NCBI RefSeq assembly: GCF_025698545.1
Contig: NC_068572.1
Location: 372,001-436,000, forward strand
DNA from: Gossypium raimondii
Taxonomy: Eukaryota > Streptophyta > Magnoliopsida > Malvales > Malvaceae
Length of the DNA: 64,000 nt
Direction of reading: 5' to 3'
The stretch's first letter is position 1. Each line of letters begins with the position of its first letter. The translations under genes and the position numbers were made by a program. This document shows, one piece after another, positions 1-64,000 of the stretch. The notes below the pieces were generated by a model. It did no database searches. It worked only from the letters and a program-made list of their open reading frames with translations, and was not told where the DNA came from.

Positions 1-691
1 GGGTAACCAGTTCAACCATCAATTATTAAAACACTAAATGCGACACTCTGATGATGTGGTATAATATCAGAGTGTCATATGATTAAATTTTTAGTTTTCA
101 AGTTCATGGACCAAAATAGACTTAGTTGCCAAGTTCAAGTGCAAAAGTGGACCAAAAAAGGTACATGTACTAAAGTGAACCTAGTTGCTAAGTTGAGGGA
201 CCAAAAATCATATTATCCCAATTAGAATATCAATTATTTTCGGGTTAATTCATGAAATGTGCTCAAACTATCGTCTAGAATTTAAATTGATCACTAAACT
301 TCAAAAAGTGTCATAGAGGCTCTTGTATTAGGAGTTGGATTGCATTTTACCCTCTCTACTAAAAATTGAGCAAATTAGTCTTTTGAAGTTATATCAAAGA
401 GCAAATTGATCATTGAGTTAAAAATTCAATCCGTTTCTACTATTAAAAACTGATCATTATATGTTAGCATGAGATACACGTGATACTGTCTGATTATTCC
501 ATTGACACACCAGATTTAACAGTATAAATAGATGAAATTTTTAATAGAAATGACAAATTTACTTTTTGATTTAAATTATAGGAATTAATTTACCTATTTT
601 CTTAGTAGAAAGAGTAAAAATGCAATCTGAGTAATGTTAGTTGCAAATTCACAATGTAATGAATGATGATTTAAAAGCTTAAAAAGCTGAC
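1..691 (-). other. Intron 3 (part) of the NPF8-like gene, with repeat sequence
   Basis: No coding sequence matching the missing last exon of the transporter is seen here, so this stretch is best read as the third intron, continuing off the left edge. It begins with a decayed repeat full of phrases such as ACTAAGTTCAAGGACC-type alternations. It then holds a truncated copy of the window's commonest MITE at about 304-632. The exon 3 splice donor (AG|GTCAGC on the minus strand) lies at 691-690. Confidence 0.6.
304..632. mobile_element. MITE family A, copy 1 (truncated right end)
   Basis: The left part reads AAGTGTCATAGAGGCTCTTG followed by GGAGTTGGATTGCATTTTAC. The body has the family phrases AAAGAGCAAATTGATC and TAGCATGAGATACACGTG. 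The right end stops near GCAATCTGAG, short of the usual terminal inverted repeat. Confidence 0.65.
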
Positions 692-2091
692 CTAAGATCA
701 TCGGTATGGTCAATCTTGCGGCTTCCTTTGATATTAGACTCTGCATCTGCTTTTTCATACAAAAGAGACTTATCAGCAGGCACTGCAACATTATATTTCC
801 TAATGGATGCTACCAAAACCTGACATAGACGTGTTAGAGGGCTGCCACCGGGTATTTGGTTCCGATATAAACGAGTGCCCGCAAAGAAAAACCCGACAGC
901 TATAGCCATGGCTATAGCCGGGATGCCGAAACCCCATCCCCAACTCACATTGGTTTGAACCCATACCAACACAGATGCTGCAATGAGTGCACCAATGTTT
1001 ATTGAGAAATAGAACCAATTGAAAAATGAACTCTTGTGTATCTTCTCCCTTTCGTCCGTGTCGTCGAACTGATCGGCCCCGTATGACGAAACACATGGTT
1101 TAATCCCTCCCGTTCCTAGCGCTATTAGGTACAGCGCTAGAAATGTAATGGTGCTTTGCCTATCGGTCGGGTTGCAATTATCTTTCGAATAACAAAATGG
1201 CTTCATGCCATCGACCGATGCAGACATTGCTAAAAGTGTCATTCCCTATATCAATATTATCTCAGTGAGGGACTATAAAAGCAAAAGAATTATGGAGGTT
1301 CTTATATTAGGAGTCGGATTGTATTCTGCCTCATTTTTTTACAAAATGGGTAAATTAGTCATTGTACATTAAATTAAAGAGTAAACTCGTCCTTCTATTA
1401 AAATTTCCATCCATTTTTACTGTTAAAAACTGGTCTCTATACGTCATAATGAGGTGCACGTGTAACTTTCTGGTTATTTTGTCAATCAAGTCGGTTTTTG
1501 ACAGTAGAAATAGAAAGAACTATATTGCTTTTTGATCCAACGTATGTACAAGGACTAATTTGTTATTTTTTGAGTAAAAGGGGTAAAATGCAATTCGTCT
1601 TTTAATATAAGGGTCTCCATGGTACTTTTATAAGACTATAAACTTCGTATATTGCTTGGGCTCGAAGTATACTTACAATGATATAGATGATTGAGAAACA
1701 AGCAATTGTCCAATATCTTCCTAGATAAGAATCAGCTAGAAATGCACCAATCAATGGAGTAATGTAACATGTTCCACCCCAGTTCTGGTTATTTTTTGAA
1801 GCGGTTGCACTATGCTGGTTTAATTGATGCTTGAAATAAAGCACTAAATTGGTGCTCATCCCATAGTATGCCAATCTTTCACAACCTTCATTACCTGTTT
1901 GATAAAAGGCCAAGGTGAAACATCAAAATCTCTTATCTTTTAATTATTAATTTCAAGTTCGTTTAATGGCTTCCGTTTTGATTACCTATGATATAGGGAC
2001 AAGCTCTCCAGGTTCCAGTTGTCTTCTTATTAGCTGGATTTCCTTTGTAATCCACTGTCCCATCTTTGGTATATATATCATCTTCTTCCAT
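692..2091 (-). CDS. NPF8.1: NPF8/PTR-type di- and tripeptide transporter, 5' three exons (partial)
   Basis: Three exons splice cleanly on the minus strand: 2091-1986, 1894-1677 and 1245-692, with GT/AG borders and consistent phase. They encode the first 292 residues of a proton-coupled oligopeptide transporter. The start [11 protein letters not shown] and the following Asn-Pro-Ala-Asn-Lys segment closely resemble Arabidopsis PTR1 (NPF8.1). The NPF proton-coupling motif ExxER is at residues 38-42 (EGCER). Membrane segments include the conserved [12 protein letters not shown] and [14 protein letters not shown] stretches. Family members have about 570 residues and twelve membrane spans; the last exon, about half the protein, lies beyond the left edge. 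Exon 3 ends in HTDDLR, where PTR genes have their last intron. The protein presumably imports small peptides at the plasma membrane. Intron 2 carries a MITE copy. No disabling change is visible in the exons seen. Assignment to NPF8.1 rather than NPF8.2 is by resemblance only. Confidence 0.9.
1279..1632. mobile_element. MITE family A, copy 2 (in NPF intron 2)
   Basis: This near-complete copy of a roughly 350-bp element has imperfect inverted ends. The left end reads AAAAG...ATGGAGG...GGAGTCGGATT and the right end reads AATGCAAT...GGGTCTCCATGGTACTTTTA. It lies entirely inside intron 2 of the NPF8-like gene. It has no coding capacity. Confidence 0.7.
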
Positions 2092-2155
2092 TTGTCAAAG
2101 CCTGAAACTGTGAAAACTTGGATCAAGATAGTGTTCACATGCTATAATACTTCAG

Positions 2156-2585
2156 GACACAAAAGAATAATATGAACATGTTATGGATGAGCGTCTTGAA
2201 ATCGAAAAACAGACACAAATATACAAGTTCTAGGTCTACATGTTATAATCTCTACATTCTTAGTCTAGTTGAGGCTGCCAAACTTTTGCATAAACATGAT
2301 ATGAATGAGTGACTCAAAATACCTTGAGACACAAAAGAATAACATGAACATGATATGGATGACTGTCTTGAAATAAAAAAACACGACACGAATACACGCT
2401 AGGTTTACATGCTATAGTCTATACACACTCCTAGTCTAGTGTAGGCATGGACGAGTGTCTCAAAATAACTTGGGACACAAAAGAATAACATTAACATGAT
2501 ATGAACTGACACAAATATACGAATTGCTAGGTCTACATGCTATAGTATGTGCACTCCTGGTCTAGTTTAAGCTGACAAACTTTAG
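2156..2585. repeat. Degenerate tandem repeat upstream of the NPF8-like gene
   Basis: Three related units begin near 2156, 2328 and 2472, each with GACACAAAAGAATAA followed by a CATGATATGGATGA-like phrase. A second half carries CTAGGTCTACATGCTATAGT and CTAGTCTAG. Unit spacing is about 172 and 144 bases. The array starts only about 65 bases upstream of the transporter's ATG, so it occupies the promoter or 5' leader region. Confidence 0.7.
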
Positions 2586-3719
2586 CATAAAGATCAAAAA
2601 GATGACTTTGGGTTGCATTGAATCATGTTTTAACAGTGTATTGCTCCAAGAATTTTCAAAAACAGCACTGAAAGATTGTATTGAAATGAATGGATTTTCC
2701 AGGTTGAAGAAAATAAAAAGAAAATTGATGCATGAGAGAAAAGGAATATTGGGTTTGTTTTGGTATACCTTAAGCTTCAAGTAACAAGTGGATCAACAAT
2801 GGTTTTCCGGCAAAATAAAATTGAGAGTTGAAGGAGATGATGGCTTTGGTTTCCACAAAGGGAGAGCGATGAGTTTCATCAAAGGTATTGTCTTTACACT
2901 CTTATATATGCTTCCAAAAATCCAAAAAAAACCATAACTTGTGTTGCTTCTTCCTCTTTAATTTCATTAAAAATGTGTGATTATTTATTTTTTCTGTTTT
3001 TAATGCCTTTCCCTTCTTACATCACCTTGATGTCCACGAGACGTTTCTTCATTTTTTTTATATCAAGGGTCAAAGCAATATTTAGTCCCTAAATTTGAGA
3101 ATCTTTTTCAATTGGTCCTTAAATTTTTTTGGTCCAATTTAGTCTGGAAACTTAACAATTTTTCTCAATTTGGTCTTTAAACTTAGATTTCTTATTGAAA
3201 TTTCTATAAAATCTAAGAACATAGAAAAAATATTAAAAGTTTATATTTTTTATAAAAACATTCTAGACGATGATGTGGCAAAATTCAAGTTTTGGGACCA
3301 AATTAAAAAAGTTGTCAAATTCCAAGACTAATATGGATAAAAAAAGCTTAGAGATAAAATTCAGAAAATTGTCAAGTTCAGATCTCTTATATCAAATATA
3401 GATTAATACTATCATATGATAAAAAGGGTGAAAATACTTAAGAGATCTCAGATATTATAAGGATTGAAAAATTTAGTTCCTATATTATTAAAAGAATCAA
3501 ACAAGTCTAAATTATAATAGAGTTAACAATTACTATATAAAATATATTGAAAATTATTAATTTTAGTTGCAATTCAATTCTTAACAAAAGATTCATTTAC
3601 AAAACTATAAAAACTTTAAAATATTAACTGCGTACACTATTATAAGTATTAACTCTATTTCAGTTTAGCTTTATTTAATTTTTTAATGATATCGTGATTA
3701 AATTAATCTATTTAATTGT

Positions 3720-4020
3720 TATAATAAACGTTGATAATAACGGTAGAACGATCGCAAAGCAATAAAAAAAGAAAAAAAAAAGAACACACAGATTGTACGT
3801 GAAAACCCTTTCGGGAAAAAAACCACGGCAGAGGAGAAGAAATTCACTAATATGTTGACAAATGAATGATACAATAAGAGTTTCAACTATATCTATTTAA
3901 GGGTTGGAAAACCTTATTCTAATCAAAGTCAAATAGTAGAAATATAGTTTTATACCTTACTCTACGACCCTCGGCCTCTTGTCCCCGAGATTCCCTTATT
4001 TCTTCAACAGAGGGATAAAA
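3720..4020. mobile_element. Possible fragment of an LTR retroelement end
   Basis: The phrases GTGAAAACCCTTTCGGGAA, AACCACGGCAGAGGAGAAGA and CTCGGCCTCTTGTCCCCGAG resemble non-coding end regions of plant Copia-type elements as I remember them. No coding part, second end or flanking duplication was found, so this is an isolated old fragment at most. Confidence 0.3.
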
Positions 4021-4643
4021 AAGTTTATTAATTTTCATGAAGCATCATTGGTCGAATATTAAAACATGTATTTGGGTTGACTCTAAAAACAAATAGTAAT
4101 GTGAACAAAAGTGCAGTCTGAAGCCTTTTGGTTTGAACTTGTTGTCCAAAAAAGGACAAGCTCGATGATATATACAAAACTTCTAATCAAAGCAACCAGT
4201 TCATTTGATGTTAATTAATTAGTTTCTTAATGATGTGTTTATCATTTAATATGAATGCTATATTTGCTTTCACACCTGCGTTAATGCCAATAATTTCGGA
4301 CATAATTTAAAAACATGACATATTCGACAAATTTAAACACCATTAATACAGATTTTAGTACATGATTATTGTCTTGTAATATTTTGTCTAGCTAGGCCAA
4401 GTCTTTTTCAAGAATAACTTGTGAAGCTAATGCTTTGATCATGATGTTTATAAGATTAAACCCTCTTTTGAGACATGAAATGATGGTATTTGCTAGGAAC
4501 CCTTCTCTAAGCTTAAGGGTGAAAATGAAAAATAAAATTTTAAAGGGATTAAAGAGTAATTTTATTATTATATTAACTTTAATTTCATAAATTTTGAAGA
4601 GATTAAAGGAAATATTTAAGGGGGACCCAAAAATGCATAAGCT

Positions 4644-4853
4644 CAGGAGTGGATTTAAGGGGGCCCAGAAATGGAAATCATGCGATTCAGTCCTTTCAAA
4701 TAATAAAAATTTAAGTTAATATATGGTAAAATTGTACTTTGGCTCTTTCAAAATGAAAAATATATATATATTTAGTCCCTCCAAAATTGATATTTTAACA
4801 AATTTATAATTCAATTTTGATCCCCACTGTAAAATTTTCTGGATTCACCCCTG
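4644..4853. mobile_element. Short inverted-repeat element, family B, copy 1
   Basis: The ends are imperfect inverted repeats. CAGGAGTGGATTTAA opens it and CTGGATTCACCCCTG closes it (reverse complement CAGGGGTGAATCCAG). The interior has GGTAAAATTGTACTTTGGCT and AGTCCCTCCAAAATT, shared with related copies at 18908-19123 and 25549-25775 and with decayed pieces near 27420-27570 and 48905-49020. It is non-coding. Confidence 0.6.
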
Positions 4854-5135
4854 TATAGCTAAAAAAAGATTATAGTTTATCTATGAATTGGATGAAGCAA
4901 TGAGACTAGAATATTTAACTTTCATTACAAGGTAAATGGGTTAGTATTTCACTTTGACAATTTTTGCAGTTCTACTTTTTTTATGTACCAAAATGTTGTC
5001 AAAATTGATATGTTCAAAATTTACAGTAACTGAAATTTTGCTACATTGATTCATGGATGGAGGAAGTTTCAGCTTTTTCTATGGTGTAAATGTTGAGCAT
5101 AGCTTCTAGACATGCTGGAATTGTGTAAAATCGCC

Positions 5136-7820
5136 TCATTTTGACACTGCATTGCTAGCATTTCCCTCAGGCTTGGTTGGTTTCACTTCGGATTCTGTCG
5201 GCTTCGATGTTTCCACGGCAATGTTATGGTCGTTTGCTTTGTGATTATCCTCCTTCTTTGCCGCTTTCTCCTGCTGAAGTTGATAAGCCAGAGTTGGCCT
5301 TAGCTTCGGTTAATCTTTCAGTTTCGTGTTTAGTATCTTCAACAGATCGTGTACTAGCTGCCCCAGTGGCCTGTTCCACGACAGGCATGGCCTTTTCTCT
5401 ACTTAATATTTGGGACTCTCCTTTAGTATCACGAGCATGGACATAGATGACCCCTGTTGAACATTTGGTAAGTCTATGTTAGACTACCACATACCACATA
5501 CTTGCGCTAAGTTACAGAGAATTCATTTTTTCTCTAAGGTACCCATGTTTGACACTGGTGTCTGAGAGGCTTATATCAAACATAGACCGAGTGTCTAGAT
5601 TTACCTTGGAGTCCAAGTAACATAGCATACAGAATGTTTCTATACTTGTATATGACCCCAAGACCTTTAAATGTATTACTGACCTTGAATGTTTCGAGAC
5701 TGCTATTACTGGATGACTGATCTATTGAATTCACAACCAGCTTCCATTCATTTCGGGTTTTCTTGTGGTTGCTCAACATCTAATAGAGGTATTTCATTGT
5801 CCAGGATATTTTCTGCTATTACTGACCTTGGAGATGAAAATTTGTTTTCAGGAACTTGTTCAATCAACAATCTTTGATTTAGAGCCATCACAATTGGATC
5901 GTCAAATCTTTGTTTCGATCCAGAATCGTTGTTCTCTATCAACTTCTCTCTACTTTGAATTGCATTCGGTGCATCCCCAGGTTGGCATTTCTCCATCTTT
6001 TTAGATTCCAAAGGTGTTTTAGATTCATATGATTTCGAGTCTGAAACACTAGAAGCTCTTTGAGTTATTGGTTTTACGTTCAATTCTTCCATAGGCTTCT
6101 GATGAGAAGCATTTGGCTCATCGGGTTTCGTCTTTAAACCTTAAAGGTCTACTTTGACTCCCCACAATTCACTGTCGGAATGGATGTCCCCATCAACATC
6201 ACTATCATCATACGTAACTGACTCACCATCAATGGATGAACCTGTTGTTGTTAATGGAGGTGAACCAACTTCTGAGACCTCAACTTGCAAATCAGAAGCT
6301 ACGGAACAAGTTGAAGTAGGACGATGTCGATTATATGTACCGTAAAACAAATTGAACTCCGGCCTAGGCCTTTCAGCTGGAGATGGATTGAAATCATAGG
6401 GAAGTGTATGTAGAGTTTTCCCCTTAGGGGGAACTAAAAGATTAAGGCTCTTTTGCATTTGATCCCTACATATCTCGGGAGACTTACTCGTTTGATGTAA
6501 GACCGGTTCCGTGTCTTCAGATGAAGATGTGTAGCATGAATCATTGATGTTTATAGAATCCATCTCCATTTTGACATCATGAGGAGAGCCCATTGCTATT
6601 TCTCTAATCATTTCGTGTTTCCCTTCCAATGAATTCGTTGCATTTTCATGATTGGACTCATCTAGTTCAACGATATCAACATCACTTACTGTACTAGAGA
6701 AATTATGATGGTGATCACCCCCTTTATCTGATTGCCATTTGAATCTAGGATCTGTTGGCTCCTCCACAAGACTTCTTTGAGTACTATAATAATGATTAAA
6801 GTGAGCATCATTCGAGTCTTGGGTCAACCATGTTCTGCGACAGAAGCTTTCGTGTCTGCAGAAAAGCATTTCCTTTTGGTTGACTGTCATGAATTCTTGA
6901 TGGAAACTATCTCCCGCAAGATTCGGTTTCTCTTCGTGTGGATTATAACGTAAGTCAAATGGATTATTTTTAGGTACCCAGATTGAAGGTGCAGAACCCG
7001 GCATCTGTAATATTTCTTCGTATGGCTCATTCGTACCACCGAGAAGGTCGCTTTTAGCGGTCATAACAGGAGCCAAATGACTAGGGAGAATAGCATCTTT
7101 GTTCATCAAGTTTTTATCGACCGCCATTTTGAACAAATTCCTTGCTCTACGTTTCACCATTAAACTTTCAAGCCTTTGGTTTCTCTCTGATTCCAAAGTG
7201 CCGAGAATCATAACATTCTCCCGATCATGTTTGGTCCATTCAATCCCCTTTTTCCTGTCATCGTTCTCCTCCTCCCCTTCTTGGATACTTTCAACCTCTG
7301 CCCGACCACCACCACCATTAGAACCATCAAGCACTCGATCATTTCGAGTCTCGACACCGGATACATCCCCTCCACATTCTGTACTAATCCTCGTTTTCTA
7401 ATCTAAAACCAACTTCGAATTCTCATCCAACAAATTAGCATTATTACTACACAAACTACCATAAGGACTTCTAGGAGAAAACTTGTTCATGTCCTCATTT
7501 TCTTTCCTATCCCATTCTAAAACTTCCATTCGAGCATTTCGTCGAACACTTTTCAATGTTTTTAATGAAGGACCATTTGATCTACTTACATCAACATATG
7601 ACTTCTTCTCATTGTTTTTTCTCTTAGCTTTCAAATAAAATCTAATAACAGCATAAGCACACACAATAACAGGACAAGAACACATCAAATAGTAAAAGCC
7701 AACAGGAAAACATATATACAGGGATGAAACAAAGACAATAAAACCAGACACAAGTGGATACTTTCTTACATATCTATAACAACAACTTCCATAGAAGATG
7801 TTGAATACCCTTTGAATCAA
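5136..7820 (-). pseudogene. Decayed gene for an uncharacterised plant membrane protein
   Basis: One long minus-strand coding trace runs from about 7820 to a stop at 5136-5138. The N-terminal part has hydrophobic segments (FIVFVSSLYICFPVGFYYLM and PVIVCAYAVIRFYL), so it was membrane-anchored. A long acidic, Ser/Glu-rich cytosolic-type tail follows, with the motif ESERNQRLESLMVKRRARN. That resembles a repeated motif in a family of plant proteins of unknown function (my recollection, related to ERNxRLExLIARRRARK). Breaks: the same frame is interrupted by TAG at 7398-7400 and TAA at 6141-6143. Frame changes are needed near 5750 and near 5235, and no in-frame ATG opens the trace (a TGA lies just upstream of 7820). 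The tail ends KPTKPEGNASNAVSK. Each break is flanked on both sides by continuing coding-like sequence, which argues for recent decay or for assembly errors rather than introns. Confidence 0.7.
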
Positions 7821-8240
7821 TACTCATTCTGGGTCTTCTTCTTCTTCTTCTTCTTTTTTTTTTTTAAATTCCTAAGTAAAATCTATGTGACATGCATTTG
7901 AGACATAATGATAGAACATTGATTTTCATTTTGGTTTAGTTAAAACAGGGGAAATTAATGTAAGAGAAAAGTGAATGGATGTTGGGTTTAATTCTTTGTT
8001 TTTAAGAAATTTTAATTTTTGGTGGATAGTTTTTGCTGGATTCCTGTAATTTAGGATTTCCTCTGCCATTTTTTTAGTGATTAATTTTGCTTGGGATAAT
8101 ACGTGACAAATAAAAAATTGGTAATTGAAGTGGGGGTTAATAATGAAGTCTATTCTGGTTAAATTTTATAAGATGATCCATTAAGGATAGAAATTGGGTT
8201 ACATAGCAAGAGGCCCAAAAGCTAACAACTAAAATAAAAT
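7821..8240. other. Intergenic spacer
   Basis: This AT-rich spacer lies between the decayed membrane-protein gene and the solo LTR. It starts with a CTT-rich microsatellite (about 7832-7858). The last five bases, 8236-8240 (AAAAT), are the left flanking duplicate of the LTR. No gene is seen. Confidence 0.6.
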
Positions 8241-11061
8241 AGTCGAAATCATTTTTTTAAAAATTGAAAATAAAATGAAAGTCGCCACCGATCTTTTATT
8301 AAGGTGTGACCGGTTCACCATTAAAATGGTTTTGGTCTGCGAAATTTGAGAAAATAAGTTCGAGAGTCGGTTACGTACGAGGAAGGATTAGCACCCTCGT
8401 AACGCCCAAATTTGGTACCGAATTGATTGTTTAATGTCTTAGTGTCGAAACTTTGAAAAGATTTTAAAATACGATCCTTTGATGAGAAAACTTGAATAAA
8501 CTAAATTGAATGATAAGACGCACTTATTTCGCAGAAATAAATTGCCATACTCAGTGAGTTAGGGTACAACAATTCAATTTTCGAAATTAAATTTGTCCCT
8601 TTCTTAAGAAAATCATGTGTTTAATGAAGGCTACTTGATTGTTTAAGTCAATCGAGAAACCAGAATCCAGTAAGTTAGGGTTCAATTTCTCAAAATTCCT
8701 AAACCTCAAATATTGCCTTTATTTTAAAATCGGGACAACAAAATGTCGTATCCAGTAAGTTAGGATCCAACATTTTGTAATCTTAAGAATTTTATTTTAA
8801 CAATCCTATGGTTTTAACAAAATGAACACTTGATGATCTAAATTCATCGAGAAAGATTGAAGCCCAATAAGTTAGGGCACAATTCTCTCGGGAGCTTATG
8901 AACACGACGCTTTTTTAGGAACTTTGAAATAAAACAATTATAATGCTTTAATGAAATGCGATTCTTACAAATAGAACATAATTGAATAGCAATACATGTA
9001 ATGTAAAAGATAAATAACTATCTAAATTTAAACTAGAAGCAATCAAGCAAGTAATAAGCTAATACAAACATTCTTTAATCATGTTATACAAACATCCATA
9101 TTAATAATTAAGCAACCTAAAATTAATAATCAATAAATAAAAACTTCAAACAATGAGAAAAAGAAAAAGAAAAATATAGTAACAATGAATAAGATGAATA
9201 TTTGATACAACTTTGGTAATTGAACCAAAAACAAATAAAAGGTTTGAATAAATAAAGGAAATAAAATAAAAGTGAATAACATAAAATTAGTACTTACATT
9301 TTGATTTATAAAAAAAGTAAAATCTAGTATAAATAATCATACATACATAGTAATAATGTACAAAAGTTAAATAAATGAAATAAAATAACAAATTTAAAAG
9401 AAATAAGGTTTCTATGCATAAAAAATATCATTTGAAATTAATAACATATTATTATTATTATATATATATACTAAAAATACTACATATACCTATATAAAAA
9501 TATGAAGTATTATAAAAAACTTGAAGTTAATTATATATATATATATACGTGAACAAAAAATAAAAGGTATATATGAATTATGTTAAGGTAATGTCATAAA
9601 CATATATAAGAATATTTATAAAATTAAGAAATGAGTATATAAAATAATATGATATAATGAAAAATTATAGAAAGATTAGGTTAACTGATACCCGTATATA
9701 TATAAAACTATTAAATATAATAAACTGATTAATTTAACGAAAGTGGATCTATTTGAATCCAAACAAAATTCTAAGGGTTAATTTAAAATAAATGAGCAAT
9801 CGTCCATATTGAAAGCCACTGAAAATCACAGGGACCATTGTAGCAATTTAACACAAAAATCCTATTTGGCTTACAGATTGAAATACTCAAAACGGCGCCG
9901 CTCTAAACTGTACTCAATTGAAATCCGAATCAATAGTAAGGTATAAATTAAAATAAATAAATAAAAATTGAATCAAAGTCATATAAAATCTAGAAGGACT
10001 TGCTGCATAAATAATCCATAAAGGCAAAACGCGCAGATCCCTCCCTCGAATCGGGTCACCACGCGGATCTATGCCTACAAACGACGCCGTTTCGAAGCCA
10101 TGGCCCTAGCCTCAAACGATGACGTTCCCTTCACCATTTAAAACACAAAACCCTAAGCCATCTGATATTTTCCCCTAATCGAAAAGAAAACCAAAAGAAA
10201 AAAAAATGAACAAAACTCTCTACGCCGCTTCCTGAAAAATCGCACAAAACGAGACCTCCGAACCCTCGCTCCAGCCCCGACTGCGACGGAGAGAACGAGG
10301 ATTCGACCGCAAGGTATGTTTTTCTGATTTCTCAACATCTTTCTAGTATTTTTCATATGGTAAATCAAAAACAAGAACAGTAAGGAGAGAAAAAAAATAA
10401 AAAACGGAGAAAAAAAGAAAATACATGCGAATCACCTCTTTGATTCCGAATATTTTTTGCTCTTTAATTTCAAAATCTTTGTGTGTGTGTTTTTTTCGTG
10501 TGTTTGTCTCTGTAACCCCCTACAAAAGGCTCCCTATTTCTTCTTATAGCCGAAATAAAAAAAATGAAATCCCCCCGAATCTTTTTTCTTTACTTTTTTC
10601 TTATTTTCCTATTTTTTCTGATTTGCTGGCGATTTCTATTCTTTTTGTTTGCTTTCTCTGCCCTTTTCGTTTGTTTGTCCTTCTTGCAGGTATACGGAGG
10701 TCGTACGGTGACGTGGCGCGGTTCGGCGCAGCGCATGGAGGCGTGGCACGTAGCCGTGGCGCTCGTGTGAAGGCGCGCGCTTAGGCAGAGGCTCGGCACG
10801 TGGGGACGAAGGCCTTGGTGGCTGCGGCGCTGGAAGTTGTTTGCTGCTAGGGATTCTGTAATCGGGTTGGGATTTGGGTTGAGTTGGTTTGCTGGGCTAG
10901 GCTTAATGGGTTTAGGTTTGGGCTAGGTTAATAGGGTTTAGTTTACTGGGCTGTATTGATTTTGGGTTTGTAAAAAAACAAAAAAAACTAGACATTGTTT
11001 ATTGTTTTGTTTTTTTTGTTTATTTAATCTGCATGGGCCCGGGCTAAAATTGGGCCTTACA
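8241..11061 (-). mobile_element. Solo LTR of a large Ty3/Gypsy-type element
   Basis: Read on the minus strand, the unit begins TGTAAGGCCCAATTTTAGCC at 11061 and runs to 8241. It is 2821 bp and flanked on both sides by AAAAT (8236-8240 and 11062-11066), which fits a 5-bp target-site duplication. The GC-richer first third, the AT-rich middle and the GATCGGTGGCGACTTTC-containing end match my memory of long LTRs of Ogre/Tat-like Gypsy elements common in cotton. No primer-binding site, gag or pol sequence follows either end, so this is a solo LTR left by recombination between two LTRs. The short ORFs inside are chance. It is an old element, since the outer dinucleotide at 8241 is no longer canonical. 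The flanking AAAAT is low-complexity, so the duplication is supportive but not proof. Confidence 0.7.
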
Positions 11062-11201
11062 AAAATAATGAAGTATAATGGGTTAATTGGACCCAAGTCC
11101 ATCTCTAAATGGAATTCCATAAAAAAACCCGAAAGAATCCGAACAAAATTCATGCATGGCAATGAAATGAGTGGAAAAGATCGGAAAGAAGTGGTTATGT
11201 T

Positions 11202-11474
11202 TGGAGTCAGATTATATTTTATTCATTTTACTAAAAGGATGAGTAAATTAGTTCATAAACGTTAGATCAAACAACCAATCTTTTTTATTAAAATTTTCAT
11301 CCATTTTCATCCATTTTTACATGTATTTTATGTTGACATATATGAATTAGTTTTTAACAGTAAAATGGATGAAATATTTAACAGAATGACTGGTTTACTT
11401 TATGGTCTAACAAATAAGGATTAATTTACCTATTTTTTTAGTAGAGGAGTAATACAAAGGCGCCATGATACTAA
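11202..11474. mobile_element. MITE family A, copy 3
   Basis: It begins within the left inverted repeat (GGAGTCAGATTATATTTTAT). It carries the family phrases GTTAGATCAAACAACCAATC and TAGTAGAGGAGTAATAC and ends GGCGCCATGATACTAAG. It lies upstream of the plastid L4 gene and just beside copy 4. Confidence 0.6.
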
Positions 11475-11490
11475 GTGTTGAAATTTTTTT

Positions 11491-11812
11491 ATACCATCTC
11501 TATGCTTACCCATGGCTTTATATTAGAAGTCGATTTATTATGTTCCTTTTATTCAAAGAGTAAATTGATATTTCTATTAAAAATCTTATCCATTTCTACT
11601 ATTACAAAATGGTCCATGTATGTCAACATGAGGTACACTGTGTGCAATTGTTTGGTTATTCAATCAACTAAAATAATCTTTAATAGTAGAAATTGATAAA
11701 AAAATTATAGAAATGATTAATTTACTTTTTGAACTAATGTACAATGATCACTTTACTCAATTTTCAAGTTAGGAGGGAAAACGTAATCTAACTTTTAATA
11801 TAAGGGCTTTTA
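11491..11812. mobile_element. MITE family A, copy 4
   Basis: It carries the left-end phrase ATATTAGAAGTCGATTTATT, the central TGTCAACATGAGGTACAC and the right-end CTAACTTTTAATATAAGGGC. Both ends are eroded. It sits about 140 bases upstream of the L4 start codon, in the promoter region. Confidence 0.6.
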
Positions 11813-11949
11813 AGACAAATTTACCTTTCTTTTCGAAGGAAAGCGGATAAGAAATAATAGACTCTTCTTAGCTCATCCTTTTTCTCTTCTTCCCAAATAG
11901 CACCCAAAATCCAAAAAGGAAAAAAAAAAGAAAAAAAAATCCTCCAAAA

Positions 11950-14483
11950 ATGGCGACTTCAGCTACTACACTCAGTTCACTTTCCTTCTTCTCTTCTTCC
12001 CTTTTCCTCTCCTCTCCTTCCGCTAAACTCTCAACTTCCCTTTCCTTCTCTTTCAAACCTTCTTCAAATCCGTCTCTTTCCATTTCTTCCCAACTTTCCA
12101 CTCTCCCCATTTTGTCCTTCACCGGCGAAAAAATCGGCGAAACTTATCTCGACCTCAAATCAGCCCCTCCCGAAACCGCTAGAGCCGTCGTTCACCGAGC
12201 AATCATCACTGACTTGCAAAACAAGCGTCGTGGCACAGCTTCTACACTCACTCGTGGTGAAGTCCGTGGTGGAGGAAAAAAGCCTTACCCTCAAAAGAAA
12301 ACCGGACGTGCTCGCCGTGGGTCTACGCGCACCCCGCTCCGTCCCGGTGGTGGTGTTATCTTCGGACCCAAACCCAGAGACTGGTCGGTTAAGATCAATA
12401 AAAAAGAGAAAAGGTTGGCGATTTCGACGGCGTTATCCAGTGCGGCTGAGAACACGATAGTTGTTGAAGATTTTGGGGATAAATTTGAGAAACCGAAGAC
12501 TAAAGAGTTTATTGAGGCTTTGAAGAGATGGGGATTAGACCCAAAGCAGAAATCTATGTTTTTGATGATGGAAGTGCCGGAAACTGTGAATAAATCGAGT
12601 CGGAATATTGGAACTTTGAGGATGTTAACGCCGAGGACCCTTAATTTGTTTGATATTTTGAATTGTGATAATTTGGTGTTGACTCCGGATACTGTGGATT
12701 ATCTCAATGGAAGATATGGTGAAGATTATGAAGGTGATACTGAGGATGATAATGAAGAATATGAAGAAGAAGAAGAACAAAGCGGTGAAGGTAAAGTTCT
12801 TTTTTAGTTAGTATATTACTGATAAATTGGTGCTAAAATTTTCTATCTTTTTATTGCATTACATTTTGTGTGTGTAGGTTTATAATGTTTATTTACTGAT
12901 CTGATATGTGTGAAGAAGATGAATTTAGATGTCGTTTAGAAGGATTCGAAATCGGAGAAATGAGGGTAAAAGTATCATAGAGGCCCTTGTACGAGTTAGG
13001 TTATATTTTACTCCTCTTTTCAGAAAATGGTAAATTAGTTCTTGATTGTTAGACAAACAAACTGATTTTTTTCTTAAAAGTTTCATCCATTTTTGTAGTT
13101 AAAAATTGGTACCAATAGATGAAATTTATTATAAAAAGGACCAATTTACTCTTTAATATAATGTATAAGGATTAATTTGCCCAATTTTTGAGTAGAGTTG
13201 TAAACTGCAGTCACTCCTAGTAAGGGGTCTCTACGGTACTTTTATCGAGAAATGAGCTTTGTTGGGTAAAAGTATGATGAAGGCTCCTGTACTAGATTAC
13301 ATTTTGCCCCTTTATTAAAAAAAACAGTTAGCAAATTAGTCTCTATACAATAGATCAAAGAGCAAATTGATCTTTTCTGTTAAAGAATTAATCCATTTTT
13401 ACTATTAAAATTTGGTATGATTGATAGAATAATTAGATGTGACATGCCACATGTCCCTCATGTTGACGTACAGAGACCAGTTTTTAACAATAGAAATAAA
13501 TAAATTTTTTAACAAAAGTATGAGTTTGCCTTTTGATCTAACGTACAATAATTAACTTGCCTATTTTTTAGTAGAGTGGATGAAATGCAATCCGACTCTT
13601 AATACAAAAGCCTCCATGATACTTTTATTGCTTTGTTGGTCCTTATGTAATAGGTTAAGTGTATATAGTCAACATAGTGAAGATGCCAATAGAGTAGAAA
13701 GATCCTTTGTTGGTAATTATACACAATTTGGCACTGTATTCAACATGGTAAAGATACAAAAGAGAGTATTAAGATGCATATTCCTACTTGGTAGGAGCTG
13801 AGTTCGTGATAACGAATAAGGCATAATTGCAAAAAATGCAAAATGGTGTATGGTGTGTATAACGTATGGTGCAATAAGTACTATGTATGACTTTAGATAG
13901 ATGTACAATTCAACATAGTCAAGATGCAAAGAGAGTACTAAGATCTTTGTTAATGACAAAGAGAGTATGAAGATGCTTATTCTTCTTTGGTAATAGTTGG
14001 TAAAAGTACCATGGAGGCCTCTGGACTAGGAGCTAGATTGTATTAAAAATAGATAAATTAGTTCCTGTATGTCAGATCAAAGAGCAAATCGATCCTTCTG
14101 TTACAAATTTCATCTATTTCTACTATTCAAAATTAATCACTGTATGTTAACATGAGGTACATGTGGCACGCCACGTATCACTGACATACAGGGACTAAGT
14201 TGCTCATTTTTTGAGTAGAGGGGATTCCATGATGTTTTTACCGTAATAGCTTTAGTTTGCTATAATGACTAAGGACTAAATGCAAAATGCAAAATGCAAA
14301 ATGGTGCACGACATCACATAGGTGTTTCTTGATCAGTTTTGTATCTGTTAGCCTGCATAGATGAGATGATGATCATTGAATCTATAAGGAGTTCTTATAT
14401 TTATCTTTGTTGATTTTTTTTCTTGTGTTAATTTATTGACCATTCCTTTTGAGGCAGATGAGAATGGTGATGCAGCTCAATGA
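11950..14483 (+). CDS. RPL4: Plastid 50S ribosomal protein L4, nuclear-encoded
   Basis: Two exons, 11950-12790 and 14458-14483, give a 288-residue protein. The first about 50 residues are Ser/Thr/Leu-rich with few acids, a typical chloroplast transit peptide. The mature part has the uL4 signature: TARAVVHRAIITDLQNKRRG, then the Gly/Lys/Arg-rich loop TRGEVRGGGKKPYPQKKTGR that reaches into the exit tunnel, then PLRPGGGVIFGPKPRDW. It ends in an acidic tail (EDYEGDTEDDNEEYEEEEEQ). L4 binds 23S rRNA early in plastid 50S assembly. The exon border is inferred: GTGAAG|GTAAAG joins to GGCAG|ATGAGAATGG, completing a codon and adding DENGDAAQ before TGA. Without splicing the frame would end GKVLF five residues later. 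The 1667-base intron holds three MITE copies and a degenerate local duplication. Confidence 0.93.
12964..13245. mobile_element. MITE family A, copy 5 (in L4 intron)
   Basis: It has a clear left end (GGGTAAAAGTATCATAGAGG) and a matching inverted right end (TCTCTACGGTACTTTTATC). It is shorter than other copies because part of the centre is missing. It lies inside the intron of the plastid L4 gene. Confidence 0.75.
13264..13629. mobile_element. MITE family A, copy 6 (in L4 intron)
   Basis: It opens GGGTAAAAGTATGATGAAGG and closes AGCCTCCATGATACTTTTAT. The body has ACATGCCACATGTCCCTCAT and a TTGATCTAACGTACAATAAT segment. It lies head-to-tail behind copy 5 with only about 18 bases between them. 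Confidence 0.75.
13630..13985. repeat. Degenerate local duplication in the L4 intron
   Basis: Phrases of the form CAACATAGTGAAGATGC, AAAGAGAGTA(T/C)TAAGAT and CTTTGTTGGTAAT recur three to four times with irregular spacing (near 13669, 13740, 13912 and 13950). It looks like an old imperfect tandem duplication without coding content. Confidence 0.5.
13999..14242. mobile_element. MITE family A, copy 7 (in L4 intron)
   Basis: The left end is GGTAAAAGTACCATGGAGGC, close to the apparent family consensus. The right end is GGATTCCATGATGTTTTTACC. The centre carries GTGGCACGCCACGTATC. It has lost part of the right arm. Confidence 0.75.
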
Positions 14484-16517
14484 CCTGCTTCCCCCCTCCC
14501 CCCCCCTCAATTAGCATATAAGCCATTACATATATGCTGAAGAAATTCAAGGCTTTGCCTAAATCAAACATTGTTGTAGGCTAGTTTTGGTGATTTATTG
14601 AGGTTAATTAGCTCTGTATCTTTGCAGATTTTTACAAAGTTGTATCAATTTAGTTCATTAATGATCTAATAACACTCTTCCAATCCAAGCATTGCCCTAT
14701 TTCATTCTCCCTTTATTTGATTATTTCCTTTTGTTATTCATTACTTGGATCTCCTAGTTCTTGCACTCTCCCCCAAAAGTTATAAGTTTTGGTAAAAATA
14801 TTAGATCTAAAAAATGGGCTTAGGTGAAAATTTTAGGTCCGTTTAAAATATAAGTTGAGTTTATGTTTAAACATTCAAGAGTTTAACTTGGCTGAATTCA
14901 ATTTTTTAGTTTATAATGTTATATATTATGATAAATTATATATAATATAAACATTTAAAAAATGTTAAGATAATTATATATAAAATTTTAATAAATAGTA
15001 GAATTAAATAATTAAATATTACATTTAAAATAGTATAAACATATTTTTATTTTTATTTTTTAAATATTATGAGCGGGTCTAATATGATCTTTGGTTAGTT
15101 ATAAGTATGAGCAAGTTTAGATAAAAATTTAGACTCATATTTCAGATCAGGTCGAGCTTGAGCAAGCAAAAAGTGTATTAATATCATGTGTAGGCTCAAT
15201 CCAAGAACATTAGACTCTAATCGAGGTCATATTATTAATATTATTAAAATTTAAATTCATTGGTGTGACATTTTAGAACAAAAAAAAAAACTCATACGAT
15301 AATTATGTAATAAAAAATGACGCAATAATTTTAAATTTAATAGAAGGATTTTAGTAGTATAAATAATTAGACTTATTCTTTAAAATAAAGTATGAGAACT
15401 AAATTCCTTTGACGTTACATCCTTGATTTAGATATTTTCTTAGTATGACTTAAAAAAATTAGGATTTTGGGTTGAATTTTGTGATATATAGAGAAATAGG
15501 TCGATTTTGGAGAAAAAAATAAAAAAATATAAATATGACTAAGAAATGAATCAAACCTGAAACTCAAGGATAAAATCACTAATATTTAACATCTAACCAA
15601 AAGAGTTGACATGTCATATAAGTCATAATGCATGCCCTGAAGGACGCATTTTCAGCCCTAATCGATCTATTTCCCTAAATATCGCAGAAACCGACCCAAA
15701 ACCTTAATTTCTTTAAAACTAAATATTCCTAAATTTGGCCAACTTTAATACTTTGTGCTTTTTTTTTTCTTACAATATTTGAAAATTAATTTGAAAAAGA
15801 AAAACAATAAATAAAGCACTCTCCCATTGCCATCACTTTAACCAACAAAACTAGCATCCACAAAGCTCTACACATTGCACCTACCATCATATTATTGAAT
15901 TCATTAAAGCCCTGGTGTAAAAAATAAAATAAAATAGAGTATGTTAAAGTGAAATTGACCACACCAGCTACTTGTATACAATTTTCATAACATGGATACA
16001 CCAATTTCTAGCTAATAAAAGTCCAATCCCTCAACTACATATACCAACCAAATTGAGTAATAGATTAATAAGAGGGAAACATGGGTAGATAGGTTAATTT
16101 TGTGTATTTATAGTATACTATCATTATTTATAGATATGACATATTAGGTAAGTTTTTATGCATGATAACATATATACTATCTTAGGGTTAACATGTGTAT
16201 ACTTAAAGGAGGTTCGCATACACAGGGTTTGTACTTACGTGTCCTCATCTAAAGCTCTCCCATGTACGAACTCATACAAAATGCGGGTCAAGATCCGATG
16301 GAGTAGCAGATGAATGGGTTGATAATAGTTAGGTTATAACAATTATTTGTAAATTCAATCTAATGGTATTAACAAAATATATTATTACTAATTACATTTT
16401 CTCACATGGATTGGTACAATAAAATCAAACCTGAAGTCATTGGGAAAGAAAGGTTTTCATTTATCCAAACAAAATTCCAGAAAAAGAAAGAAAAGACAGG
16501 GTGTTGGCCATTGCTTC
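14484..16517. other. 3' flank of L4 and intergenic repeats
   Basis: A C-rich run follows the L4 stop (about 14492-14508) and is probably 3' UTR. About 14780-15240 is a dispersed repeat with phrases such as TCAGATCAGGTCGAGCTTGAG, akin to the one near 40380-40860. The remainder to 16517 is AT-rich. The short ORF near 15786-16004 is not supported. The 3' UTR of the TPR gene should lie just below 16518. Confidence 0.5.
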
Positions 16518-17894
16518 TTAAGCAATACTATCCGATGAACCAAGAGGGAAACAAGTATCTTCCCCACCGGTGCTCCATAGAAAATCAGCGTAGCTCGCCG
16601 GATAATATGAGTTATTAGGATCAACTTCAATGGCTTTCAAGAAATTTTCCTCCGCTGCCCACAAATCCTTCTTCGCTTTCCATAAAAAAATCGCATATTT
16701 ATTGTGTACTTCAGCGTCTACCGGTTCCACTTGTATTGCTTTCTTGAACAACTCTTCTGCTCTGAGAATTAAACAAATAAAATATTTAGTCTAAAAAACT
16801 CAAAAACAATACCTCTATGGTTGGGAGTGGAGATCCCTCGACAACTAAAACAACAAAATAAAATTTTAAAAAAAATTGAATGAGAAAGACAAAAGAACTT
16901 AGTACCTGTCATAATCATGAACAACAAGGTAGAGAAACTGAGCATAATTAGCAAGGAGGAGAGGATTATTAGGTTCTTGTGATAATCCCTTTTTGTAAAC
17001 AAGCTCTGTCCTACAATGCGTTCCATCAACGATCGAGTTCCGATGACTCAACTCTTCTTCACTCGGTTCCCACTCTGTTTCATCAAACCATTCATCACCA
17101 CCACAAGCAACCGGTCTCGCTTTTCCCCCACCGCCTCTACCACCACCAGTTTTCCCATTCTGTAGCTGCAAAGAATCAAACTTCGTTTGCTCCTTGCCTC
17201 GAACTTCACCGGAAGGAACATAAGAATAAGACCCCATCGTCGGATTCACCGCCGTTTCTGCCGCCAAAGCGGCGTTGTTTACCATAGAACGAACAGAGAA
17301 ATTCGCTAACAATATCATCACGTAAATCATTAAAGTGGGTGTACGAGAAAACACTTGTTGAAACAACCAGAGGAACGAAGCATGGATCTCGTTTTGAACT
17401 CTAATGAAAATTCCATGTAAATCTTCGTATAACAATGATTCACGCATTTGTAAAGTGTAACTATGGAGCTCACGGATTATAAATACCGTCGATGAAAACG
17501 CCTTTTTCATTGAACAACAAGCCGATTCCCCCCACTGTAATTCATTATCGAAGCTATCTTCTTCGTCGTCGGATCTTTCATCGCCGTCGTGTAAGTGGAA
17601 TCTGAGGGCTGAGTCTTTAATTCTCTTTGAAAATTCATCGTCTGATAAGTAGTGTATACAAGCAATTGGTGAAGAAGCTTTATGTTTCGGTTTGAAAATT
17701 TCAGAGGATTTAGACCGGTTGATAATGGCGGAACGTGAACCGAAAAGAGTAGACCGGTTAACGGTCTTTGAAACAAGGACGGCGTCGGTACGGCACCGTT
17801 TTGGAAATGAAGGTGAAGGGATTACCGCCGACGAGTGGGTAAGGTTTGGCTCTGATAACTGTAAATGCAAATTTGCTGCTACTTTTACTACCAT
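16518..17894 (-). CDS. TPR (tetratricopeptide repeat) protein of unknown role
   Basis: Two minus-strand exons, 17894-16906 and 16761-16518, join in phase (GACAG|GTACTA to CTCAG|AGCAGA) to give 410 residues. The N-terminal 60 residues are rich in Ser, Lys and Arg and might be an organelle transit peptide. A hydrophobic span (PTLMIYVMILLANFSV) lies near residues 185-200. A Gly-rich stretch (GGGRGGGG) precedes the TPR region, which occupies about the last 120 residues. Recognisable helices include NPLLLANYAQFLYLVVHDYD, AEELFKKAIQVEPVDAEVHN and AEENFLKAIEVDPNNSYYPA. The arrangement matches a plant TPR-like superfamily in which two to three repeats sit at the C-terminus. TPRs bind other proteins; no partner can be inferred. 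The CT-rich 5' leader lies above 17895. No breaks are visible. Confidence 0.85.
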
Positions 17895-18351
17895 TTGTTA
17901 CAAAATTCGGCTATGAGCCACCAAACAGAGCCTTAAGATTGAAAAAAAAAAACCTTTGCTGGAAAAAAAAAACTTTTTTTTCTTTCAAAATTCAAACCCT
18001 GAATTTTTTCCTTAATATATTCGAAAATGGAGAAAAAGCGGATCTTGAAACTGGAAAACTGATAGAAATTCGAGATTTCTTAACGAAACATTAATTAAAC
18101 AATAGTTTTCAAGAAATTTGTTAAGAAAGAAAAAAGGAATTTTCTTAGTTTTTGCTTGGCGCCCGAGAAAAAGAAGCTCTGGCGAAGCTTTATATATTCA
18201 GTTATCAGAAAGGAGGAGAAGATCTGTATTTATAGAACAAAGCTGTTTCCTTTTTTTGCTCTGTGTACTTCAAAAAAATAAAATATATATAGAGAGAGAG
18301 AGATTTTGTTTTACTGTGATAAGTCTAAGATTTTGTTTAACGAAAAAGGAT

Positions 18352-18712
18352 TAATATAAGATTTGGTACTTTGAGTTTAATTTCACTGTTCAATTTGATA
18401 CTTATGTTTTTTTGTCCTAATTTGGTACCTGAATTTTACTTGATGTTCAATTTAGTACCTAGACCAAATGGTATCATATCCCTTATGACTATTTGACACG
18501 TGTGATCTTGTAACAAAATATAGGTGCTTAATTGCAATAAAAAACACTTAGGTATTAAATTAAATATTGAAGCCAAATCCAAACACTTAATTAAGAAAAA
18601 TCCAAATACCAAATTGAATATTAAAACTAAACTTAAATATGAAATTGAGATTAAAAATTTTAAGTACTGAATCAGGATAAAAAACTGAAGTACAAAATTG
18701 AATATTGAATAG
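18352..18712. mobile_element. Family C inverted-repeat element, copy 1 (long, decayed)
   Basis: The left side reads TTAATATAAGATTTGGTACT then TGTTCAATTTGATACTTATG. The right side carries the reverse-complement style AAACTGAAGTACAAAATTGA and ATTGAATAGTAAATTAT. The sequence is largely self-complementary and non-coding. The best-preserved member is at 32338-32513. Confidence 0.5.
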
Positions 18713-18907
18713 TAAATTATTATAATTATATTTATTTAATATATTACATATTTAAAAATAATAATAGGATATTAATATTTTAACATTGTATCAAATTATA
18801 AATAGTATATATATATATTCATAAATTTTAATGATATTATTTTTTCTTAATATGTTTTTTGTCTATTTTTTTATTTTTTAATATGTTTATCGAAGCGAGT
18901 CTAGTAA

Positions 18908-19123
18908 CAGAGGCGAATCCAGGGGGCTGGCAGAGGCCCCGACCCACCTTAAAATGGAAAATTATTGTTTTAAAATTTTAAATTAGTAAAGGTAAAATTA
19001 TATTTTGGCTCCCCTAAAATTATAAAAAATTAATTTAATCCTTTAAATTTTATAAAGATATAGAGTATTAAAAATTAAATTTTATTTCGGCCCCTTAAAA
19101 TTTTTTTTCTAACTTCGTCCCTG
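18908..19123. mobile_element. Family B inverted-repeat element, copy 2
   Basis: It opens CAGAGGCGAATCCAGGGGGC and closes TAACTTCGTCCCTG. The terminal 15 bases are imperfect inverted repeats of each other. The interior has AGTAAAGGTAAAATTATATT and TATAAAGATATAGAGTATTA as in the other copies. Confidence 0.65.
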
Positions 19124-19267
19124 TCCAGTAACTAATCTTTCGCATTCTGTAAGCCCATTAAGGAGTAGATGCTGGCCACAAATTTTAAAACTACTCCGAA
19201 AATTGAATTTTCTACCATTAGTTAAGGTTTTATGTCTAATTTATTTATATGATTAATATATATATAT

Positions 19268-19560
19268 GGGTTTTTTATAAAAATATTATTAAAAAATAAA
19301 AATTTACCAAAATATTGCAACTTTTTTTTATTTATCAAAATATTACAATTTTTTTTTATTTACCAAAATATATAAACTTTTTTATTATTTACCAAAATAT
19401 AAAAAAAACAAAAAAAAAGAACTCGCAAAAAAATCGAATCATGTGACAATTTATCGTCACGCTAATGGTATTAAGCGGCACCAAAGGTGCCAAAACCATT
19501 GGCGGCACCAATGGTGCCAATACCATTGGCGGCACCAATGGTGCCAATGCCATTGGCAGC
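19268..19560 (+). repeat. Left terminal inverted repeat of the MULE
   Basis: The outer half is AT-rich, with repeated phrases of the form TTTACCAAAATATTGCAAC. The inner half is a palindromic minisatellite (about 19475-19560) of GGCACCAATGGTGCC and GCCAATACCATTGGC units. It pairs with 24756-24996 in inverted orientation. Confidence 0.8.
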
Positions 19561-19796
19561 ACCACTCGTATTATAAATACGACTTCTACCCAGCTGAAGA
19601 GAGAAAAATAATAAAAAAAAAGCTGAAGAGAGAAAATTAAAAAAAAAAGAAGAGTTGGCGCGGAAAAGAAGAGAAAAGGAGGTATTTTTTAAAAATAATT
19701 GATTATATTATTGTTATTATTTTGTATATTTTGTAATATTTTTGTTGTAGTTTAGTTATTAAGATTAATAAAACTCAAAATAAAAGTATTAGTTAG

Positions 19797-19848
19797 TATT
19801 ATTATTATTATTATTATTATTGTTGTTGTTGTTGTTGTTGTTGTTGTT
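19797..19848. repeat. (ATT)n(GTT)n microsatellite
   Basis: A run of ATT trinucleotides passes directly into a run of about nine GTT trinucleotides between the MULE left end and the transposase start. It is likely to vary in length between individuals. Confidence 0.9.
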
Positions 19849-20128
19849 AGTTATTATTATTATGGTTACTTATTATTTTATTTACGAAAATAAACTAGTT
19901 AGTAAAAATTAGTATTATTATTATAGTTAATTTTTTAGTAAAATTAATAATTTTAGTGTGTATTATTTTGAGTATAAAATTATTAATATTATTCGTAGTA
20001 TAAAATTAATAATTTTAGTGTGTATTATTTTGTGTATTATTGTGAGTATAAATTTTTTTAAAGTAATTCAGTTACCGTTCGAGATTTTTTATGAGATTTT
20101 TTTTTTTTTGACAGATTAAATATTGAAG

Positions 20129-22793
20129 ATGGATGCTAAGTTTCTTGTATGTGTTTATTTCGATGGAGTCATATTGACAACAAGTGTTGGATGTGTATTT
20201 GAATGTCGGCAACAAATAGCAATGAGATTTAATAGAAATGTATCGTTCGATGAAATGAAGGCAAGGATTAATGCAAAAATCCATAGACGTTGTGGGAGAA
20301 TGATATCAAAAATTTTCTACAAGTTTCCAGTTTCGACAAACCCGGTCAAATTCGTCGAAATGGAACTTGTAGACGACGAAGACGTGGAGACAATGGTCGA
20401 TCTGTACTGTGGGAATGGGAGTGAGAAGAATGCACCGATTCACTTATTTGCTGAGTTAGTCTGTATGGAGCAAAATGCATCTGATGAAGAAGACGGGGCT
20501 GAAGAACCGCGGATGGTGGCTCCAATATCATACGTTGATAGTGAATCAACTATGGTTGGGATTGGTATCGACTTGAATTTTACACCCGATGTTGACATGG
20601 TTGGTGGTGAAGAAGAATGTGCCGGCGAAGAAGAAGGTGGTGGCGATCATTGGGATGAAGAGGTCGATAGTGACGCTGATCTCGATTTGGACGATGTACC
20701 TGATGATATTGACGCTGAAGATGAAGGCATTTCTGGTTGTTCGGTCGGGGAGCAGATGCGGCGTATTGTGATACACAATAATCTTGGGCCACACATGTCG
20801 CTCATAGATCCCGACGCAGCCTATGTATCTGAGTTTCCGGAGTACCCTGAAATATATCATGCTCACGGGCAGGCCGTAACATCTGATGATGATGAGTTAT
20901 TCATGGGCCAGAGATTCAGTTGCAAAGAAGATTGCGTACATGCCATTAAACGGTACAGCATGAAGATATCGGTGGATTATAAAGTCTCCGTGTCTACTCC
21001 GACAACATATGTTGGGGAGTGTTGGAAGGCGTGAAGGTCGCAATTGGCGTACGAGTGCATTCATTAGAAGTTCTCGATGTGGGAGATACGAAAATTTGTT
21101 AGTCCACATACATGCACATCAACACGTATGACAGAAGATCATAAAAAACTTGATTCGAAAACTATTTGTACGTGTATCATGCCAATTGTGAAGGATATGC
21201 CGACCATTAGAGTTTCGGTACTCATTGCGGAAATACAAGCACGATTCCAGTATCGAGTCTCATATCGGAAGGCATGGGTAGCTAAACAGATGGCGATGGA
21301 GCAACTATATGGGGATTACGATTCGTCGTATAACAAGCTTCAAGGTTGGATAGTCGCTATCTTGGAGTACGCATCTGGGGACCGTGATTGAGTTGCGCAT
21401 CATCCATCTTACGGCCGGATGAGCGATTAGAGCAAGAAAAGGATTTTCCATCGGATGTTCTGGACGTTCGATCCATGTGTGCGGGCATTTCCCCACTGCA
21501 AGCCACTAGTGCAGGTGGATGGGACCTAGCTGTATGGAAAATATACACAGATACTGCTTATTGCAGTTGCTCAAGACGGTAACAGAAATGTGCTCCCGAT
21601 AGCATTTGCTATCGTAGATAAAGAGAACATGGAGTCTTGGGAATTCTTCCTGACAAATCTGCGGAGGTATGTTATTAGGAACGATAACATTTGCATCATC
21701 TCCGATAGAGGGAAGGGTTTAATTGCAGCTATTAGGCGTTCCGGTGTGCCGTGGAGATCCGTTTACTGCATTCGTCACATTGCGTCCAACTTCCATAAAG
21801 ATTATAAGAACGCAGACTGGAAGAGACAAGTCGTGGCAATGAGTAAATGATAACCTTATATTTTCAATATAACCTGTAATGTTTGATTTTATCCACTCGT
21901 CAGCACTTATTTTTCGTTAATACGTATGCAGCGTACGAGTTAGAGCCACATATTTTCCGGCAAAGAATGGCCCGACTTGAGACTGACATGGAGGGGCAGA
22001 CAAACACATCTTTTCGACAATGGTTGCGCACAATGGAGCCGTGGCAATGGGCTCAAAGTGCTGACGAGGGCTTTCGTTATGGCCACATGACCACAAACTT
22101 AGTCGAGGGGATCAACGCAGTCTTGTTAAAAACACGTCATCTTCCGATTGCATTGGTATTTTCTGCTACTTTCTATAGGCTGGCCACTTTGATGCCAAAA
22201 TGGGTCGTGACAAGTCGACAGATTCAAAGGGACATGTGTTTGTTGAACATGTGAGGGATGCAATGGTCGTAAACCGTCGGTTGGCGAGGTCAATGAACGT
22301 GGAAATATATTCACGACGACAGGAAACGTTTCAAGTTACTGAGAACATCGTTCGTCGACCTAGGTCCTACGGAGTTGATCTCCGGAACAGACGGTGCGAG
22401 TGCAGGAAGTTCGAAACACTTCATTACCCCTGTGCGCATGTCGTGGCAGCGTGTGCTAAAGTCAACATTGCTGCTGAACAATATGTCGATGATGTGTACA
22501 CGCTGGAGCGCACATTGCGTGTCTGGGAGAATGAGTTCCCCGTCCTGCCGGACCTATCTACGTGGGAGGTGCCGCCGATCACTTTCGAGCTTCTCCTAGA
22601 CAGAGGGCTACGGAGGAATCCAAAGGGTCGTCCGCAGTCAAGCAGAATCCGTAATGAGATGGACATTAGGGAGAAATCTGAAGGAAAACGCTGTGGAATA
22701 TGTAGGTTAAGTGGTCATAGCCGGAATAAATGCCTTAACCGAAACTTTCATGTTGGACAGTCGTCGGGATCGGGGGGAAATCAGGATCTGTAA
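20129..22793 (+). pseudogene. MULE transposase (MURA/MuDR type), broken
   Basis: The start is ATG at 20129 (MDAKFLVCVYFDG). In order it holds: an N-terminal PB1-like segment; an acidic linker; the MuDR/FAR1-type DNA-binding region (LFMGQRFSCKEDCVHAIKRY, about 20901); the DDE core with VQVDGT (about 21507) and ISDRGKGLIAAI (about 21698); a SWIM zinc finger (CECRKFETLHYPCAHV, about 22399-22446); and a Cys/His knuckle (CGICRLSGHSRNKC, about 22692). An intron is likely at 21843-21931 (GT...AG), since joining across it gives a continuous AMTYELEPHIF reading. Breaks include TGA near 21032, frame changes near 21095, 21385 and 22200, and a TAG right after the first catalytic Asp motif near 21525, where the family has Trp. 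In an intact copy the protein would bind the ends and cut the element out. All domains remain recognisable, so decay is fairly recent. Confidence 0.85.
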
Positions 22794-23058
22794 TTTTAAT
22801 AATAATAATAATTTTTCTTATTCGGCTTATGCTTACGCTTAAATTGTATCCATATTGTTTCCAGATTAAGTTATAATATACCATGTAAGCGTTGTCGAAC
22901 ATCCGAGATTAAATGATTATAATGGAGGCATTAATAATTCTATTCAGCATTAATATAATGAAAAAAATTGAATAATTGATATCCATAGATAAAATTCAGA
23001 ACATCCGAGATATCTAAAATACAAATAATACGAGTTATAGAAAAAGTGCATTAAACCC

Positions 23059-23535
23059 CTACATTTGATGGTTCGATGGTGTTGTCCGGGGGGTATACCT
23101 ACGCGGAGGTCGACGCTCACGGCCTGGGCGACGACCAACATCCTCATCGTCCGCGGGTGGGGGCGTGGAAAACATAGAGGGAATGTCCTGTCCCTCGTTC
23201 GCCGCCGATGAACTTGAACCATCATGAGTCCCATAATGCGGCGGATACGTGTCAGACGGGCCGGGCATGCCGTACTGCGGCCGGGGGGAGCTAAACAGTT
23301 CAAAATCAAATGCATATTCGCCCTCTGCGTAGCTCGGATAATATTCCCCGCCCAACAAATCCGGATGATAGCCATGTGATTCCTCATTTGATTCTGATTG
23401 TCCGGGCTTTACCTGTTCTGTATGACAAAATGCCGTCGGATCCGGACCCATCGTGCTGTCTGCTTCCGATCCCCCAACTTGCTGAACGTACGGGGGGATC
23501 CGAATCCATCGTGCTGTCTGCTTCCGATCCCCCAA
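23059..23535 (-). CDS. Opposing ORF inside the MULE, Pro/Arg-rich
   Basis: A 158-codon open frame runs opposite to and ends facing the transposase. It opens at a non-ATG codon. It is rich in Pro, Ser, Gly and acids and ends GRERRPPRRYTPRTTPSNHQM-like (23059 stop). The Arg/Pro-rich tail recalls the C-terminal tails of plant mobile domain (PMD, serine/threonine-phosphatase-7-long-form-like) genes, which often travel with MULEs. The PMD core itself is not visible here, so this would be only its last exon or a captured fragment. A 5' splice acceptor or upstream exon could lie above 23535. Its function is unknown, and it may not be expressed. Confidence 0.35.
   Translation of the reverse strand: MGDRKQTARWIRIPPYVQQVGGSEADSTMGPDPTAFCHTEQVKPGQSESNEESHGYHPDLLGGEYYPSYAEGEYAFDFELFSSPRPQYGMPGPSDTYPPHYGTHDGSSSSAANEGQDIPSMFSTPPPADDEDVGRRPGRERRPPRRYTPRTTPSNHQM
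23450..23535. repeat. Short tandem duplication within the MULE
   Basis: ATCGTGCTGTCTGCTTCCGA followed by TCCCCCAA occurs twice, near 23449 and 23507, each preceded by a GGATCCG(A/G)A(C/T)CC phrase. The duplicated unit is about 58 bp. It extends the opposing ORF at its 5' end. Confidence 0.75.
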
Positions 23536-24539
23536 TTTTCTAAATTTTTATTACTTTAAATAATAAAATATTATTCAAAGATATTTTATTGTTTTAAATT
23601 ATTTTAGTACATTTTCTTTGAAATATTTTGTATTAATTGTTTCTGAATTTTAAAAAAGTTAGTAATACACTCTTACTTCTACCATTTGTTCGTATTTTTT
23701 TCTCCGCATTTTATTACTTTAAAAATATCATTAACTTAGTCTTTTATAATTTTACATTATTTCAATTGCATAATGTTTGAAATTTATTAATAAATAAGGA
23801 AGGATTAAAAGTAATTACCCACATATTGGTACCGCTTTTTATTCCCTCCATAACCATTTTTTCCTCTATTCTTTTGGTAAATAAAATAAAACTTTATAAT
23901 ATTTTGGTAATTTTTTAATATTTTGGTAAATAACCGAAATAAACCCTTTCCCCGCCTTTGGTCGTATTATTATTTTTCCGATTTTATTACTTTCAATAAA
24001 ACTATATTCTTTTGTATCTTATTATTTTATATTATTTCACTACATTTTTCCAATTATTTGTATAAATTATTTCTGAATTTTTACAAACATTTACTAATCT
24101 GATCTTACTTGACCATTTATTCGTATTTTTTATCCATATTATTATTTTAAAAAATCGTAATTTTTATTTTATAATTTTACATTATTTCAATTTATTATGT
24201 TTTACATTTATTACATGTACATTTTTCGCATTTTTTCCGCATTTTATTATTTCGATAAATTTACAATTCTCGTTTTTCTTTTCGTATTTTATGTTTTCTT
24301 AAACATACTTCTTTGTCATTTTTCTTTTAATGCTATTTTCCTAAAATTTTAATTTCAAATTCATAAGTAAATTTCATAAAAAATTCCCTAATCAACATGC
24401 AATTTACTTTAACTTTTTTTTCATTCTAAATATATTTCATAAAATATATATGCTAAATAAAATAATAAAATAACTGTAATGTACATTACATAAATTTTAA
24501 ACACACAAATATTACAAAAATTCAAATTTATAAATAAAA

Positions 24540-24732
24540 TTACCTTTTTTTTCCCTTTTTTTTCCTTTCTTCCCTCTTCTTCTTTTTTTTTTCTCTTCTC
24601 CTTTCCCTTTCTTTCCTTCTTTCTTTCTTTTTTCTTCTCTTCTCCTTTTCTTCTTCTTTCTTTCCTTTTTTCTCTTCTCCTCTCCTTTCTTTCTTTCCTC
24701 TCCTTTCTTTCTTTCCTTTTTTCTCTTCTGCC
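24540..24732. repeat. Long polypyrimidine tract beside the MULE right end
   Basis: Nearly 190 bases are almost entirely C and T on the plus strand (TTTCC, TTCTT and CTTTC units), making the minus strand a GA tract. The long Lys/Glu-rich ORFs seen opposite to it are products of this composition and not genes. Confidence 0.9.
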
Positions 24733-24755
24733 CCCACCACCGACCCCCCATAAAA

Positions 24756-24996
24756 CCAACTGGTGCCGCCAATGGTATTGGCACCATTGGTGCCGCCAAT
24801 GGTTTTGGCACCTTTGGTGCCGCCAATACCATTGGCATGACCAGTAAATTGTCACATCATTCTGATTTTTTTTGCCGGTTCTGTTTTTTTTGATATATTT
24901 TGGTAAATAAAAAAAAATTGTAATATTTTGGTAAATAAAAACAAGTTGTAATATTTTGGTAAATTTTATTTTTTAATAATATTTTTGTAAAAACCC
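24756..24996 (-). repeat. Right terminal inverted repeat of the MULE
   Basis: This is the inverted counterpart of 19268-19560. The inner part has GCCAATGGTATTGGCACC and GCCGCCAATACCATTGGC units, and the outer part has repeated AATATTTTGGTAAAT phrases ending TTTTTGTAAAAACCC. It has about one fewer palindromic unit than the left end. Confidence 0.8.
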
Positions 24997-27900
24997 TATA
25001 TATATATATTAAATATGCTTCACATCAGTTTATATTAAAAGTTAAATCAATGGAAGGACTCGATTGAAGTAATTAAATATTTTAATAATTGAGATAAAAT
25101 TTTATATATTATTTTTATATTAGTTGATATTATTTTTATTTGTTTGTATGTATTTCGCATGTGAATAAAATTAGATTTTTCCATTTCTTTTACATATGTT
25201 TTTAATTTCAACACGGCTTGTTTCATGGACAAAGATGGAGGTGACGTGGAAAACATTTAAGTATGCCACGTTTCTATACCGCCGCCTCTCGCGAAATTTA
25301 CTTTCCACCGACTTGTTTTTTCGCCACGTGTCCTTATCTATACCCTTTGTTTTGGTTAAAATTACATTTAAACCTGATTTTGGTTTGCATCAGTAAATCA
25401 CTGGTAATAAAAGTGAATTGTGTTTTTTTTCGTACTTAATAAACGGCTCAATTACTTGAAAAGTAAATTTATTTTTCCATTAAAATTTTATTAATTTTTA
25501 TTATTAAAAACTAATTTTCGTATGTCAACAAGAAATACGCGTGACATATAGGGGCGTAACTGGGAGGATTGGAAGGGCTCCGCCCTTCTAAAATAGAAAA
25601 TTTTTTATTTAGGTCCTTTAAAATTTTTAAAATTTTAAATTAGTAGAGGTAAAATTACACTTTGCCCCCTAAAAATAATAAAATTTAATTTAATTCTTTA
25701 AAAATTATAAAGATATAGATTATTAAAATGGTGAAATTATATTTTTACTATCATAAAAATTACAATTTAATTTGGTTATGTTATCACCATGTCAATTTAA
25801 TAGTAAAATGAATATAATTTTAAATAAAAATAATCAATTCACTCTTTAATCTAACGATAAAAATAAAATTATATGTCTTTTTAGTAGAGGGATGAAATGC
25901 AACTAACTTCTAATACAAATATCTTCAAATATACGAGATTAAAAATAAAAAAATTAGTAGTTTAATTTATTATAAATTGTATTAATTTTATTTAGATTAG
26001 ATTTGTGATTAGGTGTTCCTCTAAATTCAAAGATTAATCATAGAGTTTGAAATTAAATGTTAAATCCAAAAGTAGGCTTTGGAAAAGAAAATGTAGAATG
26101 GACTTATCTTAAGCATGGCAACAATAGTGAATACCAAATATGGAAAATTCTAACAGAAAATAAATCTCAATTTTAAAAGAAAGTTTAATTTATATGAGAT
26201 AAGATATTGTAATATGAGATAAAAAAGAAGAAGAAGCTAAATGCATCGTTTTTCTTAAATAATAATAAATTAACATGTGCTTAATTTTTTAAAGTTTAAT
26301 ATATTATTTAGTATTTGTGTTTGAATTTTTTAATGTAGTATTTTCGTTTTTTGTCCAATGTATTCAAGGGTGAAGGTAGAAAATTAGTTTAGGAATTGCA
26401 GTAAAATTTGTTGATTAAAATATGTTTATAAGTCATTGTACTCTTCGCAAATTTGTAATTTAGTCCTTATATTTTGTTTTCAGAATTTAGTCTATCTATT
26501 TTTCTAATTTCAAAACTTTCAACTGTTAACACTGGTAATCTCTTTTTTTTTGGTATTTTTAAATTAAAATTATACCGTATGAATTATATTATTATTTATG
26601 TATTAAAATGTCAAAATTAATAAAATTATTCATTCATTTATTTAAAAAAGCTAATTAATTTTTCAATATAAAATGCTCAAAAAAAAAAAGAAAAAAAGAA
26701 TCTAATTGTGGAAAGCAAAGCCAAAAAAAGAGATGAGAAATGGAAGGTCCAAAAACCAAAAATGTTGAGGTAACCAAAAACGTTTACATCATCAAAAATA
26801 TGGAAGGCTAGTAATTTCAACGGTTGATATTGATTATTTGACATTTTATAAAATTTTGATAACTCGAACTTAGAATGGCTCGAAAATAAATGTTTACTTA
26901 AAAAGATTTGAAGTCGATATGACTCGACTCGATAAATATGATTAATAAATTTGAATAATTAAAATTAAAATGATTTGAATTGAAATATATCTCAATTCAA
27001 AATAACCTAAAAATTTTAAAAGTTTGAATCGATCTAATCCCGATTCATTTAACCCAAAATCAAATACAATTCACCTAATTGACAAGTCTACTCATAAACA
27101 TTGAAACAACATTTCCAAAGTATTGTCTAGATTCTAAGTTAGGTGTATAAACTTGATTTTGGTTAAATTGAAAAAATGAATAAATGTGAAGTTATCCCAA
27201 AGTTTAAATTAAAGGAATGGATGTCGTGTAAAAGTACGATAAATTTATAATTTAGTCCACATGTTTTACACACTTTCATAAATTTTTATATAATTGATAT
27301 TTTAACAATTCATCTGTTGAATTTATTAGTATATAGCTGCAATTGTTGTATAAGTAAAGTTTCAAATCAATTATCAACAAGTGTTAGATGCGATAGTAAA
27401 TCACATTATATTTTCATGGAGTCAGGACCCAAAAATTGTAAAATTACCTTGTAAACCCTTCAAAATTTTAAAATTACAAGTTAATATATAATGATAAAAT
27501 TACACTCGACCTTCCAAAATTTATGATTTATCTCTATCTTTTTTAAAGCAATTTTCTGATTTCGTCTCTATTTTAAGAGACATTATTGAGAAAAATATTT
27601 ATGATTCCCGAAAAGATTAAATTTTATAAAGTATAAAACGTAGATGAAAAATAATACAAAAATCGTTTGGCCCATGGAAAAGGAGTTGATTAGCGTAGTT
27701 GAGTTGGAGAAAGACGTGCATGAATGTGGATGGGAATATTGGCACACCATGCACGCACCAAAGCAGGTTGCAGGCTGACCACTCACTCCTTTCGTCCACT
27801 CATCCTCACACTCGTTTGTTTTCAAACCCAATCAAAGAATCAAATTTGAGAGGGTTAAATCAATCTCTTTTGGATTCAGTCTTCTTTGGAAACCCCAAGT

Positions 27901-29925
27901 GATACAAATTGATACAAGTCCTCTTTAGCTATATTTACGGCTATGAGATTTTCTCCACAAGAGATTAAATTTGCTGACAATTTTGGGTCCCAATACGAAA
28001 TTTGTCACCAACTTGACGAGGTTTCGTTGTATTTTCAAAGCTAGCTGCAAGTCATGGTAATGGCAACCCCTTCAAATTCACACCATAACCATTTATCTTT
28101 AATTTTTCAATATAATATTTATTTTTATCCATAATCCCTTCAACTTGTAAATCAGAAAAAAAAACATATTTACGTGTATTTAGATTTTTGTTTTATTATT
28201 ATTTAATAACATGAACATATTTTCACATTTTTTTATCTTTTTAATATATAAGTATAATGCGACAATTTTAAATAATAGACAGGTTACAGTGAAACAAGCA
28301 ATTACTATAACAGCTTTATGTTTTGTTTATTTTGATCATGTCACGTAAAGTGGTAATTAGTTTGGAAAACATTGAGTAATTCGGATTTTATCATCCTTAA
28401 TTAGTTTAGTGTGAAAATTCATAAACATTTAAGTTTTGTCTATTTTATCTTGGACCATTTTGATTTCAAATCATTTTAACCTTGATTTTTTTTTTCTAAT
28501 CTTTTTAATCAAGTCGGGTTTAAAATAAGTTTGGGTCTAGGTCTTTTAGGTTTATTCTTTGGATTCTAGATTCATTTTGCCTCATCTGAAATAAAATGTG
28601 ACTATCTAAAGATCTCATTATAGGGATTCTTTTAAATCAATGATTGAAATAAAAAGGATGAAAAAGAAACACCAATCTACCGTTAATCATGTCATGTAGG
28701 ATTTGCATTGAGAAACGATAGTTTACTTTTTAACCAATTCAACCGGTTTCAACACTAAAGAAGGACTGATTTCCACAGAAAAGCAATGTATTCAATAACT
28801 GATTAGGTTCCAAGTTGACAGTACAATGTCTTAGTTTTTGATGTGGCTTGATCAAACAGCTGCTATCTCATCATTCTATCTTTTAACTGTTAGAAATTTC
28901 CATGTATGTATTTCAAAGAATTTCACATATCTCACATCCTTTAGATGCACCTATTAAAATAAGTTTATATAGTATTGATTTACTATAAGTTTATATGAGC
29001 TCTATATTCTCTTTAAAATAAATTTCTAACCACAACATTTCATTTAAAAAAGATATCCAAATTCCACAAGAATTCTTGGCAAATTTTACAAACATCTCAA
29101 ATAAAAAAAAGCAAGTGGTATTTATGTTTGCTTTGGTAAGCATATAATGAAATGATGACAAAAACCTTATTAAGGAATCCCATAAACAGAGCTTGTTTAC
29201 AAACAACATTTTCAAATGAGAAATGGGTTTTCTCCCTCTCTCTCTCAACTTGAAAAATGGCCTCAAACACTACTCCTTATCTTCTCAGTGCTCAAATTTC
29301 CAAAATGTAAATATTTTTCATACGGTCCAAGAAAATCGATGCTTGGAATGACGTCATCCTTGGGGTATTTCCGGTGTAAAAGGCGGCGGCCGCCTAGGCT
29401 GACAACGATGGGTTGAGTCCCGATTGGACATTAGTTTGATCTATAACAAGCAAATTGTGCCATTAACTAGTATTCACTACACCATAAATAAATAAAGGGA
29501 TGCCATTGGAATTAGTTTTAATTTGGCTAATATATTTAAATACTCTAAATAAACCTTAATCTATGCGTTAAATTTCAGGGTTAAGATTTACGGCATTATT
29601 TTTTTCATCTATTAATATCTAATATACTGATCATCACCATTCAAACACGTGAGACCAGTGAAAATTAATTTGTAAATGGTAATTAAACATGCATTGGATA
29701 TTAATGGACAAAAAGTAACAGAGTGAAATCAAACTCTAAATTTCAACTTCTTATATTAATTTTTGTTGATGCAATAGAAATCATATACACTTTAATACCG
29801 ACATGAAATTTAAAAGAGTAATTGAATTTTTAATAGAGTGATTAAGTGTACCGTATCACATTTTATTTTTATTTAAAAAAGAGTTATTTAAACAGACCTT
29901 GTTAATATATTATCCTTTTAATTTT
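24997..29925. other. Intergenic, AT-rich, nested repeats
   Basis: After the flanking TATATATAT there is a family A MITE split by a family B element (25460-25930) and a decayed family B piece at about 27420-27570. The rest is AT-rich sequence without supported genes. The 3' UTR of the CAX gene should lie just below 29926. Short ORFs at 27583-27902 and 29216-29416 are not supported by any recognisable domain. Confidence 0.5.
25460..25930. mobile_element. MITE family A, copy 8, interrupted by a family B element
   Basis: The left half (about 25460-25548) has GTCAACAAGAAATACGCGTG. The right half (about 25776-25930) has TTTAGTAGAGGGATGAAATG and CTTCTAATACAAATATCTTC. Between them sits a family B element (about 25549-25775, TAGGGGCGTAACTGGGAGG start). 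This nesting shows that family B was active after this family A insertion. Confidence 0.6.
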
Positions 29926-32551
29926 TTACTTACCCAGTGGTGCTGGAATTTTATGAACAAAAAAACATGCAGAAATGGCTGCATAACAAAGGCAAAGTAC
30001 CACTCCTTTCATGTAATGTGAAGTTCCATCCTATAAAAGAAAATTATATTTATTACAACAATAAAATATAAACACTAAAATTTAGAAAGAAAATTAATTA
30101 AAAGTTGATTAATAAAACCTGTAGAGTAAAGGCAACAACAAGTATTGTTAAAGCAAGACAACCAGTTTCGAGAAGATTGAAATCAAGGTCCATTTTGATT
30201 CTCATAATCCACCCAACCACAACACATAATGGAACCTGTGGTATATACATATAATGTTAGAATTGATGGAGAGATTAAGACATTAAGTTGTTGAACATGA
30301 CACTACAGGTTTAAAATCTTACAGCAAACATGGAGATTTGAGTTGCAGAACCCAAAGCAACACCCAAAGATATGTCCTGAAATTTAGGTTTCCAACAATC
30401 AAAACTCGCCAGGTATAGGTATAACGATAGATGTATATGATTGATTACCAGTTTGTTTTTAAAGGCGAAAATGATAGCTCCAGCATGTTCAGCTGCATTC
30501 CCTACAATGGGTATCAAAATTATGCTGATGAAGCTAATGGAAATGCCCCATGTTTCTGATGCAGCCTGAACCACCAAAAACACATACATATATAAATACA
30601 TCAATGTGAACCATATATGTATGTATATATGTTATAGAATATGTATGGATGGATGGATGTACCTCAATTGTGCCCACCACATACTCAGATAGCAAAGCAA
30701 TGATGAGTGTCATACCAACCAACCAGCTAAATCCACTCCAAAACCCTATCACTGCCTTTTCTTCATCTTCATCTTCAACTTCCTACACCATCATTATCAA
30801 TTAGCATCACTTTCAGCTTCGAACTCGGGTTTAGAGGAGTCCATAGATCAATATCATGCATGGTTGCTTATGCTTGATTTGGTATGAAATACGACAAGTT
30901 CTTCCATACTTATAAATAATCCAGAATTCAGTTTCAACCATTAACAATGGTAAGATTCTTCTATTTAAATTCTTATACTGAATTCGATGGTGTTAAATTT
31001 TGAAACAAAATAGGAAAATTAAATTCCTTAAAATAGAAGTAAAGGATTAAATTTTCAAATATATAAACAGTATAAAGGCTTGGAGCATATTTTAACCGAA
31101 AAATAGTAACCTCTTGAGAGTCAAAAATCTGCCTATGAGTCTTAAGCTGGAAGACAATATATCCAATATAAGCAACAAGCATCACCACACTGCTTGCTCT
31201 TGACAGCTCCAATGTATATTCAGCAATGGAAACCCCAGTTTCAGGTTTTACTGCATATTTAAACATCAATGGCAACATATGGCAAAGCAATCCCAACAAC
31301 AACAGCCCAGAGTTCACATCAGCTTGCTTCTGCACATATCATATATAATATATACACAAACATACAGCCCCAATGCATTATTATCAATAAATAACTTTTG
31401 GATAAATTACACTGGTAGTCATCAAATTATTGGTAAGTTTCTTTTTTCATCACTCAACTATTCGATAACTTTTTTGGGTAATCTGCTGCTAAATGGCTAT
31501 CGGAAAGATGATGTGATAGTTTTTAAAATTAGCATAATAGTAACTTTAACCCTCAACATTTATATAACATTTACATATTGTGTGATTGAGTCTTTTTGCA
31601 GTTTTTTTAGACACTTTCACTTAAAAAGCTAAAAAATAAATAAATTTATCAACTAAATTTGATTGAAAATATACCAGAAATGAAAACATCAGAAATCCAA
31701 GATAATAATTTTCATTTTCTCATTCTTTTAAAATTCACTTAGCATCACAAAGAAAAGAAAACTTCAAAAAGATCAAATTACACAATGTATAAATGTTGAG
31801 GGTTAAATTATTTTAGAACCCAAACTAAATTGACACAATTAATAAATATTGAGGGTTAAAGTTGTAATTGTGCCAATTTTAAAAGCTCTGAAATTATATT
31901 TCCGTTAGTTATTTAATAGATAGTGACCAAATAAGAAAAAAAATCGAATAGTTGAGTGATTATTTTATAACTTTTTATAATTGGGTGACCGAAAAAAAAA
32001 CTTACCAATAACTGGATGACTACCAGTGTAGTTTACCCTATTAATTTTCCAAAATTACTTATAGTATGATAAAGAAAGTCTTTACCCTATCATATCTTTG
32101 CTCTCTTTTGAGGTTGGCGAGGCCTCCACAAAGGAGAGAAGTGCCAAGAACAAGGAGGAGATTTGAGAGAATGGAGCCCATTAGAGAGTACTTGAGAACA
32201 TGTATTTTGTTTCTGTAAAGTGCAAATAGTGCTATTATAAGCTCTGTTGCATTCCCACATGTTGCATTTAGGAGTCCTCCAACTGCAAATATTCCAATCC
32301 CATTATTATTTTTTATTTTCTTGATCCTTTAAAAACTGGGTTAATATACCATTTAATACTTGAGTTTGGCTTTAATGTTCAATTTGGTACCCAAGCCAAA
32401 ACGGCATAATGTGGTCCAATGAATATTTCACATGAGTGCTAATGGGACAAAAAAATTCAAATACTAAATTGAACATTAAAACTAAATTTAGGTACTAAAT
32501 AGTATATTAACCCAAAAAATCAAAATTTCCTATCTAAATGTTTGAAATGTA

Positions 32552-32582
<31 letters not shown>

Positions 32583-33524
32583 ACCTGTTGGACCTGTAAA
32601 GTACGCAATTTGCCTGGATTTTATAGAAAGAAATCTTGTCAGAAATCTTGCATATAAATTATACTAGAATATATGTGCATGAAAAGAAAATGGATAATAT
32701 GAAAATTAACCCTAAACTTTGTAACTTTTAACAATTCGGTACCTAAATTTATTTTAATAATTAGACACTCTAAGTTTAGTAAGTTATTAACCTCGTTACA
32801 TAAAATATTGAAATGGCTTTGTTGATCAATACTAGGGTCAAATCCCAAGACAATTTTGGGTTTAGTTTTTGCCAAAATTTATTCACTTAACGAAGTTGGT
32901 ATGATTTTATGGTTGTATTAATAGCAAATTTTGATAGAAAATACACTAATTGTGTTAACGATTGGACTAAATCTCAAACTCCATTCATCTGACCATTAAA
33001 TTTGCTAACCAAATAAAAAGTGTAGGGATGTACGAAATCGTTAAAAAACATATTGTTCGAGGATCAATTTATAAATTAATATCCTATCAAACTTACTCAG
33101 TTAGGAAGCTAACACGCTCAGCAAGTGGTGTAAGTCCAAGCAAACTTAAAGCAAATACCCACGGCTACATTAAGATTAACAAAAACCCAGAAAAATTAAA
33201 TAAAAAATGATAAAATTAAAGATAAATTAAATTAAATTTGAAAAAGAAACTTACTCTTCCAAACTTATAGAAATCAGCAGCAATGGCTAAAGGGATTGCA
33301 GGAAAAAGAACAGCAAGCTTAGTACCTAAAATCACTTCTTGCAAATTTGCTAACAACTCCCTAAGAATCCGAAATCGTATCGTTGACACCAGTATCGGGT
33401 CCGATTTCTTACGCATAAACGAACTCGACATGTTTTGTGCTGTCCTAATTGTAACACCATTGTTATTATTACAACATGTTTCTTTGTCCATCAAACTTTT
33501 GTTGGACCCTTCAGAGAACTCCAT
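29926..33524 (-). CDS. CAX: Vacuolar cation/proton exchanger (CAX type)
   Basis: Ten minus-strand exons splice in phase: 33524-33255, 33164-33097, 32613-32585, 32282-32086, 31329-31111, 30782-30663, 30565-30449, 30376-30323, 30235-30119 and 30030-29926. They encode 431 residues, the usual CAX length. The protein is a tonoplast exchanger that loads Ca2+ (and other divalent ions) into the vacuole against H+. The N-terminal 60 residues match the regulatory tail of CAX1/CAX3 ([15 protein letters not shown]). The two ion-selective repeats are present: GNATE at 132-136 and GNAAEH at 323-328. The acidic loop EVEDEDEE sits between the halves at 262-269. Helices such as [18 protein letters not shown] and YLHSL-type spans are intact. 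The last exon ends PAPLGK-stop; an alternative donor (G|GTAAGT at about 29934) could add a further short exon. Introns 3 and 4 each carry a MITE. No breaks are visible. CAX1- versus CAX3-type cannot be settled here. Confidence 0.93.
31400..32040. mobile_element. MITE family D in CAX intron 4
   Basis: The ends are clear inverted repeats: GGATAAATTACACTGGTAGT at the left and ACTACCAGTGTAGTTTACCC at the right. Both are followed inward by matching TTATTGGTAAG and TCACTCAACTATTCGATAAC-type phrases. It is about 640 bp, non-coding and wholly within the intron between exons 4 and 5. Confidence 0.8.
32338..32513. mobile_element. MITE family C, well-preserved copy, in CAX intron 3
   Basis: It is a 176-bp element with inverted ends GGGTTAATATACCATTTAAT and ACTAAATAGTATATTAACCC, and paired inner phrases around GTTCAATTTGGTACC. 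It lies between CAX exons 3 and 4. Longer, decayed relatives are at 18352-18712 and 61291-61515. Confidence 0.8.
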
Positions 33525-34890
33525 TGATACAAGAAGAAGAAGAAGGATTAAAGTGCAATTATAGGTTTTATTTTATTTTTGTTCGAAGAGAAATAATTTG
33601 TTAATAGTAAGAGCAAAGTGGGGAATGTTTTTTGATTTTTTATATGTGCATGGGATTTATATAGGGACATTAATTTTTATTTCTTTAGGGTTTTGCAGTT
33701 TCCTGGAATTTTCCAACCCTTTTGTTCCCATTCTTGCATGAGCTTTGAGCCCTTTAATTTACGTACTATAGTATCTAGTTTTCACCCTTGGAGAAAAATG
33801 AAAGTTGCAGGTACATATTTATACACATTTACGTTTATAAAGTTAAATTATGTATATATGGATCTATACGGGTTAATTTCTAGACTTTAAAATGGTTTAA
33901 TTGAATCTTCAAGGCATTAGTATATAATATTACTAGAAGACACGTCAGATCTAAACTATATATGCAATAGGTACACATGTATTTATAATTTAATCAATGC
34001 GAGTTGGCATTTGACACCTAAGAAAATGATGTTAACAGAAATATGCGATTAATATGATGTTGATACTTTAATGATTTAATTAAAATATTTTAAAATTTGA
34101 GGAAACTTGCTGTAATTGATTTCTCTCTGTAGTAGAATATATTTATATTTGATTATATTAGTGAAATACCATTTATGTTATTTTAGAAGCTTAGAGCTAT
34201 TTATTAATTTTTTACGGGTTTAACCTTTATATTTGAATTTATTAAATTAAATTTTATTATGTTAATTTACTATTTTCACGTAATATTAAAAAACTACATT
34301 ATTTTAATTAATAATTATGTTTATTGACATTTTTAAAGTTACATAAACTTAATTTTGTGGATGATAGTATACTAAAAAGGGGTCAGAAATTTCTTGGTAT
34401 TTTCAGGTCAGAGCTTCCTTTACAAAGAATCAAAGGGTTTTGTATGGCAAGATTTTTTGTGAAAAATGAAAGCAATCCAAATGATGAAAATGACAATCTT
34501 AAAAATGGTGTATGTACTGCCCCTCTCATATAAAGGAAGGTGTTGGACGAAATTTCCTCACCTTGCTTTTACTTTCCTTTTTTCTATAATAATACCATAG
34601 TATGAGAATGTATGAAGAAACACTTATAAACCAACTGGTTTAATTCTGATTTTGGTTCTCCTTTGAAGGTCCTAATTAATAATATAGCTAGTTTTTGCCG
34701 TTAAAGAGATGCTGGGGGAATGCTTTTGTAATTCACCAAAAAAAAAAATTTATTTCCATGTCATCTAGGAAGAAGATGGGAATTTTGTGTTATGAAGACT
34801 AAGATTGAATCATAATTTTTTGGAGGACTCAGATAACAAATTTATCAATATTTTGGGGGGTTAAATAGGAATTTTACCAATATTAAAGTC
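33525..34890. other. CAX 5' flank and AT-rich spacer
   Basis: This region holds the likely promoter and 5' leader of the CAX gene (minus strand). A GAAGAA-type run near 33531-33544 (plus strand) lies just upstream of its ATG. The spacer beyond is AT-rich. A short piece near 34800-34880 resembles a decayed family B repeat. The ORF at 34324-34533 has no recognisable domain. Confidence 0.5.
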
Positions 34891-35419
34891 TCCGGAAGAA
34901 GTCTTCGAAGTGTTGTCTTTGGGGCAGCTGATCTGGTCCCTTAACAACGAATGATAATGTTGCCAAGGGGAGGGTTTTGCCTCCTTCAACAGAGAGCTAT
35001 GTACGGGTCATAGAAAGGGTGCCTCAACCATACGTGGACGTACGATCACCACCAAGAGGCGACATGAGCATCTTGCCCTTGGTGGGATTTGAATCCCTGA
35101 CCTATGCCATGTAAGTCACTTGTTGGGGTATACCGCATGTAGTACCACTTTGGCTAGCTAGCTCAAGTGATACCATATACCCCAATAGGTGACTTATATA
35201 CTATAGTTAGGGGTTCAAATCCCACCAAGGGCGAGATGTCATGCCGCCTCTTGGTGGGTGGCCATACATCCACGTACGGTTGAGGCACCCCCTCTGTGAA
35301 CCATACATGGCTCTCCGCGGGGGGAGGGGGCAAAAACTTCCCTCGAGGGACAATACCTTCTATTGTTGAGGGATTAGATTGGTGTCCCCAAGAACAACAC
35401 TTCGAAGACTTCTTCCGGA
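34891..35419. mobile_element. Foldback element with long inverted arms and tRNA-like boxes
   Basis: Two arms of roughly 215 bp (about 34891-35105 and 35205-35419) are inverted copies, fairly similar across their whole length. Outer ends are TCCGGAAGAAGTCTTCGAAG and its reverse complement. Shared inner landmarks are GGTGCCTCAACC, ACGTGGA, CCAAGAGGCG and CCCTTGGTGGGATTTGAA. Each arm contains a box like the tRNA B promoter: GGTTCAAATCC near 35212 on the plus strand, GATTCAAATCC on the minus strand near 35088. An A-box-like TAGCTCAAGTGATA lies near 35157. This suggests a SINE-derived or SINE-containing sequence duplicated head to head. No coding content. Confidence 0.7.
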
Positions 35420-37448
35420 GGAGTTGATCCACCCTCAACAAAAGTACTATTTGAAGAATGAGAGGTTAAGGCCTTTCTTGCTTATACCTCTTGGTGTTGA
35501 CCTTATACATCATATATTTATCTACAACCAAGTAATAGTATTATCGTTTTGGACATACTAATAAAAGTTTGTTTAAAAAAATTATGTCATTGTTTCAATG
35601 GCAACAATTAATAAAGTCATCAGTTTGGACCTATTAATAATATTATAAAAGTAGAAAAATCAAATTATGTCAAATTAAAGTAAAAGGATGAAATCCCAAA
35701 TTTCGACATAGTTAAAGGATTAAAACCACAATTAGAACTTGAAATGTTACATACCCAGTTTCACATGTAATTAGCCTCAGCCGACTCAATTTCCTTTGGA
35801 CAAAAAAAAATTCCTATGCTTCCTTTTTAGGGTTAAATAACATTTAATCCTTGAATTTGCTAATTTTTTTAATTTAATCCCTAAACTTTTATTTTTCCAC
35901 ATCAGTTCTAGAACTTGGCGACTTTTCCCACTTTGGTCTTTAAACTTGGATTTTATTAAAGTGTGATGACGTGGTACTTTCAGATTAAAAATAAAAAATT
36001 GAAAAAATATAAAAATCTATATATTTAAAATATTCAGGTAATAATGCGACACAACAGTAACCTGTCAGATCATCCCACCTTAACAGATCCAAATTCAGTG
36101 ACCAAATTAAAAAATTCGACAAAAAGAAATCTAAGTATTAATGTGAGATTTTTTCTAATTTAATAATATGAGAAAGTTATCAAATTTAAGGACCAAAAAT
36201 AGTGTATTAATACTTTATTATTATTATTATTCTATACAACCTAACAACTAATGGGATCTCTGAATTTTGTGTTGGATTCTACATTTTCTTATTAGAAAAA
36301 AAAGACTTTAACAGCATAAGCCTTGAATTGTTAAGATCTTGACTTAGCAACATGTTATTTTCAAGACATGAAACGAAATCTGCCCAATCCTGTTTGAATT
36401 TCGACCAAGCATATGGAACTTGCTGCAATATTTTAAACCCTCACGTTCACAACATTTCCTTGATTCTCTCCAAGACAAAATCAGACAGCCTGGATTCAAT
36501 TTTTTTTCAAGTAATTTCATTTTTTTAATATAAACTTCAGCTTTTTTATTGATTCCAAAATAGTCCCATTTTTTTTTCTGAAAGAATTAGAAACCATTAA
36601 GAGGAAGAAGAATGATGACCTCATGTTCGTAGATTTTCAAAATATATCTTGATTCTGGACCCCATTTGGTGTAATTATATGAAGGATTAATCGCACCAAA
36701 TATCCCCAAACTATGGGCCAAGTTATAAATTGATCCCCACATTTCAAAACAGTCCTCAAAGTATGTATATCAACTTAGTTCTTCGATCAGCTTCTGTCGT
36801 TAGTTTAGGCATATTCGAATATGAAGTGGAGCATTTATAAAGCGCATGAATCAAATTGCAAACGTGTATGCACTTATAGTATGAAATTAAAAAGGCAAAA
36901 AGGCTATCTCAGGGGTGAAAGTAGAAAAATGTTTTTAGGGGAGTCTAAATTGAACTTTAATTACGCTCCATAGACGGACTTAATTGATATGATACTAATA
37001 CTCTTATAATTTAAAATTTAACCTATAGTGTTTATAATTCCTTGTAAAGTCAACCTGTTCTCAATGTTATCCTTACCTGATTCAGATCCAAGTTAATGAT
37101 TTAGGTTGGAATCTCCAGTGCATTTTAACGTACCATATTGTAATTAGAAATAACCTTAGATAGTTTATCGAAATTTAAATAGTCGCAGTAATTCGATGTT
37201 ATGATCATTATTTTTCTACTTCGATTTTTCGTGTTATCGATATTCATCATGTAACTGATCACGACAACATTACTTAATAGGGTACTACTAAAGCAAGATT
37301 ACAGGGACCGTAATCCAAGAACACATTCTGTTCACTTTCTTTTTCAATCTTTTTAATCATTCATTTACAAATCAAAGAATCATAAATAAGAATCAAAATT
37401 CTGGGTTTCTTTTGACAAAAAGAAAGGACTAAAATGCAATTAAAAAAT
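35420..37448. other. Intergenic spacer with decayed repeats
   Basis: About 35640-35740 resembles 42310-42400 (AAAGGATTAAAACCACAATT-type phrases). About 35830-36215 is a decayed inverted-repeat element with TAATCCCTAAACTTTT at one side and TCAAATTTAAGGACCAAAAA at the other. The rest is AT-rich. The 3' UTR of the receptor kinase lies just below 37449. Confidence 0.45.
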
Positions 37449-39758
37449 TCAATCTGAAGGAAGTGAAATTGTAGTAGATGAAAGGCTAGCATGACTATTC
37501 TCACAAAGCGTTAAAGCTTTCTCTAAATTGGCAACAATGTCGGTCATATTAGGCCTTTCTTTTCCTTCCAAATTCACACAATTCATAGCTGTATAAGCCA
37601 TTAATTCCACTGCCTCGACCTCGTGAATCTCTGGCACCCCGACTCTTGTATCGAGCACCGACTGGAGATCCCCGGTTGATATCCTTGGGCCGGCGTATTC
37701 GACTACCCCCATTGGTCCAGTTCTGTCTTCTCTGTTTCGAAAAACGGCTTTTCTTCCTGTTAAAAGCTCTAACAATACCACACCTAAGCCGTAAACATCG
37801 CTCTTTGGTGTCAATACATTTAGGACGTAGTATTCAGGATCTATGTACCCAACCGTACCGACTGCGGTGGTTGACATGAATTGTTGATCGGATTCCGGTC
37901 CCATCAACGATAATCCGAAATCCGAAACTCGAGCGGTCCAATTTGCATCTAATAGTATGTTGGAGGACTTTATGTCCCTATGAATTATAGGTGGTACTGC
38001 ATAGTTATGAAGGTAATGAATCCCTCTTGCCGCGTCTAACCCAATTTTGATTCTCATTTTCCAAGAGTTTAGTTCGCTGCTTCCTTTTTCGATGTTGTTC
38101 GTGTTATGGAGATGATCGTGGAGTGAACCATTAGTCATGTAGTCGTAAACCAGAAGCCTCTCGTCGTTTTCTTGGCAGAATCCAATTAATCCCACTAAAT
38201 GTTTATGGTGCAGCCTCGATAACAAAGCTAATTCCGATTCAAACGCGGTTTCCTTCTCTTGGAACTTCTTTGCTTTTTTCTCTAATGAGTCGTTTTCGCC
38301 TCTTTTAATAGCAACTTCACGACCGTCTCGAAGTTTGCCTCTATAAACAACCCCGAAACTCCCGGAACCGATACGGTTTTTGATCGAGAAGTTGTTGGAA
38401 GCATCGGCGAGCTCCGAGAACGAAAAGCTTTGGGTTTTCTCCGCTTGTTTCGATGACGACGACCCACTTCGTTGCCGGCTGAGTCTCCTCGAACTATTGT
38501 GTCGAAGCGAAAATGATCTTAAAGGTGGTGGAGCAATAGCATCATTAGCTACCGTGGGTTGCACGGAACTATTTGACCTGCAAAGCCAAGACCCACATTT
38601 CCATTGCCATAAACAGTAAAGAACACTGCAAATCCCTACAAAAGCACCAACTGATCCCACAATCAAAAACGCCATTGAAAGCTTGTTAATCCCTTTTGAC
38701 GGCTCAGATCCTCGTGATGGTACCGGCTTTATCGGGACAGGGATCGGAAGCTCGGTTTGACACGGTTTACAAATGTTGCCTGAACCATAACACAGTGTCT
38801 CAGAATTCAAATAAGTACCACAATTACATGAACTTTTAACACATGGACCTGGAATCACCATTGGAACAGGAACATCACTTGTAAAGGCATTTCCCCAACA
38901 AATAATTGTCAAATTCCTTGTTGTTAACCCACAAATGAAATCCAAACCAGCAACAATGGTTTCAAATGAAACATCCTTAACTCTATTATTATCACCGCTT
39001 CCCCAACATTGAACCAAACCGTTTCTTCGTTGGATACCGCAACCGAAACCCCGTCCTGATGTTAAACCGGTGAATTCAAAAGCCGAACTGGTTGGAACAT
39101 CGAGTTGGCCGGTTCCTTTACAGACAAGGAATCCTGTCTTGGTCAATCCACAAACATGGGAATCTCCTGCAACTAAATTCGACATAGACAAGTTACCAAA
39201 CTGAGTTTGGATTTCAACACTAATTTCATTATAACCCCAACAAACAACTTTACTACTGTTCATCAAAATCCCACAGCTAAAACCATTCCCTGATGTGATC
39301 TTACTGAACTTTAAACCATCACCAGGTGATGAAAATGGTGAACCACGGTTCCCTCGCCAGCACCTAGCTATGCCGGAACTTACCTCTCTAGCACAAACAT
39401 GGTCAACACCGACGGTTAAGTCGGTCAACGAGACATTATAGTTTAAATATATACGCTTTGGGTTGAACAAAGCTCGAGTGTCCCAACAATGGAGACTGAA
39501 TCCACCTGATCTAAGTCCACAAAAGAAGGTTTTGCCACCGGAGATTGATTCGAATGATACGTTGGGTGATACCGAAACGTCGAGTTTGAGTCCGTTTTGG
39601 TAACATTGGACTCGTTGGGTTGGCTCGTTAGCTATGATACCACATATGGTGCCTGTGCCGTATACGACCGCAACCGTGGAGGCTGAGCCGATGGCGGCGA
39701 CAACATGGATGGTAGCGGCGGTGAGGATCAAGAGGGAAATGGTGAAAAAGAAGGTCAT
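37449..39758 (-). CDS. CCR4: CRINKLY4-related receptor-like kinase (CCR3/CCR4 type)
   Basis: This single-exon gene encodes 769 residues, the length and intron-less form of Arabidopsis CCR3/CCR4. A signal peptide covers about 1-22. The ectodomain (about 30-335) has RCC1-like crinkly repeats with recurring CG and CWG motifs (for example VCWG 172-175, QCWG 250-253) and then a Cys-rich region (306-333). The membrane span is about 360-386. The Ser/Thr kinase (about 458-750) keeps the needed residues: P-loop GSGSFG 464-469, Lys485 in VAIK, HRD 593-595, DFG 613-615 and DPE at the APE position. It therefore looks catalytically competent, unlike the CCR1/CCR2 pseudokinase branch. It should sit in the plasma membrane and sense an unknown ligand, probably in epidermal or meristem development by analogy with CRINKLY4. 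CCR3 versus CCR4 is not resolved. Confidence 0.92.
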   Translation of the reverse strand: MTFFFTISLLILTAATIHVVAAIGSASTVAVVYGTGTICGIIANEPTQRVQCYQNGLKLDVSVSPNVSFESISGGKTFFCGLRSGGFSLHCWDTRALFNPKRIYLNYNVSLTDLTVGVDHVCAREVSSGIARCWRGNRGSPFSSPGDGLKFSKITSGNGFSCGILMNSSKVVCWGYNEISVEIQTQFGNLSMSNLVAGDSHVCGLTKTGFLVCKGTGQLDVPTSSAFEFTGLTSGRGFGCGIQRRNGLVQCWGSGDNNRVKDVSFETIVAGLDFICGLTTRNLTIICWGNAFTSDVPVPMVIPGPCVKSSCNCGTYLNSETLCYGSGNICKPCQTELPIPVPIKPVPSRGSEPSKGINKLSMAFLIVGSVGAFVGICSVLYCLWQWKCGSWLCRSNSSVQPTVANDAIAPPPLRSFSLRHNSSRRLSRQRSGSSSSKQAEKTQSFSFSELADASNNFSIKNRIGSGSFGVVYRGKLRDGREVAIKRGENDSLEKKAKKFQEKETAFESELALLSRLHHKHLVGLIGFCQENDERLLVYDYMTNGSLHDHLHNTNNIEKGSSELNSWKMRIKIGLDAARGIHYLHNYAVPPIIHRDIKSSNILLDANWTARVSDFGLSLMGPESDQQFMSTTAVGTVGYIDPEYYVLNVLTPKSDVYGLGVVLLELLTGRKAVFRNREDRTGPMGVVEYAGPRISTGDLQSVLDTRVGVPEIHEVEAVELMAYTAMNCVNLEGKERPNMTDIVANLEKALTLCENSHASLSSTTISLPSD

Positions 39759-40379
39759 TTCAAAGATGGTGCTGGTGGTTTATTGATGTTCTTCATTGAA
39801 AAAAAAAACCAGAACAAAAAAAAAAAACATAGGAACAGAAACAGGGAGCACGATGATAATGATAAAGAAAAGAGAGTCGTGTAATAAAACAATATAATAT
39901 GATAATGAATAAAGATTAATTCATACATAAGTGCAAAGCATGTGGTCCCATGAAAATGGTGATGGTAGTTTCAGAAAACTTTTTTTTTTTTTTGGTTTTC
40001 AATCAAATATAAAAAAATGGAACTTTATAAGAGTGTTGGATGAAATTAAAACAATACTTTTTAAGAACAGAGATTAAAGTATTTATCTTTCTGTCTGTCT
40101 TGTTTAACGTTCCCTACTTGCAGATTTTACCTTTTAAAAGTAGTTTAATCATAGTTCCCATAACCCATAAAAAGCTGGTTTTTTTTCCTTTCTGTCTCTG
40201 AAAATGATAGAAATAACGAATATATAAGGTGAAATAAAATAAAATTATGAGATTTTAAGTTAAAATCTTAATTTATGTAAATGTATGAATTTTATTAAAT
40301 TTATTCTTACTTACCACTAAAGTTAAATTTATACGTGATCATTGCCAGATCACTTGGTTCACTTAAAAAGTGATAAAGT

Positions 40380-40860
40380 TTAGACAAAAATATGGATTTG
40401 ATGCTATTTTTGGGCCGGGTCGAATTTACAAAATGACAACAAAATTTACTATTTTGTTGTTGTTTTAATGCTATTTTCTTATTTTTTCTCCCTATTTTGC
40501 TACCATAACATTATTATATTACTATTATTTTGTTGTTATTGTTTGAATATTGTATAATACTTGTTTTATTGTTAATTTTGTTATTATTTTAGAGACATTT
40601 GCTTGTTAAGTTGCATCTATCTTAGTGTTATTTAAGTATACATATTTTTAAAATTTATTTTCAATTTATTGAGAAATATTTATTTTAATTTTTAGTAATT
40701 TTGATGTATTATATATATTTAAAGAGTATATAAAAAAATTAATATTGGCTGGGCCTGAGTTTTAGCATTTTTATCCGGACTAAGTTTGGGTAAAATTTTA
40801 GGCCCATTTTTCAGGCCCACCCGGCCTGATCCATGAGCACCTCTAAGTTAAATTGTTTAT
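40380..40860. repeat. Dispersed repeat with GGCCGGG/CCCGGCC ends
   Basis: It opens TTTTTGGGCCGGGTCGAATT and closes AGGCCCACCCGGCCTGATCC, with an AT-rich interior. This is a frequent arrangement in dicot genomes. A weaker relative is near 14780-15240. Class unknown. Confidence 0.5.
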
Positions 40861-43859
40861 TTAATTTTAAAATTGAGAGACAAAATTTAATAATTTTTTT
40901 ATATTTTACTTTAATAGTTAACAACAATAAGTTAATTAATATAAGATTAAAATTAAATAAAAATGGTTATTTTATATAAAAAATTCTTTTACGATATTAT
41001 TTTTATTTTTCAAGTTTTTATTTCATTAATTAGAAATAATTTTTAATATTTATAAGTTAAATTAAAATAAAATATATGAAAGAATTTTTATTATCAAATT
41101 ATGCTTTCATATTATCAAAATTAATATAGAGTGGTAAAAATTAATTAAAATAAAATAAAATTCAATGGCATAATAGTTGAATAAAAATTTACTTATGGGC
41201 AAATATCAATTGAAGCAAATATAGTAAAAATTTCAATATCCCCTAGTACGATAGCAAATTTACACTTTTAACTCTAAAACATGAGTAAATTATTGTTATA
41301 TGTTAAAATTTGGTGTCTTATATATAACGAACAATAAATTTAACCTTAATTTTTTACGCTTTTATTCAATTTAACTCGTACTCTTCTATTTGGAACAAAT
41401 TAAATCTCAACCTTTTATTACTAAGTCGTCACTCTTTTGCATTTCTATTTTTTTAATTGTTATAATTTTAATGAAAATTAAAAAGTAAAGATTGAAAAGT
41501 TTTTTCATAATTTTTAAATTATTATTTTGATATGATGTATAAGATAAAATAGTACTATTTCAATATATATATAAAAAGCCAAATTCAAATAAAAAAATGG
41601 GATCAAATTAAATAAAATTATAAACCGTAACAAATAAATTTGTTTTATGCCTTATACATAAAACATCAAATAAATATATATTTTTGAAAATTAATCTCAT
41701 CATAAGTTCCTATAATATCATATCTTTTTAATATAATATTTATAACTATTTATAACCTCACCTCAACTTATAAATTGGAGGATAATACGCTTCAGTGTAC
41801 TCGAACATTCATTCTCATGACAAGGTTGGTCATATCGTCCGCTATTCTGTTATTTTGTCTTGATATATATACCACTCGAAATTCTTCCATTCGTTCTAAT
41901 AAATCATTTACCCCCTTAACAAGTTATGATCTCACGTGTAATTATTCAACAAGTTATCTGCCTCTATACAATCCATCTCTAAGATTATCTTCTTAACTCC
42001 CTTCTCCCATGCTAGCTTAACTCCCTCAAACCCCCCTCACAAGTTAGCTTCCAACACTGGGCAAATCCCTATTTTACGGGAAAACCCCCGTAGCAACACC
42101 TCCCATTGTCCATGGCCACTCCCCCCAAATGTTACTAGTAAGTCTAGATTGAGAAACATAGTTGTTGTGATTAAAGTAACAATATGAATTATATATAAAA
42201 TTATTATCGCTTGAATATAATTGGTTGGATAAAATGATAAATAAGAAAAATACACATCATCAATGATAGTAACTAATGGTTTTATCAATTTAGACTTATT
42301 GATACCGTTTTAAAATAGATGATAAAATTATACTAAATTAAAGTAAAGGGATTGAATCCCAAATTTCAACGTAATAAAAGGACTAAAATCAGAATTAGAC
42401 CTCATTCATAAGGTATTTAAACACGGAGTTAATGATTTAATTAAATGAATGAAATACCCACAACCATTTAGCAACTCAGCTTTAAGTTGTTGTACCAGCT
42501 GAAATGAATGCTAAAATACATTCATTTAATAAATTTTCATAACACAAGGACTTGTTAGATATTTTTATCAGTTCTTTAAGGGTTATATGTAAATTTTGAT
42601 TTGATGTAGTTATGTACATAAAATTTTTATCGTGTTTCAAATACATACATAAAACTTTAATTTTGATTTAATTATGCATTTTAAAAATAAATACATTTAT
42701 CCATTAGTGTAGCAAAAAAACATAATTATTGTCTTAATTTATGGATTAATGTTGAGTATAACAATAAACTACGTTACATATTTGAATAAATAATTTAATT
42801 TCGAGCTGTAAAATAATAATATTAAAAGAAATTAGTATGAAAATGCTATCATTGATTGGCCCGCTGGAGCTAAAAAGAAGATCCATGGGGGTAAGGAGGG
42901 CAGGTGGATGTCTTTCAAACGTCTTAAGCATCACATGTGACTTTTTGACTGTTATATGCTGATGTGACTCGTAAAAGTTATGAACATATTAGTATATTTT
43001 CTATTATTTTTGCAGACGTTGGATCCATCTATTTCTGTCTTATCAAGCGTTACTTTAACTTATTTTTTGTTATTTTTTTTAATAATTTGAATTTTTGAAT
43101 GCAAATAAATATTTCATCGTGATTCTTTAAAAAAAAATATACATACATACAATGATAAAATGTTAATTTAATATACTAGAGTAGCGCGGGGCAAGTAATT
43201 ATCATGGTCGCTTCGTATCAATTGTCTAAAATAAATTCAATCCGTCTTGCTCCGTATTCACTTTTCAAAAGAAAAAACTCACTTCATTCGGAGTGGACTG
43301 ATTTAGAATTCATCGAACAGTATGAGTTTTGCCATCCTTATGTTGAACTGGTTTTTTTTTTATAAAATTAAAATATTTTTAAATTTAAATTTAAATTTTA
43401 TTTTAATAACTTATTTATTTTGAACCATTTGGATTAAGAATTAGTAGTCTAACCAGTTAAAAAATTTATTTGAATAGAGAATAAAAATAATTTTGATGAA
43501 ATAAAAATAACATTGATAATGACATTAAAATTAGAGGTGAAATATTCTACGATAAAATTCACCAAGACATTCATAAATATATATTAATTAAATATTTATA
43601 AAACAAATGGCTAAAAAATTAATTTTGAGAGCTAAAAACAATTTCAGATTTAGTTAATAATGACCCAAAACTCTATTTACCTCATATACACTCCTCAATT
43701 TATAAGCACATAATGCACGTCGATATGTCCAACATTTAATCCTATTGATATGGTCGAAAATTATGAATGAAGAGCACATCTAAAAAATTATGTCTATTGT
43801 AAACGCTTTGACTCTAAACAAAAGATTTATTTATAGTTTACTCGATTTTTAATATTAGT

Positions 43860-44345
43860 TTTTATAATTATTAATTGTCTAATCTAAACAATTGATTTTT
43901 AAACTTCAAATCAGTCTAATTATATCCATAAACTATCGAGATTATATTAATTAGATCTTTTCATTACTAAAACCGTTAATTTAATTGTTAAATGACAAGT
44001 TAGATCTTATGTGACATAATTTAAAATAAAAAAATATTTAAAAATTTTAGTTTAGACATTTTCAAAGTTTTTACAAAAGTTTTATTGTTCACTTTTGTTT
44101 TTTCTTTCCTATTTTACTTTAGCTTTAGTTTTTATCTTTAAAAGTTATGAGAAAAACCGTTTTATTTATTTACATGTTTCATTTTAAATTTAGCTACATA
44201 ATATTTTATGTGTTATTTAACCGCTTTAATATCGAAAGGACTTAGTTGATATAACATCGATAGTTTAAGATATAATTTAAATTTTTGAAATTTGAGGACA
44301 AATTTAAAATGAGAATTATAATTTGAGGATGTCTAATGCAATTAA
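43860..44345. repeat. Dispersed repeat family F, copy 1
   Basis: It shares phrases with 53735-54190: CTATCGAGATTATATTAATTAG against CTATCAATGTTATATCAATTAG, and GATCTTATGTGACATAATTTAA. Both have the reverse complement of these phrases near the other end, so the unit is loosely palindromic. Non-coding and decayed. Confidence 0.55.
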
Positions 44346-45041
44346 CTTCAATTATACCATACTAATTCAATTTGAAAAAACAAAACTAAAATTAGAGCAT
44401 TTTAACTTTATAGATGTTAATATTTGTAAAAACATTTTTTTGTTAAAATAAGAACTGCTCTGCTATGTAAAAACAACTATCCAGCCACCTAGTTGTGTTA
44501 TAACTACCTTACTAAAAAAAATAATTACTTTACTAAAAATTATCATATTTATATGTTAATTTTTTTACATCATTCATCAAATTTTATAACTTTTTTCTTC
44601 AGAAAAAAAAAAAAAAACAAAGCCAAAAAGCCCCTGATTTGATTGTGTTTCTGCTATTGTTCTCATATTTGTGTTTCAAAGGTATTTTTTTTTACATTTT
44701 GGTCCTTTGATTGTGTGCTGTTTGGTTGGTGAGAAAATGTGTAAGAAAAAAATAGTAACTTTGAAGTGTTTTTTTATTGTTGGGTAGTTAGTCTTAAAAA
44801 TACATATTGGTACCATGTTTGGACATTGGCTGAACCGCATTTGTCTTGTTTTTATTTATTTGTTTTCTATGTTTTTAGTTTTATAACTAATATTCTATTA
44901 TAGATTTATGAAGTTTATAGGGTTTTAGGGAGTCACTTTTCTGCAATTCTCCCCTTTTTTATGTCAATTGTAGGCTCTGCATTTTTATTGTTAGAAATTT
45001 ATAAAATTTTCTTCTCAGAATCGAAGAGAAATTTAATTACC

Positions 45042-47057
45042 ATGTGCAGTGTTGCAATGGGGAAATCAACTCAAACCGGTGGGGCCACACAAAATTTTTC
45101 CGATTTGCTGGAGTTATCGGCTTCGAATGATTTGATCAGTTTTAGGATTGCTATTGAGGAAGAGGGTCATGACATTGATGAGCCTAGCTTGTGGTACGGA
45201 AGAAGGATAGGTACGAAGAAGATGGGGTTTGAGGAACGGACGCCTCTTATGATTGCTTCGATTTTCGGCTGCAAGGATGTGGTAAATTATATCATCAAAA
45301 GCGGCCAAGTCGATGTCAATAGGGCTTGTGGTTCCGATGGAGCCAGGGCTCTCCATTGTGCTGCTGCCGGTGGTTCCTCTGGTTCACCTGAAATTGTCAA
45401 AATCCTGCTCCATGCTTGTGCTGATATTAATTCTGTTGATGCTAACGGAAACCGGCCTGGTGATTTGATTGCTCCAGCTAGTTGCAACTCAGATTGCAGC
45501 TCGAGGAAGAAGTTGTTGGAGGCTTTGTTGAAAAGTAATGTCGATGGAAGAGAGGGTTTCCCCTTCCGAGTAGGAAACGAGATGGATGTGTCGGAGGTGC
45601 AAGTAAATTCGATCCACCGAGTTTGGAAAGATGGAAATGAGAAGAAAGAGTATCCCTATGATCTCACTCTTCCTGACATTAAGAACGGGATGTATGGGAC
45701 AGATGAGTTTAGGATGTACACTTTCAAGATCCAACCTTGCTCGAGGGCTTATTCTCATGATTGGACCGAGTGCCCTTTCGTTCATCCTGGGGAGAATGCA
45801 AGGAGGCGCGATCCTAGGAAATATGCTTACAGCTGCGTCCCTTGCCCTGAATACCGTAAGGGATCTTGCAAGCAAGGTGATAGTTGTGAGTATGCACATG
45901 GTATTTTCGAGTCTTGGCTTCACCCTGCCCAATATCGAACTCGTCTATGCAAAGATGAGACTAACTGCAACAGGAGGGTTTGTTTCTTTGCACACAAGCC
46001 GGAAGAACTTCGTCCTTTGTATGCTTCAACAGGTTCAGCATTGCCTTCACCTAGATCATACTCAGGTTCCGGGATCGAATTTGGTTCAATGAGCCCGCTT
46101 GCTCCAGCTTCTCCATCTGTTATAAAACCTTCAACATCAACACCACCCTTGACTCCTACCGGGACTAATTCTATAGGCGGATCGATGTGGCCGAACCAGT
46201 CTAGCATCGTACCTCCTACGTTGCAGCTTCCTTTCAGTAGGTTGAAAGCTGCACGTACTGCTCGGGGTAAGGATTTAAACATGGATAAACTCAATTTGGA
46301 AACTCACCGTCGCTTTCAGCAGCAGCAGCAACAGTTGGAACAATCTCCGACCAGTTGGAACAATCCCTTATCCGGGGAATTAAACAGGTTTGGAGGGGTG
46401 AAGTCGACTAGCCTTGACGATATTTTCGGATCTTTAGATAGTGCTAAGCCCCAGTTACAAGGACTTCCGCTCGAGGCTGCTTCACCTCAGCTACAGTCAC
46501 CAACGGGAGTTCCGAAGTGGCAGAATCTTAACCAGCAGCTCCGTGCTAGCTACCCAACGAACCTAGCATCCTCTCCCATAATGATGTCTCCAACCTTCGG
46601 GGTTGAAACATCCGGGCCAACTGCAGCATCAAGTTTAAGTTCAAAACGGAGCCCAAGCGTCATCGAGCGTCCTGCTGGAAATCGTAATTCAGGGTTTTCT
46701 ACGCCAGCATCACCAGTTGGTGCAATGCCTCCCAACCTTTCGGATTGGGGTTCCGTCGATGGCAAACTAGACTGGGGTATACAGGGAGAAGAGCTAAAGA
46801 AACTAAGAAAATCTGCATCTCTTGTGTTCCTAAACAACGGCAGCAATTTGTCGAATACAACACGCTCACTATCATCAACTAGCGAAGAACCAGAAGCGTC
46901 TCGGGTCCAGCCTGACATGAACGGGGGCACCCATTCCGCTGGTCAGGTTAGACCTGAGGACCAGAAGCAGCAGAAATGTCGTAACACTGGGAATTCTGAT
47001 ATGCTCATTGCCTGGATGGAACAATTATACAAGGACCAAGACCAAATATTGAACTAA
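45042..47057 (+). CDS. Ankyrin and tandem CCCH zinc-finger protein (RR-TZF type)
   Basis: A single coding exon gives 671 residues. I chose ATG 45042 ([10 protein letters not shown]), since family members begin MC-x, and a good splice acceptor (TTCTCAG) just upstream suggests a leader intron. The frame is open back to an ATG at 44961, giving a doubtful 27-residue extension. Ankyrin repeats lie at about 60-145. The plant arginine-rich motif has C233-X5-H239-X4-C244-X3-H248 followed by [10 protein letters not shown]. Zinc finger 1 is C268-X7-C276-X5-C282-X3-H286; zinc finger 2 is C303-X5-C309-X4-C314-X3-H318. The Ser/Pro/Gln-rich tail includes a short Gln run near 46317-46330. The layout matches Arabidopsis C3H30/C3H56/C3H66 (group IX). 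Such proteins bind mRNA, shuttle between nucleus and cytoplasmic granules, and act in stress and hormone responses. Confidence 0.92.
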
Positions 47058-48435
47058 AACCGAAAACTAGCCCCTCCCTCCATTACCTCCTAAGTTTAAT
47101 TTTTTTATTTATTTCTTGGATGGAAAATGGAAGCAAATTTAGTATTTATTTATTTATTTTTGTTTCGACTTGTATTTAACACACTTGTATTTATCATCAC
47201 CTTACACTTGTCTTTATCTATTTTATTTTATAATATAATAATAACAACTAATAAATATCTTTTGCTTATTATTTAAGAAAATATACAAATATATTACAAG
47301 TGTATTTTCATGTATTTTACACATGTTTATTATCAATACCATACATTTGTCACTATTTTAATATAAAACCATAATAATATTTATATATATATAATACATA
47401 ATCAAAAAATCTTCCCATTTGCCGCCTCACCTAATCAAATAGGCATAATTTCCTATTTAATCCCTTTATTTTATTTTAATCTATAATTAAACTTTTACCC
47501 CTAATTCAATTTAGTCATTTTTACTATTTTCTCTAAGTTGAGCTAATTTCACTTAATTAAAGCCTATTTAAACATACTACAAAACTCACAATTACTCCTA
47601 ATAATTATTTACGGACTTAGTTTACTAAGACAGAGGTCCGATAATGTAATTTTCCGATGCCTGTGAATTTTGGGTCATTACAGTACTATTCGAAAGTTTT
47701 AAATTAATGTACTATTTAAAAGTTTTTAAAGTCATTGAGTTTGGGATTGTTTTAGTTTGAGTTGTTTGAAGCTCGGATCATTTTAAGTTCATGTTATTCA
47801 AGTTTGGATTGTTGACTTTTCTATGGTCAAATCAAATTGAATTAAAATCATATTTGGCTTGATTGAATTAAAGGTAAAAGCACCATAGAAACCCTTGCAT
47901 TAGGAGTTGGATTACATTTTGTTCTCTTTACTAAAAAAATGATCAAATTAGTCCATATATATTTAATTAAAGAGCAAATGGGTCGTATATACAATTACGT
48001 TAAATCAAAGAATTTGGTTAGTTTTAAATTTTGTGTTTTTCTTTTATAAATTTAAAATTTTAATTCTAACCAAATGTTAGTTGTTAAATTTGTTAAGTTA
48101 AATTTGACTGTTTTCAAGATTTCATATAACAAACATATTATCGATGTGTAAAATATTATGTCAACTTGTTATTTCCATATAATCCTCATCGAAAATATCA
48201 CATTATTTTAACTAATAGATTCAACAACGATTGTTTGAGTCAAGACTGAAATTTCAAAATTGAAATCCATAACTTACTGGTCAATATCTAATTTGATCTA
48301 ATAGATTTAATTGATATGATCATTTGGATCATGATTAAAATCTCAAATTTCGAAAAAGAAACTAAAATTAAGTACATTAAAATTCATGAATTAAACCAAT
48401 ATACATATTTAATACAAAGACTTGTATAAAAAAAA
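47058..48435. other. 3' flank of the CCCH gene and AT-rich spacer
   Basis: The 3' UTR follows the stop. A half-copy of MITE family A is at 47873-48000. The rest is AT-rich sequence with no supported gene. Confidence 0.5.
47873..48000. mobile_element. MITE family A, copy 9 (left half only)
   Basis: It opens GGTAAAAGCACCATAGAAAC then AGGAGTTGGATTACATTTTG, and keeps the AAAGAGCAAATGGGTC phrase. The right half is absent. Confidence 0.65.
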
Positions 48436-49945
48436 CTAAGCATTTAGCTTGAAATTATCAAGGCCAACCCTTAATCCCAAGGTCTCTATTTCCTTTTGAG
48501 CTTGTGCTTGAAAAGATTTGTAAGTAAAAGGCTTGTACTTTGAACTTTGAATGGTACAATCAAATTGTGGAAACACAAAATAATTTATTGAGATTCGGTC
48601 CTCTTTCTTTTTCACCTTTACTCTATGCTTTCGCACTTGTGTATAAGTAGTTGTTTATGGCCTGATTAATGCAAAATTTTCTCATCAAATCTCAAAGGAA
48701 ACGTGTTAATTTTGATCCGAACTTGAAAACTAGACTCAATTGATTTGAATTTAAATATGATTCGATCCGATTTGATTATAAAACGTCAACAACATGAACA
48801 AGATCGAAATGGACTCTAATTCAAATTGACCCAAAACCAAAACGACATGAACCGGAATTCGAAATGATTTGAACTAAAAAAAGATTATATAAAAAAATTA
48901 TCATTTTAGGGGTCAAAGTACAATTTTACCAAATACTAATTTAAAATTTTATAAATTTTAAAAAGTCAAATTTTAAGTTTCTAATTTTAGGGGGTCAAGG
49001 CCTTGCCACCCATGGACCCAACTTGAAAAATTTTGAATCTTGACTTAAACCCAAAATGATACCAAAAAAAAAAAAAAAACCAAAATGATACAAACAAAAA
49101 AATAACCAAAAAATTTAGAAATTGAATTGATGCCATCTAAATTAATCCTAGACCAAAAATCAACATGACTTGTCCAATTGACAAGCATATAATAGGCTTA
49201 AATTATGATTTAACCCTGAATTATATTTATTTTCTCACTTTGGTATTTAAATATTTTTTGTTTCACTTTAGTTATCATTGGTTTTATTTACCCTCAAAAG
49301 AAAAAAAAAGTTACTAATAAGAACATAACACATGGCACATTTTTATTGGATGTAGTAATTTTGGAGTAAAATGAGATGAAAATTATAGTTTATGTATAAA
49401 AATAAAACAAAAAAAATTTAGGTATTGAGAAAAAAATTAGGAGCTGCATCATATCTCACAAGGTTGATGATGAGGGAATCAGCTATGGGTTTAACATGGA
49501 TCCATTTGTTATCTTTGAAAACTTGTAGTCCTCCGAGTTGGTCTTGCTTCAATATCGAAAGAACCGTGCTATTTGTATGAACTCCAACTCCCCAAGCTTG
49601 GTTACCTTTAGGGATCTGTGGGTACCGATGAACACGTATAAATCTAGTCAATTCCAACAAATAAGATTTCGATAGTCTCGAATCGAGACCAAGGTTTTTC
49701 GCCATGGATTCGTATATGGTTCTAGCAAGCCTAGCTTGGTGCCTTCCATATTCATCAATTAAACTCCTAACCCAACCACAAATATGAATGAATAAACTGT
49801 AAATTTTATACATTGTCAATGAATAAGATGATAACAGTTTACGTGAAAGAGTCAAGAAATGGATCTTTGAACTCAGATTCTAAGAGCCCAACGAGAGGAA
49901 AATTAATTATTTCGACCCAATTGCTAGTATTTAGCACATTTCTTT
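48436..49945 (-). pseudogene. 2-oxoglutarate/Fe(II) dioxygenase gene, broken (GA 2-oxidase-like)
   Basis: Three minus-strand exon traces are visible: exon 1 remnant 49945-49843 (NWVEIINFPLVGLLESEFKD), exon 2 49766 to about 49441, and exon 3 about 48640-48436. Exon 1 and exon 2 join with good borders (TTTCAC|GTAAAC to GTTAG|GAGTTT). Exon 2 has the core WGVGVHTNSTVLSIL, and exon 3 has HRVKV plus the 2OG-binding pair in DRISINYF. The layout and the tail (FQAQAQKEIETLGLRVGL) resemble gibberellin 2-oxidases of the C20 class or close relatives. Breaks: the second iron ligand in HxD is Asn instead of Asp, and a frame change lies near 49440 where the family reads NLGDMMQ. The 5' part of exon 1 is missing and is replaced at about 49943 by an inverted copy of exon 3. 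The roughly 0.8-kb second intron includes a decayed family B piece. Confidence 0.8.
48440..48676 (-). repeat. Left arm of inverted duplication (dioxygenase exon 3)
   Basis: These 237 bases cover exon 3 of the dioxygenase and a little of its upstream intron. They are repeated in inverted orientation at 49943-50179 with only scattered differences. The spacer between the arms is about 1.27 kb. Confidence 0.9.
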
Positions 49946-50179
49946 TGCATTAATCAGGCCATAAACAATTACTTATACACAAGTACGAAAGCATAGAGTA
50001 AAGGTGAAGAAGTAAGAGGACCGAATCTCAATAAATTATTTTGTGTTTCCGCAATTTGATTGTACCATTCAAAGTTCAAAGTACAAGCCTTTTACTTACA
50101 AATCTTTTCAAGCACAAGCTCAAAAGGAAATAGAGACCTTGGGATTTAAGGTTGGCCTTGATAATTTCAAGCTAAATGC
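49943..50179 (+). repeat. Right arm of inverted duplication (extra copy of dioxygenase exon 3)
   Basis: This plus-strand copy encodes the same C-terminal stretch (EDRISINYFVFPQFDCTIQS and FQAQAQKEIETLGFKVGLDN) ending LNA-stop. A TAA falls in the Lys-rich segment just before EDRIS. It has no upstream exons in its own orientation, so it is a duplicated exon fragment. It keeps GFKVGL, the family-typical form, where the left arm has GLRVGL. Confidence 0.9.
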
Positions 50180-51138
50180 ATAGTGTTTGTGTGTTTTGTG
50201 AAAGTTGATTTTATTTTATTTATTTTTTAAAATTTAAAATTTAATTATAATCTAAATGATAGCAATTAAATTAGTTAGATCAAATTTTGATATTGGTCTC
50301 GTAAGTTATGGATTTAATTTCGCTTCTCTAATTGGATTTTTAAAATTTCAATCTCAACTCAAACAATAGTCATTAAACCCATGAATTGAAATAACATCAT
50401 TTTTTTTTTAGTAGTACTATTATGTGGAAATAGAAACATAACATGACATTACATATGTGATAATATATTTATCGTATAAGTTTTGAAAATAGTAGAAATT
50501 AATTTAACAAATTTAACTGCTATCGTTAATTAGGATAGAAATTTCAAATTAAAAAAATACAAAATTAGAATGGATGAAATTGAAATATAAAATTGAATTT
50601 GCAAGAGAACATAAAAAAATATGTTGAGGGATATAATAATTAGATTTTTCTGCTTCAATTTTACATTTTGAAATAAATCTCAAAATTATATATGAAATTA
50701 GGCGTCATTTTCAAGTGGGTGTTGGGTATTGAAATAGATATAAATATGTGTAATATAGATATATTTAAATAATTTTAAAGAATTGGTTCAAATATTTAGA
50801 GAATCGAACTTTGATTTAATGGAATTATTCTAATATTATTAGTTTTTTTTGTTGTTGTTATTATTTTTACACTTGAGTCGAAATATTCATAAATTTGTAT
50901 AAATATATCAAATTTGTTAAATAAAAATAACAAATTACTGTTTTCAACATTATCAACACTACAATTTATTGTTACTAGTTCAAAAAACAATTTATTGTAA
51001 CTAACGTAAACATTCGACTTAATTTCCTTTCTTTATATTCTTCACAAAGAGAAAATTCTATGAAAAGCATTAAGCCTTCGCACAATTCCTTACCTCACAT
51101 CCAATCCTATCAATACGCTACAACCGGCGGCAGAAACT
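50180..51138. other. Spacer and CHX copy 1 upstream region
   Basis: AT-rich spacer without a gene. The last about 120 bases (from about 51020) hold the likely leader of the first CHX gene. They include AAGCATTAAGCCTTCGCACA, which resembles AAGCATTAAACCTTACATTA before copy 3. Confidence 0.5.
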
Positions 51139-53682
51139 ATGGGTGACGCACCGCCACCGTATCTTCCTTACGGAAACAAAACGCTCGAAGTTTGTGTTCC
51201 GGGTGAGGTAGACTCAAAGGGTATATGGGAAAACCTGTCGTATCCCTCCGTGTTCCTCTCCTATCCATTGCCGCGTCTCGAGTTGCAAATCTTATTGACA
51301 TTTTTGTGTAGTCATATCATTTATCTTATCGTCAAGCCACTTGGAATTACATTCTTTGCCACTCAAATGTTTGTAAGTTATCATCTCTTTTGATAAATTT
51401 GTGTTCGGAATGCATGCTTTCATCGGAATTGGATTAAATTTTTTTTTTTAACATGTAGGCCGGTTTGCTGTTGGGGCATACAGTATTGGGAAAACTAGAC
51501 ACAATCAACGAATTGTTGTTTCCTCAGGTATCAGGCATTGAAATCATTGATACCACGGGGCTTTTCGGTTTCGTCATATTTTTGTTCTTAATGGGAGTGA
51601 AAATGGATTTGAGGGTAGCGTTTAGGTCGACGAAGAGAGCCGCGGTGATCGGTTTTATATCCATTTTAGCACCTATAACCGTTGGTTTAATGATTTTCGC
51701 GGCCTTCAAAAAGCCTGAACAAAGCAAGGAGGTAAACTTGGAACGTTTACTCGGAACAACCATTGAATCGTTGACATCTTTTTCAGTCATCGCTTGCCTC
51801 CTCAGCGAACTCAATATCCTAAACTCCGAGCTCGGAAGATTAGCACTATCAGCGTCGGCCATCGCAGACGTGGGCACCTTGATCCTCGTCTTTGTCTTTT
51901 CGTCCATGGCAAAATGGGCCAATGCACCATCAGTAGCCGCAGTTAACACGGCGGCATCCATTGCTTTTGTGGTTATCCTCTTCTTCGTGTTCCGTCCGAT
52001 AATGTTTTGGGTAATAAACACGACACCCGAAGGAAAACCGATTAAGGAAGTGTACATTGTGCTCATAGTAATGGTGGCTATAGGGTGTAGTATATTCTCT
52101 CATTTCTTCGGCGATTCACCATTAATCGGTGCTTTCGTCTTTGGCTTAGCCGTTCCAGATGGTCCGCCGTTAGGTTCTGCCTTGGTAGACAAGCTTGAAT
52201 GCTTTGTCAATGGTGTTTTTCTCGCAGTCTTCACAACCACATCAACAATGCGAGTCGATGTGAAATCGATGATGGAGAATCAATCTAGATTCCTATTTAG
52301 TATCATTTTTGTTTGTGTAACGTTCCTTGCAAAAGTTATATCTTGTTTTATAGTCACATTTTGGAGCTTAATGCCCTTAAAGGACTCATTGGCATTTGCT
52401 TTAATCATGAGCAGCAAAGGGATTGTGGAATTATCATATTTCTGCAGTTTCATAGATAATAAGGTACAGATCGAAAACTCGGTTGAGTTCGAATCTCCAT
52501 CGTTTCGTAAATTAAACACTGAATGTACTTTTTCATTTGCAGATTATGTCCAAAGCAACTTTTAGTGTCTTGGTACTCGGTATCCTTGTAAATTCAACTA
52601 TGGTCCCACTCTTGGTGAAGTTGCTTTACAACCCGGATTCGAGAAGATATGCAGGGTATGAAAAACGAACCTTAATGCACTTAAAACCCGATTCCGAGCT
52701 TCGGGTTCTTGCATGCACTCATAGATCCGAAAACGTCTCCACCATCATCGAGTTGCTTGACCTTACATGTCCTGCGAAGGAGAGTCCTCAACTTGTTTTT
52801 GCCCTTCATATTGTTGAACTAAAGGGACGTGATTCTCCTGTGTTTATAGCTCACCAAAAGAATGGAAACAGTGCCCTAAGTTCTTTAGAAAACATCTTTG
52901 CTTACAATCAATACGAACAGAACAATTGGGATTCCGTTACAGTTCATGCTTTCACGGCAATCTCGCCGCCTAAGCTCATGCACGAAGATATCTGTATTAT
53001 GGCACTCAACAAGCAAACGTCTTTTGTAATCCTTCCCTTCCATAGGAAATTCTCTATTGACGGATCAATCGAAGACGAAAACAGTGTGATGCGGAACGTG
53101 AATTGTAGTGTCCTGGACCGAGCACCGTGCTCGGTAGGGATCCTCATTGACAGCAGGGTAGCCGATAGGGGAAGGAAGACATTAAAGACATCATCAAGGA
53201 TGCCAACCTGCTCAATCGGGATGCTTTTCATAGGCGGGAAAGACGATCGGGAGGCTTTAACGTTAGCCAAAAGGATGGCACGTGACCCTCAAGTGAATCT
53301 GACCGTGATCCGTCTCATTGCTGATCATCATCATTCCGGGAATATCATGGACTGGGACGGCATACTCGATTCCGAGATTTTGAAAGATGTTAAGCAAAAA
53401 AATGAAGTTGGTAACAGTTGCAACATAATGTATGCGGAAAAAGTTTCCAACGACGGGCCACAAGCCGCGGGGGTCATTAGATCGATCGTGAACAACTACG
53501 ATTTGATCATCGTCGGTAGGCGATACGGGGTGGAATCGGTACAAACGATGGGTTTAGCGGAATGGTGTGAATTCCCTGAATTAGGGGTGGTCGGAGATCT
53601 CCTTGCATCAACGGATTTAAATAGTAGTGTATCAGTATTAGTTGTACAACAACAATATTATGTAGAGCTAGGTAGACATTAA
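51139..53682 (+). CDS. CHX: Cation/H+ antiporter, CHX family, tandem copy 1
   Basis: Three exons, 51139-51372, 51459-52463 and 52543-53682, give 792 residues, normal for plant CHX proteins. A short N-terminal tail is followed by about 12 membrane spans of the Na+/H+ exchanger (CPA2) domain to about residue 430, then a long cytosolic C-terminal region (about 440-792) with two universal-stress-protein-like halves. The GLFGFVIFLFLMGVKMD span and the ESLTSFSVIACLLSELNIL span are typical. The transport Asp is 215 in AIADV, where copies 2 and 3 read VGD. Known CHX proteins exchange K+ or other monovalent cations for H+ in endomembranes or the plasma membrane. The N-terminus (PYGNKTLEVCVP then GIWEN) is like Arabidopsis CHX3/CHX4. 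Intron positions are identical in all three copies; introns here are short (86 and 79 bases). No break is visible. Confidence 0.92.
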
Positions 53683-53734
53683 TTAAATATGTATAATCCA
53701 TCGCATCGATTCACAAATAAAAAAAAAAATTCAT

Positions 53735-54190
53735 CATACATCTCTAAACTATTATTTTTATTCTAAATTGATCCCCAAACTTCTAAATATTCTAATTACA
53801 TCCCCAAACTATCAATGTTATATCAATTAGGTCATTCTATTATTAAAACTATTAACTCAATCATTAAATGATAGATCAAATTTTATGTGATATAATTTAA
53901 AATGAAAATTGTAAAGAAAAGTAAAATTTTACCACGTAAATTTTAAACGTTAAAACTAAAAATAAAGTAAAAATGAAAAACAAAAGAGAGAGAGAGAGAG
54001 AGTGAAAGATGCCTCAAAACCAAGATTTTTACTGCCTTCTTTTTCTTTGAACTTTGCATTTTAAACTACGCCACATAAGATCTAAAGTCGCATTTAATTG
54101 TTAATTTATCAAATTTAGTAATAAAATGACCTTTTTAATATAACCTCAATAATTTAAAGATGTATTAGAATATTTCAAAATTTAAAAACC
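53735..54190. repeat. Dispersed repeat family F, copy 2
   Basis: It is related to 43860-44345 by the shared CTAATTACATCCCCAAACTA and AATCATTAAATGATAGATC-type phrases, with reverse-complement counterparts at its right side. A GA microsatellite lies in the middle. Non-coding. Confidence 0.55.
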
Positions 54191-55694
54191 CACTTTTAGA
54201 ATAATAGTTATAGCTGGAAGATGCATGATGGAACTAAGTCAATTTTATTTTAATTTTGGCTTGTTGTTGTTTTTATCTCGAAAGCCTCGAGCTCAAACAA
54301 ATTAAACTTGATTGTTGAATTCAATGTTAGTGCCACTTGCACATTCTATTTCCATCATTCATAACGACTCACTTTGTGATTAGATGGCTGCAAATTCCGT
54401 GAACATCTTTCTATGTTTTTTTTAGGAAGGTCAGCAAAAGTTACATAAGATTGATTTTGATAAATACCAATCAAGTAAGGATTTTTATTTGAAGAATTTA
54501 AGCAGGGTAAAGTGATTAGATTTGAAGAGATTCAATTTCGTCAAAAGAGTTTTTACATATTTGATGCCTCACACCAATAAAATATTACAAGCTTATAATA
54601 CCTATATATAAAAAGGCTTGATTATGCATCTCTTATTTGTTCATTGACAGCAACTTGTTTTAATACAAATACTTTGTAAAGAAATTGTTTTTGAGGTTCA
54701 TTTGTTCAAGATCTTAATTGATGTATTGGGTGTAAGGTTGTAAATGGATGAGTAAGTTAAACTTAAATAACGACTTGTAATGTTAAAATATAGTGAATTA
54801 TTCTAGTCTCGCAAATGTATAAACTTTTCCAATTGCCTAACCATCTTTGCTCATTGCCATGGGAGTCGGTATTGGCCGATATTGTTCCAGTCCTAAATCA
54901 ATATCGAATAGTTTATGTTCTGTTATGATAATATTTTTTTGCGCATTTCAACCATTTTGGTGTGTTTCGGCCTATTTCAGTCAATACCAGCATGTATTAG
55001 TACATACCGGCTTGCGTAGATTGGTACAAAATTTTGATATTTTAAACCAACTTTTGAATTTTGTATCTTAACCATTTTAAATTTTCTATAATTACATTTA
55101 AAATTAATAGTTATTAATTTAAATTATTGAACCTAATTAATAATTACAAAACTTATATTAACATATAAATATGTTTATAGGGATGTAATTAAGATATATT
55201 TGTCTGTCTGTATGATATATAATTTATTTATTTTACCAAAATAATATGTAATTTATTAAGAAATAAAAATTAAACTATAATTATATTTTGGTTTTGTTTC
55301 GAAGAGAAGGATCCAATTATTCAGAGCAAACATTATCCTTACCCTTATTTTAAGAGATTTGAGGCTGCCGTGTAAATTATAATAATGATGAGATAAATGA
55401 TAAATTTTATACACTTGAAGAAGCCTATAACTAGCCAATTGATTGGCGTTTTAGAGTGAGTGATTGTAACATTACGGTATTTTGTTGGGGTTGTAATTAT
55501 TCGTTGTGTAAAGGTAGAAACATTGTGGAATAGAATAAGATTGGTGATTCTGAATTATTTTAACAAATATCACGTGTTAATTTCTCGTATAATTTATCTG
55601 TAAAACTACCTTATATTGAGATATAAATTTTAACATTTTACAGTGATAAAATCGAGTTTAGTGACTCAATAAACTAAATTTTAAGTAAATATGT

Positions 55695-55945
55695 CGGAAA
55701 TCTAGTTGAAACAACTAGAAATTGTTAACATTAACAAGAAAAACCCAAAATTTGTTGCTAACTTGAAATTTTAACCCGATTGATTAACATTGCAACAATT
55801 TCTTTTAACTTTCTTACTTTGCATTCTAAAAAAAAATTTCTATGTGAAGTATTAAACCTTGCATTGTTCTTTCCCTTATCATTCAATACATTCTCTTCAT
55901 TAATACCATTTTAATCTTAGCCACAAGAGACAGCCAGCGGCAACC
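55695..55945 (+). promoter_or_regulatory. Duplicated proximal upstream region of CHX copy 2
   Basis: Phrases AATCTAGTTGAAACAAC, TTTGCATTCTAA, GTATTAAACCTTGCATTGTT and TCTTTCCCTTATCA recur in the same order before copy 3 (59267-59464). The shared block runs up to the start codon, so the duplication carried leader and proximal promoter. No individual control site is identified. Confidence 0.55.
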
Positions 55946-58863
55946 ATGGTCGAAGCACCATCACCGCTTCCCCACCAAAATGACACATATGAGTTTTGCA
56001 TCATTTTACCTCCCAGAATAAATTCAGCTGGTATCTGGGAAAATCTGGCTTACCCGTCGACGATGTTGACATACTCATTGCCACTTCTAGAGATGCAGAT
56101 CGTCATGATATTCGTCTCCTCTCATCTCATTTATGCCATCCTCAAGCCTCTTGGAATCACCTTATTCGCCTCACAAATTATTGTACGTTAATCAATCACT
56201 TACCCCCCACCCCCTCTCTCTCTATATATTCTTGAGTTATTATGGTATGGTTCATGAAATGCATGTCAAGTAAGTGAAACCTAAATTTTTTTTTTACTAG
56301 GCCGGGCTCATCTTGGGACCTCCAATAATGGGGAAACTAAACGCATTCAGGAACATATTTTATCGTCGAGAGTTAGGTGTAGAAATGATCGACGCTGTAT
56401 CAGTATTCGGTTTCACATTATTTATATTCCTAACGGGAGTGAAAATGGATGTGAAGATGGCATTTAACTCAACAAAGAAATCCGTAGTAATTGGAATCAT
56501 ATCCCTTTTATCTCCCATCGTGGTCGGAATAGTGCTTCACAAGACCTTCAACGAACATAAACGAATGAATGATGTAATAAAAACCGAACGAATAGTCGGA
56601 ACATTGATCGAATCAACAACATCGTTTTCGGTCATCGCCTGCGTTCTCACCGAGCTCAAGATCATAAATTCTGAACTCGGACGACTCGCTCTATCGTCGG
56701 CCTCCGTAGGTGACTTGAGCACCTTGTTTCTAGTTCACATAATTTCATTATCACAAGATTGGGCCACGTCACCATTGTTGGCTCTACAACGCGTACTTGT
56801 GGCTTTTCTTTTCATAACAGTCCTTTTCTTCGTGTTTCGCCCAATGATGTTTTGGATCATTAAAAAAACACCAGAAGGAGAACCAATTGAGGAAGTGTAC
56901 ATCGTGGCCATCCTGATGGTTGCTATAGGATGTGCTATATTTACACATTGGACCCAGCAAGCACCTTTAATCGGTGCTTTTCTCTTCGGCTTAGCCGTGC
57001 CTGACGGTCCGCCACTAGGGTCGACGTTGATAAACAAGTTCGAATGCTTTGTCAATGGCATCTTTCTTGCTGTCTACATAACAGCATCGGCAATGAGGGT
57101 TAATCCGAGGAAGATGGTGTCGAATCCACCCAGAGTCAAATTTTCTATAATTTCATTTTTCTTGACATTCCTTGCAAAATTTATATCTTGCTTCATAGCA
57201 TCTTTTGTGAGCTTCATGCCCTTTAGGGACTCCTTGGCTTTTGGTCTCATTATGAGCAGCAAAGGGGTCGTGGAGTTGGCGTATTTTTCTACTTTCAGAG
57301 ACAATTGGGTAAGTTGTCCTGTTTAGCATAATGATAAATCTAAACTTTTAATATTTTGAGACCCAATCTTTTCAGTTAAATTTAATTATTAATCTTTTAA
57401 AAAACATTAAATTATTTTTTAAAACTGACTAAAACATCACTTATTTTTATCTATGCTAGTATAGCAATATGCGTCACAATCCAGATAATTTAGGCTAGCA
57501 TGATATTATTATTTTTATATGTCACATTAATAAATAATTAAAAAATCATAAAAAATTAAAAAATAACATAAAATACTCTTTAAGTTATTTAAATATTTAA
57601 CATTTTAGTTCATATTTCCCTTAAAAATCATTAATTTGACTCATTTTCTTGAAGGTGAAATTTAAATGCGAAAGTAATTAAAAGTTAAAGCCTAAATGTA
57701 TGATTATGACAAGCTCTAATTATGCTTTTCATTTGCAGGTTATATCAGAAGCAACTTTTAGCGTGGCGGTCTTTGCCATTCTTGTAAATGCAACTGTAAT
57801 CCCACTCCTAGTGAGGTTCCTTTACGACCCAGTTTCAAGAAAATATGCAGGATATAAAAGACGGAACTTAATGCACTTAAAACCCGATGCTGAGCTACGG
57901 GTACTTGCATGCATTCATTGGCCTGAAAATGTCTCAGCCATGATCGATTTGCTTGACCTCACATGCCCTATGACAGAAAGTCCCAGTGTTATTTACGCCC
58001 TTCACTTGATCGAGTTAATGGCTCGTGATTCACCGGTGTTTATAGCTCACCACAAGCATGAAACTAACACCAACGTCGGCGGTTCCTTTGAGGACATCCT
58101 TGCGTTCTATCAATACGAGCAGAACAATTGGGGTTTGGTCACAGTTAATGCTTTCACAGCAATCTCACCGCCGAAGCTCATGCATGAAGATATTTGCACT
58201 ATGGCTCTTGACAAGCAAACATCTTTCATAATTCTCCCTTTCCATAGGAAATGGTCCGTTAACGGGTCTGTAGAAGCAGAAAACAATGTGGTACGGAACG
58301 TGAATTGTAGCGTCTTGGACCGATCACCATGCTCGGTAGGGATCCTCATTGACCGTGGTGGGAGGCGGAAACCGATGAAATCGTCGTCCTACTCTGTTGG
58401 GATTCTTTTCTTAGGTGGCAAAGACGATAGGGAGGCTTTAACGTTGGCGAAAAGGATGGCTCGAGACCCTCGAGTGAAGCTAACTGTGATCCGTCTCATT
58501 GCATATCAAGATCGCAGAGATGTCTTAGACTGGGACACGATAATGGATATTGAGATATTGAAAGATGTTAAGCAAAATAATGGAGTACTTGGTAATGACT
58601 GTGACATCATGTATGTAGAACAAGTATCGGATAGCGGATCACAGACTGCGAAGATCATTAGGTCGGTTGCCGACTATTATGATTTGATAATCGTCGGTAG
58701 ACGCTACGGAGTGGAGTCGATACAATCAATGGGTTTATCAGAATGGAGTGAATTCCCTGAGCTAGGGATTGTCGGAGACCTTTTTGCATCTACAGATTTA
58801 GATAGCAGGGTATCTGTATTAGTTGTGCAACAACAACATTATATAGCTGAAAGTAGACATTGA
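55946..58863 (+). CDS. CHX: Cation/H+ antiporter, CHX family, tandem copy 2
   Basis: Exons 55946-56182, 56301-57308 and 57739-58863 give 789 residues. Domain order is as in copy 1. The exchanger domain includes VFGFTLFIFLTGVKMD and the ESTTSFSVIACVLTELKII span, with the transport Asp at 217 in SVGDL. The cytosolic tail has LRVLACIHWPENVSAMIDLL and the end SVLVVQQQHYIAESRH. Intron 2 is 430 bases, against 79 in copy 1, and contains unrelated AT-rich sequence. Codon 3 of the first exon and the leader closely match copy 3, so copies 2 and 3 look like the more recent pair. Substrate is likely a monovalent cation, by family. No break is visible. Confidence 0.92.
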
Positions 58864-59464
58864 TTATGATTATCTATTTTTGGTTCATACTTTTGTAGGA
58901 AATAAAATTTAAGATTCTAATCTTAAAAATAATATTATTGTACAATCATAAATCCTAAACGAATATGAAAAATAGCCGCAATTAAATCGTTATTAGAATA
59001 AAAATGCTTAAAAAGTAAATCATGTTAAATTTGTTAAATCAAGATTAAATTGACCAAATATATAAACAATAAAAGTTATATTTATTATTATACCAAAAAT
59101 ATATATACAATTGTCGAAAAAATATTGACCGTGTTTGGCAAATTACTGATTGTAGTGGATGATTTGATCAAATTAATATGTGTAAAATGATAAATAAATA
59201 TACGACACAAATAAGATATATAATTCTGGTAATTTTGCAGGTACCACCAATTTTTTTTTTCAGGTGGCCGAAAATCTAGTTGAAACAACGAGTATTTATT
59301 GAACATTAATAAGAAAACCCAAAAATAGTTGCTAATTTGATATTTTAATTTGCATTCTAAGAAAAATTCTACGTAAAGCATTAAACCTTACATTATTCTT
59401 TCCCTTATCATCCAATTCCTTCCCTTCATTAATACCAGAATCTTAGCGACAGTCAGCCGTAGCG
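58864..59464. other. Spacer between CHX copies 2 and 3
   Basis: This is 3' UTR and AT-rich sequence of about 400 bases, then the shared upstream block of copy 3 from about 59267. A local ORF on the minus strand (59088-59381) overlaps this block and is not supported. Confidence 0.5.
59267..59464 (+). promoter_or_regulatory. Duplicated proximal upstream region of CHX copy 3
   Basis: This is the counterpart of 55695-55945. The order AATCTAGTTGAAACAAC, TTTGCATTCTAAGAAAAATT, GCATTAAACCTTACATTATT, TCTTTCCCTTATCATCCAAT and TTCATTAATACCA is kept. It ends at the start codon of copy 3. Confidence 0.55.
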
Positions 59465-62400
59465 ATGGCCGAATCATTGCCTCCGCCATATCTTCTCTAC
59501 GAGAATGCAACATATGAATTTTGCTTCGTTTTACCTTCCAAGGTGAATTCCGCCGGTATATGGGAAAATGCGACTAACCCGGCCGTGATTTTGAGTTACT
59601 CGTTGCCGTTTTTGGAGCTGCAGTTGGTCATTATATTCTTGGTCAATCTTCTAGTTTATACCATCTTGAGGTCTATTGGTATCACCTTATTTGCCTCACA
59701 AATGTTTGTACGTTAATCCATCACCTACTCTCTCTCTCTCTATATTTCTTAGCCTATTATGCTTCATGAAATGTATGTCAACTAAATGAAACCTTGTTTT
59801 CTTTTTTACTAGGCCGGCTTTATCATGGTCCCTATATTCAAACAAGAACAAATCATGAGAATATTCCAGTATCAGAAGTTAGGTATACAAATCATGGACA
59901 CTGCATCGTTGTTCGGTTTCACATTATTTTTCTTCCTAACAGGAGTGAAAATGGACATCAAGTCGGCATTCAGGACAACAAAGAGATCCCTAGGGATCGG
60001 CATCGTATCCCTTTTATCTCCCATCTTGGTCGGTGGAGCTGTTCAAGTAACCCTCAGACAACCTAATGAACCCGAACACGTAAGAACCGAACGTCTAATC
60101 GGAACACTGATCGAAGCGTTAACATCGTTTTCGGTCATCGCTTGCCTACTAGCCGAGCTCAAGATCTTAAATACCGAACTCGGACGACTTGCCCTATCGT
60201 CGGCTGCTGTAGGCGACTTGAGCACCTTGTTTTTAGTCCGCATAATTACGTTTTCACGACATATTTCCTCATCCCCATTCTCGGTTTTAGTACGAGGAGT
60301 GATCACGTGTTGTTTCATAGCACTCCTTTTCTTTGTGTTTCGTCCATTGATGTATTGGGTAATTAAAAGAACACCCAATGGGGAACCGGTCGCGGAAGTG
60401 TACATCACGGCCACCACGATGGCTGCTGTAGGGTGTGCTGTACTTACACATTGGACCGATCAATCTCCTTTAATCGGTGCTTTTCTCTTCGGCCTAGCTG
60501 TCCCTGACGGTCCGCCGCTAGGGTCGGCATTGATAGACAAGTTTGAATGCTTTACCAATGGCCTCTTTCTTTCGGTCTACGTGACATCATCGACAATGAG
60601 GATTAGATTACAGAAATGGTTGTCGGATCCGTCCCACGTCAAATTTTCTGCCATTTTTGCTATCGCGACATTCTTTGCCAAACTAATACCATGTTGCATA
60701 GGTTCATTTTTAAACTTTATGCCTTTTAGGGACGCCTTGGCTTTTGGTCTCATTATGAGTAGCAAAGGCATTGTCCAGTTGTCCCATATCTGTACTTTCA
60801 GGGACAATAAGGTAAAATCTAAATTAAATTCTTTTTTTTACTATTTGATATTTAAATTATTATTTTTCGTCTTGGTTTACTTTTAAAACAATCAATTTAC
60901 CAGTAAAAACTTCACATGTGGCTTATTTTTATTGGACGTAGATAATTTTTTTTTTGTAAAATGGGGGAAAAAAAGTTTTATATACGGTCAAGAGTTAAAT
61001 CATGAGTAAAATCTTAAAAGGTCAAATTTTATATACGGTCCCTATACCATGTTTCTTTGGTATAGTTGATCTCTATAATATAATTTGATCATTTCTAATC
61101 TCTTAATTTTCAAAATTACATTTTCAGCCTTTAAACAAACATTTTTTTAAATATGCAAAAAAAAAATTCAACCATAGAAAATGTTAAATTATATATGCAA
61201 AATCATCTAGTTCAAAAAAAGCCACGTCAAATATTTGATGGAATAATGGAAAGTTGAGCGTAGGTTTCAAAATACACATTTCAGAAAAAGATTAATATGT
61301 TATTTGATACTTAAGTTTGTTTTCAATGTTTAATTTGGTATTTAAAGTTTTTTATCCCAAATTGGTACATGAGTTTGGTTTCAATGTTCATTTTAGTATT
61401 TAAGTTTTTCAATTTGATACTTGAGTTTTTCTTCATCCCAATTAAGTACATGAGTTTCACTTTAATGTTCCATTGGTATCTGAACTTTTTTATGTCCCAA
61501 TTAAGTACATATGATTTTTAATAAAGCATATATGACATTCATTGCACCATATGATGTTGTTTCAAAATTTAAACCCTTGTGAAAGGTAAATAATTTAGAA
61601 ATAATCAAATTATAGTAGAGACTTAAAATTTTCAAACAAACACTCTATAAGGACCTTTTATACAATTTGACCAATCAAAAACTTAATTAGAATCTCCCAA
61701 ATCTTTTTGATTGTTTTGTAAATCTCTAATTATCTTTTTCATTTGTAGGTTATATCACAAAAAGTTTTTACCGCCATGATCTTTTGCATTTTGGCAAATG
61801 CAACTATAGTCCCACTCCTGGTGAGGTTCCTTTATGACTCAAATTCAAGAAAATATGGATCATATGAGCAACGGAACTTAATGAACTTAAAACCCGATGC
61901 TGAGCTACGGGTTCTAGCATGTGTTCACACACCTAATAATATCCCAGCTATGATCTGTTTGCTTGATCTCACTTGCTCTACGAAAGAGAATCCCAATGCT
62001 GTTTATGTCATTCACTTGATCGAGCTAAGGGGTCGTAATTCACCATTGTTTATAGCTCACCACAATCAAGAAACTAGCACCGCCGCTAGCAGTTTCTTCG
62101 AGAACATCATTCCGTTCTATGAGTATGAGGGGAACAATTGGGATTTGGTCACGGTTAAAGCTTTCACGATAATTACACCACCGAAGCTCATGCATGATGA
62201 TATTTGCACAATGGCTCTCGAAAAGCAAACATCTTTTATAATTCTTCCGTTCCATAGGAAATGGTCAATTGATGGATCACTTGAAGAAGAAAATAATGTG
62301 GTAAGGAACTTGAATTGCAACATCTTGGACCAAGCACCGTGCTCAGTCGGGATCCTAATCGATCGTGGCAGGATACAGAAATGGATGAAGCCGTCATCAT

Positions 62401-62882
62401 CATCGTCTTTCTCAATCGGGATGCTTTTCTTGGGCGGAAAAGACGATAGAGAGGCTTTAACGCTGGCAAAAAGGATGGCTCGAGAACCTCGGGTGAATCT
62501 AACCGTGATCCATCTCATTCCGTATCAAGATTGTGTGAACGTTGTATACTGGGACACGGTGTTGGATACCGAGATGTTGAAAGATGTTAAGCAAAATATT
62601 GGAGTACTTGGTAATGGTTGTGACATAATGTATTTAGAAGAAGTGTCAAATTGCGGAGCGCAGACCATAAAGCTCATTAGGTCAATCGCCAACAATTATG
62701 ATTTAATGATCGTCGGTAGACGCTACGGGGTGGAGTCGGTGCTATTGACGGGTTTATCAGAATGGAGTGAATTTCCTGAACTAGGGGTTGTCGGAGACCT
62801 TTTTGCATCCACGGATTTAGATAGTAGGGTATCTGTATTAGTTGTGCAACAACAACAATGTATAAATGTAAATAGACATTGA
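59465..62882 (+). CDS. CHX: Cation/H+ antiporter, CHX family, tandem copy 3
   Basis: Exons 59465-59707, 59813-60811 and 61749-62882 give 791 residues. The exchanger domain includes LFGFTLFFFLTGVKMD, EALTSFSVIACLLAELKIL and the transport Asp 216 in AVGDL. The cytosolic tail begins at the same exon border as in the other copies and ends SVLVVQQQQCINVNRH. Exon 3 has diverged at its start (KVFTAMIFCILANATIVPLL), where the other copies read ATFSV. Intron 2 is the longest of the three (937 bases) and contains a decayed family C repeat near 61291-61515. Reading past the exon 2 donor would end the protein within the intron. Function is by family: a monovalent cation/H+ antiporter in an internal or plasma membrane. 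No break is visible. Confidence 0.92.
61291..61515. mobile_element. Family C-related repeat in CHX copy 3 intron 2
   Basis: Repeated phrases ATTTGATACTTAAGTTTG, TTCAATGTTTAATTTGGTAT and AATTGGTACATGAGTTTGG match the family C left arm, repeated about three times instead of forming a clean inverted pair. It accounts for part of the extra length of this intron. Confidence 0.5.
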
Positions 62883-64000
62883 TTACTTGGTTGGTATTAG
62901 CATTGTTGCTAATACAAGTCATATTCTAATATTGTTAAAGTCATGACGATTTCATCGTATTAAAATGCATGTGCAACTTTTTTTAATTAAGTTTATTTTA
63001 TTCCAAATAATTAGATAACGCAATCTCTTAATTTAGTTTCACTTTGAATTCATTATTTAACCCAATTAAATAAATATCCAAAATGACTAAATTAACTCAA
63101 GATAATCTAATCATTGAATTGAGAAAACACATATTACTCTAATGAGTAAATTCAGTGAACCATTTCTCATTTAATCGTTTACGGTTCCATATAACTATTC
63201 GTGTCAAACACAATCCGTTAAAGAATTGCGTTGAACTAGTAGAGAATCCAATTAGACATAATTAGGGCTTAAATAATTTGTAATTAAATTTCAACTCTTC
63301 GTCTATTAATAAAAAAATTATTTAGTTACCGAGTCATTCCATTCAAGTACTATGACTGAACTCCTTATTATATACCATTACAAAAGGTACATATTTCAAG
63401 TTTTAGCCCAATGAACTTGTCATATGTGTGTTATCCTCCTAGGATATCCATTATCTCTTAAGGTTTAATCCATTAACTTAATTCAATCTATTTTATCTCA
63501 TGGTCACCATTTTATCTTCTGCAATGAAAATGAGCATTACTCATATTAGTAATGATAAAATCATTTTCCCTAGACAAATGACCCTTGGTTAGATTCTATT
63601 TTCATAATCCGTAAGGGGAGGATACCATTTACTCTTGATTACAACTATAGGTTCTACTATTGTAATGGATGTCAAGCCATATATAATTCATATACCTAAT
63701 ATACCAACTTTCGGTCCTACTACCATGATAGCACAAGTTTTCAATATATCAATACACATTTGTTACACACACATGTTCATTCACTTACTTGGGATTAGGC
63801 AAGTCACACGATGAACGTCGCATGTGATTAAATCCATACACAAATCTATGATTAATTCAACTTGTGCCAAATCCAATGTATTGTCAGTCCGAACAATCAA
63901 ATTCATGTCTTTTTCTTTAGGAGTCAATCCTGCTTTGATAATCAAGATAAGCTATCTCCCCAATTAGACTTGTAAATGACAAAGTAGTCCATTATATAAA
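62883..64000. other. CHX copy 3 downstream region, retroelement-like
   Basis: After a short 3' flank the sequence becomes a mostly non-coding, mixed-composition block. Phrases such as GAATTGCGTTGAACTAGTAG, TAGGATATCCATTATCTC and GCAAGTCACACGATGAACGT recall Copia LTRs of cotton as I remember them. It runs off the right edge with no second end or coding part, so it is given as a possible old fragment only. Confidence 0.35.

Follow-up and report, generated by a model that had tools for sequence, protein, structure and literature searches.

Inverted pseudogene fragments are a known source of hairpin siRNAs in rice. The rice study (PMC2708354) describes two pairs of inverted pseudogenes with hairpin siRNAs. 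In one pair, a duplex of 185 nt encloses a loop of 1,283 nt and many small RNAs arise, and the other measures 154-155 nt at 96% identity. The criteria given there are paralogous fragments that lie on opposite strands no more than 2 kb apart, a stem of more than 100 bp, a loop of less than 2 kb, and stem small RNAs from one strand. The snapdragon SULF locus comes from a genomic inverted duplication, makes small RNAs that target the transcript of an enzyme, and evolves under selection (PMC9750854). The teosinte Tpd1 hairpin has a long precursor, is expressed, and yields 22-nt siRNAs whose target gene is backed by cleavage products (PMC11390486). The inverted-duplication model of MIRNA birth starts from a pseudogene-related inverted duplication (PMC3237417).

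The locus described here lies in the window, which is the whole 64,000-nt stretch of Gossypium raimondii DNA analysed (C8:372001-436000; genome 751 Mb, 281 contigs). Like the rice pairs, it consists of adjacent pseudogene fragments on opposite strands, with 246-nt arms around a 1266-nt loop. These lengths, together with a predicted fold that pairs 235-236 of the 246 arm positions in register, fall within the anatomical cut-offs of the rice study. The anatomy matches that of the known rice inverted-pseudogene hairpins, which supply a plant precedent for the small-RNA route named in the preliminary description of the locus. In contrast to the rice pairs, which were found through mapped small RNAs, this one is known from sequence alone; in addition, one arm is an exon of the other's gene, whose exon 2 and exon-1 stub occupy the loop. 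The locus shares its type of origin with SULF and the long hairpin precursor type with Tpd1, whereas what it has to set beside their small RNAs and targets is anatomy. It also has the starting anatomy of the MIRNA-birth model, but has no Rfam match, and its hairpin is a prediction. None of the literature titles listed names this locus, and no claim is made that it is unpublished. The best explanation, with a probability of about 0.68, is a decaying pseudogene in which a single local copying event placed an inverted copy of the last exon beside the stub of exon 1, most likely with no regulatory role. The features are as follows.

47057, last position of a CCCH-ankyrin reading frame directed at the repeat, about 1.4 kb before the repeat start
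48008-48369 (approximate bounds), dispersed-repeat copy outside the left arm, apparently outside the duplication
48431-48676, minus strand, left arm: the final exon (exon 3) together with 15 nt of the intron before it and 5 nt beyond the stop
about 48661-48436, minus strand, exon 3 in the left arm, with the stop TAG at 48438-48436
48628, minus strand, extra base in exon 3 causing a frameshift; its right-arm counterpart is 49991
48677-49443, minus strand, former intron 2 between exon 3 and exon 2, with two dispersed-repeat pieces
about 48879-49011 and 49198-49423, the two dispersed-repeat pieces in former intron 2 (match counts elsewhere are given below)
49444-49766, minus strand, exon 2 remnant between the arms, with a PF03171 match
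49845-49943, minus strand, exon 1 remnant: about the last 30 codons, ending at the inner border of the right arm
49943-50188, plus strand, right arm: inverted exon 3 copy that reads away from the gene
50204-50619 (approximate bounds), the other copy of the same dispersed-repeat family, outside the right arm
51139, ATG of a cation/H+ exchanger gene that points away; the repeat ends 950 nt before it

The exchanger gene opens a tandem array at 51139-62885 of the window that resembles three cation/H+ exchanger (CHX) genes, with stretches 66-81% alike. The first copy is Pfam-checked, and the others are assigned by similarity to it. The first copy has two long reading frames in different frames around 52.5 kb, consistent with a short intron or a lesion.

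The arms represent the last exon of a minus-strand 2-oxoglutarate/Fe(II) dioxygenase relic, as identified by tblastn to exon 3 of its paralogues. Pfam PF03171 matches exon 2 (E 1.4e-11), and exon 3 reaches only a sub-threshold E of 0.02. The gene is a pseudogene with lesions in every exon. Exon 3 carries one extra base. In the exon 2 remnant, the iron-site HTD has become HTN (codon 49573-49571), a +1 shift precedes GDMMQ at about 49460, and the splice donor is gone, reading CAG|CT (CT at 49443-49442) compared to CAG|GT in the intact paralogues. Most of exon 1 is missing relative to these paralogues. The PF03171 domain is recognisable, and the HxD...H ligands in an open frame that mark a functional member are absent. 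In former intron 2, 39 scored matches elsewhere fall 36 on the first repeat piece and 3 on the second (40 of 1162 first-look candidates scored). The 5′ part of exon 1 was not found in the window by tblastn with both paralogues at E up to 1. A genome-wide search for it yielded six places with E no higher than 1e-6. They are the two intact paralogues plus four more weakly matching members of the family, each of the four in a long open frame (176-270 aa), and no obvious orphan piece of the lost part is among these six.

Two intact paralogues exist, one on C9 at 33.64 Mb and the other on C5 at 6.68 Mb. The arms are 67-70% identical to them, with longest identical runs of 15 nt (C9) and 13 nt (C5). 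The preliminary description had asked for alignment to intact gibberellin 2-oxidase-like paralogues; the two relatives were found at this identity, and the gibberellin 2-oxidase label stays putative. Compared to solved structures only, the C9 paralogue matches the GA2ox3 chain 6ku3 at E 4.7e-21, which ranks behind 22 other distinct sequences, including one GA 3-oxidase, the best being 9vgi at 1.7e-31. Solved GA 2- and 3-oxidases stand below many other 2OG dioxygenases in its ranking. NCBIfam, a library built for bacterial and archaeal proteins, gave no match.

The two arms are identical at 237 of 246 positions, with nine substitutions and no indel. An in-frame TAA occurs in the right arm but not in the left. 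In a BLAST of the window against itself, the arm pair has E = 6e-130 and the alignment extends into weaker flanks (48036-48676 vs 50563-49943, 75% over 668 columns). The arms are slightly longer than the 237-bp inverted exon 3 copies first described at 48440-48676 and 49943-50179. The reported truncation of the dioxygenase, and the fit of the right arm's inner border to the place where exon 1 loses its 5′ part, are likewise confirmed by the extent of exon-1 homology (49845-49943). When each arm was searched against the genome (E up to 10), four places emerged among the scored first-look candidates, namely the two arms and the two paralogues, and no third arm copy. A transposon-captured gene fragment (Pack-type element) was also considered, and no further copies of the unit were present among these candidates.

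A control of 250,834 bases consisted of the window and 55 same-genome loci, a non-random set mostly of ~3 kb from which 8 loci of the region itself and 8 overlapping ones were left out. Under stringent scoring, which stops at the weak flanks, the arms are the sole inverted pair of at least 150 nt at 95% identity or more. Looser scoring gives the arm pair at 75% and hides the strong core. The next-best inverted pairs measure 121 nt (94% identity) and 211 nt (88%). Both are pieces of an inverted pair in the window (19253-19537 / 24761-25012, 81% overall, about 5.2 kb apart), with the 121-nt piece at 19253-19373 / 24893-25012. The window also holds a 531-bp imperfect palindrome at 34890-35420, with a 75% match to its own reverse complement.

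The preliminary description held that the inverted copy broke the gene. This order is disfavoured by the extra base in exon 3, which is common to both arms and absent from the two intact paralogues, and by the further lesions in exon 2. Since both arms share this base, exon 3 was probably frameshifted before it was copied, barring later gene conversion between the arms, which could mimic the same order. The inverted exon 3 copy would then have arisen locally, next to the surviving exon 1 stub, perhaps through a template switch during replication or repair, which is a guess. The 5′ part of exon 1 may have been lost in the copy event as well. Afterwards, both exon copies would have drifted. The Jukes-Cantor distance between the arms is 0.0375, which corresponds to 2.7-7.2 My if 7e-9 to 2.6e-9 substitutions per site and year are assumed. 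When polarised with the two paralogues, the nine differences comprise four that look derived in the left arm, three that look derived in the right arm, and two undecided, one of which is the base that creates the right arm's stop codon. With derived differences on both sides, both arms look to be drifting and neither appears visibly protected. In the paralogues' frame, 5 of the 8 differences ahead of the stop are at third codon positions, which is a weak hint of past coding constraint. Protein constraint is rejected as the reason for the likeness of the arms, given that they have a frameshift in common and that the right arm contains a stop, and five of eight third positions are too few for an argument.

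Some features of the arms speak against an inert relic. Each border is no more than about 15 nt away from an end of the exon, a fit that random breakpoints would rarely give. In silico folding of the 1758-nt strand pairs the arm positions in register at 236 of 246 on the plus strand and 235 of 246 on the minus strand, with a predicted arm duplex energy of -401 kcal/mol. A transcript across the region would thus form a long hairpin, as was originally proposed. This strong predicted stem, together with the small RNAs made by rice pairs of like shape (PMC2708354), would also count against inertness. Rfam, searched with E up to 0.1, has no match across 47000-51200. For a putative MIRNA gene born by inverted duplication, the region thus offers no match to a curated miRNA family, though a young gene need not have one.

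A cis-acting small-RNA locus is a possible, if tentative, alternative. Read-through transcription would fold the arms, and Dicer products would methylate the locus and perhaps the promoter of the exchanger gene, leaving the relatives unaffected. The strong fold predicted on both strands is consistent with this, as are the positions of the neighbouring genes, with the CCCH-ankyrin frame ~1.4 kb away directed at the repeat and the repeat ending 950 nt ahead of the exchanger ATG. In plants, the inverted repeats of hpRNA transgenes are methylated along with the adjacent promoter, according to PMC9263138. For one rice pair, PMC2708354 places the small RNAs on the inverted pseudogenes, with none detected from the parent gene. 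Against these points, the relic is without a 5′ end of its own. The locus is at best a candidate cis-acting hairpin locus.

A different origin, which is unlikely yet compatible with the decaying-pseudogene reading, is the remnant of a formerly complete head-to-head inverted gene pair in which a deletion took exons 1 and 2 from the right gene. It would account for the 15 nt of intron retained before the exon in the right arm and for the mirrored order of the similar outer flanks. However, arms that diverge by less than 4% predict a 3′ flank match well past the stop codon, which is absent; beyond the arms, similarity is 69% over 363 columns. The flanks belong to a dispersed-repeat family, for which the searches gave 1882 and 648 first-look candidates, with 40 scored each. 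The copies compared are those of the family that match the flanks best, a non-random set. The left-right flank pair scores 129 bits, and the 666 pairs formed among the other copies have a median of 131, with 353 of them scoring at least as high as the flank pair. With either flank as query, 10 of the 37 other copies score at least as high as the opposite flank, so that the two flanks are closer to each other than mid-list, yet are not mutually closest. In the family tree (39 rows, one duplicate place dropped), which is poorly resolved, with 26 of 36 inner branches open and a bootstrap that had not converged, none of the 200 bootstrap trees unites the flanks. Because they are members of a dispersed family with an ordinary score that no bootstrap tree joins, the flanks most likely lie outside the copy, and their scores and the tree suggest two separate insertions. 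Flanks that form part of an older and longer inverted repeat with a conserved exon are disfavoured, as their mutual score is at the ordinary family level. The repeat family has weak terminal inverted repeats, and its two copies are in mirror position just outside the arms. This mirrored placement would be a coincidence.

A trans-acting hairpin gene that silences the intact C9 and C5 paralogues is very unlikely. For each arm and paralogue, 226 guide windows were scored by a plant-target scheme. With either arm, 4 of 226 (C9) and 3 of 226 (C5) score 3 or less, and 8-9 of 226 score 4 or less. The best guides, at 1.5 (C9) and 2.0 (C5), both fall in one conserved block, and among 10 letter-shuffled versions per target no left-arm score is 5 or less. 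In contrast, a left-arm scan of 550,424 positions, covering both strands and some overlapping loci, turned up three unrelated places that score no more than 3, with 2.0 as the best, so the paralogue scores lack specificity. For five more distant members of the family, the left-arm minima are 5.0-6.5. The suggestion in the preliminary description that the hairpin silences intact relatives thus loses ground, with 67-70% overall identity, identical runs of at most 15 nt, and scores matched by unrelated DNA. On these sequence comparisons, low identity and non-specific guide scores make silencing less likely, and a trans effect through a few siRNAs would be possible, though it is not indicated. Equally improbable is a young hairpin-RNA gene built from the last exon of the pseudogene itself and fed by read-through from the CCCH-ankyrin gene, with a few siRNAs of the conserved block that would damp the two paralogues or methylation that would set the state of the exchanger promoter.

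Inverted repeats are known to cause assembly misjoins, but the nine arm substitutions, derived on both sides, argue against a simple assembly join, which would give near-identical arms, and an artefact is extremely improbable.

Inverted exon copies are the proposed raw material of plant hairpin and miRNA genes. The decaying dioxygenase relic of G. raimondii offers an early-stage and roughly dated example, inert on present evidence, in which the arms, the loop, and the intact relatives are all in one genome. It may serve as a test case for whether such anatomy, without its own promoter, can suffice for the production of small RNAs.
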